Positions 1 through 64,000 of a stretch of 64,000 bases of DNA are shown in pieces (positions within the stretch are counted from its first letter, which is position 1; each line of letters begins with the position of its first letter). Where the stretch lies: NCBI GenBank assembly GCA_032158125.1, contig JASKOT010000020.1, positions 264,652-328,651 on the forward strand, written 5' to 3'. Both the position numbers and the translations under genes were made by a program. The DNA comes from Papiliotrema nemorosa. Its lineage: Eukaryota > Basidiomycota > Tremellomycetes > Tremellales > Rhynchogastremaceae. Below the pieces are notes generated by a model. It was not told the DNA's origin. It did no database searches and worked only from the letters and a program-made list of their open reading frames with translations.

Positions 1-2
1 GA

Positions 3-107
3 CCTCTGAATGCCGCGATGGGCGTATTGGCGGGCACGCCTGGGGTGTCGGGCGGAGCAGGGCGAGGAATGAAGTACTGCGAGGTGGATCCAGAGGAGGC
101 TCTGTAA
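3..107 (+). CDS. C-terminal end of an unidentified protein (partial)
   Basis: An open frame enters from the left edge and ends at a TAA at 105-107. The 34 visible residues are glycine-, alanine- and proline-rich and finish with MKYCEVDPEEAL. The frame is open from base 3 while the other two forward frames hit stops early, which suggests the tail of a real gene rather than chance. There is too little to name a family. The next gene starts 570 bases downstream on the same strand. Confidence 0.4.
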   Translation, partial: PLNAAMGVLAGTPGVSGGAGRGMKYCEVDPEEAL

Positions 108-677
108 GGTCTCGAAGAGGAACCCAAGGAAAACGGGAGCAGGTGGAGGGTCGAACTTGAGGTGAGGGCCGGGGTGGCCGAGGTGGAAGAGGAGCTTGTC
201 GCTGGTGCCAGAATGAATAATGTGGAAGACATGATTGCTCAGAGGCCTGTCCGGGTTGAATTTAGATGAGTGTCTATGGATATCGAAGATGCAGAGTCGA
301 TGGTATAGAGAGAGTTGCGAAACCTCATGTCTCTTTACGCGTTGGACGCGACTGATGAAACCGAACTCGTCCTCGGTCAGACGGGTTCATGGGGGTGACC
401 AGCTTGCTCTGTATCCATGACTTCTCACTACGTCTGTGAGTGAATGAATATGCATGGCGGCGGAGTCGTGCCCCCTATCTGTCACCCTGTATGATACGAT
501 GTGTCGCATGCATGCATGGTCAAGCAAGCGCCCAGTGAGCTTGCAGGTGAAGGGCTATTCGCCACCCAAAGATGGCATGCCGAATGCCGAAAGCATCAAG
601 AAAGAGTCGAGGGGAAAAGTCGGCCATCGCATTCCATCTCGACTCATCCCACTAATCTAGACACCAAAGAACTCACC
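108..677. other. Intergenic region upstream of the D-2-hydroxyacid dehydrogenase
   Basis: Presumed 3' region of the left-edge gene followed by promoter and leader of the dehydrogenase. Only short overlapping frames are present and none resembles a protein. I see no RNA gene or repeat. Confidence 0.5.
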
Positions 678-2504
678 ATGTCGACTCTCCAACGCAGTGT
701 AATCTCAGCTACAAGGGCTCTCCGCTCCACCTCGATCTCTGGCCCAAGTCGCGCATACGCTCGACCAGCGCTCACTTCCATTCCGCGCAAATTCGCCCTT
801 TCCCGACGAACCGTTTCGACCCTTCCGGATCGCTCGTCCAAATTCGCCAAAATCACCTCTGAACACATCACGACTCTCCGATCGTTCCTCTCTTCGCCAT
901 CTTCTTTGTTATCCACAATCGACGGCTCGGCCTCCGCAGAGGAGTTGACGACGTATAACAATGATTGGTTGAACAAGTATCATGGGAAATCTCAGGTTGT
1001 CGTCAAGCCTCGTTCGACCGAGGAGGTCTCAAACGTTATCAAGTTTTGCTATGAGAACGATATTGCCATTGTTCCACAGGGCGGTAATACCGGTCTTGTC
1101 GGTACGTCCAAGTCGGACCGAGATTTATCGTTTGCTGACGTTTAGGCGGCTCAAATCCGATCCACGATGAGCTTATTCTCTCACTAGGAAACATGAACCA
1201 AGTCCGATCTTTCGATCCTGTCAGTGGAATATTCGTCGTCGACTCTGGAATGGTCCTCGAGTCGGCAGATGGGTACCTAGCCGATCAAGGGTTCATCTTC
1301 CCCCTGGATCTAGGAGCAAAAGGGTCATGTCATGTGGGTGGAGTCGTAGCTACCAACGCTGGAGGATTACGTCTGTTGAGGTATGGAAGTTTACATGGGA
1401 GTGTGTTGGGTCTGGAGGTCGTTTTGCCCGATGGGACTATATGGAACGGTCTGAGCAAGTTGCGGAAGGACAACACGGGTGAGTGGGGTTTTTCCACGCA
1501 ATGAAAGGCGGAAGTGCAGAGTATTCACTGAGACTTAGGGTACGACCTCAAACAACTTTTCATCGGATCAGAAGGGACGATAGGTATCATCACTGCTATA
1601 TCCATCCTCTGTCCTCGTCGATCATCCTCCACAAACGTCGCAGTTTTCTCCTTGCCATCATACGAGAAAGTCTTGCAAGTTTTCGGAGAAACCAAGAAAC
1701 ACCTTGGGGAAATTTTATCGGCTTTTGAATTTTTCGACAAGGCGAGCTACGAGCTCGTCAAGAAGCATCATGAGGAGAATGGATCCGAGCCGAAAAAGGT
1801 GTTTGAGAATGAGGGAGATTTCTACGTTTTGGTAGAGACCAGTGGATCCAATTCCGACCACGACGAGGAGGTGAGTAACCCGTCAAACCCAGCGTGTGAA
1901 GTGGAGATTGACTGACGTTCAGAAACTCTCCGGGTTGATAGAACACTTGATGGAGTCTGACCTAGTCCTAGATGGTGTTCTAGCTCAAGATGCGACTCAA
2001 ACCAAAACGCTATGGGAACTCCGGGAAGGTATAACCGAAGCATGCTCCAAAATGGGCGTAGCGTACAAGTACGACCTTTCCACAGCCCCTTCAGTCATGT
2101 ACGAGCTCGTCACCGAGATGCGGGCCAAATTGTCCGAAGAAGGATTGTTGAAGGATGATTATTCGGGAAGGATAAAGACGGTAGTTGGATTTGGACATAT
2201 GGGCGATGGTAATTTACACTTGAACATCGTCGGAAGGGAGTATGCGGACGATATAAAGCAAGTTATAGAACCTTTCGTGTACGAGATGGTCGGTGAGTAA
2301 CCTCACATACACAAGGTTGGAAAGAGTCACACTGATATTTTAGCCAAACGGGGCGGATCAATATCGGCCGAACATGGACTAGGAGTCATGAAAGCTCCCT
2401 ACATTTCTTATTCGCAATCCCAGACTTCCATCGACATGATGAAGAACATCAAAAACCTGTTCGATCCGAAAGGCCTTCTCAATCCGTACAAGTACATACA
2501 ATAA
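678..2504 (+). CDS. Mitochondrial FAD-linked D-2-hydroxyacid (D-2-hydroxyglutarate/D-lactate) dehydrogenase
   Basis: Five exons (678-1101, 1146-1478, 1539-1870, 1923-2292, 2344-2504) join cleanly into 539 residues. The N-terminus is rich in Arg and Ser with no acids, a mitochondrial presequence. The FAD-binding PCMH/VAO fold follows, with [15 protein letters not shown], then [20 protein letters not shown] and the [12 protein letters not shown] block. The C-terminal FAD-oxidase half has [14 protein letters not shown] and [10 protein letters not shown], which contribute metal- and substrate-binding histidines in this family. The protein ends in the usual [10 protein letters not shown]. Such enzymes oxidise D-2-hydroxyglutarate or D-lactate and pass electrons to the electron-transfer flavoprotein or cytochrome c. 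Sequence alone does not separate the D2HGDH and DLD-type activities, though the layout is closest to yeast Dld2/Dld3 and human D2HGDH. The ATG at 678 is chosen because it opens the presequence. Confidence 0.9.
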
Positions 2505-2591
2505 CTTAGACGCCTTGCCCAGCTTGAAAATGCTCATCGTCATGGATGCATTGTATATATATCACTTCTATGCGCGTCGCGCGATATCAGG

Positions 2592-5500
2592 CTATAGCTC
2601 ATCGCTGATGTGCACCTTGTGTTCTGCTCGATCCGCCTCATTGTCCAGCTCTGGTACCTCCGCCACAGATTCTCCTACTTTCACCTCATCCTCGCTGACC
2701 TCTTTCGCCTTGGTCCCTGCTAGATCATCCACACTAGCTGCGAGCGCGCCTTCTGAGCCTGATATTCGAGCTGCAAACTCTGCAATCTCCCGATCATACG
2801 AGTCCCACTCTTCAATCTGTCTCGCTCGTTTCAACTTTGGTTCTTTCTGGAAACATCAGCCACTCGCCCGCTTGTCTAGGTGACACAGGAGATAGAACTC
2901 ACAGTCAAAGGGTTCTGACAAAGATCGACTGTGAAGATCAACGACACTCCCTCTTGCGGGTGGGCCAACTTACTGGTCTTTGCGGTAGCCAACGACTCGT
3001 CAGAACACCATGTCTGACACCACAACCAATCTTTGTCAAGAGTAAAGATGGGAATCTGATCCTGCATCGAATTGGGCAGATCCTGATCCAGATTCGCCAG
3101 GGAATTGGGGTCAGCTGAGAGGGCGTGATACTGTCCTCGGAGTCTGTCACCCGTGGCTAATTGTCGGAACCTCTTCAAATCAACCACGTAGAGTGCGCTG
3201 ATCATCAGTCTCATCCTATAGCTCGAATACAAGTCCCGCACCTGATATGGTAAGGTCGACCATGGAGCGCCTCGCGCCAATACCCAGTCTTCCAGAAGCG
3301 ATAACCCTCCATCTCTTTTCGGTCGTCACCCATGGGAGGATAACCATAGACGTGGCCTTTCAGATCGAGGTCGACCAATTCTTTCATGTCGACTCGTACA
3401 ATCTGGTCTAGACTCTTCAGGACAATCTTGAAGTAAAACTGGTGTCATACCTGCATCGACGAAGATGACCTTGTCGAGGTCCTGCGGGAACAACACATCC
3501 AAGAAAAGGATTTTGTAGCTGCATGTAAGCATGCAATATCGCGACATCTCTTGACCCGACTTACGCCCAGATGATCCGTTGTTTCTCCGTCTGGGCTCGA
3601 AGCCAGTGAGGCCATTTGTAGGTGACAAACTCGTACTGGAAACCGTACTCCTCGGCCATCTTCGGTATAAACTCCTGATAACGGTCAGCCTATCTGTATA
3701 ATCATGGAAACTACTGCCTCACAAGGAATGTGGGGGACAAGAAGTTTTCCTGCAGAGTTAGATGTCTAATCAAATGGGACTCTGCCGAGCCAACGCACGA
3801 TAAACCAGAACTTGACGGAGCTATTAGTGTTTTTCATCACGCTAAGAATCATGATCGATGCGAAACGCTAAGAGTCAGCCCCGACCTCTGAGGAAGGTAA
3901 CGGGTTTACCTCATACAAGAGTCCCGAGGCCACGGTGAAGATGTTTATGTCCGCGTGCTTGTTGGAGCCCGCGGCGAGCGGACTCGACGCAGGCTTCGCC
4001 ATTCCCACCAACTCCTTCATCCTGCACATCAGTCACCATCCGTTTCACGCGCCTCAGCTCACCTCGTAATCACAGCTTCGGTGTATGACGGTTGCTGAGT
4101 TGCCGCTCGGGTATCAATCAGAACATTCTCCATCTCCATCCCCGGCTTTCTTTCGAATCGAGGCAGGATTGTGACCCCTTCAAAGCTGGCCAAGGCAACG
4201 CTCGTTCCCGTCACATTGACACCAGGGCTATCCCATCCTTCCACACCAAGACTCTCAAGCTCGAATATCTCTTGACCTCTGCCTGGTCGTATAGCCAGCT
4301 GATACACACCAGGGGTCGCCTTGAACTGGAGATAACCGAGATTGGCCATGATTGAAGTGTCCAATGGCCTGTCGAGACCCGGTCGGCTGAGTTGCAGTTG
4401 TAGTCCTCTCGGTGGGGAGTTGTTTGCTTCCCTACCGTGACCCTCGATAAGGAGCTGATTGAGGTTGAAGACTATGTGGACTGGTCCACCCATATTACCT
4501 AAAACGAGGTTGTCAAGGTCGTAGGGCGACGACTCCGGTCGAACGATCCATGAGGGCGGAGTGTCCATGGCTAAAGTGAGGATAGGCTTTTCTGGCAAGC
4601 CTTCAAACGTGACATGCGGAGCAATCTCTCCGCTGGGACATTCAGCGGCGATCCCAATCACGAATCTCTCAAGGAACTCACCCATCGACATCGTAAGCCA
4701 GTTGTGGAGTCAAAGCGTATCGATAGAAGCGCTTGAGCTTGAGCTGTTCCGTCAGCATCGACAGGACGTTGACGCGCGGCCCTCTACTCACCTCCAACGT
4801 GATAGGTTGAGGTTGTAGGTACACAGTGACGGAAACGTTGTCGAGGTCTTTCAGAGTCTGATCGATATCAGCAGGCTCTGAAATCAGGGATCACTATTGA
4901 CTTGCCTGTAACAGGCTTGACCATTGTTGGGCATTCTCTGAGATGGGGTCAACCACCGCGACCACGTTCAACACGGCGTTTTCGCTGTCCCCAATTGTGA
5001 ATGATCTGAGAATCAGCTTGGCTCGCTCGATGGACCCTCACATAGACCCGTCACGATCAATCCTCTCGTAGTTACGGTCTCGTGCAACAGCCACAGAGAT
5101 GAAGATTCCGTCGCCGGCTGAAGGAGCGTATGATGCAGCTACCACAGACGAGGCGGTAGAGATCAAATGAGCCAAAGTCGCACTGAACGGTCAGAGTATG
5201 CGAGACAACTTGACTTCTTGCACGCACCGATCAAATGCCTCGATGTCGCCGTACATTGTCCTGAGCATGTCGATGACTGGTCTTGTCCGTTTCTGCAGCT
5301 CGTACAGCTCCAAAGTATCAAAGTCGTCCTCGTGGAATGTTCCGGGTGCAATTGGACCGATGAGCTGTGGCATGTCAACTGCTGTCGCTGCCTATAATGA
5401 GACCACTCACTCGTCCATTGACCAGCAAATAGGGGCCTTTCGAACGCAGCTTGAGCTTTTGACCTATCTCAGTTCCGACTTGGGTCCAGAATTGATCGGC

Positions 5501-8500
5501 CTCGGCAATCTCATTGATGCCCCAACCAGTCGTGCTGAAGGCATGTAGTGGGGTGTCTGCGAAAACCTGTTGAGCATGCCCCGCTGAAATTTTGCCATCG
5601 GTATCTAGATTGTCCCCAATCCCGTCAAATTCGGGCAGGATCGTTCGTAGAACACCAGGCTCGAGGGCCTGTAAGCCTGATTCGATCAGAAGTTTGTAGA
5701 TAAGCGTCGAGAAACGGGGTCCTGGACGATGCTTTTGACTCTGGTCAGGTATGTGCACGAATCCCAGACGAGTTGCCGCAGTACCACTCTGGGACATCAG
5801 TACTGATACATGTGCGTGTCGTAGCTCACAGCGAGGTGTCTGAGAGCAGACTCCACAAGGGCGCGAGTCTCTTGAGAATCGAGATCTCCGACTATCCAGG
5901 TCGAAATGGGCGCGCCGCGGCCTCCGTCAGCTATCATCATCAGCTCGGCGATCATCGTTGGAGGGAGCATTGTAATCACGGTTGTATATGAAATCATGCT
6001 GCAATTTCTTGCTGGGATCGCGGTCAAAGACTTTTGACAGATCGAATATCCGGAGCTTATTCTCCACCATTCCCGGGATGAGGTATCTGCTTCGTCGTTT
6101 GGTAGTCGTAGGTAGATCATAGAAAGCGGTCGAAATATCTTCAAATTCTGCTCCCATACCCAGCTGCATCATTAGCAGGAATCTAGAGCATTTCAGGCTT
6201 ACCTGTTGCGCGAGGAACTGCAACTGCCGGGAGAGCTCCTGCTGTACGATCGCTGTCCATTGCTGTCATGAGTCAGTCTCTGGTCATGACGGAAGTGCAG
6301 ATACATACACCGTTCAGGTTGAAATGCTGGCCGTTGATGAAGAGGTGGCCGGACTCAGACTCGGCCTTTGTCGCAGCGACACGATCGCTGTACGCTTTGA
6401 TGCCCTCAAGCTGTGTTTCGAGCACGTCGCTCGATAGCATCTCGTCGAAAGCTAGGTGTTCTTTTCCACTTGCGGTAGCGACCATTTCGTACGCATATCT
6501 GACCATGTCGACCTTGGCTACGCCTGGCTGAGCAGGGATGCTCGGGGTACGCTCGCTGACCTGATCATGGTCAGCTGCATGCGACGCGGCCCACTTGCAT
6601 ATGTGAGCAGTGCGTTTGTTTTCCCTCGACCGAAAGTTTTGACACTGTATAGAAAGACTTTTGCCATCATGACAGCTACACGGCTCAGCGATCGGTTTCT
6701 TCGACTTCGCAATTACTCACAGTCCTCGTCGTTCCAGTCGATCATAGGAACAATACCGAAACGAACAGGAAGATTTCTCTGTACCATTGTGCTGACCGTG
6801 GACGTGATCACCTCCATCGAGGGGACCAAGGACATGTCGAGCACTAGGATAACATTCCAAGTGTTTCGGCGGACCGTGTGGAGCTGACCGGGATACAAAG
6901 GTCGCGTGTACTGGTAGGTATGTGAGCTCCTCTCTCGTCGCCGCAACAAAGACTCACAGCGTTGATAGACTTTGGCCATTGCTTGTACCTATCTCATTAG
7001 CCACTTTTCCAACAAATCGGATGGCGGCCTCACCTGGAATCCTTTTCGATGTCGTTCCAATATGTGATCGCGGTTCCGCCTTCTTCTCGATCGCTGGCAT
7101 CAACTGTACCCTCCGAAGGGTCGTCTTCCGTTTGAGCCAGTCCAATGTGTTGGTCAGATATGAGTCTGATCGCCTGTTTAGGAGTCAAGCCAATCCGAGT
7201 GAGACTAAGGACGAGATCCCGTTCGTCCCGGAGATGACTCAACATTCTATCAATCAGCCTTGCCCTTCGCACACACATACGCGTAAGCGTTCAAGTCGGA
7301 ACCTCGAAAAGCTTTGCCGTTGACGTAAATTGCCGGTTCAGCAGGGCCCATCGCGAATAAATCTGGGATTTTGAGTCGCACTTGCAAAGACGACTCGACA
7401 TTTCGAGCTAGGGCCGCCGAGTATTTTGGGAAATCCTGCGACAGCTCTTGCAATGCTCTCAAGGGATCTTGGGACGCCATGATGAGACTCGTCGCCTTGA
7501 TACCGATATCTGCGACTTGTGAGAACACCATATCTTTGTTAGACTCCGAACGCACCTGAAAGTTCCTCCTTGCTCAGCGGTGAAGCGAGTTCTGACCAGG
7601 GATCGCTACCCAGAACATCATCAAAATAGCCATGTTGCACCTGGACATCCCCGTCTAAGGTCTTCCCCAATGTAGTCGCACCGGACGCTCGGTCGTCCAC
7701 GACGAGATAATCCGTGTTCTTCAGAGCAAGCTCGACCCCGTACCCTGACAGCCCGGTCCTTCCGACCTGTAGCTTCCTGTTGGGCTTGTACCGCACGACA
7801 AAGCCGAACAAGGGGAATGTATTTGTGTGATAGATCAGATAGTTGAGTAGAGATAGAGTCGTGGTAGAATCCGGGTCAAGGTAAAGTATCGCCATGTGAG
7901 GAGCAGTTGGCGAGATGGGATAGAGCCGGTCAAACGGTAGCTCTACTCTCTTTGATCTGACATTGAGCAAAGTACTGATGACTGTATGTCACTCACGGCT
8001 CGAGATGATGGCTCTCCTCTATGCTCATTTCGATATCCCGCTTGAGCTCTTCAGCTTCACAAAACCCCTTTCCTCTCCATTCGACCCAACTTCCACATTC
8101 CTCTACTCCAAAGGAAGTCTCGTCTATCGCCTCTTCATACCAGCTATACGCAGCTTCAATCCTCGGCACGGAAGTATGCAAGCCCAACGCCAGCTCAAAC
8201 GTAGAGATATGAAGTCCAGTCTCGAGCAGTTGATGGCTCTTGATGAGGTCGGTAGCGATTTCGACGGTTTCTTGAGCTGATCGAGGTGTCGATGTGGGCG
8301 GGAGATGTATAGCAAGGAGGTTGAGGAAAGAAAAGTATGCAGATGGATTTTCGTCATATAGCGTTTCTCTGACGGTTAGTGAGAAGGTCAATATCGTCCA
8401 AGGGCACGGAGCGAAGCCTGCTCACAGTAATTCCAGGACAAGCGGAGGTGATGCCCAGCTCGTCTCGAGACCTATGCTCAGTGGCACCGAGCTCGCCCGA

Positions 8501-8541
8501 GCCGACACAGCTATCAGGCCTATCAGACCTAGCCAGCGCAT
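2592..8541 (-). CDS. UGGT: UDP-glucose:glycoprotein glucosyltransferase (ER folding sensor)
   Basis: A long minus-strand gene with many short introns. It starts at 8541 with signal peptide [16 protein letters not shown] and ends in HISDEL, an HDEL/KDEL-type ER retention signal. The N-terminal two thirds match the thioredoxin-like and beta-sandwich regions, including the [15 protein letters not shown] block near 6300 and a conserved [11 protein letters not shown] stretch near 4950. The C-terminal GT24 domain is clear: [20 protein letters not shown], with the DxD metal-binding motif split by an intron near 3450, then [37 protein letters not shown] and [17 protein letters not shown]. The enzyme reglucosylates misfolded N-glycoproteins in the ER lumen so that calnexin rebinds them. 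Yeast Kre5 is a divergent relative with a wall-glucan role, but the intact DxD and DQDLPN motifs favour an active UGGT. Some small-exon joins remain unchecked. Confidence 0.92.
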
Positions 8542-8784
8542 GATATGCACTAGATTTGGGGTCGACTAGGTTACAATTTAGATCAAAGGTGTACAGTGAA
8601 GCAGTCGACTGGTCAGTCGCGGTGGAGGGGTCAAAAGTCTCGCGTTTCATCATGGCCTCGAGGCTACGCCGTTGAGCAAAGATTCATCAAGATATATGGT
8701 CATCATCGTCGCAAGGCGTAAGTTCGTTCAAGTCTGCTATGGTACAAGAGGACTGTCTACATGGCAGCCTGACTGTTCCCATCA

Positions 8785-11700
8785 TCATTCGTCGTAGGCC
8801 TCCAAGGCAGCCTTGGCCTCTTCAGGTGTAATCTTGCCCACATCTGGTGCTTCATTCTCCAAGTCTGATTCCGTCAGCGTATGACCCAGCGGCACGTGAA
8901 GAAGCTTACAAGGCCAAAAATCGCGATGCTTAAAGCTGGGCTGCTTGATATAATCCTCCAGATCTTGAACATACCTGTATTACCTCAGCGAGGCATTCTA
9001 GGAGAAGAGATCGATCGCTTACTCGTTGTACAGTTCGACCTCCTCGTATGTCAACGCAGTTTGTCTCATCGCCTTGATACACTCGACAGCCAATGGGAAG
9101 GCTTGCTTCGAAAAGCTGCCCTCCACATTCTCTTTGATCACAGCTCCGAGATCCTGTATCGCTTTTCGGAATACATCCCCTTCACCCTCTATCAAGCGGT
9201 TGAAGTCTTCCAGCGGTTGTTGATTGGAAATCAGTCTGCCATGTTTCGGTTTGGCAGGCTTGGAGGTGGTCGGAGGTGGAAGTATGTCAGATTCTTCAGA
9301 CCCTGCGCGGCGTTCGTCCGGCGATGCGGGCTCTAATTTCGCTTTGTGGGGCGAGAATGGTTCGGCTTTCGCCTTGCCTTTGCCTTTATCTGACCCACCG
9401 GCGAACAACTCGTCAATGTCGATGCTGAAGTTTAGTAAGATTTCACGCAAGGTGCGAAGATGCCTCACTATCCCTCGTCGGGTCGCAGCTCTTCCTTCTC
9501 CGCCTTCTTGCGCTGTCTTGGTGGGACCTTCTTCACCTTGAGAGCCTCCTTGAGTCTCGCCGTTACATCTTCAGCGCCTTTGACGAGCGCTTCTGGGGTA
9601 TTGAAGTACTTTGTCAGCTCTGGATGTGGTGGACCCAGCGGTTCCGCGTCGAGATCCTGGGTGAGGGAAGCGTGGAAGATGGCCTCTTTGATACGATGTA
9701 TGACGGGATTGTATGATCGGTTGACATCAAACCACCTCGCCGGTTCGCCATCGTCGCTTGGCATCAGTACCTTGTCAACATACATTCGTCGCAAGCGTGA
9801 CTCACGGGTCTTCCTCCATCTCCTCATCGTCCAATTCTGCCTCTCGTGCCTTCTTCTTTTCCGCTTGTTCCTTGCTCGCATACTCGTCGAGATCCATTGC
9901 ATCGACTAGCTCGTCCATCAGGTCGCACTGTTCCTCCGTAGGCAGGAGCGGGTGCTCCGTGACGACTTTGCCAGATGCAGTCTTGTATGTGGTCAACGAA
10001 GGAAACCAGAAATTGTGCTCGTCCTCGGCAAAGGGCAGCTGCGAAATTAGCTAATGCGGTCACGAAGCATTCAAAGACTCACTTTGACCCAGAACATATA
10101 GTCCAGTCGCCTGTCTTCTCCCGGATAATCCATCTCAGGCACACACAGCCCGATAACGGGATCGGCTTGATCCTTCAGAACCCATCTTACGATTGCCACC
10201 ATTTCCCTCAACGCCATACCCTCGACCAGCGATGAAAACTGAATCTGCGCCTTGGGCGATGTCAAGTCGGGCCAGACGAATCGCACTTCACCCATGAGTA
10301 GATGTCGTTTTACCTGGTCGTCAGTCCGGGCCCCTCTGTCTCAGACCTACCGCTTCTCGGGGGAAGAAACCAAGAATCTCGACACCCTTCTGAGTATCCA
10401 AGGGCTCGAATGTGTCCTTTTCCATAGGCACCCACGTAGACCCAAAGCGCCAAGCTTTGACAATGTCTTCCTTTGCAACTGGTTCTTCCTCTTCCTCGCC
10501 GACGTCTTGTGGAACCTGTTGAGAATTTCCCTTCTGCGACGCGTCGTATATCGCTTGAGTGCTATCAGGCGGTGCGGGCTCTTGTCTCTTGATCACGTAC
10601 GTGCTGTAGTGATTGACTTGAGCGGAGATCATCGCAGCTAGATCGCTTTCTTTGGGCGATACATCCAGAGATTGCGCTTGTTGGGCGACATTGCTAGCAA
10701 GCTGTGCCGAGGCGGAGGCGGCGGACGCCTTTGTCCCGGGATGTGCTTGTAGATCCATGGCCGGCTTCCAGGCCTTTGAGAGTGTAGGCGGACGAGCTTT
10801 CATGGTTGCTTTGGAGTACTTTATGGGGATGGAGATGGCCTGAGCGGGATCAACATCGGGAGATCCTATTCTGAGGTCGATTCCCGAGAGAGTACCGTTG
10901 ACCACGGCGGGCTTTGGCATGCGCGCAGCGATGAGTGCTTCATCGAAGGTGCCGAGGAACGGGAGGATCTCTTCGGACGAAGTGTGGGGTGATAGCCGTT
11001 CATGTAGTGTTTGTATGAAGACACGCCAGAACTTTTCCGACAGTCGCTATCATCAGTCAGAGATGCATACTGGAACCCACCTTGTTCCTGGTCTTCGTCT
11101 TGGGTACAGCGTCGTCGGGGTGAGTAAATTCAAGCCCACTATCGTGAGTGAGAGCATCCAGTGTGGACTCACATGACAGAGAGCTTGACACCGAGATCAT
11201 CCAGCCTTTGCATAGCATCCTCATACTCATCCTGTCTGAAGGCGCTCTCTCCTGCAAAGTCAGCTCGGTCATAGAGATCACATACCATCCGTGACCAGCA
11301 TAACCTCCAAAGCCCAACTCTTGGTATGTTTATGCGTCTGTATCATATCCAAGGCGACCATGACTGCCGATACCGCTATTGGATCAGCCTCGGCTTCATC
11401 CCATTAGGTGCTCACGATTCCCTTCTTCCTCGCCCAACTGCAGGTTCATCACTTCCTCAACCGTCTTTGGCTTCGCTGTCTGAATAGCCACATCACACGA
11501 TACAGCGGCATAGGGTGGATCCTCAGTATCCGGATTGTCCTTGACAAAGGCGTTGTTGGCTTGATTGTTCGTTTCTGCCCTGATCAGCGTTGATCGTCCA
11601 GTGGACAGACGGTCACTCACTTCCACCAAATGACAACACACCAACCGCTTCCGTCTTTCTCCCACTTGAAATCTGTCATTAGCGCTACCCGAAAGCTGAC

Positions 11701-11865
11701 GGCTCCAAGTCTTACTTTTGGTTCACATTTCCTGGCTATGAACTCCTTTGCCAGATCCAGCTTTGCCTTCTTCTGTCCAGTCGCAGGGTCTGGCAGTGCA
11801 TCTCCCATTGAAGGAGATACATCGAGGCAGTACACCACGAGGGTGTAGCCTGCTCTTTCCGGCAT
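8785..11865 (-). CDS. KU80: Ku80, DNA end-binding subunit of the Ku heterodimer
   Basis: The start at 11865 gives MPERAGYTLVVYCLDVSPSM, the N-terminal von Willebrand-A-like fold of Ku80 with its DxSxS-type motif. The beta-barrel DNA-binding domain follows with FFPREAV (about 10350) and the segments LIGGHM-like to PLLPTEEQCDLMDELVDAMD (about 9900). A helical C-terminal arm contains WFDVNRSYNPVIHRIKEAIF, then an acidic, disordered linker and a terminal domain ending EEAKAALEAYDE. Ku80 pairs with Ku70, encircles broken DNA ends and recruits ligase IV for non-homologous end joining; it also acts at telomeres. The Ku70 partner is not in this window. The gene lies head-to-tail behind the UGGT gene, with about 240 bp between its stop and the UGGT start. 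Identification rests on the order of several motifs; individual introns were placed by eye. Confidence 0.88.
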
Positions 11866-12341
11866 GTTTGTCTACACCGGGCAAGATGTCAAAAGATGGT
11901 GACAAACTGAGAATGGAATGACAATGTCAACAGAGAGATGACGGTGTTCTGAGGGTGGTCCAGTCATCCGAGACGCGACCTCTGTTGCCCCTGGCCCCCG
12001 CCCTCCGTCGTAGCGCTACTCACCTACACGATTTCGTGCACAAGGGACTATAATGGCCACGGATGCATAAGCAAATTACTCCTCCTCCTGGTCTAGGTAC
12101 AGCATGATCCCTCATTTCTTGTCCGTGGTGCCCCTCGCTTTCCTGCTGGGGTCAGCGGGACTTGGATGGACGGTGTGGTACTCTGAGGGAGAGGCGTCGG
12201 AGTGCTTGCATCACCGCTATCATACTGACACATAACAATTGGTCTATGAAATCTCTGGACCAAGTCGAATGTCTCTCAGCTGATGATGGTTCGAATGATT
12301 GGACTAATGTCCCAACGAACTGCGAGAGACGGGCACCACGG
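11866..12341. other. Intergenic region between KU80 and HIS6, with one small hydrophobic ORF
   Basis: Promoter region of KU80 and 3' region of HIS6. On the + strand, 12104-12235 encodes a 43-residue peptide starting MIPHFLSVVPLAFLLG that could span a membrane. It matches no small membrane subunit I know, and it lies in HIS6 3' flank, so it is mentioned only as a weak candidate. Confidence 0.35.
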
Positions 12342-13604
12342 TCATATGGACGCTTCCTTTGCCCTTTTGTCTTCGCGGACCAGATCTTCAAACACGACTC
12401 CTTTTCCGCCAAAGATGTCCAGAGATCTGTGAGCGTCAGCCAAAGTCCGAGAAAGATGGATATTTGGCTCACGAGCCGAAGGTGAGGTCGACCTTGCCAT
12501 TTGACAAGGAGTCCACCAGTCCCAGATCTGTGATATCTACGCAGGTCAGTTACGAGCTAACTCTAGAAGGTGTGAAGCCTACCTTTTGCCCCACCAGCGT
12601 ATGTACAGGGTATAGCGACCCATTCTCCTAGCTCTGCCATGTCAGCTAGCTTCTGACGCCCGGTCATCCTGCTCACTCCTGACAAGCTCCTCATCTATCC
12701 CTTGACACAGACCTTCGACGTCTGCGGCATGTATCAAAAGCTCCGAGCAGTACTGTTCTATAGTCTGTATCGTAGACTGAGTGACGTTCGTATCGGTAAG
12801 ACTCTTCCACCCATTCATCGCGATCACCCATCCGGATTCCCTCTTTCTGCATCTATAATTATCAGACGAGGCTCTATATAATACGTCTGCTTCAGACAGA
12901 CAGCAGAGATTACACTCACGAAATGTCTACTACAAGTTTGTCCCTGCCTACTTTTTGTGCTAGAGATTTCAGTCGATCGAGGTCGAATTTCCCCCCAGGA
13001 AACAGATAACTCGTCACGATGACCTACATCGTCAGTAACCCTGATATTCCCCACGTCACATGTGTCATATAGACGGTGTCGGAGGCTTTAGGTGGAGGAG
13101 TCGATGGGGCGAGTGGAAAAGATGAGGCTTACCTTACTGGCACCCGCCTTCAACCATTCTTCCGCGTTGTCCTCTGTGATTCCACCTCCAACTTGCATTC
13201 CTCCATACCAAGCTTCGCAAGCCTCCCTAGCCGCGTTATCATTGTTCGGTCCAAGCTTGATTATGTGACCGCCTATCAATGCATTCTCCCTATACAAGTT
13301 TGCAAAGTATGCCGGAGGATGTCTGAATATCAGTACCGTTCGACTCGCCCGCCTGGCTCAGACATTTCTTCTGCCGCAAGATTGCGGGGAGGTGCGGGTT
13401 GTGAACTCACTCTGCAACGAAATTCTCTTTAGGTCCACTTGCTCCTTCTCCCAGATCCAAAGTTCCGCCCACAATCTGTTTGACTACCCCTGCGTGCAGG
13501 TCGATACAAGGTCGGAATTGCGAGTGTCTTCGTTTCTGGGCACTGCTTAAAGACTGTCGCGAGGAAGACGGGTCCGCATTTTCATTCGTTGTCATTTCTA
13601 CCAT
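12342..13604 (-). CDS. HIS6: Phosphoribosylformimino-AICAR ribotide isomerase (HisA/His6)
   Basis: Encodes the TIM-barrel isomerase that opens the ribose ring of ProFAR in the fourth step of histidine synthesis. After a short Ser/Asn-rich leader comes [20 protein letters not shown], with the catalytic Asp of the first beta strand. Next are [11 protein letters not shown], the phosphate-binding GGMQVGGGI (about 13200), the second-half [15 protein letters not shown] with the second catalytic Asp, and the terminal [16 protein letters not shown]. Exons run down to a TGA at 12342-12344. An ATG at 13604 and another at 13595 (MTTNENADP) are both possible starts; an in-frame extension upstream to 13859 is unlikely to be coding because HisA proteins begin close to the FRPCIDL strand. 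Fungal His6 is a separate protein from His7, as here. Confidence 0.92.
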
Positions 13605-13913
13605 CTTCTGCTTGACCAGCGCCTCGAAGGTCTGTGGGAAAAGGGGGGAGAGTGGAAGTGCGGAGGAGCTGAGAGGGATAAAGGTCAAGTATTCAGCCAA
13701 AAGTTGGGAATCGTCATTATCATTTTGGGCGGGTTTCAGAAAGATTCCGAAACGATTGCAGATGCAGCAGTCGCCTGCTGCACTCTCAAAGATGTATGAT
13801 CCAATGTCTGCGCCTTGGACGCAGCGCATGCATGCGAGACTTGTTCTTGACATGTACAACAGATTTATCTACGGGTCGCGATGCATGGTCGTTAAGTCGT
13901 GATGGTCTCCTTC

Positions 13914-16667
<2,754 letters not shown>

Positions 16668-16917
16668 GCGGGTACTATTCAGTTATGCTGAACCTTTGAT
16701 CAGAGGTCATGAGCCTTCATGTTGCTCAACAGCGAGAGGCCAGACAGACATTTTGATTCCGCTTTACGGCATGGTGCTGAAGATAACGAGCCGACTCACT
16801 AGCCAAAAAGTATAGGCCACAGAGAGCCTTGGTCTATGCATTTTCAGACTGTACCATTGCTTCGGGGTCGAGCAGTATCAACAACTAATTTTCTTCACGG
16901 CGAATCGTCTCTCTCAG

Positions 16918-18759
16918 ATGTTGCGGATTCTGAGAAATCGCCTGAAGGACCGACAATTAACCCTCCTCGGTCGAGCGGTCGCGTTACTTTCTGGAGAGCT
17001 AGCTGCCAATGCTGTATTATGGATTGCCGCCGGTCTGGCTTTCCATCAAGCCGACGGTATATTGGGACTGGCTCTTCTTGCTTGGGTGAGTGATTTCATT
17101 CTGGCTATACCACTACGCTGAGAGTACAGACTATAGGTTTGAGGCATGGTGAGCGGATATGAATACCCCCATAAAAAAGTAGTATAACTGAGGCAATAGG
17201 ATTGGACGCCGATCACATATCGGCCATTGACAATGCAACGAGACAGCTTGTCAGTCTTGGTCAGCTTCCAATCACCTGTGGTGAGTGTCTAGATAGGTAT
17301 AGTCGGCAAAGTTCGTCGCTCATGATACAGGACTGTGGTTCTCCTTAGGACATTCGACAATCGTGATCGCGGTCAACATAGCTATAGCAATAAGGTGAGG
17401 GCCATGCTTGCATTGAGCACAGTATCTAATGGTAGTGTGGACATATATGACAAGCTGGATCGTGCGTTAGCTGACGAGTTCATTTCGCTGCAGCTGATCG
17501 GTAGGTGTCGGTAGCGTCGGTGGTATAGTCGGAGCATCAGTCTCCGCCTCGTTCCTCTTCCTCATCGCTTGCCTGAACACATTTTACCTCTTCCAAGCGA
17601 TTAAAGAACGACGACGGGTCAAAGCTCACGGGCAAGCACACGATTCGACGATGACGGACAAGATACAAGGAGGAGGATGTATGGTCAGGATCATTGGGCC
17701 CATCTTGCGATCCGTCGATCGACCTTGGAAGATGTATCCAGTGGGAATTCTATTTGGGTTCGGTGAGTTAGCATCTCTGTATAAAGATGTTTTGCTGAGG
17801 ATCAGGATTTGACACAGCATCGTCCATTGCATTACTGGCTATATCTGCCATTGCCCAAAGAGGGTCAAACGGTGAATCCATCTCACACGGCAAGATCGTC
17901 ATTCTCCCCGTAAGTCCTTCAAACTTTGTAATCAATATACAACGCTGATGATCTAGTTCCTGGTATGTTGATATGAGATTGCGGAATCGACGTGTGCTCA
18001 TCATTCAGTTCACGGCCGGGATGACCCTTGTGGATTCGCTCGACTCGGTACTGATGTTGTATGCCTATGCCGGTCCGACTCAAGATGCGACCATCAGCAA
18101 ATTCGCCCTGACCTTCAACGACAAAAAGGTCGCTTTAGATGAAGAGACAATTTTGGTACCTACCCTGTCCAACGACCATGACCCAAACTTGCCCATCGAG
18201 GGGATAGACGAGGAGGCCGGGCCATCGACAGTCACAGGCGCGTCAAATGCGAACGAGCAAGTAGGACCGAGTCAAAAAGTTTCAAGTACAACGTCCGCTT
18301 CTGGGGTTCCATCAGGTAGCGAGCCGTCAACCAGAGAACAGAGAGTTTTGGCGAGCAAAGCGAATACCATTTCTTCACTTTCAATTACCTTGACTCTCCT
18401 TTCTATCCTAGTCGCGCTAAGGTACGGTATATCGATGTGAAGCGAGCTGATCTGACTAGCATCTCGCTCATTGAAATCATGGGTCTCATTGGTGACAACT
18501 GCACAGCTTGCCAGGAAGCTGCCGAGGACCCGAATGGAGGTGGCCTAGCCGGAAGCTGGTGGAGGGCCTGGGCGAGGGTGAGTCTCGTAAAGAAGAATCT
18601 GCAGCTGATTCATAGGCCAACGATCAGTCTGGATATATAGGAGCAGCGATCGTAGGAGTATTCGCGGCTATTCTGCTCGGATATCACGTAGGTAGATGGG
18701 GTTTGAAACGCTGGAGAGAGAAAAGGTCCGGACCAGTCGCATTAGAAGAAACAGCCTAG
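16918..18759 (+). CDS. NIC1: NiCoT-family high-affinity nickel (cobalt) permease, Nic1-like
   Basis: A polytopic membrane protein that imports Ni2+, needed for urease in basidiomycete yeasts. Exon 1 (16918-17089) encodes the first helix; the ATG at 16918 opens it. The family signature RHGLDADHISAIDNATR, whose His and Asp residues bind the metal, is assembled from exon 1, a 12-nt micro-exon (17137-17148) and the exon from 17200. GLWFSLGHSTIVIAVN and GILFGFGFDTASSIALL follow. A 6-nt micro-exon (17957-17962, FL) completes ILPFLFTAGMTLVDSLDSVL. The last cytoplasmic loop is long and Ser/Pro-rich, then SISLIEIMGLIGDNC and a final helix precede the TAG at 18757-18759. The micro-exons are inferred from reading frame and family consensus. 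No urease gene lies in this window. Confidence 0.9.
17137..17148 (+). other. NIC1: 12-nt micro-exon in NIC1
   Basis: Twelve bases flanked by a consensus AG (17135-17136) and GTGAGC (17149). It restores the frame between a donor at 17090 and the exon at 17200 and supplies LRH of the metal-binding signature. Ending exon 1 at the stronger-looking GTGAGT at 17087 would run into an in-frame TGA. Confidence 0.65.
17957..17962 (+). other. NIC1: 6-nt micro-exon in NIC1
   Basis: TTCCTG sits between CTAG (ending 17956) and GTATGT (starting 17963) and adds Phe-Leu in phase 0 before FTAGM. Skipping it leaves the frame intact but shortens a membrane segment by two residues, so its inclusion needs transcript evidence. 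Confidence 0.55.
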
Positions 18760-19035
18760 AGAAGATAAAACCTCTGCCAAGTCATGCATCATTTTGGAGA
18801 CATGGGCAGGCTCGATGGACTCTGTCGCTATCCATCAAGCGAGGCTCGATCATATATCGCGCGTGAAAGCAAATGATAGCGAGCGCCTCGTCGGCCGGTA
18901 GATGATGATGACGAGCTTACGGTGCCAGCGTGAGGGCGACCGCGTGAACACATGAATCGTGTTCAACCATTTCCGTACGCCTCAACAGTACAAGCTCGGT
19001 CATGTCGCAGTCGATGCAGGGAGGAATACAATCGA

Positions 19036-19368
19036 TTAAGCGAAGCGAAAGTATTCCCAGCCAACCCAATTGGCGATGGCGAACCAGCAGGTAGTAGGTA
19101 CCAGTAATGGGATGAGGTACTTGTAGTGACTATCGTTCTCGATTGCCCGCATGATTCTTTGAGAAATGGACGGCTCACCGAACAACATCTGTAGATCAGC
19201 CATCCATTGTCTCTGTCGGTTTCAGTTTGTAGGGCGTACGCTGAGCGGCAGGAAGTAGGAAAGGCATAATGTCGCCGTTACGATGGCCAGGCAGAGAAAC
19301 GCGAGCGAGATCAGGTATAGCTTCGCAGTTCCCCATTGATTTTGCGTATCGCGCGTCGGTCCGTTCAT
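19036..19368 (-). CDS. Small two-helix membrane protein resembling PIG-Y (GPI-GlcNAc transferase subunit)
   Basis: Two exons joined at a GTACGC donor near 19239 and an acceptor near 19190 encode about 95 residues. The first helix is LYLISLAFLCLAIVTATLCL, the second is YLIPLLVPTTCWFAIANW, and the protein ends VGWEYFRFA. Two hairpin helices followed by a short aromatic, basic C-terminus ending in an xxFRxx motif is the PIG-Y/Eri1 pattern. In that family the small subunit helps the GPI-GlcNAc transferase complex in the first step of GPI-anchor synthesis at the ER. The reading frame stays open without ATG up to about 19533, so an upstream exon may exist. The match is by hydropathy and tail pattern, so a different small ER membrane protein remains possible. 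It is convergent with NIC1 and divergent from the phosphatase. Confidence 0.5.
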
Positions 19369-19825
19369 GGATGATGCCAGGAATGCGGACGCCTTGTAGC
19401 CTATCAGCCCTGTGTAGGCAGCCGGGGAAGGGATGTCGAGTGCTTGAAAGAGTTGTCCAGTGTCGACTGTGTCAATTTCTGAAACTGGTCCTCGTGGGTT
19501 GAAACGTCGTGTTGTTGTTGATACACCTCCTATTCATCCTTTCACGGCCTTCGACCGCTGCATTCTGTACTGGCTATTTCTGGACAACAATGAGGACGAT
19601 CCATCACGCTTGACTTGGAATATACGAATCGGCGGTCGGAGGACCAACCTGCGAGCGACGGCTAGCGGATTGTTGATGCGGCTCGTTTCTGGCACGAGGC
19701 TGAACAACAAAGAAAAGAGGGCAACTGCGTCGAGTCGGCATTGAGTGCTACTTGCTGGACGTCTTGTGAATTCAAACTTTATACAAAATGGCTGTTGGCT
19801 AACATACAGGATACTCGTGCGAAAG

Positions 19826-22800
19826 ATGCCTGAACCGCCTTCATTCTTGCGGCTCAGGCCAGCTCCTGCTCCCCCCTCGACAGATCGAGACGTCTCTCCT
19901 ACAACGCACGACGCCAATGTCCTGTCTCGACTGGGCGCTCTCTTCACATCCCACTCGCCAGTTGATGGCACACGCAATGCTCCGTGTCTGGATCGAGCGC
20001 GGACGCTACCGCCCCCATCCCCACCCATCGTCTCGCCGGGAACGTTTGTGGACCGAACCGCCATCAAGGTTTTGGTGGTCACCTGGAATATGGGGGACGA
20101 GCTGGTGAGCCCTTTGCCTGAGCGCATGTCAACAATGCTGAGTTGCAGCCCAAGGGAGATTTGACGGTCCTTCTGGGCGAGGTCCCGCAGTATACGGCTC
20201 CTGCATCTAAAGCTGAATCGATTCCTTCCCTTCCTGTCGAGAACAAACACCCATACCACATCGTCGTTGTCGCCGGTCAAGAATGTCCTACCGACTCGGG
20301 AGTCCCTCGTGGTCTCGCGGGAGGAATCATGAAAGGCGTACATAGTCGTCACTCTCATCGCAAGGAAAAGGAAGAAAAGAAGAAGGCTCAGGAGGACGAG
20401 CAGTCTAATAGTGGGCCGAATCCCATGTTTGAATTCAGCAGAGAAAAGGGGGAATACCTCGAGACGGATGAGGATAAAGACTTGGATGAAGAGTCGAGAG
20501 CGCCCACGCCTTCATCCACACCAACTCCGACACCGAATACACCTACTTTGGCAAAGCAGCCTCACATTACCGGGCAGAAGGGATGGAGTACAATGCTTGA
20601 TGGTGAGACATTCGTCTTCTTCTATAGCCAGACTGACCCAGTAGACTGGTTCTGTGGACCTGTTCCCACGAGCAATACCATCCCGGGCGGGTCTATCTCC
20701 TCCCAAGACGCATCCTCCCTGCCAAATACAACATCCCCATCACCGGTTCCCATGCTTCAAACCCCGTCCGCTCCGGCTCTGATGCGGTCCTCTACTGCCC
20801 CTGGGAGCCTTTCGCCTACTCAACCTATGCATTTCCCCGAACGATACCTCGCCGCACCTACCATGGCATTCGCCCATTCTCCTCTTGCCCGATCCGCTTC
20901 GTCGTCGGCATCTGATTCATCAGCTTCCTCGCCTGATGAAGATGTTCAAGGAGCCTTTCGTTTCCCTCCACCCGCTTCGCCTGGATTGGAGAGGAGAAAG
21001 GGAGCTTCGTTGCCGATCAAGAAAGATAGGCCAGCTATCGTCATTCCCAACGATGAGCCGGAGAGAACCAGAGACGGCGGAAAGTGTTACTTGCATCTTG
21101 TCAAGGAAAGACTGATGGGGATGTATCTCTCCATATACGTGTACAAGGGATGCGAACACCTCATTCAAGGTGAGATTTAACCTTTTCAGCAGAGGCCATC
21201 GCAGCTGATCAAAGGTGTGGACAAGGATTTTGTCACGGCTGGTCTAGCGGGTGGTCGACTGGGCAACAAGGGTGGCATGTGAGCGCATACTTAGTGGTAC
21301 AAGTCAAAGCTAACGTGTCAGCGGTATCAGTCTAAAGCTCGCCGATCACCGTTTCCTCTTTGTCAACTCGCACCTTGCTGCTCATTCTGCTAGAGTCTCG
21401 GCTAGATTGGCCAACATCCAGAAGATCAAGCAAGAGTTACGGCTTGACTGCTTCTTGCCAAAAGATGATCCTAGAGCAGCTTCTGAGGGTGCGTCGGCAA
21501 TTCATTCTGTTTCCATTGCGCTTATGCTTAGATCTGACGGATCGTTTCGATTCGGTGTTTTGGTGTGGAGATCTAAATTTCCGTCTCGATCTGTCACGAC
21601 TCCACGCGGAATGGCTGGTGGAGCAGAAGAGTAAGCGGCGCGTGCCGGTGTGGTCGGGACCTCAGCTGATTCTTTAGAATACTCGGAGGCTCTAATGTGG
21701 GATCAACTAGGAGCAGTGATGCGTGACCCGACAAAGAACCCTTTCCCTGGTTTTGAGGAAGGAACCATCGACTTTCCGCCTACGTTCAAATATGATGTGA
21801 GAAATAGGCACCTGCAGACTCTTTAGGCTGACATTCAGGTATGGCGCTCTGTCAAAGCGACCAATCGAGAATTGAGGCGAAGTCTTCGTCGTCGCGGTAC
21901 GTTGGACAGCAAAGCCCGAAGGCCCTCTGCAGTCGAGGGATCGCCTCGCATCGGAGCGACCAAGGGCCTGTCGCATGTGCCGGAGGTCGATGGTGAAGCT
22001 CATGAGGAGCTTGCAGAGGAAGTGCTGGAACCTGCCCTCGGACCTGAGAGGATGAGTGATGAAGATACACGGACGATCGCATCGCGTCGGTCTTTCGAGT
22101 CGACCGCTGGTGGCTACACTTCGGGTGGACATTCGACTGCGGGTACAGACGCTGAGGACGAAGACTATCCGAAATTGATCGATGCTTCGGCATATGGATC
22201 CCGCCACAAGGCTTTGGAAGTAGCGCTCAAGGAGAAGACGAAGAAATTCCTAAGTCTTGTCAAGATGGACAAGGCGTTGTCTTCCTCCCCATCTCGTAAA
22301 CTCCTATCGGCGTCAAAAAGGCTCAGGGAGAAGCCCTCCCAAGAGTTTGATGCTAGTTCTAGGCGTACATCATTGTCGTCCATAGCTTCACTTGACCCGC
22401 CTACACCGATTACGGATCAAGGAGCACCGCGCTTGTCATCCAGCACGGATAGAGCCGTTCCGTCGCCCCTGGGTGGGCCCAGACGTCCTTCTGAAGCATC
22501 GGCTTTGTCTTCGTCTCCGAATCAGCCTGTCGCCAGGAGGTTCTCGGCGTTGAAACGGAGTATTTCTGGTCGATCGAGCATACAAGACGGACGGAGTGGA
22601 GACTCGCACGAGCTGGGCCCTGAGGATATCGATGATAATGTGGATTACCGTGAGGGAGTTTACGACTCATCGAAAAAGCAGCGGGTGCCCAGTTGGGTAA
22701 GATCATAGTCGTACCCTGAATGCGAAAGCTGATGACTAGTGCGATCGGGTACTGTGGAAAACGCAGGTAGTACCTGATCCCGAGGAGCACGATATATCTC

Positions 22801-23882
22801 GGCAATTATCCCACGATTCAGGCAGAGACCGTGGATCTCGCGCATTCAACCGTCTATCGCATGCTTTCACCAACCTCGGAGGACATTTACGACTGTCCAT
22901 GACTAGGACAGGCTCAATTGACCCTCACGACAGGCCAAACCTTCATCTAAACAAATCTCTTCCTTCCCAGCCATTGCCCGAACCCGAGCCAGCCGAGACT
23001 TTGGTCGCTTCGCCAGAAATCAGTCCATCGTTACAGGCTACTTCCAATGCAGAAAACGGGGAAGCGCTGGTACCAGCTCCTCGGCGGGCAGCATCGGCGA
23101 AGTCACCTACACAAACGCGACTTCTGACTCGATCACGATCAGGTTCCAATGCCCCTCACCCCCTTCTTGACGCAGACGTAGTCACTGCAAGTCCGCCTGC
23201 TTTCCCGAAAATCACCTTTGATCCTGCGCTTCCCGCACATGCCGATCGATCCTCCCAAAATACTACGATCTTTGGTCGACCTAGGGCCAACTCTGACAAT
23301 GTCGCAAGCAGCTCGATATCAGCTATAAAGCGATCTCTCAGCTCATCATCCAACAGAGCAATATTAAACGATTCTCCTCCTCGGCGCATCGGTCAGAGGA
23401 GCTCATCAGGTGGATCCTTGAAGATCATCACCGATGCACGAGCCACCGAGCCGCCAAGTCGTACAAACTCCACTCCATTCGTCAGACCTGCAGCACCTCA
23501 GCATCTATCCACGGGTCAGATCAACCTTCACACGCACGAGGATAGAAATTCAATCGTCAAGTTTTTCAAGGAGATTCCGACTTGGCTCCATGCTCGCTCG
23601 ATATCGCATGCGGAGCCTGCACCTTCTTTACGCCCGCCTCAACCAGACTTTGCTGGACCGAAGAGGCATCTCAAGGGAGAGGTCGAGTGTCTGCATTACG
23701 GGACAATAGATGATAATGGGTAAATACTGATTTAAATTTGCAGAATCTGAGCTGACACATTGTAGAATGAGACAGCTGGAGGGTAGATCGTAAGCTCACT
23801 GCTACCACTCATCCTCTATGAGCTGACTTGCAGTGATCATCGACCGGCCATTTTCGCCGCGGCAGTGTACGTAGGTGATTGA
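19826..23882 (+). CDS. Inositol polyphosphate 5-phosphatase with long disordered insertions
   Basis: The catalytic IPPc motifs appear in order but widely spaced: VLVVTWNMGDEL, VVVAGQECP (about 20270), YLSIYVYKG, GGRLGNKGGI (about 21250), NSHLAAHSARV, VFWCGDLNFRLD (about 21560), FPPTFKYD (about 21780), PSWVDRVLWKT (about 22690) and EGRSDHRPAIFAAAV at the end. The NxH of SHL, the GDLNFR aspartate and the SDHRP histidine are the hydrolytic residues of this DNase-I-like fold. Between motifs lie three Ser/Pro/Arg-rich insertions of roughly 250, 250 and 300 residues. There is no Sac1 domain, so it is not a synaptojanin (Inp51-53) type. It should remove the 5-phosphate from phosphoinositides or soluble inositol phosphates. 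The start at 19826 and the stop at 23880-23882 fit the frame, and the last exon is short. Confidence 0.88.
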
Positions 23883-24376
23883 GAACGGAAGAGCTGTTGG
23901 AGGGAGTGGCGGTGCGCATGAGTCCCGTTGTGAGAGGTGAACCGCGGTCATACCACGTATAATTAGAGATAGAAGCGCCTCAAGCGCACAATGTGTAGCC
24001 ATAACGACCTGGAATGCACGTGCATACCATGTGATTCGCCTGCAAGATACTATTCATGATGTGTTTCATTACAGACATAAGAGTCATGCTTTCCATATTA
24101 TCCATTACGAAGCGAGAGTCTCGCGAGTTTTTTTCCATGCTGCGATACTTTTCGGGTGGAGGCCAGAGTGCGAGAGAGAGATTCAGGTGGGGTAGCTGCC
24201 TTTAATTGATGTGTTTTCCACATCCAGTGGTCGAGTTGGGGGATTCTAGGTATAAAGTTGGGCCACGAAGTAAAGTTATACGTGGTCGAGTCAAGTCGTC
24301 AAAGTTCGTCAAAGTAGGTCATTAAGAGCGGCTCCTCGTCCCGTTCCTTTCGAGCAGTCACTGCAATTGGGGCTTA
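23883..24376. other. Convergent intergenic region
   Basis: Lies between the ends of the phosphatase (+) and the KEN-box gene (-). I see only 3' flanks with T-rich tracts near 24120 and no plausible coding frame. Confidence 0.5.
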
Positions 24377-25257
24377 TCAAGTGCTGCATGGGTCAGTCAC
24401 AACTCCCGCAGAGGTGGATAGACCTACCTGAGGCCCGGAATTCACCTCTTTGCGGTAGTGAACCCTTCCGGGATATCCCCACTACCTCCATATGCATCCG
24501 TCACATCCGCCAGCACCGAGATACTGGTCAATCTCTTCAAATCCTTCGTCTTTTTGACAGTCTTCAATGGCGACGAAGCTTTGTCGACGAAGACGTCACT
24601 TAGGGGCCTCGTAGCTCCGGTGAAGATTCGGGTTTTGGATCTGGTTCGAGAAGCTGGAGAGTCGACGACTGGTTTGTTCTCCTTGTCTTCTTCATTTACA
24701 GGCACTGCCTCTTTCTTGGGCGTAGATACCGTTCGACCTCGTTTCGCCGGGGAGACTTTCGGGTTGGCGATTTCGGACTTGGACGGAGCTCGAACGGAAA
24801 GGGCAGAAGCTGGTTCGGCCGTTATGCGAGAAGGTATGGCTGACTCCGTTGGCTCCTGATACACCTCGAAAGCTTTCTTCGATATCGTCTTCCGGGCTGC
24901 ACTGGAGGCGGCTCGTGGTGCCTTGGTCGAGGGTGCCAGTACTAGGCTCGAGCGCTGTATGCTGGTCTGTCTAGCCTCCAACCCCGCTTTCAACCCTACT
25001 TTCCCCTTCTCTGTCACGACATCTTTCTCGCTCAGCTTCTGTTTGAGAGAAGCATCGCTAGAGAGTTTTGTCGAGGGAGCCTTGGGCTGTAAAGCGGTCA
25101 AGGCTTGTCGAGTGGAGGACCGTTTTGTAGGTGAGGCGGTTTTGGTCGCAGAGGGTTCAGTGATCTTTGTCGGGGCCGTATAGGCCGAAGCGGTATTTTG
25201 GACCGGTGAATCCGCATAGATAGCAAAGATGGCTCCTCTTTTCTTCGTTACGGGCAT
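24377..25257 (-). CDS. Basic disordered protein with a KEN box, possible APC/C substrate
   Basis: One large exon from the ATG at 25257 encodes about 271 residues; a probable last intron (donor GTGAAT at 24443, acceptor at 24385) changes only the last few residues and moves the stop to 24377. The protein begins MPVTKKRGAIFAIYADSP, is rich in Lys, Ser, Ala and Thr, and has no folded domain that I can see. It carries a KEN box (NEEDKENKP, near residue 198), several S/T-P sites, RTRSKTRIF, and a PLSDVF segment like the degrons and cyclin-type motifs of mitotic regulators. This pattern occurs in securins, Acm1 and sororin-like proteins, and I cannot tell which, if any. Its function is therefore unknown. 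It is divergent from the dehydrogenase gene, with 366 bp between starts. Confidence 0.6.
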
Positions 25258-25623
25258 TATAGATGGACCAGGGGAAGATAACAGAGGGTCGTCAAGACGA
25301 GTCCGTCGTCAGGTTGATTTCAGGACAAGGTGGAGTTGGGCGGAATAGAAAACACACGCGCCTGATTGACACAAACAACCGCCCTTGAAAAATAGTGACG
25401 TGGCAGATAACAGTCAGGTGGAAGTATGAAAGTGATAACGATCTGAATGGGATCTCGGGACTCCGGACCGGCACATTGGTTACCCGTGCATAACCGCTTC
25501 CCCTCCCATCTCATCTGGCTTCCTCCATGCTATATCTTAGACCTGCATGAAGTTTTCGGCTCATCAAAGCTAACGCGATCTCCGCATTCCATCACCACTA
25601 TCATCGCGCCCTTGCAGAACACA
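25258..25623. other. Divergent promoter region
   Basis: 366 bases between the starts of the KEN-box gene (-) and the short-chain dehydrogenase (+). It holds CT-rich leader sequence before 25620. No RNA gene or clear TATA box is seen. Confidence 0.5.
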
Positions 25624-26658
25624 ATGTCGACCCCCCGAGTTATCCTTATCACTGGCGCATCAGGAGGAATCGGCCGAGCTTGCGCTGTCCACCTGTCTGA
25701 AGTCTTCCCGGGACCGAGTGACGACAGGCCGTTGGTACTCATTTTGTCTGGTCGAAGGCAATCGGAACTCGAAGCTACCGCTCAGAAATTGAGACAGGGG
25801 ACAACGGCAGAGATCGTCATTGGAGATGTGAGCAGTGATGAGGATGTAGCGAGGATGTTTGGGACAATCAAGGAGAAGTACGGAAGGTTAGACGTAGTCT
25901 TCAATGTGAGTCTACAGCTCGGACGCAACAGAACTCCTCACCGTCCACTAACAGATCGAACAAGCTGACATTCAGAACGCGGGTGTCGATTTGCTGAAAG
26001 GCATCCCGTTAGAAGAGGCAGACACGGCCAAGTTCAGGCAAATCCTCGAAATCAATGTCATGTCTGCGGTACTAGTAGGTGTCCACAATTGGGGGTCAAT
26101 TCTCAGAACGCTGATATCCTCCAGTGTACGAAGGAAGCGATCAAGATTATGAAGGAGCAATCACCACAAGGTGGTCGAATTATCAACAATGGCTCAATCT
26201 CTGCTTCTTCCCCACGACCGAGTACGTATCGCCTTCTCGTTTCCGCGTCTCCGTTATCGAGATTTGCACTCGGATTCGCTTGTTTTCAGCATTGTGCTGA
26301 TCTGATCAGACTCCGCCCCATACACAGTGTCCAAGCACGCCATAGCGGGTCTCACCAAGTCCACCTCTCTCGACGGACGAAAGTACAAGATCACCGCGAC
26401 TCAACTGGATATCGGAAACGCGGCGACAGACATGGCCGCTTACGCTTCGGCAGGATCTACACAGGCGGATGGCAGTATTCGACCAGAACCCCTGATGAAT
26501 GTCTTGAATGTCGCAAAGACGCTGGCGTTTGTGGTGGGATTGCCACAAGAAGCGGATGTATTGAGTATGGAGATCATGTGAGTGGGCTGCTGCGGGTCAA
26601 TGAATCTGGTCTGACCTCATACAGTGCCGCTGGAATGCCTTATATCGGCCGAGGATAG
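25624..26658 (+). CDS. Short-chain dehydrogenase/reductase (classical SDR)
   Basis: The ATG at 25624 opens [17 protein letters not shown], the Rossmann glycine motif TGxxx[12 protein letters not shown] follows, then NNAGVD (joined over the intron at about 25903-25977), the [11 protein letters not shown] strand with the catalytic Ser, and YTVSKHA with the YxxxK pair (about 26320). The Ser, Tyr and Lys triad and the NNAG Asn are all present, so the enzyme should be an active NAD(P)(H)-dependent oxidoreductase. The last exon ends [10 protein letters not shown] before TAG at 26656-26658. Four or more short introns were placed by frame. The substrate cannot be read from sequence; the short C-terminus and NNAG form resemble yeast-type uncharacterised SDRs. 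It stands just upstream of the three-copy orphan family, which may be coincidence. Confidence 0.87.
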
Positions 26659-27082
26659 ATTGAACCGATGGCTGGACATCACGCACTTGCCGACTCGGGA
26701 GGGTGGCAATTTGGCCAGAATTCGATGACCTCGCAGATGCAGTTGTTTCGCACTCGTTTCAGATCGGCGAGCCAGAAGCAAGCAAGATAAATCTATTTTC
26801 ATCCTTTGAAACGCTTCTTTCATGCTGATCAAACCTCGCAGAACATGACGAACAAATGATTATCAACAGCACGTATCCCCCTACTTTTGGGCGCGCTCCG
26901 TGTAACATCTCCTAAACAGAATGTCAAAGGAAAACCACCCGAAGCTCATTCACACAACGGCCATGCTTCTCTCTCAGGTTTCTACAAGCTCGTATGCGTG
27001 CTTGTCTCCCCCACTTTACCTCGTCATTCGACTGTCGACATTTGTTGAGCACGCCAGGTAATAAATCGCTGACTCCTCGATC
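26659..27082. other. Intergenic region, promoter of orphan paralogue A
   Basis: 424 bases of 3' flank and promoter. A CCCCCT tract lies at 26877-26882, similar to C-rich tracts before the other two paralogues. No coding frame is convincing. Confidence 0.45.
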
Positions 27083-28137
27083 ATGAGCTTTCTATCTCTT
27101 GCTGATGACACACTAACTGTCGGATCTCTACCTTTGCCTCTTGTCAAGTCACTCGTCCTAGGGGACATCACGCAATTCTCAGGTCAGTTTCTCTCGGCTC
27201 GTAGTGCCTCGTGTTGGAAATCAGCTGATCTTCCAGAGGCACATCCCACTATTAACTCTGTCACTGACAAACATTGGGCCGTCTTCAAAAACCGATTCAA
27301 TACAAAATCTTTTGCTGAACTCTCGGGAGGCACGAGTGATGCTTTCAAGCTGCGATGTTCGGCTATCACCGATGATCAGGAGACGGCACTTGCTGAGACT
27401 CGCAAGCTGGTTCGAGGCCTATTGTCTCAGAGCGTGGGATTGAGTAGTAAGGCTCACGAAAACCTCGAGGCGGAAGAAGACATTGAGGTTGCAAAGGAGA
27501 GTATTCGAGAAGTCCTCGCCAAAGCTGCTTCTACCGAGTCAGACAAGTTCTGGGGAGACCATCTCGCCGATGCTCGATTCGGGTTACACGCAATCCATCC
27601 TGGGCCGGAAGCAAACGACCACATCAAGCAATTATTTGGATCCTACATTCGTGCATCTCCGGGACTTCGTGCGTACTTTTGCTCTGATCCAATCGGCCTC
27701 CGCACTCACGGTATGCAGTCTTGCAGAGTTTGAATGCGAATACCACCGGAGTCACGTCGCAAATCTCGCAATATGTGACCGAATCTGGCAAAGATGAGGT
27801 TTTATGGTCCATGCTGCGCGGCAACTGGGCAGAATCTGTCCGAGACACATTGAAGACTGAGCTTGGCGTGGATCTCAGAGCCATGTCTTCAGACGCAGCC
27901 CTTGCAGTTCTACAAAGCGAAGAGGGAATCAAAGCGGCACACTGGGCGAGCGGTGCAGTGATCAGCGCTGCAACGAGCTTCGCCAAGCTAGCGGAAAATC
28001 AATCCGAGGGCCTCTCGCCTGATGCACCTAAAACAGGTCTGGACATGCTACTAGCCAAAGTGAGCGAGGTCGAATCCCTGGTGGCGCAAGGCAAGCTCAA
28101 ATCTTACAAGAACGCGAAGGATTCGAGTTCTGCTTGA
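27083..28137 (+). CDS. Orphan tandem family, paralogue A (316 aa)
   Basis: I do not recognise this family. Three exons (27083-27182, 27237-27668, 27719-28137) make 316 residues beginning MSFLSLADDT. Both introns are phase 1. The N-terminal part has a W-x-x-F/Y-x-N/R-R-F-N motif (HWAVFKNRFN), the middle has FWGDHL, and the last exon holds the best conserved block: an LxGNWAESVRDTLK-like stretch, then ELGVDLRAMS, AVLQSEEGIKAAHWA and a terminal KLKSY. It is mainly helical-looking, soluble, with no signal peptide or membrane segment. It is the first of three tandem copies on the same strand. The ATG chosen matches the MSxxSLA start of the other two copies. The role is unknown. Confidence 0.75.
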
Positions 28138-28811
28138 GCGTGTCTTGGTCTGACCACTGAGAATAGGGTGAGAGTCAAGAGTTGGAGGGGTGTTTCAGTA
28201 TGACTTACATGATGTTTACGAAGTACTGTTGACGAGCGATGCGATCTGGTGGAAAATTTGACCACCTCGTCGTCTCTGAGGCATTCATTGTTGCACATAG
28301 GGAGCCGTCAGCTTTTCAGCGAAGTATGATAGCATTTCGCTTATCTCGCAGCTGACTTTCCGATCAGAACACCTCACAAGGAGCAGTCTGTACTCCACTT
28401 AAAACCAGCGCAAGGGGCGGAGGCGGAAGTCCTTTCGACCTCTGGTTGAGATCGCGCCGAGCCGTGACTCATGTCCGGTTTTCCCTCCCCGTACTCACCG
28501 CAGAATCACATGGGCCCATGATCTTTTGGCGCGGGAAACCCCACGGCTTTCACTCTGCAAACTTCCCTGCCGGTGACATGCATTCCATGAAAGGTGGGAG
28601 ACTGGTACATCCCTTGATACGCATCCCTTACGTCTTCTCGAATATGGTCTACACGGCCAGCCCACCGCTCTTGCCCCTCACAATCCCTCGATCGTTTTAT
28701 ATAAGCATCCCCTCCCCCCCTTCTGCTCGATCATATCCTCCTTAACCAATCTTCCACCCTATCTCAAACTTATACACTGACCAATATCGAGCTACTCAGT
28801 CGACCAGTACA
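28138..28811. other. Intergenic region, promoter of orphan paralogue B
   Basis: 674 bases. A TATATAA box lies at 28698-28704, about 110 bases before the ATG, followed by a C-rich CCCCT-containing tract (28709-28721). Upstream of that I see no coding frame or RNA gene. Confidence 0.5.
28698..28704 (+). promoter_or_regulatory. TATA box of orphan paralogue B
   Basis: TATATAA about 108 bases upstream of the ATG at 28812, followed by a pyrimidine-rich leader, the normal arrangement for a strongly regulated fungal gene. Confidence 0.5.
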
Positions 28812-29865
28812 ATGAGTTTGCTCTCCCTCGCCAATGACCTTCCTGAAACTAAACAGGAGTTTGACCTCAGCTCCTTGAGTGCGGCCTTCGTCAAGGCTCT
28901 CATTTTACGTGACGATGCGGATGGCAAGGGTATGTCCTACCCTTACCAATCAACGGATCCGATACGCTCTGCATACAGAGTTGGTGACTGCCCAGATGAG
29001 AGCGGGTCTGTGGACAATATCACCGATTCTCAGTGGGCCTTGTACACGAGAAAATTCAATGCCCAAACACAGTCGCTTCTACAGAACAGCGGACATCCCA
29101 CCACCGCCTCGAGAGCGCTCACGGTACCTCAAGTGGACGCTTTGGCAGGCTCGCGAAGCCGCGGCCGTCGTATCTTGTCTCAGAACTCCAACTTTGAGAG
29201 GGTGGAGAGCGAGGATGAGGCTAAAATGAGGATACGCAAGGCTTGGGATCTCTTTACTGACCCCGCGCAGGATTTCTGGATCGAGCATCAAAGAGCTGCA
29301 CTGGCCGACGGCAAGGACGTGTTGACCGAATTGAGCGATCTGCGACACATGCAATCGATCTTCGACTCATTCACTCGAGTCGACGCAGAAGCTTGTGAGT
29401 TCCTCATACACTTGATTGATCGTGCGACGATTCCTGACCAGTCAAGTCGAAAGATGCCTGATACAATCGAAGCATACAGACCCAACGTCTGTTGCTTCCC
29501 TGACACCCAGGGATATCTCAACTCTGATAATTTGGAACAGAGTCCGAGATATCTGGGCGGCTTCACTGAGAAGCGACCTCAGAGCGTCGCTTGGAATTGA
29601 TATCCGTACGCTTTCCCAGGATCAAAGAATCGCAGTGCTCAAAAGCCTGGAAGGAGTCCGAGCGGCTCACTATTCGTGCGGCTCTGCCCTCCCTACTGTG
29701 GTGGATGTGGCCAAGCTCGTCAGAAGTCGATCGACATCTTCCAACGAGGGCTCTGACCTGCCCATGTCCACCTCAGCAATGGTCGAGGCGAAATTCGCTG
29801 AAATGGAGGAACTGACAGTCGCAGGCAAGCTCTCGAGCTATGTTCAGCAGACGCTCTCTGTATGA
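28812..29865 (+). CDS. Orphan tandem family, paralogue B (311 aa)
   Basis: Second copy of the unrecognised family. Exons 28812-28929, 28996-29394 and 29447-29865 give 311 residues starting MSLLSLANDL. Shared landmarks are DSQWALYTRKFNA, DFWIEHQ, the FERCL start of exon 3, then SLRSDLRASLGIDI, AVLKSLEGVRAAH and the ending GKLSSY. The third-exon acceptor is placed at 29446 because it restores the FE(R/Q)C frame seen in copy C; using the nearer AG at 29440 leads to a stop within six codons. Exon 3 is 419 nt, as in copy A, and exon 2 is 399 nt, as in copy C. No known domain, signal peptide or membrane segment is visible. Confidence 0.75.
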
Positions 29866-30388
29866 TTCCGCATAGCAAGGGCGAAGAGATGTTGGCATCG
29901 TGGTGGTGGTACATACCCACGAGATGTTCATAGCCAACGTCTTGTAGCTTGGTGATGTAATCTGGTACAGTACTCGTAGAGACTCATCAACAGGAGTGGC
30001 GAATATCCTGTAGTTGTGTCCTTGGTGAGGATCCGGCAATGATCCTCGCTACACTATCTTTTCAGGAAAGAGCTTTGTGGCGCTGATGTGTGACCTTCCC
30101 TTCATCTGACACAACGCGGCGAGCCTTGTCATTGAGATTCCCCCCCTCTCTTTTCCCTCGCCCGAAGCAGCAGGTAGGCGAGACGAAACGCTACTGTCCC
30201 TCAGGGAGTGAAAGTTGTCACAGTCGCCTCCTTTTACATCAAATCTGTCGACTGATGCTCTGTGCTCCATCTTCTGGGCCATGCATACATATAATACTCG
30301 ACCTCATTGGCCACTTCCTCCTCCCATCACTCGAATTCTTCCTCTTTCATATAGCCTTTGACTTCAAATCGCTATCTTGCACATCATC
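29866..30388. other. Intergenic region, promoter of orphan paralogue C
   Basis: 523 bases with a C-rich CCCCCCT tract at 30140-30147 and a TATAATA element at 30290-30296, about 95 bases before the next ATG. No coding frame is supported. Confidence 0.5.
30290..30296 (+). promoter_or_regulatory. TATA-like box of orphan paralogue C
   Basis: TATAATA within an AT-rich stretch about 95 bases upstream of the ATG at 30389, followed by CT-rich leader. Position parallels the box before paralogue B. Confidence 0.4.
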
Positions 30389-31389
30389 ATGAGCTACTTT
30401 TCTCTCGCCGATGCGACCGCCAACATTTGCGCCCTGCATGAAGACACGGTGAAAACCCTCGTCTTGGGGGATCACGAGTCCCGGAAAGGTTTGTGAACTC
30501 TGTGTGGTGCTGAATTGCTTATGATCAAACAGATGTTGAAGGCGGAATCTCCGATAGGCAGTGGAGAGTATACTCCAACAGATTCAATGCGAACACCGCA
30601 TCGGAACTCCCGGACCCAAAGGATCGGATCATCACCTCGGACAAGCTCACCGATGCACAATCTTCTGCCCTTGCCCAATCCCGCCAGAAAGTCAGATGCC
30701 TGATTTCAAACAACTCCTCGATACAGTTCGAAGAGGAAGAGGATGACAAGTCGCAAGCACAATTACTCGAGACTTGGAAGCTCATCCCTGATCCGTTGAA
30801 GGACTTTTGGGAAAAGCATCTTACCAGTGCCCTTGTAAAGGACGAAATGTACAGGCCCAAGCCCACTATGGACATGTTCAACCATCTCAAGACCGTTCTC
30901 AAGTCGTTTACCCACCAAGATCCCGAAAACTGTACGTATCACATTCATGATAATCTTCAGCTGCCGCCGTCACTGATGGCATCAGTCGAGCAATGTATGC
31001 GCGACTCATTGAGACAACACTCAACCACACTGGTCTTGTCCCGAGACTCGCAGATTTTAGCGTTCTGGGACATCACCGAATCTACCTGGGCAGAGACACT
31101 TCGAGGGGAGCTCAAAACTTCTCTCGGGGTCGAGCTCGGGAATTTGCCTCATGACCAGCAGATTGCCGTCTTAAAAAGCTATGAAGGGGTTGAAGCTGCA
31201 CAATTTGCCAATAGCGTTGCTCTGCTTCGTACAGTGGACTTTGCGAAGCTTGCCGAGCGCTATCACAAGACTGCAAGCGACGGGTCTGTGCCACCGAAAT
31301 CCGCCTTGAGGATGCTCAAGGCCAAATTGGCCGAAGTCGAGCGCTTGAGATCGGAGGGCACGCTCTCGAGCTATGTACCCACACTCTGA
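30389..31389 (+). CDS. Orphan tandem family, paralogue C (300 aa)
   Basis: Third copy of the unrecognised family. Exons 30389-30488, 30533-30931 and 30986-31389 give 300 residues starting MSYFSLADAT. Shared landmarks are ISDRQWRVYSNRFNA, DFWEKHL, FEQCM at the start of exon 3, WAETLRGELKTSLGVEL, AVLKSYEGVEAAQFA, DFAKLAERY and the ending GTLSSYVPTL. Exon 1 is 100 nt as in copy A and exon 2 is 399 nt as in copy B. An EEEEDD stretch follows the first third. The copies differ at many positions while keeping frame and architecture, so they look like functional, diverged duplicates rather than recent or dead ones. Function unknown. Confidence 0.75.
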
Positions 31390-31806
31390 GTGATCTTCTG
31401 AAGGGACATAGTCGCCTTGTATATAAGGTTGATGCTGACACACGAGACAGTAACTGCGATTTTTACGCCATGAATCTGGTGAAAACTTGCTTCGCTGCTT
31501 GCAGGTGAACTCATCTCTGCGTGCGTTCGGCCACGAGTGACACACACACTGAGATGTACACACACTGATGAGACGCATGGATGTAGCAGTCCTCGGGGAT
31601 ATCTACCTGCACTTGCGGCAAGACAGCAGAGATACGGCGGAGTGATTTTACCTACGAGATCCACCCATGAAACTGTGAAGGAGCACCGTGCATCAGACGC
31701 GACTCGCTCCTACCCCATCGAGATGACTACAAAGAGCATCGAGATTGACCACTGACATCTCATCTTCGCCCATTTGACAGTCGACATCTTGCAGCGACCG
31801 GAAAGG
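31390..31806. other. Intergenic region after the orphan cluster
   Basis: 417 bases of 3' flank and promoter. A possible leader-intron end (CTGACATCTC to TTGACAG) lies at 31752-31780. No protein-like frame is evident. Confidence 0.4.
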
Positions 31807-33605
31807 ATGGCCGCTCCTATCGAATTCTTCTCCACCCGACCGGTGCCCAAAGCGCTATACGAGTCGGCCTCCCTCCTCGTTCACAATTGCCCTCACGATG
31901 ACTGGGCATCCAACCTAGCCTGGCTTCGACACATCATCACCAAGAATAGCATGATCCTTCTACCCCGGAATACGGCGGACGGCTATTCGACTGGAGTCGT
32001 CTGCAGTATGTCCGAGATGAGACACGTCGATATTCCATCACTGTCCGATTCAACCATCACGAGTATGCCACGGGAAAAGCCGATCATAGGATCTTGAGGA
32101 TGGTCAAGGATCACTTGAACAAGCACCAAGTGGAGACGACATGGTATCAGCCTGTAACGAGGGTCTCGGTCGACTTTGGTACTGAAGATCCACTCATTGA
32201 TCTGGCTGCAACTGGTCCGAATGAATCCAAGGAGGTTCACAAACTCGTCAGACAACTTCTCGCTCCGGTGTCTACTCGCCTTGTAGTCGTCGAACCCGTA
32301 GTGTTAAGGGCCGCTTACCAGTTCACCACGGACCCCGCGAAGAAGGAGAAGTGGCGTGTGCATATCAACAGTGTGTCCGTGAAGTGCCCTTCTCCCTCTG
32401 TCGCAGCTCGGATCGTCTCACTGGACCCCATCACATCCCATGCGCCCTACAAAATCACCTTCAAACTCCATCCCGAAAACATACACGTGGATTCCTGCTG
32501 CACTGTAGCGATAAGGATCACCAAAGGATACGACCTCTTGCTACCGCTCATAGAGCCTTTTTGCTATCTCGTCAGCATGATCTTCTATACCGTCATCGAC
32601 GGCAAGCACACTTTTACCCAGCCCGTCAAATCCTCATTCGATGAACACGTCTATCTCGTCACAGCGTCCAACATCTACCTCGCTTACTTCCTCACTCAAC
32701 TCCCGTACTTCCATCAAAGTCGGTTCTACTTTGCGTCTGTGGTCGGATGCAGCGGTGATTTCATTCCCAATGCTCGGCAGTCCCGTCTACTCGACGTGCT
32801 GAAAACCCATGTCGAAGCAATGGTCGATGCCCGAAAGAAAGGTGACAATCTAGGCATAGCAAACGCAAGACGACCAGCTGTGGAAGTTCTCAAGAAACTG
32901 GCTACTACCGCCGAACTTTTCAAGATCGGAGAACCGAAATTGACCGAAGCTACCGGTCGTTTGGAGCGAGTCCAGAGGGATTTAAAGAGAATGATGAGCT
33001 GTGAGACGGATATGAACCTTGAAACGATCACTTCGGCCTGTACGAGGTTGCAGAAGTCGATGGCGGAGTTGAGAGACGCAGAGATTGCGTTGGCACGGGT
33101 TGAAAAGTGGTATCGGGACACCGGGGAGAATGACCAGAAGAAGGATGAGGAGGAAGGCGAGAGCGAGGACGAGGTCGAACACGAGGAAGGAAGCGAGACG
33201 GGCATCGAAGCAGGACTAACCTTTGGCACGGCTGCGCAGGTCATTGTTCAGTCGATCCAGGACACGACGGCTGTCTTGCAATATCCCGCCCTCACCTCGC
33301 AACCTGCCCGGAGCCAGGCTCAGGCAGAAACTACAGCTTCCCGCGTTGCTGCTCCAGCAATCAAGCTCGTCCCCGCCAAGAGAGACGCTCCGGATGAGGA
33401 CGATGATGAGACAGCGCCGCTTCGGCCATATAAACAGCCCATGATGGCTGATATCACGGTGACAGCACAGCCAATCAACGGAGTGACACTATCTATTGCT
33501 CGAGCTCCTCTTCACCCAGTGACTTCGCAGCGCGCCGTGCCTGTCGAATACATGGAGAGTCTACTGAAGGCGCATAGCAAGGAGGTCGGAGCTGAGCTTG
33601 CGTGA
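31807..33605 (+). CDS. Unidentified protein with coiled-coil and acidic tail; 5' frame uncertain
   Basis: A long frame from about 31950 to 33605 encodes roughly 550 residues that I do not recognise. It starts STPEYGGRLFDWSRLQYVRD, continues through several beta-rich segments, then helical heptad-like sequence (about 32790-33100), a strongly acidic stretch (KDEEEGESEDEVEHEEG) and an Ala/Gln-rich tail with a basic-acidic KRDAPDEDDDE motif. The only good ATG (31807, MAAPIEFFSTRP) is in another frame. An intron at 31879-31949 (GTTCAC donor, AATAG acceptor) would join the two, but the donor is poor, so a frameshift or another upstream exon is possible. It directly follows the orphan triplet and points the same way. 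No nuclease, helicase or membrane signature is seen. Confidence 0.55.
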
Positions 33606-33812
33606 TCTGGCTGGAGAACTTGACTTGAGTCTGGATGTTGAACGGGGAGCGGGGAGGAGCAGCAATGAGATCCGATACAACTGTATTAGTTACGATCAGC
33701 TGTCAGTAGTGGATGACCAGGGACTTTTCGACCCTTCGATATGCACGATATCACGCGTCAAGGCCTGCTCATTCTCTATTCTCGTATATACTGCACTGCA
33801 GGTCGCTGAACC

Positions 33813-36709
33813 CTACCATTGTCGGTAGCCACCTTGGTTGTTCCATTGATTCTGAGGGGGTGGAGGTCCCCACTGGCCTTGAGGTGGTGGTGGAGGTCCA
33901 CCCTGATATCCCTGATATCCCTGGTCAAAACCTTGTGGTTGCTGGGGATATGCGCCCTGATCGTAGCCCTGTTGAGCATATCCTCCCTGGTTCTGGTATT
34001 GTGGCTGACCATACTGATCTTGCTGACCACCATACTGGTTACCTCCGTATCCACCAGGAGGACCCTGGTTATAACCCTGTTGCTGCTGGTGATGATGTCG
34101 ACCCGGGTAGTCATCGCCTGATGGTGGACCCTGGTATCCGCCGTACTGCTGCTGATGAGGGGCATCGTATGGAGGATGCGAAGGGGGAGCATAACCTGAT
34201 TGGCCGCCTTGCTCAAAAGGTGCGAGACTCGGAGGGACGTCGTTGGGTGCGGAGGAGTTGATGTCTCGCCAGGCGTGTTGTCCACCCGAGCCGAAACCCT
34301 GGTCCCATGGCTACCTCGGTCAGCATGAACCGAGCTTAATCTCTTGAATGAGCGACTTGCCTTCTTGCCCGATAGCAAGTCTTGCCCAGCGTTCAGAATG
34401 TTTGAACCAGGCTATATGTCAGCGGTTTGAATCTGACTGAAGAGTGATGACTTGCAACATGCACGTTGTGCTGAGCAAGCACCTGTTGCAGACCTCCTTC
34501 CGGAAGCATCTGGTTGTGGACGTGCCCTGAAGTATCCGAAGTGTCACCAATTCGCTTGTTCTTGTGATTCTTGACGCTATCGGCGGTAAGCCGGTTGAGA
34601 ATTTCCTGCTTGTCTCGACCGGTACCATCGATCCATGCTTTGACCTTGTCAATCATCATTCGCTGGATCTGCGCTGAACAGTCAGCAGTCTGCGTGATTG
34701 GGGTTGATTGGGGCTGGACTCACATCGACCATCATGGAAATCAGGGTGGAACAGACACTGCAGAATGTCTTCGGTGACATGCTGGGTCGGGATGCTGGTG
34801 TCGTCCCAGGCCTTGACCACAGAGTTGACGGCGTACTCTACCACTGTCTGAGCCACCTTTCCGGCGGGCTCGTTGAGTAGGAGGGCGAAATGATCCTTGG
34901 AAAGGAAGGAGTGGGTAGGATCAGAAGCATTCCAGTCGTTCCAGACCTCATATTGGTCGTGCGAGTCGATGACTGCTTGGGAAGAAACTCCCAGAGCTTC
35001 CGTGGCGGTACCCAGTAGAGGCTTAACAAACGGCTCAAGAGTGGTGATAACGAAGACCGAGATGGAGTTGGTGATCTTCTCGACGAGGCCGGACAGACCT
35101 GGGATCCTGTCGATAGTCACCTGGCATTTCAGCAGGCAGTTACCCATACAACAGCCTCATTCTGTACCTCAATCTTCTTCATGACCGAGTCTCGAAAGCT
35201 CAGAATCTTCCAGATGGTGGCATGAAGCTCTTGGGGCGACATCTGGGACGGATCGGTACCTGCGCCAGCCCGAATGTTGTTAATGTCATCCATATCTCGG
35301 CTCAGATCGCCTCCGGCTCCACCAGGCAGATCGAAGAACAGCTGTCGAAGCGTGTTGGACGAGTTGGCCTGCCCTTCAGAGGTTGATCGCGCGTTGGCCA
35401 TGGTTCGGGAAAGGTCTGACACAGAAGCCTAGGGATGTCAGCAGCGAGTCCAAGCGCGATTCAAAGCACTCGCCTCGCTCAAATGATCCGTCGCTTCGCC
35501 CATCAAAGAGTGGATGAAATCTGCTCCGCCAAAGGTACCGGTCACGATGGGGTGAACGGATTTACCCCCGGGCGCTTGAATCTTGACGTTTTGACCGACG
35601 TGCGGGAACACGTTGTGGTATCCTAGAGAGATGAGGACGAGCTCGCAGAAATTGCTGTGCGCAGAGAAGTCTTCCCTGAGGAAGTGAGTTCTGATCGATA
35701 GAGGAACTCACAAGGTGTGGAGAGCTCGACCGAGAAGTTGAAACGCTTGATATTGGTCATCCTTGTTGCCGTTAGACTTGTATAATCGCCCATAGTGGAT
35801 GCACTCTTCGAGTGTGCGTCGGACAAGGGCTTTCGAGGTGTCCCAGTGGCGTCCCTCTACACTATCAGCAGTCTTCTAAGCCTACTGATGCCTTACCGTT
35901 CGCGATGTAGTTCTTCATACCGGTTCTGCGTGTTAACATTCACGTCTCACGAGTTGGTTGCCGACTCACTGAGGATCGATCTCTAATTCCTGAGGATCAA
36001 CGGGACCTCGAAGACCGGGATGATACTGTCTGGCGTCCTCGCCATCGGCGTATCCTTTGGGGTTGTCGATGTGCTCGGTGGGGAGATAGCAGGCAAGTCG
36101 CTCTGGCGTGACCTCGAACTCTTCGGTCACGTAGCTGCTAATCAGTTCATATGCCACAGGTGTGTAGCTCACCCGTGAGCAAGGAATCCCCTATACTATC
36201 AGCTACATGGAGGAGGAGAAACGAGAGACTTACAGTACCATCACGACATTGATGATGGTCTGGAGGTTCGTCTTCTTCAGTGCTCCAACATCAACTGCCT
36301 GCCTAGTCAGTCATTGCACGATCGTATAGAGTCGTCTATGGCTGACCTGACTATAGTCTCTGAGCCTGTAGCTATTAGTTTCTGCCTCTCGCACCGCCTC
36401 GACACTCACCAGTTTCCAAAGTACACTCGCTTGACATCCAGAGGGGTGAACTTGCTACCACGAGACAGGAAGCCTCCTCCGGCAGCTTTGAACAAGGTGG
36501 CGATGATGTCCTCAATATCACCATGACGGTATGCCTTGTCCTCGAGATACGAGTATGAGGGAATGTTGCCTGATCATCAGCTGCATGTCCGGGAAAGGGG
36601 AAGGGTTGGGTGATGGGAGCGGGAACCGACCTGCTCCAAATGCTGCGACTCGAGGAGCGAATGAGAGGGCGACGAGAGCCACGAGAAGGAATACGAATGC
36701 CTTGCCCAT
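33813..36709 (-). CDS. hetC: Het-C heterokaryon-incompatibility-type protein
   Basis: Starts at 36709 with signal peptide MGKAFVFLLVALVALSFA and AFGAGN just after it, the mature Het-C N-terminus. SKFTPLDVKRVYFGNWLRDY (about 36400), GFLAHG, ATEEFEVTPERLACYLPTEH, HPGLRGPVD and GRALHTLEDFSAHSNFCEL (about 35700) are the hallmark blocks of the family; the last contains a histidine-rich phospholipase-like pattern. After a long helical region the C-terminus is Gly/Pro/Gln/Tyr-rich (33830-34250) and ends GGYRQW before TAG at 33813-33815. In Neurospora alleles of het-c control vegetative incompatibility, but the gene is widespread and its normal cell role is not settled. Many short introns interrupt it. 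It is divergent from the Num1-like gene. Confidence 0.9.
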
Positions 36710-37546
36710 GATTATTATGTGTGGTATCGATGGGTATGAGTATGAGAGATTAGGGGGGAATAAATGGCCATGCAAGATATATAGCCACCTCACCACCACC
36801 TGCACCGCAACCCGCTATGGAGGGCGATGAAATAGCACCCTGGAGCCCCACAGAATGCTTGGCGCGTCATTATCAGACCCAAGAAGTCACGTGGCACAAC
36901 TTATACAATCCACCCGTTTGGAAGATGGGTGGCAAAACCGAGCTCCTGGTGGCAACCCCTCTACGCGTCGCGAGTCGGTGGCAAAAATCAAGGCAGATGG
37001 TTTTTTGATTCCGCGCGCTCTCGAAAGTCAACAACAACACCTGAAGCAAACGTCGAGGCGCGTGTTTCAACCCTTGTACTCTGACAGTTTCAGCGATCGA
37101 CTTGGTCTATTCTAGCTCGACTCGACTGCTCCAAGGGTCCTCCTCAGCTGCTTGAGAGTCCTCAGCGTAGTTTCCATCCATCTTTGAGCTAGGTGAGCCT
37201 CGTCCTCCATCTCCGTCCCTCCCCATCAAAGTCCCAACACAGTACCCGGGTCTTTGCCTCGCATTGACCTCGTGTGAGGTTCGACCTTGATATGCGACCT
37301 CCTTCTCCGATCTTGCGGAGATCTCTGACATGATAGAGGGCTATTGAGGTAGGACTATCGAGGCTGCTCAATATCGCATGCATTGATCGGTGCAAGACAG
37401 TCATTCAGCAAGCGGTGAGTCTTGCTTGTGGTTGTTGATCACTGATGGACAGACGACAGCCAGTCGACGCATCTTTCGACCCTCAGTGACTTGCTTGATC
37501 GATACTCTACTCCGTTCCGTCATCAGATTCCACATCACGGTCCACT
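36710..37546. other. Divergent promoter region between hetC and the NUM1-like gene
   Basis: 837 bases separating two starts. The hetC side has an AT-rich TATATAGCC-like stretch (36774-36785) and the other side a CT-rich leader after 37440. Open frames present are short and unlike proteins. Confidence 0.5.
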
Positions 37547-40500
37547 ATGGACGACCCGTTTGGGATCCCACCCGTACCCAGTCTCCCTCGCCAGCGATCA
37601 AGGGCAAACTTGAATAATCCGATGCCCGCGCCGCCATCATCGAGATCATTGGCTTCTCAATTGAACCGGTCGCCTTCGCCCACCTCCCGACATCCTTCCC
37701 AAATGAGCGGTTTTGCTCTCCGACAACACCTCTCCACTCTGTTAGACCAGAAATCATCCCAGCTGCAGATGCTGGGTTCGATGGGTCAAGAGATTCTCAA
37801 GCAACAACAAGAACTTGAGGAAAGAATAAAGGATTTTGAGGCCGATGCGGATGATGGAGAAGACGAGGTCGGAGAAGCGACCAGATCCAAGCTGCAAGAG
37901 CTGGACAATGCAATGAGAGAATGGGAAACCCAAAATGAAGGGATGAGGCGAGAACTGGGAGGCAAGGTCAGTCGAAGCATTGTTTGCTTCGGAGTTGTTG
38001 CTGACATACAGCCATCCGGCATAATAGACGGTTTACCCAACTCCATCACTGTCCCCGCCCCCGCTGAAACCTCCATGAGTCGCCGGCAGCGAAACAAAGA
38101 GCGCTTACTCCACGATGTAGAATTCGCGTCAGACGTCGGACAGAATCTCATCAAAGAGTGCAGAAGATTGCAAGCTTTATTAAGCGATCGTGATCAAGCT
38201 ATCAGCAAACTCGTCGAGGAACGAGATAGTTGGGAGACTGAGAAGGAGGGATTGGTTGGCGCAGTGCGTGTGGCCGAGAGCAGTGTTGGTGGGTACAAGA
38301 TTGGCGGGATAGTGTATGACTGATGGGATAGAGCGATACAAGGATGAAAACTGGAATCTCGAAGTCTCTCTGCAAGACATCCGAACCAAGTTTACCGACA
38401 TCCAGGATCAGTACAACAAGACATCTGCAGAGCATGCTCGTCTATCCAAATCCCTCGTCTCGACCAGAGAGATCGCCGAAGCCCACAAGACAGAGGCTGA
38501 GAAGGCATCACAACTCTTGGAAGAGATCAAGGCTAAACATGAGACCGACATGGCCAATGCTCGAAAGGCTACCGCGGGTCTGCAGCGAGACAAGAGCGAC
38601 CTCTTGAGTGAGCTGAATGTTGAGAGAAATCGCCGAGTCAGCGCCATGCGAGCTCGAATCTCCCGAGGTGGTTCCCCTAGTCCCGGTATGCTCGACGTCC
38701 GTCAACCAGAGGAAGACGACGAGGATGTCTTTGGTAACGGCAACGAGTCACCCAAGAAACGAGGGCCCGGGTTCGATGTCAACGGTAACGCACTGTCTCC
38801 CGGTGATTTGTATCAGTCGGACTTTGACTCGCCCAATCCTACACCCTCCAAACCTGGAGATCGTGATAGGAAGCCTCTGGGTGAGATGTTTGTCAACGAG
38901 ATTGACGAGCTTCGAAGTAATCTGGAGGAGGCTCGAGCAGAAATTTCTAGAATGAAGTCAGAGGCCGAAGCAGCCAAGCTCAATCAGGGCAGGCAAACAC
39001 CGTCAGCCAGTGCCGAGAACCTCATTCAACATACTCCGGAAGGTCTTTGGGAGGAAGACAGCTCGATAGGTGCTAGAGGCAAGAATGTCAGCACCATCCG
39101 TGGTCGAAGAGGAAGAGGAAGAGGTTTCGCTGCAAGTCTCGGTCGCAAATTGGGCTTTAATCGAACACCCTCTGGTCTCAGTGCATCTCCTGGTACCCCT
39201 GCTGGCGACAAGTCATTCAATTCTGCATCATCCGGCACTCCAGACTTGCTGCGTCAGAGAGGCGCCGCTACGATCGATTCGCCGCTCAGCGCGCAATCGA
39301 TCTCGCCTTCACCTACCGCAACGCTCGACAGAGCTATCAAAGGTGGACCAAACGAAGACCTTTCGAAACCAAGCGGCGTTGGCCAGTCCAACGCACTCGC
39401 AGACGAGCTGGGCGAGGTGGAGTCCATGCCCGCGGCTGATTACATCGAGAGTGCCACCGATATGGACTGGTCAGCTGTGCAACAAACAGATGAACATAAT
39501 CTACCTGTTCCAGCACTTCTTACAACCACGGCCAGTTCTCAGTCCATCGCCTCCTCCGAGATCGAAACGCCGAAACGCGCTGTCTTCGGCGAGTCGACTC
39601 GACTCAACATTCAACAGTCACCTGCGCCCTCTGCCGGCGAGACTACCCCAACCAAGAAGACTATCGGTCTCCCCACTAGCGGCCTGAGCAGAGGTTTCGT
39701 TCGATCGCCTTCTTATGATGATACAACTACAGACGCCGAGACCGAGTATGCTGATGCTCGTGAGAGCGTGGGAACTCTGACCCCACCTCGATCCGAGATG
39801 CCTACCGACACTGAAGCATACGCGACTGGTCAAGAGTGGCACACTGCTGCGGAATCAAGTGCCGACTCTGATTCCGATAACGAGGACCGAACGAGAAACT
39901 TGACTATCAATGGCTTCGGCATGGGACTCGCTGGAGCCGCTGGAGGCTTTGCAGCCGCTCGGCAAGCCCAACGAATGGCCAGCCGAGAGCGCGTTGTGGA
40001 GCGAATCGTCGAGGTGCCTGTGGATCGAATCGTCGAGGTCGAGAGGATTGTCGAAAAGGTCGTCGAGGTACCTGTCGAGAAGATTGTCGAGGTCGAGAAG
40101 CGAGTGGAAGTGCCTGTCGAGGTGGAGAAGATCGTAGAGGTGGAAAAGATTGTCGAGAAGATTGTGGAGTTACCCTTTGAGACGATCGTTGAGGTAGAGA
40201 AGCGGGTAGAGGTCCCGGTTGAGGTGGAGAAGATCGTCGAGGTAGAGAAGATAATTGAGGTGGAAAAAGTGGTCGAGGTGGAGAAGATAGTGGAGGTCGA
40301 GAAGCGAGTGGAAGTGCCGGTCGACAGAATTGTCGAGATTGAGAAGCGCGTCGAAGTTCCGATCGAAGTGGAGAAAGTGGTTGAGGTACCTGTTGACAGG
40401 ATTGTTGAAAAGGTCGTCGAGGTTGAGAAGACTGTGGAAGTGGTCAAAGAGGTAGAAAGGATCGTCGAAGTACCCAAGATTGAGGAGCGCGTCGTCGAGG

Positions 40501-43363
40501 TCGAGAAGTTCATCGACAGACCTGTCGAGGTCATTAAGGAGGTCGAGAAAATCGTCGAGGTCATCAAACCGGTCGAAGTCGAAAAGATTGTCGAGCGGAT
40601 CGTCGAAAAGGAGATCGAGGTGCCAAAGATCGTCGAGGTGGAAAAGATCGTCGAGAAGATTGTTAACGTCGACCGCGAAGTACCGGTGACTGTTGAAAGG
40701 ACCGTCGAAGTACCCAAGATCGTCGAAGTCGAAAAGATCGTGGAAAAGATCGTCGAGGTCCCGGTCGAGGTCGTTCGCGAGGTCCCTGTTGACAAGATCA
40801 TCGAGAAGATTGTCGAAGTCGAGAAGATTGTAGAGGTGGAGAAGGTTGTGGAGAAGACTATCGAGGTACCCGTCGAAGTGGTCAAGGAGATTGACAAGCG
40901 CGTCGAGGTACCCGTGGAGAAGGTCGTCGAGCGTACAGTCGAGGTCCCCGTCGAGGTCGTCAAGATTGTGGAGAAAAGGGTCGAGGTGCCAGTCACGGTC
41001 GAGAAGATTGTGGAAAGGGTGGTCGAAGTACCCGTGGAAAAGATCGTCGAGGTCGAAAAGCTGGTCGAGGTCGAGAAACGGGTCGAAATTCCTGTCGAGG
41101 TCATCCGCGAGGTCGAGAAACGAGTCGAGGTGCCTGTCGAAGTCGAAAAGATTGTCGAAAAGCGCATCGAGGTCCCGCTTATCGTCGAAAAGGTTGTGGA
41201 ACAACGAGTGGAAGTTCCCGTCGACCGCATTGTTGAGGTGGAAAAGCTTATCGAAAACCGAGTCGAGGTGTCGGTCGACCGTATCGTCGAAGTGGAAAAG
41301 ATTGTGGAGAGGATCGTCGAAGTGCCCGTGGACCGAATCGTCGAGGTGGAGAAGATTGTCGAGAAGCGCGTCGAGGTCCCCGTGGAACGCATCGTCGAAG
41401 TGCCCGCCAAAGCCGCCGAAATGGCAGAGATTGGGTCTCAGACGGATCAGATTGCCGGAATTCCATCCTCACCCAGCTCTCCACCTGCAGATGTCGGTTT
41501 GTTCCGAGTCTTGGCCGGAGGCAACTACGATTTCCTCAAGGCCCCTCCTGCGCCAGGCGTTCTTGGAACCGCGTCTCGTCGCATCTCCGCCAACACTTTT
41601 GGCGGCAACGCCTCGGAGACCGATGGACTCCCTAGTATCCGTGCTCTCGCTCCTTCGCCTTCTATCGACGGGCTGCCAGCTCCTTCACCTACCGAAGAGG
41701 TGCCGGACAAGACTCGGCCACCTCTGTTGAACTTGCCCCCTCCACCTTCCATGCCGCCACCACCCACAGCGACGAAGAAGATGTCCACTGGCGCACCTCC
41801 TCGACCTCAGTCTCCACCTCCAGATTCGGTCACCTACCGAAGATCGCAAAGACCAGCACCCTCTTCCGCCGGTGCCGCGATCCGGACGGCTGGTGCCATG
41901 GGTCCCCCAGAGTCTGCTTCTCGACAACCATCCAGAAGCAGCATTCGAGGTCCTCCCGTCGGCATGACTCCAGGCAAAGACAACGAGGCATGGGAAAAAT
42001 CTCGTGCAAGTGTCAGGCGCAAGGCGACTACCGTGATCCCTGGTCCATCAGAGGGACGCGTCTCTGCAGCAAGTAGCATCTCGGGTCATCAGATCAACCC
42101 CAGTGTCTCATCTTTGGGCAGTGCGGCTCCACCACCTGCGTCCACCGGCGCTACGGATCCAGCCACGATTCACGCCATCACTCAGACAATGATCGGAGAG
42201 TACCTCTACAAGTACACTCGACGAGTGGTCGGTAAAGGTCAAAGTGACAACCGTCACAAGCGATTCTTCTGGATTCACCCGTATACCAAGACCCTCTACT
42301 GGAGCTCCGAGGATCCAGGATCAGGCAAGGCATTTGAGTCGTCTGCGAAGAGTGGTGAGTGGTATCCGTGTTATGGAGAGTGTGTCTGATCCACAGTTTT
42401 CATCTCGAGCGTTCGAGTCTTGGACGACTCCAACGTCCAGCCTCCTGGTTTGCATACCAAGAGTATTGTCGTCTCGACGCCAGGACGAGAGATTCAATTT
42501 ACCGCACCGGATCAGGAGAGACACGATCTGTGGATGTCGGTGAGTGTTGAGGCGGGATGGATTGAATCTGACTGACTTGGTAGGCTCTGCGATTCCTGTT
42601 GCAGCAACAGACCACTGCGCCAGTGTTGGACGATGTTGCTTCCAGCACTTCGAGATCACTACGACCATCTCAATCTTCCAACTTCCTCGGAGCAGACGAA
42701 CAGGGTCGCCTCGCTAATTCCCGATCACCAATGTCTCTACGAAGCTTCAACTCGTCTCAGCGTGATTTGACAACACCAAAGGCGAGCCATATCCGTCCTG
42801 GTTCCGCTCTTTCAGTTCGACACGGCACGGCAATGACCAAACGACATGGCACGCCTGCTTACGAGTTTATGCGTCGGCACGAGGTCCCGGCTACTATACA
42901 TGGCGGACATCGATTCAAGGGGGCGTACAAAGGTGCTCCTATAGCCGATGACTTTGATATGGTCTTGCGAGACGACGCCGATGATCCAGATACTTCGTTT
43001 GACGGTATGGACAATGTCAGGGGTGAGTGAGGGAGACCACTGGTTGATTTGCGCTAACGTTTAGCCTGCTGCGATGGCAAACATGTGGTTGGTGGGAAGC
43101 ATCATCACCATCATCACGATCACAACAATGAGAATGCCGGTCAGACGCCAGGACGGAGCCAGACACCATCGTTGCGAGCGTGGTCTACGCGATCAAGGAG
43201 GACGAGCAATGCGTCGGCCAAGCCTGGCTCGATGTTTACGGCGAGGAAAGACGTCACGGGAGGTGACAGTATGAGTATAAGGAGCTCTCTAGCTCATAGG
43301 TCGAGGTCAGTCATGGGACATCGGTCTGTTCCGGGAAGTCCTACTCCGCGAAAGGCTTCGTGA
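37547..43363 (+). CDS. NUM1: Num1/ApsA/Mcp5-type cortical anchor with coiled coil, VE-repeat array and PH domain
   Basis: Starts MDDPFGIPPVPSL. The first 350 or so residues contain the Mcp5/Num1 coiled-coil block (TLLDQKSSQLQMLGSMGQEI, KQQQELEERIKDFEAD, FASDVGQNLIKECRRLQALL). Then come a disordered Ser/Pro region, a 471-residue array of VEKIVEVPVE-type repeats (39993-41405), a Pro-rich linker and a PH domain spanning three exons: IGEYLYKYTRRV, HKRFFWIHPYTKTLYWSS, PPGLHTKSIVVSTPGREIQF and DLWMSALRFLLQ. Num1-family proteins bind PI(4,5)P2 at the plasma membrane through this PH domain and anchor dynein and mitochondria for nuclear migration and inheritance. Short introns lie at about 37969, 38293, 42354, 42541 and 43024. 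The tail contains six consecutive His followed by DH and ends SPTPRKAS. Confidence 0.9.
39993..41405 (+). repeat. 471-residue VE(K/R)IVEVPVE-type tandem repeat within the NUM1-like gene
   Basis: About 1.4 kb of coding sequence built from short units such as VEKIVEV, VEKRVEVPVE, VDRIVEVEK and VVKEVEKIV, in varying order and with no stop or frame change. Codons vary between GTC, GTG and GTT and between GAG and GAA, so the array is old or kept by selection on protein rather than freshly duplicated at the DNA level. Confidence 0.9.
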
Positions 43364-43624
43364 GAAGGGATGAGTCGTGGAGGGGAAAGAAGTCTCTAAA
43401 CATTTGGTTTATTACACATTTCTGTTCTTATATACGACACGTCAGATGACTCTTGGTAATGTGATAATGAATCAGCATCCTGTCTGTACTAGAAGAGGCG
43501 CCATGGTGAAGTCCACTCATGGTGTCGAGTTTCAGAATCCAACTTACCATCCCGCGCTCTTGACCCCTTGCAGTTCGTGCATTGCGTCCTGTCTCTTCCG
43601 CCTTGCCGAGCTCGGAGTGTCGCC

Positions 43625-44095
43625 ATGAACGGTCTATCGGACTTGGATCTTGTAGCTCAGGCGATGGCGCCTACCAATGTCCCATCTCAAAAGATCACAG
43701 CCGAATCAATCGACCAATCTCCCCTTCCTGATTCCACCGCTCAATCCGCCCCTGCTCAGACTATATCCACAAATCAAAATCACCCTGGATCCACAACAGA
43801 CTCGGCCTCGAAATCACAGACCACCGAAGAGAAATTGTTATCACTCGGAATAGATCCCTCGACATTGTCCGAATCGGATCTAGCAGCTTTACAACCCATC
43901 ATCAACGCCCTTTCACTCGGGGACGGGGAGGTCGAGGGGGACGGGGAGGAGGACGAGTTGAGGATAGCGGAGATATTGGCTCAGATGGACGCGGCGGGAT
44001 CTGTGGCTGATGATCTGGAAGGAAAGCTCGATGAGTTGTTGAAGAATCTAGGCGAGACGGAGAAACAGATGCAGGCTGCGAATGAGGAGAAGTAA
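43625..44095 (+). CDS. Small acidic protein of unknown function (156 aa)
   Basis: A single-exon frame from ATG 43625 to TAA 44093-44095, starting MNGLSDLDLVAQAMAP. The first half is Ser/Thr/Gln/Pro-rich and probably disordered. The second half is acidic and helical: EEKLLSLGIDPSTLSESDLA, then RIAEILAQMDAAGSVADDLE and GKLDELLKNLGETEKQMQAA, which form a likely coiled coil. The frame extends upstream to 43568, but that part is less protein-like. I cannot name it. It might bind a partner through the coiled coil. A GTGCGT...CTAATAGACAG intron-like sequence follows the stop (44096-44145), so the 3' UTR may be spliced. Confidence 0.6.
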   Translation: MNGLSDLDLVAQAMAPTNVPSQKITAESIDQSPLPDSTAQSAPAQTISTNQNHPGSTTDSASKSQTTEEKLLSLGIDPSTLSESDLAALQPIINALSLGDGEVEGDGEEDELRIAEILAQMDAAGSVADDLEGKLDELLKNLGETEKQMQAANEEK

Positions 44096-44455
44096 TGTGC
44101 GTATCGTCTACACTTGGTCTGGCTTGGTGTTTGACTAATAGACAGGAGCCCCTACATCAATGACTCAATGACCGTATCAGACTCTATTGCATGTTGTACA
44201 TCTCGAAGATACGAGTCGTGACACGGGTCAATCTCCGCTCGATGGTCCGAGTTGCATCAATCCCTTCCTTGATCACCTTCATCGACCTGGCCATCGATTT
44301 CTTCTGCCCTAACCTTGTCCGACTGCTCACTCTTGACTTCTCTCCCTCTCCATCTGACACGAGATAGGGCCTGTGACAGACGCGACGGATGGTGAAAACA
44401 GAAATGACCCATATATACATGTGGTGTCGGCCTCAACACTGATATATACCTATTG
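44096..44455. other. Convergent intergenic region with one weak minus-strand ORF
   Basis: 360 bases between the small acidic protein and DSC2. A 78-codon minus-strand frame (44184-44420) containing ARSMKVIKEGIDATRTIERR looks slightly protein-like, but I find no family and no partner exons. Confidence 0.35.
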
Positions 44456-45946
44456 CTATATGTTCTCCTGTAACAAAGCCTCCACCGCTTGAGCCGTGTT
44501 ATTGTCGCTGATCGTTAGCCCCATCTCCTCAGATATTCCATGTGACGCACTGTCGCTGAAGCGTATTCACCACGACCTCTCTGGACAAATTCGGAAACAT
44601 ACTCGTCAATGTCCCAATCTCATCCTCTGTCGGTGCTCTTGTCCCTCTTCCCGCCATCTCACTGACAAACTCCCCCATTGCCGCCCTAGCAGCACTCGCC
44701 CTTCCTCGCGCGGTATTGGCTGTTCCCTCTGTCGCCGTGGCATTTGCCGCCGCTGCCATCCTTGCATTTTGTCTCGCCTGAGCTAGCGCCGCAATGTTGG
44801 GCGTCACGCGCCTCGCCGCAGCTGCCTCTGCTGCGTTGTTCATCCGTAGAAGACTGGTCAGAGTCGCTCGGCTAGCGACAGCTTGTTGGGTTGCTTCACT
44901 GATCTGACCGGGCAAGACGCGCTGGGATCGTCGAGGCGCGGTGCTACCGCCCAACGGAGCGAACAGCCGCGCGAGGAGGTTGTAGATGGATGTGGGGATA
45001 CGGAAGGATTTGAGGGGTCGGATGAGGCGACGATGCCGCAAAGAAGGGATGAGGAGGGTATCGGTACGGTACAGATAGCCCGCTATGAGTCCCGATGTGG
45101 ATGCGAGGATGGAGAGGGGAGGGTGGGAGAGGAAGAGCTAGACGTCAGCGCTCGATCGGTGAAGTGACTTGCCTGAAGGGCGAGTATCCACGCGTAGATT
45201 TTGGACGAGAATTCTATGCCGAAGACTCTAAAGTAGTAGAGGGAGGGGACAGTTCGGTACTGCTGCCATAGTCTGGATGTCAGTCTGGATTCGAACAAGC
45301 TTGGACATACAAGCTAAAGATGATCCCATATGGACCGGCGGGGATGGAGTAGACGCCAAACGGGGAAAGGAGGATGATCCCGATGAAGCTCAGGATCGTA
45401 GAGACGATCGAAGAGAGGAGTATGTAGGCCTGTGGGTCAGCTTGTTGTACGAGTTGCTGCTGATCAGAGCAGACTGACTGAAAACTTCCTGGGGCCAAAT
45501 GATCTGTGGAGGTCAGTGCGATCACGTCTTTAGGCTCTGCTTACCTCTCTATCGTCACGCCGACCTGATACAACAGTAGCTCTCCCATCAACAGTTCTGT
45601 CGAGTTGGCAAAGACCAAAAAGTGCACTAGTATCCTCCAGAACTGGATATCAGTGCACCGCACCTTGACTCAGGTTCAACCAGCGGGACTTACCTGATGA
45701 TACTTGGTCATGTGAGGGACGATTTGAAGGTGAAAATACGGCTTGATGTCAAGCAGCGAGACAGCAAGCGACGATACACCCAGAACAACCATCAGTCCTA
45801 TATCGTCAGCTGGTCTTCTGATGTGAGGTTCCGACTCGCCCTTGGTGATCGTCGCATTTTGGAACCCTGGCCATCAGCATGATGCGACACAAGAGAGATG
45901 CGCTACCACTACGCTATACGGGCATTCTTGGCCACTCACCAGACAT
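44456..45946 (-). CDS. DSC2: Dsc2-like rhomboid pseudoprotease with C-terminal CUE/UBA domain
   Basis: Exon 1 is only ATGTCTG (45940-45946); exon 2 gives GFQNATITKGESEP, then hydrophobic helices LMVVLGVSSLAVSLLDIKPY, FWRILVHFLVFANSTELLMG, ELLLYQVGVTIE, SPFGVYSIPAGPYGIIFSLY and VPSLYYFRVFGIEFSSKIYA. This is the derlin/rhomboid layout without catalytic Ser and His. An Ala-rich cytosolic linker leads to PTEDEIGTLTSMFPNLSREV and TAQAVEALLQENI, a CUE/UBA ubiquitin-binding domain split by one intron. Dsc2 is a subunit of the Golgi Dsc E3 ligase, which in fission yeast and Cryptococcus-type fungi starts proteolytic activation of the sterol sensor SREBP and removes orphan membrane proteins. The first intron contains a tRNA-Thr fragment. 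Confidence 0.85.
45889..45923 (-). repeat. tRNA-Thr 5'-half copy inside DSC2 intron 1
   Basis: Read on the minus strand, these 35 bases match positions 1 to about 36 of the tRNA-Thr gene at 46288 with one mismatch. The match includes the whole acceptor 5' strand, the D arm and most of the anticodon stem-loop, then stops. The downstream sequence cannot form the 3' half, so this is not a functional tRNA. It lies inside the 73-nt intron 45867-45939. Confidence 0.8.
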
Positions 45947-46287
45947 CGTGTCGGCCCCTCCGTTTCCAAGGCGCGACGGCACTTGTCTTGAGCAAGGTGT
46001 GGATGGGCGAAAGGTAATTGACGGTTAATGGACAGTTGAAACATGACCTTCGCGTCCTGGGTGGCGACACCATGGGCGGGCAGAATCCCTCAAAGAGCTC
46101 TCACAGGTCACTATGGCAGCAGAGGCAGATTTTGGTGTGGGCCTGACGATATGCTCGTTCGGGAGAGGAGGTTTCTAGAGGCCCAGGGAACGCTCAGAAG
46201 TGCCTACAGGCGAAAGCTGCTATCACAAACATGTATATAGTGCAGCAGAATTTTGGCCAGTTGCACATCATTTTCGTTCTGGTAGCC

Positions 46288-46368
46288 GCCCGTATAGCGT
46301 AGTGGTAGCGCATCTCACTTGTAATGCTCGAGATGAGAAGGTCCTGTGTTCAATCCACAGTGTGGGCA
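46288..46368 (+). tRNA. tRNA-Thr (anticodon UGU) with a 9-nt intron
   Basis: Starts GCCCGTATAGCGTAGTGGTA and ends TGTGGGCA. The acceptor strands pair with two G-U pairs. The A box is TAGCGTAGTGG and the T arm is CTGTGTTCAATCCACAG. The anticodon stem TCTCA/TGAGA closes loop CTTGTAA once ATGCTCGAG is removed after position 37, giving anticodon TGT. A T-run (TTTTT at about 46376) follows as a Pol III terminator. Confidence 0.88.
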
Positions 46369-47016
46369 TCAGTCGGTTTTTGTTGCGCCCATGAGCGTCA
46401 AGCTGGCGCGCATGTGCCAGGCACGGCCTCCAGACTATGGATTCTACTTTCAGACGGAGAACATCATGGGCAGGAACAATAGGCAGCGTCGCGGCGCGAT
46501 TGTCTACTACTTGCTAAGGCATGATATACTCGCTCCCACCGGACTGCGTACAACCTGTTGACCGCTTTCGCCGAAGGTGCGGAGGATAACCCTGCTCAGC
46601 ACTTTCCCGGCTCTTACACATCGGCTAGACGACGCACTCGTGTGAGAGCGGGCGAGGCATCTGGCGCAATGCTGCATTGGCGGTGATCATTGATCAGCTG
46701 GGATGGCAAAGATGTCCTGGGGTCAGTGGCAAAATGCATGTGGGCGTAGCGCGGCGGACGTGGCAATTGCCCGAATGAGTACTCTTCGTTTACATACGGA
46801 TACCCTGTACGACAACCCTGGCTTGTTATGTAATACCGCTTCCTTTGCTCTAGCAAGGCATGCAAATACGTGCGTCTTTTGCTCCAAAGGACCATACTTC
46901 GGGTGGCAAAAAGCCCATCACTGCGCGATTTCCTTCCATTGTTCGCTTCCTCTGCCGATCGCCTCTAAGCGTCCCTGGAGGCGGCTTGGCACTGTAAAAA
47001 GAGCCAAAAGGGCTTG
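46369..47016. other. Intergenic region between two tRNA genes
   Basis: 648 bases holding the tRNA-Thr terminator at its left and the tRNA-Ile terminator (T-run on the minus strand, 46996-47000) at its right. Open frames here lack any protein-like pattern and I see no gene. Confidence 0.45.
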
Positions 47017-47105
47017 TTCTCAGTATGAGAGTCGAACTCATGGTCTTCGTGATGCTAGAAAGTAACCTCATAAGCACGACGCATTAACCACTATGCTAAC
47101 CGAGA
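47017..47105 (-). tRNA. tRNA-Ile (anticodon UAU) with a short intron
   Basis: The minus strand starts TCTCGGTTAGCATAGTGGTT and ends ACTGAGAA. Acceptor strands TCTCGGT/ACTGAGA pair fully with one G-U. A box TAGCATAGTGG, T arm ATGAGTTCGACTCTCAT. Anticodon stem TCGTG/CACGA encloses CTTATG, then an intron of about 16 nt, so the anticodon is TAT. Fungal tRNA-Ile(UAU) genes typically carry introns. A T-run lies downstream at 46996-47000. Confidence 0.87.
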
Positions 47106-48350
47106 GGCCAAACCTCCTATTTTTCGATAGTGAACAAAGTCAGCGGTTCACTCATTTATATACCCGATTTTCTGAAGGCGTCTTAAGCGCCGGCTGGCCC
47201 CTCTTGTCCTCGCGCTCTATGCTCAACCCGACTTGATGGACCGGAGGGGGGCTCGGGATCACCGGAATTCTCCAGGTGCATGATAGTCCTTGCAATGTAA
47301 GGATATGCGCTGATTGTCGAACCAGTTGACAAGGCTGTGCTCGAGCGCGGCCAGGCATGGCACATCCCATGTCGTCCCAGTGTTGTTCATCGAAGGGATC
47401 CGGCAGTTGATTGCAAACGCAGGTTTTGTGCACGCGGCGTTTCCTTGCGAGAATGGGAGATTGCAGTAGACGCACACGATCAAAGGGCTCCGTGGGCGCT
47501 GCCCGTGAAGCTCGGGTGCGATCAAGAGGATAACCCATGTCCAGCGTAACGAAGGCTATTGCCGTTCCAGACGGATGGCATTCCATTGGTGTCTTGTCGG
47601 GCATGCGCTCCTGATAATGTCGTTTGATCCATGTGGGACGGCATGCGAAAGTAGGGACGACATTCATCGGGCAGCCGACCGGCACTCGGAAGCGCCGTCC
47701 CAACAACATGCACCTGGTGCCTGACACGACCTGCGCAATGCGAGCGGTGTATTGTGTAGAGTGTGCAATGTCCGCTGTGTATCGAAGGGGGCAAGGATGC
47801 ATTGAGGTGGTTGTCGATCAGGTTGAATTTGGAGCGAACTCGAATGTCGACAAGACACGCAGTCACGGAGCGAGGCTAGATCCGGATCTCATGGCGCGTC
47901 TGAATCGCATGCGAGTAACTGTACGAGAAGACAAAGGGTCAGAGGTTGTGCCATAGAGAGACGTGAAATCAATCCTAGTCCTAGGGGTGAAGAAACCGCG
48001 CACGGCAGAGCCAGCATGAGTTTCGGTCGAACAATATGACAGACAGAGCTGGGGTCTTCGACAGATACCATGCGTCGACACAGCATGAGAGAGCTCCTGG
48101 GTCACAGAGATGCGTGGCGCGACGAGTGGACATGAAGAGGTGGTGACGGATGTCAGAACGAAAGCGAGGCGGGAGAGAGATGTTCCTTCTCCCCATCAAC
48201 CAAACGAGGGAGACAACAGAGCTGAATAGGACGAAGATACGTGCACGCGTGCGCGTGGGTGAATGAGTGGATGTGTTTCGGGTGTGCTTGCATGCGTGTC
48301 CACAGCGTACAAGATGCTAGGCAGATCCACACACAACATGCACTACCCCT
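47106..48350. other. Gene-poor region after tRNA-Ile; one unresolved minus-strand candidate
   Basis: 1.2 kb with no gene I can support. On the minus strand, 47259-47525 reads CVYCNLPFSQGNAACTKPAF and then ALEHSLVNWFDNQRISLHCK, which looks more protein-like than chance, and 47530-47800 in another frame has a Cys-containing stretch. They could be exons of one small gene, remains of one, or chance. The right end is 3' flank of UTP17. Confidence 0.3.
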
Positions 48351-51300
48351 TTACGCGTCCTCCTTGGGCGCTTTCCTCTTTTTCCGTTTGCTGCTACCTC
48401 CAGGTGTGCCAGCAACGACCACCTCGTCGCCGTCTGTCTCACCGGCACCATTTGTACTGGGCGCCTTTCTCTCTTTGTGCTTCTTCTCCTTTGGTGTCTT
48501 TGGCGATGGAGCGCCTTTGCCATTGGAGACCCCCCCTCCTTTAAGTTGCGCATGAACTTTAGCATGTCCATTGGGCAGTTGTTCTGCGTGTTTGTCACCT
48601 GGATATTAGCCTAATCAATCACCATGCAACAACGGACTAACTCGTATTGAGCATGTCCCGGAAGAACACCTCGAGCTCTGCCACTTCGGCATCTTGCACC
48701 TCTGGCGCTACTTGACGATTCGCGGTAGGATTTAAAGACACCTCGTCTTGCTGCTCGTACAAGATCTGCTCGCCTGCATGACCTTCAGCGATGACAGGCT
48801 TGGGCACCAAGATCTGCTCCAAGAAAGCGTCGAAGAGCAGCGAGACTGGTGGAAGTGTATGACTGGGTCCTTCGAATATGTCGACAGGATTTCCGCTCCT
48901 CCTCGCGACATCGGCTCGAGGAGCAATATCCGTGGTGGCACCCTCGGCTTCCAAAAAGGCGTCTTTCCCAAACATCTCTTGCCATATGGACACTTGCTTG
49001 CTGCTATTTGACCGGATGGCATTGGTGCCAATAGTGACATCTCGGGTAATGTCGTCCCCAAATCGAGTAATCTCGCCATTGTACGCAATACCGGCGAAGC
49101 GCAGCTCCTTGTAAGATGGACTTTGAGCGGTGAAAGGTAGTAGGATAGCTCGCGATATCTTGCCGTTTGCCTTGACAATGCGCAGGGGATGGGAGTGCTT
49201 GGTACCGTGAACGTGGATGCGAGTCTGCAGGTCCCCCTTGGACGGCTCATGCACAGCGATAAAGAAGGGATGGGTTGGACCAGCCAGGAGCCGGAAGCAA
49301 GGCGCAGCAGTGTTCGACCAGGCGACTAGGGGTCAGCACAGAAGACGGGAGAAGACGGATGGCTCACTATCGCAAGACAGCAGATCCCACATGGCAATGC
49401 CACTCGATTCACCAGAGGTTGCCAGGTAGCGTCCATCTTGACCGACAAAGCCAAGCTGCTTGACCTCTTTCAGGCCGCCTTCTAACGCTCTGAGGAGTAC
49501 ATTCTTTTCAACGTCCCATAGCGTGACCACCGTTCCGTGAGCGAAAGCGACCAACGTCGAGTCCGGTGAAAAGACCGCATCATAGATGGGCAACGATCGA
49601 TAAGCGAAGGACGACCTCGTTGACCAGAACACTACTCGCGCGTCAGCGACTGCCAACGCGTATCCGACACGAGAATCAGTAAGATGCGCAAGGGATGGTA
49701 CCCTCAGTGGGTTGAAGAAAAGGTGGTCCACAGTTTTGTATTCGGACTGTTGAGCTTGATAAAAATTTTGTTCATCATCGGGCACCCTGGCCCTTGCGCT
49801 TGGAACGTAGAAGGAAGATGACTTACGTTCAGCCTCGACCGCCTTCTTCTTGCCCTTGCCTGACGGATGTCAGCTGATACTCCATGATTTGTACGTCGTG
49901 TAAAGAGTAGGAAGAAGAGGAATCAGGATTGCAGAATGTGAGTCCGCACCGCTCGAGAGCTCTGGCGAAAAATTTGTAATGTATGAATTTTTTGGTCATC
50001 AGGGAAGGGAGAATGTGGGGTTGAACGGGGTAAGGTTAAGCGAGGCAAGTTTACTCACCTTGTTCAGGTCGTTTAGCGGAACGGACGTGCCATATTTTGG
50101 CTGTTCCATCGGACGAAGCTGTGAGGAGATACGGCTGGGAAAAGTCGCCGGAGTGTGCTGGGGAAAATTCCACTTTGACAATGTTGGCAGAGCCGTGTGG
50201 TCGAGGAATTTGTGTGGAGATGCGGTACCTGCGGCATGAGCTATGACCACAAGTCGAGATGATCCACTGACTTGTCATCAACCCATCGCCAAAACTTGAG
50301 CGTCTTGACCAGGCCACCACCTTCGGCATCGTCGCCCTTGCGACCTTCAATAGTCGCCATCCAGCGATTCGGCCCTTCTGTATGATCCGAAAAAGCCACA
50401 CATTCGACCGAGACTGACTCGTGAATCTTCTCATCTCGTCGTGAGACACGATTTGACGGCGCGACTTCCAAATCGAAGAGGACGGAGGATGAGTGTGGGT
50501 CGACAAACTGGAGCGTGCTAGAATGTGAGGAAGGCAGGACCAAGGCTCTGGTTGGCGGATGTATAGCAAGCGGGTACGGGGCTGTCCGATCTTTTGGACG
50601 TAATGGATCTGCCCCATCAGCTTGGGTAATCGTTGCCAGTAGACACAACCCACCTAATCTGACGTCTTGGCCAACGGTTGTGATCTGGCCCGAAGAAGAG
50701 CCAATCCTTGCAACGCCACCATCCTCCATCTGAACCCACCATTCCTCCTCGACTCCTCTTCCACCAGCCTTGACAGCTAGCGTAACAATGGGTCTGCCAC
50801 CCAGTCGAGGGATGTATTCCCGTTTGCCAGAAGCAAGATGCCATTGCACCAATACACTTTCCTCTCCGACGGACAACAATTGCGCACCGGATGGGGTGAA
50901 TGCAATGGCAGAGACGGCATGAGCGTGCCAATGCAATGATGTGGTCGGTAATCGTTTCTCGGTATCTGGCAAGACGGCTTTTGAAGGGTCCGATAGACCC
51001 TGGTGCGCCGCAGCAACGGCGTCAACCTGGCTGAAAGCAGAGGTCAGACCGTGCCATAGTCGAATGACACCTTTAACGTCTCCCGTGGCGAACCACTCTT
51101 CATCAGAGCCGCCGCCTACCAGTTTATCAGGAGCGAAAGCACCGCATGTAAAGTGCTGATCGGACACAAACTTGACACAAGAGGGTTTCCATGTGATTTG
51201 AGTCGGGTTGACGGGGAGTCGGTAGGTGTACGCTTTGGAGGCAGACAAAGCGACGAGATAGGTGAATCGAGGGGAGATGATGAGAGCGGTTGGAGTGTAG

Positions 51301-52146
51301 GACAGCTTGCCGACATGGTACGCGACACTATTGGATCCTGGTGCAGGAGGAGCGAGAGCCATCCGTACGACTTTGAAGTTGAGGTAGTACCCTGCATGTC
51401 AATAATGAGGTGCGTGTCGTCGAATGCACAAACCCACCTGTTTTTGACACATCGTGATTGTGTTTCGGCAAAGCGACATTGGCGAAGACAATCCATTTCC
51501 CGCCTACCAAACCCAACGCAACGTGTAGAACCTTGCCACCCTCGGCCAAGACGAGTGTCCGGATGAGACGACCTTCGACCCAGTCCCAGACCTTGACAGT
51601 CCCATCTTCGGATGCGGTGATGATCTGCATCGGGTTTGTTGGGTGCAGCAGGAGCGCCGTGATATTTTCCGAATGCCCGTCAGAACCGCTCCCCATGGTT
51701 GAGAGACGTTCAAATGCGGGCGGAGAGGATGAGTGGATGTGGATGGATGTGTTGGAGACTGTAAAGTAAAACCTGACTGTCAATTCTGGGCATTGAATCG
51801 GAAAGCTCTGTACACACCTGCCATCGGATGACCAAACCGGCGGGACTGGAGTAACAGATCCCCTAGAGATGGGCACGCAATCCCACTCGTCCCCCTTGCC
51901 TTTGGATACGGCCTCAGCTTTGCGTTGCTTCTTCTCATTCTTCCTTGCCAGCCTGGCAGCCTCGACGCTGTTGGTGCCAGAAGAAGGTCCCGCTACAGCT
52001 TGAGACGGAACACCATTCTGTTTCGACCCTCTGAGCGGGTTGCCCTCTTCTCTCGCTTTTCTCGCTCTCCGACTTTCTTTTGGAAAGGTCGGAGGCGGGG
52101 GCATGGATTTCGACGGACCTGCTTCTGGCATGGGCTGATCGTTCAT
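48351..52146 (-). CDS. UTP17: Utp17/Nan1 (WDR75), WD-repeat subunit of the small-subunit processome
   Basis: Starts at 52146 with MNDQPMPEAGPSKSMPPPPT, followed by a basic KKQRK-rich segment. Paired seven-blade WD propellers follow: TALLLHPTNPMQIITASEDG, TVKVWDWVEGRLIRTLVLAE, then LIISPRFTYLVALSASKAYT and ATGDVKGVIRLWHG, HAHAVSAIAFTPSGAQLLSV and VLVQWHLASGK. The second half includes FNPLRVPSLAHLTDSRVGYA and LALVAFAHGTVVTLWDVEKN-like blades. The tail is Lys-rich (KRKKRKAPKEDA), typical of nucleolar proteins. Utp17 belongs to the t-UTP subcomplex that binds nascent 35S pre-rRNA and links transcription by Pol I to U3-dependent 18S processing. Its start is 187 bp from the eIF3d start. An in-frame extension up to 52242 is not chosen because the MNDQ start sits after it and before the conserved part. 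Confidence 0.88.
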
Positions 52147-52333
52147 ACTGAACGACGATATGCCAGAGAGGTATGAGGATCTAGGAAGGGTGGTCGCTTT
52201 TGAAAATCTCGTAGAGGGGAGAAATTTAAACGGTACACACAATTAAAGTTTTGCACCTGCCCCCCTCTCCCATTCCAAGTTTCGTCGAGTTTTCGACAAT
52301 GAGGAGCAAAGGGTATAGCATATACAATCAACC
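52147..52333. promoter_or_regulatory. Bidirectional promoter shared by UTP17 and eIF3d
   Basis: Only 187 bases separate the two start codons, so both leaders and core promoters must lie here. It contains an AT-rich TTTAAA near 52226-52231 and pyrimidine-rich leader sequence on both sides. Head-to-head pairing suggests joint control of ribosome synthesis and translation initiation. Confidence 0.6.
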
Positions 52334-54252
52334 ATGCCTGATTTTGTATTGCCTACGATCCACGACAACGCCGACGGAACATGGGGACCTAGCACCTCTA
52401 CCCTTCCTTCCAGCTTCAAAGAGTGAGCAAGGCGTACAGAGACAACCCATCCCACTGACACCTCTAGCATCCCCTACGCCCCTTACTCGAAATCCGACAA
52501 GATCACCCGGATCGCAGATTGGCACGATGCAGCCGACGTGAACAGCCGACAACAAGGTGGTCGAGCAGGCTACTCTTCCCGACGACAAGGTCGAGAAGCC
52601 TACGGGGCGTCCGAGTCCAACGCTTTCGGTTACGTTCACGAGGAGGATGAGAAATCATTCTCTTTGGTCGACTCGAGCTCGAGACCCGTACGAGCCAAGA
52701 TTGGTGCTCAACGAGGTCGAGGCGGACGAGGTGGAGCTGTTGGCGCGAGGGGCGGCGCCAGAGGAGGAAGGACAGCTGGCTTCCAACCCCGTGGTGGATT
52801 CTCGAGCAAATCGTCTCGGGGAGGCAGGAATGGGTTCGGTGACTGGAACAAGGTTCGTCTGACGACTTGGTCCGAGGACATGTGCTTATTGCTAGACCCA
52901 ACGAACTCGAGATTCGTCGGTTACCGTTGGACCGGAATGGACCTTGTTGGAGGAGATTGAGTTTAGCAGGTTGTCCAAGCTCAACCTTAGCGTTGACCAG
53001 CCCGAAGATCTGTCAGTGACGAGATTAACTATACTAGCCACATGCTGATCCTTAGTGAGTCTCACGGTATGCTGCAAGGATACGACAAGGCGTTTGACCG
53101 AATCAACACTCGACTCGAGAAACCTTTGGATATCCTCGACCGAGTTCGATACAACGCGTCTACGTCAGACGACCCGATCATTGGTCAAGTGAGTCATACA
53201 TGAGACAGCTGAAGTGCTCCATTGACTTTTAGCTCGCCGAGAAGAAGGCCGCTCAGATCTTCGCTACCGACTCTATCCTTTCTGTCCTCATGTGCACCCC
53301 TCGATCCGTCAACTCTTGGGACATCATCCTCGACCGAAGAGGTGACCAGCTCTTCCTCGACAAGCGAGAGGGAGGATCATTCGATTACATTACAGTCAAC
53401 GAGAACGCTGCCGAGCCACCGGCAGACTCTGACGACCCGACCAATATCAACTCTCCCGCTTCATTGTCCCTCGAGGCGACCTACATTAACCAAAACTTTT
53501 CGTCTCAGGTCATCAGCGGTACTTCCAAGGTGTACGAGCCATCTCCCAACCCCTTCTACTCGGCCGAGGAGGAGACTGAACCTCTTGCGTCGTGCCTGTA
53601 CCGATACAGGAAGTTTGATCTATCGGTCGATGAGGAGGAGGCCATGGATCTCGTCGTCCGAACCGAGGTGGATGCCTACCAGGGCAAGAAGGATGTGTTT
53701 GTCACCGTCAAGGCGTTGAACGAGTTTGATCCTCGAGCTCAGGGAGGTCTAGGTAAAGCTGTCGACTGGAGGAAAAACTTGGATACCCACAAGGGAGCCA
53801 TTGTCGCCGGTGAGATGAAGAACAACAGTGCCAAACTCGCTCGATGGGCCGTCCAAGGTGTCCTCGCCGGAGCCGAGCTGATGAAGATGGGGTGAGTCTC
53901 CCCTTCTCGGTCTGGCATCACATTGACAAGATAGTTACATTACCCGAGCCAACCCTCGAGACGCTCAACGACACGTCATTGTCGGTGTTCAATCGTACAA
54001 ACCTTTGGACTTTGCTCGACAAATGAACGTCTCGTTGAACAACGGTTGGGGTATCGTTCGAACCATTGCCGATCTCGCCATGAAGCAACCCGAGGGCAAA
54101 TACGTCTTGGTCAAGGATCCGAACAGTGTAAGTGGTGTCAGATGTCGCTTAACTCGAATGCTGATGAGAAGCCTTTGGTCCGATTGTACAGCGTACCTGC
54201 CGATGCTTTCGACACTGGATTGATCGAGGAGGATCAGATGGAGGACGAGTAG
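52334..54252 (+). CDS. EIF3D: Translation initiation factor eIF3 subunit d (Moe1)
   Basis: Starts MPDFVLPTIHDNADGTWGPS and soon reaches DIPYAPYSKSDKITRIADW, the eIF3d N-terminal signature. An Arg/Gly-rich RGG linker (52700-52830) follows, then SVTVGPEWTLLEEIEFSRLS, the cap-gate and cap-binding core with LSVLMCTPRSVNSWDIILDR, SRPFY-equivalent EPSPNPFYSAEEE, RYRKFDLSVDEEEAMDLVVR and WAVQGVLAGAELMKMGYITR. It ends SVPADAFDTGLIEEDQMEDE before TAG at 54250-54252. eIF3d binds the mRNA cap in a selective initiation mode and contacts eIF3 c/e/l; Moe1 in fission yeast also links to spindle function. Introns were placed at about 52423, 52854, 53010, 53190, 53893 and 54128 and keep the family frame. Budding yeast lacks this subunit. 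Confidence 0.95.
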
Positions 54253-54479
54253 ATTGTAGATTGGTATCATCTCGTTTCAAAAGCATGCAATGGCCGTGCA
54301 CAGAGCATCATTGATTGAATGGTGTAGTGTCCGCTGAGTATGCGCATAGAGGAACGGGATGGCAAGACTTTGTAGCACGACATGTGGTGCATGATTTTAT
54401 TCACTTCTTCTACTGCTTCTTCCTCAACTACGGTTTTCTACGCAATCTGTCCTTTCTTTTTCGCGCTCAGATCAAAGAC

Positions 54480-55128
54480 CTAGTTGATCTTGAGCAACTC
54501 GACTATCATGTCAGCTCCCATATCGTAAACGTCGCGACGTCGGCAACTCACCCTCGAACTTGAGGGTAGCGTTGGCGGGGATGACAGGAGGGAAACCCCG
54601 GGCACCTGGGAATTAGCATTCTGTCTGTCCAAATCCCTTTATCCATGGCATGGGGAGAAAGTGAAGCGAGACTCACCGTAAGCGTAGTCTGGGGTGCAGA
54701 TCAAGTTTGCCTTTTGTCCCACGGACAATTGAGGAACACCTTCATCCCAACCTTTGATGACTCGTCCAACTCCGATTTGAGTCTTGAAAGGGGATCCCCG
54801 GTCTCGGGACGAGTCAAACTTGCTGCCGTCTTGGAGAGTTCCGACGTCTAACTATCAGCTTGGTCCGGCTCATTAGTGAGGGGTAGCTGACAGTGGATGG
54901 TGACAGTGTCGCTACACGTCAGCTGCTGCATGTCTATACGAAGAGGCGACTCACCCTTGCTTGGGGAAGTTTTGTCCGTCTCCGGCAGAGATAGTTTCTG
55001 AAATCAGCACTGATCCGATACAAAACGTGCGACCCAAACAGCCCGATGATCCCGACCACCTCAGTAGCATGTCTGGTGCTGCCGACGGGACAAGAGCGAA
55101 GACGAGACTTACCAACAGTGACACCCAT
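54480..55128 (-). CDS. FPR1: FKBP12-type peptidyl-prolyl isomerase
   Basis: Spliced exons yield 108 residues, the normal FKBP12 length, starting [13 protein letters not shown] (start 55128) and ending KFEVELLKIN (TAG at 54480-54482). Active-site and drug-pocket landmarks are present: VHYVGTL-equivalent [17 protein letters not shown], the Arg/Phe of [30 protein letters not shown] and [17 protein letters not shown]12 catalyses proline isomerisation in the cytosol and, bound to FK506 or rapamycin, blocks calcineurin or TOR; in Cryptococcus it is the single-gene target FRR1. The conserved Trp of GWDEG and Tyr of YAYG that line the pocket are intact. Introns are short; the first follows the sixth codon. 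The gene is convergent with eIF3d. Confidence 0.95.
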
Positions 55129-55606
55129 TCTGATAGCTGAAGATGTAAAGGTTCTTGGGGAGAATAAAGAAGTCTTCAAGGCTCGATGGAGGACGGGTCT
55201 GTACATATATATATGGATTGGAAGGGGGAAGGGTGTGGGGTGGAAAGAGGTGGAACAAGCGTTGGAGCTACGAGCGGTCATCCGTCCGGTCCACCCCCCT
55301 CCACCTCTCTGTTTCGCCGGCAAGATTGTGGCACCCAAACCCCACTCTGACCCGCTCAAACACCGATCAAGCACTCCATCGCACGAATCGACGTGGAGTG
55401 GTTTCTTTGTTTTGTCTTGTAGACGTGTAAGCTTGGCAGACAGGCAGTCAGGGTCCTTTATTCCGCTGGAGACGCTGCTGACGACCCTGGTTTCACGATG
55501 CTATACATCAAAATGATGAATCAACGTTGCTTCCACCTCGCCCTCTCGGCCGCAATCACGGTGCATCAATGTCACAGCTATGCACTTGCCCTCTCGAAGC
55601 CCTGTG
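55129..55606. other. Promoter of FKBP12 and 3' flank of PPWD1
   Basis: 478 bases. A TATATATATA element at 55206-55215 lies about 80 bases upstream of the FKBP12 start on the minus strand and is a good TATA box. Overlapping frames here show no protein pattern. Confidence 0.5.
55206..55215 (-). promoter_or_regulatory. FPR1: TATA box of the FKBP12 gene
   Basis: A TATATATATA run about 80 bases upstream of the FKBP12 start codon, the only AT-rich stretch in an otherwise GC-rich promoter. Position fits a fungal TATA box. Confidence 0.45.
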
Positions 55607-58276
55607 TCAATCCACAGAAATGCTCATCATCTTGACTTCTTCCCACGGCTTATCGTTCTTGTCCACTTTGACGTTTTCAATCTCATGGATAATATCCAAA
55701 CCTCCGACCGCTCGACCGAAGATGCTTACACGTCAGCACGAGTGATCCACGTCAAAGCAGCGACCTACGTATGTTTGTCGTTCAACCACTGACACGGGAC
55801 AGTGGTGATGAAGAACTGACTGCCGTTTGTCCTCGGACCTGAAGAGTCAGAATTACTCTAATGGGGTCAAGTGTTGTAATCACCAGCATTAGCCATGGCA
55901 AGCGTGTACGGCCTGTCGAACCGGGCCTTTGTCGAGAACTCATCTTCAAAGTTGCCTCCCCAGATAGATTCACCTCCCGTCCCATCACCTGTCAGTCAGC
56001 GTGGGTGCGCATGGTGCTTAGAGATACACACCCAATGGATCACCAGTCTGCAACATCTAAAACGTCAGTGGGGATTCTCATATAATGCAATTCTCTCACG
56101 AATTTCTTGATGATACGATGGAAGATGATCCCGTTATAATACCCAGATTTCGCATGGGTGATAAAGTTCTCCACTGCCTTCGGTGCGACATTAGGCAACA
56201 GCTGAAGCCGCTAGGTTGTCAGCCGAAACGCATCAAGCTCAATTGACTACAACTCACAATGTCACCCATACTCGTATGTATAGTGCAGCCGGTCGAAAGA
56301 GCCACCTTGGTCTCTGGTGCAGCGACGACCATAGCTTGGTCTTCCCTCGTCGGCTTTTCATTGAACACATCTCGATCTCCACCACCTTTGACCTCCCTAC
56401 AAGATCAGCATGTCTCTCTCTCGCTGTAGATCGGCTGGCTCACTCTCCACCTCTGCTGAACAAGTAGAATCTGGACCGCTTGTATGCCGTCACGAACAAG
56501 TGAGGATCCCGCGTTGCCTTTTCCTGCAACAGCGGATTTGCGGAAGCAGCCATGGCCAATGTGGTCAAGCCCTTTTTGGCCGGTGCACCTTGATACAGCG
56601 ATAAATTGAGATACCTCAGATTCTCCTCTTTTCCGATAACACGGACGACCTTGTTGGTGACGGTGTTGATGACTGACATCAGTACTACGGATCCCACATC
56701 GGAAGACGACGAGGGGGAAGCGACTCACCCTTGATGCCCAACATTGTCGGATACAGTAAGAAATTTCCACTCTCATCCCAAACCGCATTGGCCGTCCGCA
56801 ACGCCCCTCCAGGTCCACTCTCATCCCTCTCCAGCTCCCTTTCCAACGCTAAACGCCTCCCGAAATCCATATCATCCAGCTGGTACACCGCCGTGCCGGC
56901 TTGTTGCATTTCTGTAATCGCCGTGAGGGACTCGTCGTATGTCCTCGTGAGCTTTGCCGTGAGAAAGTTGTAGACGTGTACTGCGCGGGAGGGGAGGGCA
57001 AGCACGGCAAAGTGAGTCGAGGAAGGGGAAAAGGTGATGGAGGTGGGGATGGATTTTGTCTACAGTAAGAAGAACGAACCGCTAAATGCCCTGCCAATGT
57101 GCTCACCTTTTTAAATTGAAATAGATCGGTTTGAGACTTGTACTGCCATATACCTGGGAGAGAGGGTACACTCCAAGGTTCGGAGGGTTGCCAGTACTCT
57201 ACGAATCCATCCTCATCCGCTGATACGACACAGTCATACTTTGAATTATACTGTCTTCAGCGCATCGCCCAAGACCACAAGGGCTTTGATAGCTCGACTC
57301 ACCGCCATGAGATGTACAGGAGCGCGGTGAATCTTGGTCAACTCATTCAACGGTGTCCCATCACCTCGCCCGTCGTATATCCTGATGGTCGGGCTGTCCA
57401 GGTCCGAGACGGCAAACAGGACTTGACCCGCTCCGGGGGTGTGGACCCAAGCACACGCATTTGGCGTAAAGGGGAACTTGAAGATGTTGATCATGTCTAC
57501 CAGTCAGTCTTCTCTTCACCCCCCTTTCCAAAAGCGAGAAAAGTCGTGAAAGAAGCTGCGTGACGGGTGTAGGCTCACCAAAGTTGACCACGTCGAACAC
57601 TCTTCCTTCACCACCAGCCGAGATTGTCCCAAAGTATTTCCCATCTTCACTGGCACAAACTCCCACAATTCCTTTCAACGAAGCTCTATAATGCTTCACA
57701 AACTCGATACCCATATCCTGCTTCTTCCAAAGTTTAAGATGTCCATCCACACTTGTGGTGATGATAAAATTGGTTCTACCTATCAGCCTTTTCCATTCCT
57801 CCTAGGTCTTTCGAGCGAGTTCCAGCAAGGCGATGAGAGGTGGATGACTCACTTTGTAACGACGACAAAATTGACCGTGTCTCTATGCATGAAACTCTTG
57901 TAATATCGATCCGTATCTGGCATATGCTCGAGATAAGTCTTCTCGTGTGGCAGTACTACATTGAGCATTAGCATCTACACACAATGAATGGTTCGAAGCG
58001 CTCAATAGCCGCTAAGCAGCCATCTCGAGGGACCCTCGCAATGAGACAGAGGATCGGAGACAGGACCCACTCACCCGCTCGCTTCTTCTTCTTCCGACCG
58101 TTGCTCGCAGAAGCTATCGCCTCAGACTCGGGCACAGGCATAGGTCCGATTTCTTCATCCGAAGAGTCGTCCATGTCTGCAGAAGGCATCTCAGGGATGT
58201 CTGTCACCCCATTCTCAGCTTCTTCCTCTCTAGATCGCTTTCCCAACGTTGATGGTCCTTCTTCGTTTTCCGACAT
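55607..58276 (-). CDS. PPWD1: PPWD1-type spliceosomal cyclophilin with N-terminal WD repeats
   Basis: Starts [20 protein letters not shown], an acidic leader with a basic GRKKKKRAG patch. The WD-like half follows: [72 protein letters not shown] and [17 protein letters not shown], which is specific to PPWD1. The C-terminal cyclophilin domain has the catalytic [20 protein letters not shown], then [15 protein letters not shown] and WLNDKHTIFGRA, and ends [12 protein letters not shown], the GSQFFIT Gln-Phe-Phe and the W..KH..F core needed for isomerase activity are all kept. PPWD1 associates with active spliceosomes. It lies on the same strand as FKBP12, so two prolyl isomerases of unrelated folds are neighbours. 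Confidence 0.93.
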
Positions 58277-58565
58277 ATCGACAATGCCGGCGTACGGCTA
58301 GGGCGAGAGTTGAAGATGGACTGGATGGTGTGCAGTCAAACGTCAACTTCCTACAGAAAGTGGCGGTCTTCTCCGCCTCTGGACATCACGAATTGGCCTT
58401 GCATACATCGTATATGTCAAAGAAGCCCTATGAAAGAGGGCTCGTACATGTCACAAGGAGCGCGGTGTACAGCCGCCATGTATAAGAGAAAGAGGATCGG
58501 CGCATCTATACACAGTCAAAAGTCGTTTATCTAGGTCATAAAGTGGAATCGTCTCGGTCGAATAT

Positions 58566-59908
58566 TTACGAGGTAGCCTCGTCGACCTTTTGCGAAGCTT
58601 CGTCGGCTTTTTGATCGAGCTTGTCAGCAGCCTTGGCAGCTTCCTCTTGAGCTCGCTTCTGCGAAGAGTCAACCGTGGAACTCGAAATACTCAGGCCTGA
58701 CCTACCTTGGCACCGAGGACAAATTCGTAAATCTGGTCGACGACGGGCTTGACCTGATCCTGAAGAGTCAGCATCGATACAGCAGTTCAAAGATGGTGAG
58801 CTCACGACCACGTAAGCCTGGAGCTTGTTCGACTTGTCCTGGAGGGTGGCATCCTTGGCGAAGACGATCTCCTTGACCTCACCAGTGGTCTTTCCAACAG
58901 TCTACAAATCAGCTTGCGCACATGTGAGGAAAACCCCGACCGACCTCGATGAGGTGAGCTGGGACGTCCTTGCCATGCGCAGCAAGAGTCTTGAGCTGCT
59001 CAATCAAAGCGTGAGAAAGCTCCTGAGACGATTGAAGAGTAGCATGGGCTCGAGCACCCAAAGCCGAGTTGATCTCGGCGGTCTTGTTAATGACATCGGT
59101 GAGGACGGGCTGAGCGGACTGGACCCAAGGGGCGATTCTCTGCAGAGTCAGCCCTACTTGAAAGGTAATTAACCCACCGCATCGTAGATGCCCTTAGCCT
59201 GCTTGACGACGATAAGATCCTCAGTAGGAGTCTTGAAAGGGTCTAGAGTCAGCTCATCTTTCGCTCTACACGAGAGCCAGGACTGACAAGGGGCAATCGA
59301 CTCGGCTCGGTCAAAACTGGAAGATCAGCTCACCAGCCATTTCGGCTAGTATCGGTTACTCACGTCGCGACAGCGAGGCCATCAGCAGACTCGAGCAAAG
59401 GCTTGGTTCGGGTAAGAACAGGCGTAGCAAGCTCGTAAGACTCTATTCTATGAGTATCGTCATGGTAAAGCTGGGTAGACTGACTGTTGGCAATACCGAC
59501 TGCAGTCTGGTACAAAGACGATGTAAGAGGAGTCGAGTTGATCAGGGATCTATCCAGTCAGCATGCGCCTTTTGGTAGTAGAGGAGGATATTGCCAAGGG
59601 CCGAATGACGACAAGGAAGACGGACACTCACTGAGCATAAGCTACCGAATCGTGAATGACCGGGACGCCATCAAGTCGCTCGACGATCTTGAAGCCTTGA
59701 TGTCAGCCGTCGCGCAGTCTTTCCCGTAACAGGCGAGACGAAGAGCGAGAGAACGGAGGGGGAGAGGCTGGCAAGAACAAGCGTGAGTGAGGGGAGGAAG
59801 GTGTATGATCAATCTAGATCATCTTCCCTCGAAGGATTCTAGGGCGGTTGAGTAGGCTCGTCAGACTCACTAGGAACTTCGGGCTGGGTAGCGGTAGCGG
59901 TGGCCATG
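58566..59908 (-). CDS. Perilipin-like lipid droplet protein (fungal MPL1/Cap20 type)
   Basis: Starts MATATATQPEVPS and is assembled from six or more small exons. Segments read FKIVERLDGVPVIHDSVAYA, LINSTPLTSSLYQTAVGIAN, ELATPVLTRTKPLLESADGL, KTPTEDLIVVKQAKGIYDAV and EINSALGARAHATLQSSQ. It ends in a long Ala/Lys/Glu amphipathic coiled segment (AQEEAAKAADKLDQKADEA). The order resembles fungal perilipins, where a S/T-rich start precedes a 'P-V-L-x-K-P-x-x-x-x-A-D' block and a 'K-x-P-T-E-x-L' motif. Such proteins coat lipid droplets and limit lipase access. The match is moderate, and the family name is an inference from pattern. The leader appears to contain a 480-nt intron, separately listed. 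Confidence 0.7.
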
Positions 59909-61204
59909 ATGGATCAGAGAAGTTTTATATAGAGCTGTGTATCAGCACCCATATCAGACACGACGCAGCTGTACGTGCGAGAAGGGACACCTAGAAGGAG
60001 GACGGAGAGCGGAAGGGATGAGGTAGATGACGATCAGTCAAGAAGGAAGAGTGAGAGGTGGAAGAAGGAAGAAGAGTGGGAGAAGCAATAACGAGGAGTC
60101 ACAAGAGGAGGTGTCGGGTTGTCGTGGGAAAATCAGGCGTTGAATGGAGACTAGGTCGGGTTGAATTACAAACGTGGTCGACTCGCTGGTTTGACCTTGA
60201 TGCTTGGGAGGGGAGAGAGTGGGGGTGTGTAGGGGTGTACTAAGCGCAGTGATGGACACAGGAGAGGGAAGGTATACAGTTTTGATGAGAAGGTATGGTT
60301 GGAATTGGTTGTGTGGTTTACAGCTTTCCTTCTAGGTAGAGGCAGTAGAGAGAGACGTTCCCACGCTGTACTCGACCATGCCGAGAGTGCTACGCTAAAG
60401 CCAACGGGCACTCACTTGTTCTCGACGTCACGAGTATAGCTTGTGGGGTATTGAACAACGTCTGTAGCAGTGAGGTCGATGTGAGAGATAGAGAAGAGAA
60501 GGGTGAAAGGAGGGGCCAGCAAAAGAAGAGGCAGTGGCAGATGCGGATCTCCTCCTTCTCCACGGCCAAAAAAACGTCACCGCTGTGTTTCATTTCCCAC
60601 ATTTCGATACGGTTCTCATGAGAATCCCTACTCTCCCTGTGCTCGCCAACCCCTTGCTATCTGTTGAGGAGTGACTGGTGCTGTCTTCCAGCAGCTATCC
60701 TATGCTCTCCTGCACCCGGCAGATACTTGCCTTTGTGAACTGGCCTGTGTTGCTCAGTGGAGGCGACTTGGGCGGCTGGTGGCGGGGCCAGACTGCGACT
60801 GACTGATAAGCATCATATCGTTACCCTGAACGCGTCTCTACGCACGAGCCACCCTTATCTCCTCTCACCCCATCCCCCTGACTCTATCATCGTTCTTCCT
60901 CTCACGCTAGGCATGCTCTTAGACATCCAGACCTTCTTATGTGGCGTTGCTGATGCGTGATGCCTGAAGACGAATTGGTAATTTAGCTCTCGACCTGTAC
61001 CTTACAACCGATAAACCCGTCCGCCATTCTCACAGCGTCAGTCTCACGCAAGCAGGGTCATCCAAGGTCCAGCGCTACAATGAAGTGTGCCGAGGTCAAT
61101 GAGGTCAATGGGCGATGGCAGACGGACCTGTTGCCTGGAGAAGCCCGGCAGATGTATGGGACAGATGCATGAAATCTAAGCACAGTGTGCGACTTCTATG
61201 TGTT
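59909..61204. other. Long leader/promoter of the perilipin-like gene and 3' flank of the TPT transporter gene
   Basis: 1.3 kb without a supported gene. Its left part (59909-60520) is read as the 5' UTR and leader intron of the perilipin-like gene, and CT-rich leader lies at 60470-60530. Between about 60600 and 61200 I see only short, unlike-protein frames. Confidence 0.5.
59936..60415 (-). other. Putative 480-nt leader intron of the perilipin-like gene
   Basis: On the minus strand a GTGAGT donor at 60415 follows a CT-rich, ATG-free leader (60520-60416). A CTGATACACAG acceptor ends at 59936, 27 bases before the ATG at 59908. The spacing is much longer than coding introns here (40-75 nt), as is common for leader introns that control expression. 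Confidence 0.5.
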
Positions 61205-63073
61205 CTACTTCGTCGACGCACTCTTGTATGCCATTAATCCTCCTAATGCAAGCGAGTACCCTAACATCAGTATTTTCGCAGTGCAAGTTTGGACGGGCGG
61301 GCGAGCTCACCGAAAATCTGTATCGGAGTGATCGTGCTACCGAAGAAGAGACAGCTCGACGTGATGAGCAGGATGTCCTGACACGTCAGTGATCCGTTCA
61401 CAACCTGCAGTTGAACTTGAATAGACCAACCTTGAAGACTCCAGCCAATGTCAGTACCAAACCTCCGGCAGCTCCGATGAGGAAGACAGCCGCGACGTTG
61501 AGACCAAATGCAACGCCCGCATTGGAGATCATGATCAGTGGACCGATTTGGAAAGCCTCTCTGAATGGAGCGAGACCTTCGGTGAAAGGGAGGAAACAGG
61601 CATTGATGATGGCGCACACCTGAATATCAGTTTTGGCTGAAGCAAAGGGGGGCACATTGACTGACAGGTGCGTAATAGTGCAGTGAGCACAATGGGTCCA
61701 TCTTTCCGTCAATTCACTCGGTCACAATCTCCGAAACACCTTACCTTGAGTCCCTGCAGCAAAATCTGAATCATGACCAGTCGAGAGGATTCAAACTGAG
61801 CGATCAGTCCCGATGATATCAATTCAACAAGTGAACAACTTACTACCACTGCGCTCGCTTGACAGATGAATCCGAATGCTTCAAAATGGACTTCCCCATA
61901 GGCAGCTAGTGGATCAGTTCCTGATGCGAAGGTACCGGAATACATACCAAGGGCACAACCCATCGAGATCATCTGCTCATTAGAGACCGTGATGACTCGT
62001 CTTCGAAATCACCCACTATCACAATGAAGACCAATCGCTGGTTCAAGGCTTGTATCTTGAAGATGGCCGAAATGAGCAGGATAGCAACTGGGGTGAAAGC
62101 CTAGCTTGGTGAGATATCTTTACGCTGATAATGTCCAATCACACCTTCAACATCTGTATAAACGATACGCTCAGTCTGCTTATCAATGACGCGAATGGAC
62201 GATCGAGAATGACTCACGTCAAATAAGCCGTATTGCTCAAGATCAACGAGCCAGAGAACAGCACTCCAATCGGCAGGATGGATTTGACATAGAGATCCCG
62301 CTGGGACATTAGCTTCGGAAAACACATATGTTACCCACCGTCATTTCGATGTGATCAAGACCGTCCATCAAGCTCGTAGTCGCACGTAGGACCCTGGTGC
62401 CAAGAGCCTGCATATGAGTAACGATCTTCTGGGAGTGTTCGTGAACTGACTGCGCAACCAAGATGGTAAGATGTGCTTCTCAGTCAGCTTTTGCTTCAAG
62501 TTAGTTTGCAAACGAGGACAAACATGAAAATGGGCTGTGGGTCAGCGATGAGTGTCCCGAAGTTGTGACCTACATAGGGGAAATTCAGGTTAGTGTACAG
62601 ATACTCTGAGCTGATCAGCGTCGTTCAATTCGCTCGTGTTCGACCCACTGTTGTACAGGATGACAGCGGAAGATAATGCGATCCAGATCGGAACTTCTGG
62701 TCAGATCCTATTCGTAGCGACATACTCGTCCCCAGACTAACTGATGGTTGCTGCACCTAGAGCTTTACGCTTCGGCTGTTCTGGTAATTCCGGCTTGATG
62801 TTGATCAATCTCTTCCCATCAGATAGCGACATCCACATTCATTCAGCTTTTCCGTGGCAGTGAACGACCTGGGAAGCATAATCGTACCTTGCCCTCATCT
62901 CTTTTCGCTAGAAATGCTTCCTTCTCGTACCCATTCGATCCGGGGCTCACACTCCCACTTCTCTGCCTCGTGGTATTCAGACTTTTTCTAGGAGGTGATC
63001 CGGGAGCCCGAAATCCGTCCCCTTTGATGTCCTGAGACGAGTGAGAAGGTAGCAGAGGTGGTGGAGACGGCAT
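61205..63073 (-). CDS. TPT-family (triose-phosphate/sugar-phosphate translocator-like) membrane transporter
   Basis: Starts MPSPPPLLPSHSSQDIKGDG (another ATG nine bases upstream, at 63082, is possible). A disordered cytosolic head precedes about ten helices. Recognisable TPT blocks are SILPIGVLFSGSLILSNTAY, LSVSFIQMLKAFTPVAILLI, FGFICQASAVVFESSRLVMI and PLCSLHYYAPVCAIINACFL, then SNAGVAFGLNVAAVFLIGA and LFFGSTITPIQIFGYSLALG. The Asn of SNTAYL and the Lys of QMLKA are family residues that contact the phosphate-bearing substrate. Members exchange sugar phosphates, phosphoenolpyruvate or nucleotide sugars, mostly at Golgi, ER or plastids; the fungal substrate is unknown. Stop TAG is at 61205-61207. 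Many introns of 50-70 nt interrupt it. The short C-terminus ends in Lys (SASTK), a possible ER-retrieval type tail. Confidence 0.85.
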
Positions 63074-63781
63074 GAGGGTCAATGAGAGGAATGGACGATA
63101 ACACCTCGACTCTAATGTAAGTTATAGCAGCGCTTTGGGCTGACTTTCTGGGACGAATGATGTTACGTAAGAACGCGTAGAAAGGCTGAGCCGGATCCGG
63201 ACATGTGGACCCGAAACAGCCGACACGTGGCTGGAGGCCCAAATTGTGTCAGTGCCAACGCCATCTGTCCACGATGTTGCAGGGCGGAACCTGATGATGG
63301 CTAGCTCAGCAGGAGGGCATTATCGCGCCCAACAAGCGGTCTGATCTGTTCTTGAGATGAATTGATGCTTTCGCTGTCGAGCAGCATCAATGAGAACATG
63401 AAATGGGTATACTCCTATTGGCAGCTCTCGCATATCGCAAGAGCAAATGCCAGGGCTGCGTGCAAGGCTTTCTTAATATACTCGAGTACGTTGGCTCGTC
63501 GTCAGATCCCACCCATAATCGAACCCTCGCGGACAAAAGACCAAACTGCCTCAGCGGAGGTAATAGCCGCTTTGGGTTTGGAGGCATCTCTGCAACGCTT
63601 GATTAGACTCTTCAGCTTGGTCGATGCATTCTGGTTTTCTAGTCGACCATGGGATCCGGGCGTACATTCTCTGAAGTCTCCAGTACTCGTACCCACGGAG
63701 ATCTCGGACATCTCCGCCCAGTCGGACACGTAAACAACACTTCCATCTACACCTTTAGATAGCCATAGCACTAGATCTACT
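63074..63781. other. Intergenic region before the edge transposase
   Basis: 708 bases holding the TPT-gene promoter at left. Apparent frames (for example 63362-63733 +) are not protein-like. The right part may include the 5' end of the transposable element, but I could not see a clear terminal inverted repeat without the other end. Confidence 0.4.
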
Positions 63782-64000
63782 ATGCAACCCATCGACGAAG
63801 CCATAGCATACAAGGAGCAGCATCCTGAGACCTCTCTCAGGACTCTTTCAGCAAAGTTCAACGTCCCACGCTCGACTGTTGCGGACCGCCTAAAGGGGAC
63901 ACACGAAGCCAGGGGTGTTCGTGCCCATGGGCACCTCACTGTGGCTCAACAACAGGTACTGATCGACCGTATCAATGCCTATGCAGACCGTGGGACATGC
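63782..64000 (+). mobile_element. Start of a pogo/Fot1-type (Tc1/mariner superfamily) transposase, truncated by the window edge
   Basis: The ATG at 63782 opens a frame of 73 codons that runs off the right edge. It reads MQPIDEAIAYKEQHPETSLR, then TLSAKFNVPRSTVADRLKGT, a helix-turn-helix of the HTH_psq type. LTVAQQQVLIDRINAYADRG is the start of a CENP-B-like DNA-binding domain. This order is typical of pogo and Fot1 transposases, whose DDE/DDD nuclease domain would lie beyond the window. The visible part has no stop, so the copy may be intact or a remnant. No host gene is interrupted within the window. Confidence 0.75.

What the first reader, a model, noticed from the sequence alone, without database searches (positions are those of the whole stretch)
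27083..31389. Tandem triplet of an unrecognised gene family
Three same-strand genes of 316, 311 and 300 aa share the MSxxSLA start, W..(Y/F)..(N/K)(R/K)FN and (D)FW..H(L/Q) motifs, an LG(V/I)(D/E) block, an (A/V)L(Q/K)S.EG...AA segment and a K/T-L-x-SY ending, but are clearly diverged. I know no domain that fits. Local amplification of a conserved, non-degenerate orphan family suggests selection for dosage or diversification, and it is the best candidate for an undescribed system here.
Basis: partly seen in the sequence, partly recalled or inferred. Interest (0 to 1): 0.75.

Follow-up and report, generated by a model that had tools for sequence, protein, structure and literature searches.

The report
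Ancient tandem triplet of orphan genes
Three neighbouring, intact genes in an apparently fungal genome descend from one ancestor and make related, probably helical proteins of unknown role; the family is real and matched nothing outside this locus in the collections searched here, but such lineage-restricted gene families are common in fungi.

Summary
Three same-strand genes (A 27083-28137, B 28812-29865, C 30389-31389) each fit three exons and two short introns. The spliced proteins (320, 316, 300 aa) are 33-39% identical over nearly their whole length, at 126-167 bits against at most 24.3 bits in 500 shuffles per pair. They are the only copies found in the 19.19 Mb genome. Synonymous sites are near or beyond saturation and dN/dS is about 0.22-0.24 where computable (2 of 3 pairs): old duplicates kept under purifying selection, not a recent dosage amplification. 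No Pfam, NCBIfam or PDB-sequence match is credible, and no relative was found among 5.8 billion predicted proteins, IMG/VR contigs or prokaryote genomes. Fungal proteomes could not be searched, so 'orphan' means only 'orphan in what could be searched'. The proteins look soluble and acidic; low-to-moderate-confidence models are all-helical, with no fold match above background. Best reading: ancient, subfunctionalised paralogues of an intracellular helical interaction protein. The role is inferred, not shown. A real but fairly ordinary lineage-restricted family.

The parts
27083..28137 (+). Gene A, 320 aa; exons 27083-27182, 27225-27668, 27719-28137 (stop included)
   Evidence: Spliced model with one open frame; matches B and C over nearly its full length. 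Intron 1 (42 nt) is in frame and lacks a branch-point-like motif, so it could be coding.
28812..29865 (+). Gene B, 316 aa; exons 28812-28929, 28981-29394, 29447-29865 (stop included)
   Evidence: Spliced model (one search had the end one base too far). Intron 2 (52 nt) shifts frame, so an intron or equivalent is needed there; intron 1 (51 nt) is in frame, with its only branch-point-like match 39 nt from the end.
30389..31389 (+). Gene C, 300 aa; exons 30389-30488, 30533-30931, 30986-31389 (stop included)
   Evidence: Spliced model. Intron 1 (44 nt) shifts frame; intron 2 (54 nt) is in frame.
27719..28134 (+). Exon 3 of A: C-terminal region, more conserved than exon 2
   Evidence: 41% identical to exon 3 of C, against 27% for exon 2; model of the C homologue is helical.
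29447..29862 (+). Exon 3 of B: C-terminal region
   Evidence: 40% identical to exon 3 of C, against 35% for exon 2
30986..31386 (+). Exon 3 of C: C-terminal region, modelled alone at mean pLDDT 67.5 with a better core

Best explanation
The locus is an old tandem array of three protein-coding genes that arose by local duplication of one three-exon ancestor, and all three copies have been kept under purifying selection. The products are most likely soluble intracellular proteins of about 34-35 kDa, acidic (pI 5.2-5.6) and largely alpha-helical, that work by protein-protein contact (adaptor or scaffold) rather than catalysis. The three paralogues have probably split or altered an ancestral role, through different expression and different partners. 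Shown: three related frames that splice into full-length proteins, a single locus in what the genome searches scored, purifying selection on average, no long hydrophobic stretch. Predicted: helical structure. Inferred: intracellular site, adaptor role, subfunctionalisation.
For: Homology over nearly full length at 126-167 bits versus at most 24.3 in shuffles. The same exon layout with both introns in phase 1 in all three. No other copy in 19.19 Mb with any of the three proteins (6, 5 and 5 first-look candidates, all scored) or with the start-motif pattern, which hits exactly the three genes and 0 in the reversed-pattern control. dN 0.77 and 0.58 with dS 3.2 and 2.7 for A-C and B-C; second codon positions differ least (0.34-0.42) and third most (0.61-0.66) in all three pairs. 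Maximum 19-residue hydropathy 0.78-1.38, too low for a membrane helix (the usual cut-off of about 1.6 is recalled). Helices but no strands in both models.
Against: No transcript, ribosome-profiling or proteomic data exist in these tools. Splice sites were chosen by me with homology as guide, so the shared intron phase is partly by construction; the introns fall at columns 40, 39 and 44 and at 197, 193 and 193 of the alignment, close but not identical, in gapped stretches. Whole-protein model confidence is very low (mean pLDDT 46). No partner, localisation or phenotype is known. The adaptor role rests mainly on the lack of an enzyme signature and on the helical prediction. Upstream regions share nothing above shuffles, so nothing positive is known about regulation.
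Confidence: 0.5

Rival explanations
1. The genes are highly diverged members of an already described helical family that the sequence methods here could not reach; the function is that of the parent family.
Confidence: 0.25
2. Enzymes of an undescribed fold: the invariant W, D, H, R and E residues form an active site.
For: Invariant polar residues include D41, R84, R88, E101, D124, H129, D223, E233, K254 and E285 of C.
Against: With three sequences many columns are invariant by descent. No strands are predicted. I recognised no catalytic motif.
Confidence: 0.12
3. Tandem amplification for gene dosage.
For: Three adjacent co-oriented copies with short intergenic gaps (674 and 523 bp).
Against: 33-39% identity, dS near or beyond saturation and upstream regions no more alike than shuffles; dosage copies are normally near identical (recalled).
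Confidence: 0.04
4. Fungal allorecognition or defence cluster, since a Het-C-domain gene lies about 3 kb away.
For: PF07217 Het-C match at 34656-35147, E 4.9e-50; fast-diverging tandem paralogues are a feature of some recognition genes (recalled).
Against: Het-C is recalled as widespread in fungi outside incompatibility. Selection among the copies is purifying where measured. No NLR, HET, lectin or nuclease domain was found in the 12 frames of the neighbourhood scanned. The strands differ, and an unrelated gene (32100-33605) lies between.
Confidence: 0.05

Closest known systems
Lineage-restricted ('orphan') tandem gene families of fungi in general (kind recalled)
   Same: Adjacent co-oriented paralogues, no recognised domain, confined to one locus in the searches of this genome
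   Different: Here the copies are old and conserved (dN/dS about 0.22-0.24 for 2 of 3 pairs), not young and fast-evolving; true restriction to a lineage was not testable
Helical-bundle interaction domains such as the SNARE Habc domain (1lvf_B, 3onj)

Membership tests
Any Pfam-A family | Whole-protein score at or above the gathering cut-off | tested here: not met
   4 frame pieces and the 3 spliced proteins: the listed hits reach at most 14.8 bits against cut-offs of 23-30; one search prints scores for C only and, over all 3 members, counts 3 families with 1 member each, best E 0.033
Any NCBIfam family | Score at or above the curated cut-off | tested here: not met
   C: one hit, 15.4 bits against a cut-off of 420; over all 3 members 2 families with 1 member each, best E 0.009 and 0.02 (no score is printed for the second)
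Helical-bundle families (SNARE Habc, ferritin and others) | Same fold, clearly above unrelated rows | tested here: inconclusive
Secreted effector | N-terminal signal peptide | tested here: inconclusive
   Only a 19-residue hydropathy window was run, no signal-peptide predictor: the maximum starts at residue 11 for A (1.38), 251 for B (0.85) and 235 for C (0.78)
Recent dosage amplification | Near-identical copies | tested here: not met
   33.1, 33.7 and 38.6% amino-acid identity
Lineage-restricted orphan family | No homologue outside the lineage | tested here: inconclusive
   None beyond the window's own frames in 5.8 billion predicted proteins (3 searches; identity of the rows checked), IMG/VR or GTDB genomes; fungal proteomes were not available

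The most novel reading that the evidence does not exclude
A previously undescribed, lineage-specific all-helical protein family with a fold of its own, whose three ancient tandem members divide one essential or stress-related cell function in this organism.
Probability: 0.2. Interest if true: 0.45.

Novelty: new member of a known kind. Interest (0 to 1): 0.27.

Why it matters
If the family is confined to one fungal group and yet held under purifying selection for a long time, it is a compact test case for how new genes become retained and split their work. If not, it is one more unannotated family that deserves a Pfam entry. Nothing here points to a new mechanism.

Tried and rejected
Three protein searches (gene C; profile A1 of all three; profile A3 of exon 3, chosen because short intron-free calls would fail the length filter for whole proteins) returned 1, 2 and 3 rows. 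They are four distinct proteins, all found letter for letter (start residue aside) in this window's triplet. One search scored only the 7997 candidates sharing most words. Scans of IMG/VR and GTDB genomes, each with two peptide patterns, gave 5, 51 and 134 pattern matches but none confirmed. Gene A's DNA against plasmids found nothing. PDB by sequence profile: 0 at E <= 10.

An internal repeat (exon 2 against exon 3), suggested by mis-joined multiple alignments, was tested by profile comparison and not supported (probability 0.2%, E 0.35). Kinship of the next gene (32100-33605) with the triplet was not supported (best BLASTP E 0.15). Further degenerate copies in the window: the unfiltered HMM search of 1382 frames puts six frames above the inclusion threshold, all in the triplet, and the next at E 0.63; TBLASTN outside the triplet gave E 0.63 at best. 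Shared promoter: local alignment scores of 10-12 for 400 bp upstream, against means of 10.6-10.8 and maxima of 16-18 over 200 shuffles per pair. Of eight promoter motifs scanned in 600 bp upstream, only CCCCT occurs before all three genes, and it is frequent in the window (0.86 per kb); a TATA box was found for B only, and an HSE-like site for B and C. Direct repeats: nothing longer than the 28-nt conserved start in three copies; one weak 20-nt tandem repeat inside gene B. No tRNA in the window, no Rfam match in 24000-35000, no composition break in 22000-36000 (GC 0.49-0.55). A bacterial promoter scan found nothing and is not informative for a fungus.

Fold search with the exon-3 model: no Foldseek match at E <= 0.001 in PDB or BFVD; the rows listed are mixed helical proteins. 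The whole-C model (pLDDT 46) was too poor and was not searched, so exons 1-2 have no usable model and their fold is untested.

Paper searches (listings only, no paper opened) showed nothing recognisable as this family. They were keyword searches on fungal orphan and tandem genes and cannot show that the family is not in print. The organism was not identified; a small-subunit rRNA search to help with that did not complete.

The dN/dS estimate is NG86 only. YN00 failed for all three pairs, and NG86 dS for A-B was undefined.

Full report
What is there. The window lies in an unnamed 19.19 Mb genome of 68 contigs. Short introns in the triplet and neighbours such as a Het-C-domain gene and an Mcp5-type PH gene suggest a fungus (inference; the species was not identified). 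Between 27083 and 31389, three plus-strand genes follow one another with gaps of 674 and 523 bp. Each can be spliced into one open frame from an ATG to a stop with two short GT-AG introns (42 and 50, 51 and 52, 44 and 54 nt), giving 320, 316 and 300 aa. Three of the six introns (A intron 2, B intron 2, C intron 1) change the reading frame, so they are required for continuous homology. The other three are in frame and open; A intron 1 has no branch-point-like motif and B intron 1 only one far from its end, so those could in part be coding. All six introns fall in phase 1 at nearby alignment columns (40, 39, 44 and 197, 193, 193). I placed them by eye using homology, so this agreement is supportive but not independent.

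Is it more than chance. Pairwise BLASTP gives 126 bits (A-B), 136 (A-C) and 167 (B-C) over nearly the full length. Across 500 shuffles per pair the best score was 24.3 bits. A genome-wide pattern for the MSxxSLA[DN] start (TCN serine codons only) finds 3 places in 19.19 Mb, exactly the three starts, and 0 for the reversed control. Searches of the genome with each protein in turn find only exons of these three genes (7, 6 and 5 rows). The weakest cross-hits had E of 8.1e-7, 1.7e-5 and 3.4e-4, so a copy as distant as A is from B would probably have been seen; the tool scores only its first-look candidates, so the count is a lower bound.

Age and selection. Aligned proteins are 33.1 (A-B), 33.7 (A-C) and 38.6% (B-C) identical. 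Differences are lowest at second codon positions (0.42, 0.42, 0.34) and highest at third (0.66, 0.66, 0.61). NG86 gives dN 0.77 and dS 3.2 for A-C, dN 0.58 and dS 2.7 for B-C, and undefined dS for A-B. The duplications are therefore old, and the frames have been kept under purifying selection on average. Recent amplification for dosage is unlikely. Upstream regions are no more alike than shuffles, so the copies may be regulated differently.

What it is related to. No Pfam-A hit came near its cut-off, NCBIfam gave nothing credible, and PDB sequences gave nothing at E <= 10. Three searches of 5.8 billion predicted proteins returned only frames of the triplet itself, listed on a contig of 182,096 bases (checked). 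Viral and prokaryote collections gave none. The important limit is that the rows returned are unspliced calls and no annotated fungal proteome was at hand, so relatives in sister fungi could well be missed; I could not test how far the family reaches.

Function. The proteins are acidic (pI 5.17, 5.27, 5.57), about 34-35 kDa, and have no stretch hydrophobic enough for a membrane helix. I commit to soluble intracellular helical proteins that act by binding partners, with the three paralogues sharing out or altering an ancestral task. The gene anatomy is shown, on homology-guided splicing; location, role and division of labour are inferred. Rivals are a diverged member of a known helical family, an enzyme of unknown fold, and, less likely, a recognition or defence cluster or dosage amplification.

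Neighbourhood. A frame matching short-chain dehydrogenases lies before the triplet (25447-25968). A gene of 501 aa with no Pfam match above cut-off and one match in the genome lies after it (32100-33605), with no supported kinship to the triplet. Next come a glutamine- and glycine-rich frame (33813-34310) and the Het-C gene, both on the other strand, and then the Mcp5-type gene. Nothing I saw links these functionally to the triplet.

Verdict. It is a sound candidate for a new domain entry, but this kind of find is frequent in fungal genomes (recalled) and nothing yet suggests a new mechanism.

Noticed in passing
window 32100-33605 (+): Open frame of 501 aa with no Pfam match above cut-off and one match (itself) in the genome; a second unannotated gene directly after the triplet.
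   Followed up: partly
window 34656-35147 (-): Part of a Het-C domain gene (PF07217, E 4.9e-50).
   Followed up: no
window 38316-42389 (+): 1357-aa frame with an Mcp5-type PH domain at its end and a very long run of short V-E-K/V-E-V type repeats in the middle; looks like a Num1/Mcp5-like cortical anchor (name recalled).
   Followed up: no
window 24442-25257 (-): 271-aa low-complexity protein with a DKEN motif and no Pfam match at E <= 0.1; it might be a substrate of the anaphase-promoting complex (recalled motif, untested).
   Followed up: no
window 14760-16466 (-): Pieces of a DEAH-box RNA helicase: the piece at 16041-16466 matches splicing-factor helicases and DHX35 best in the PDB, and an HA2_N match lies in 14760-15224.
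   Followed up: no
P0001, P0002, P0007, P0008: The window's own frames are listed on a contig of 182,096 bases, shorter than contig C20 of G000 (which reaches at least 328,651), so another assembly of this or a near-identical organism may exist.
   Followed up: partly
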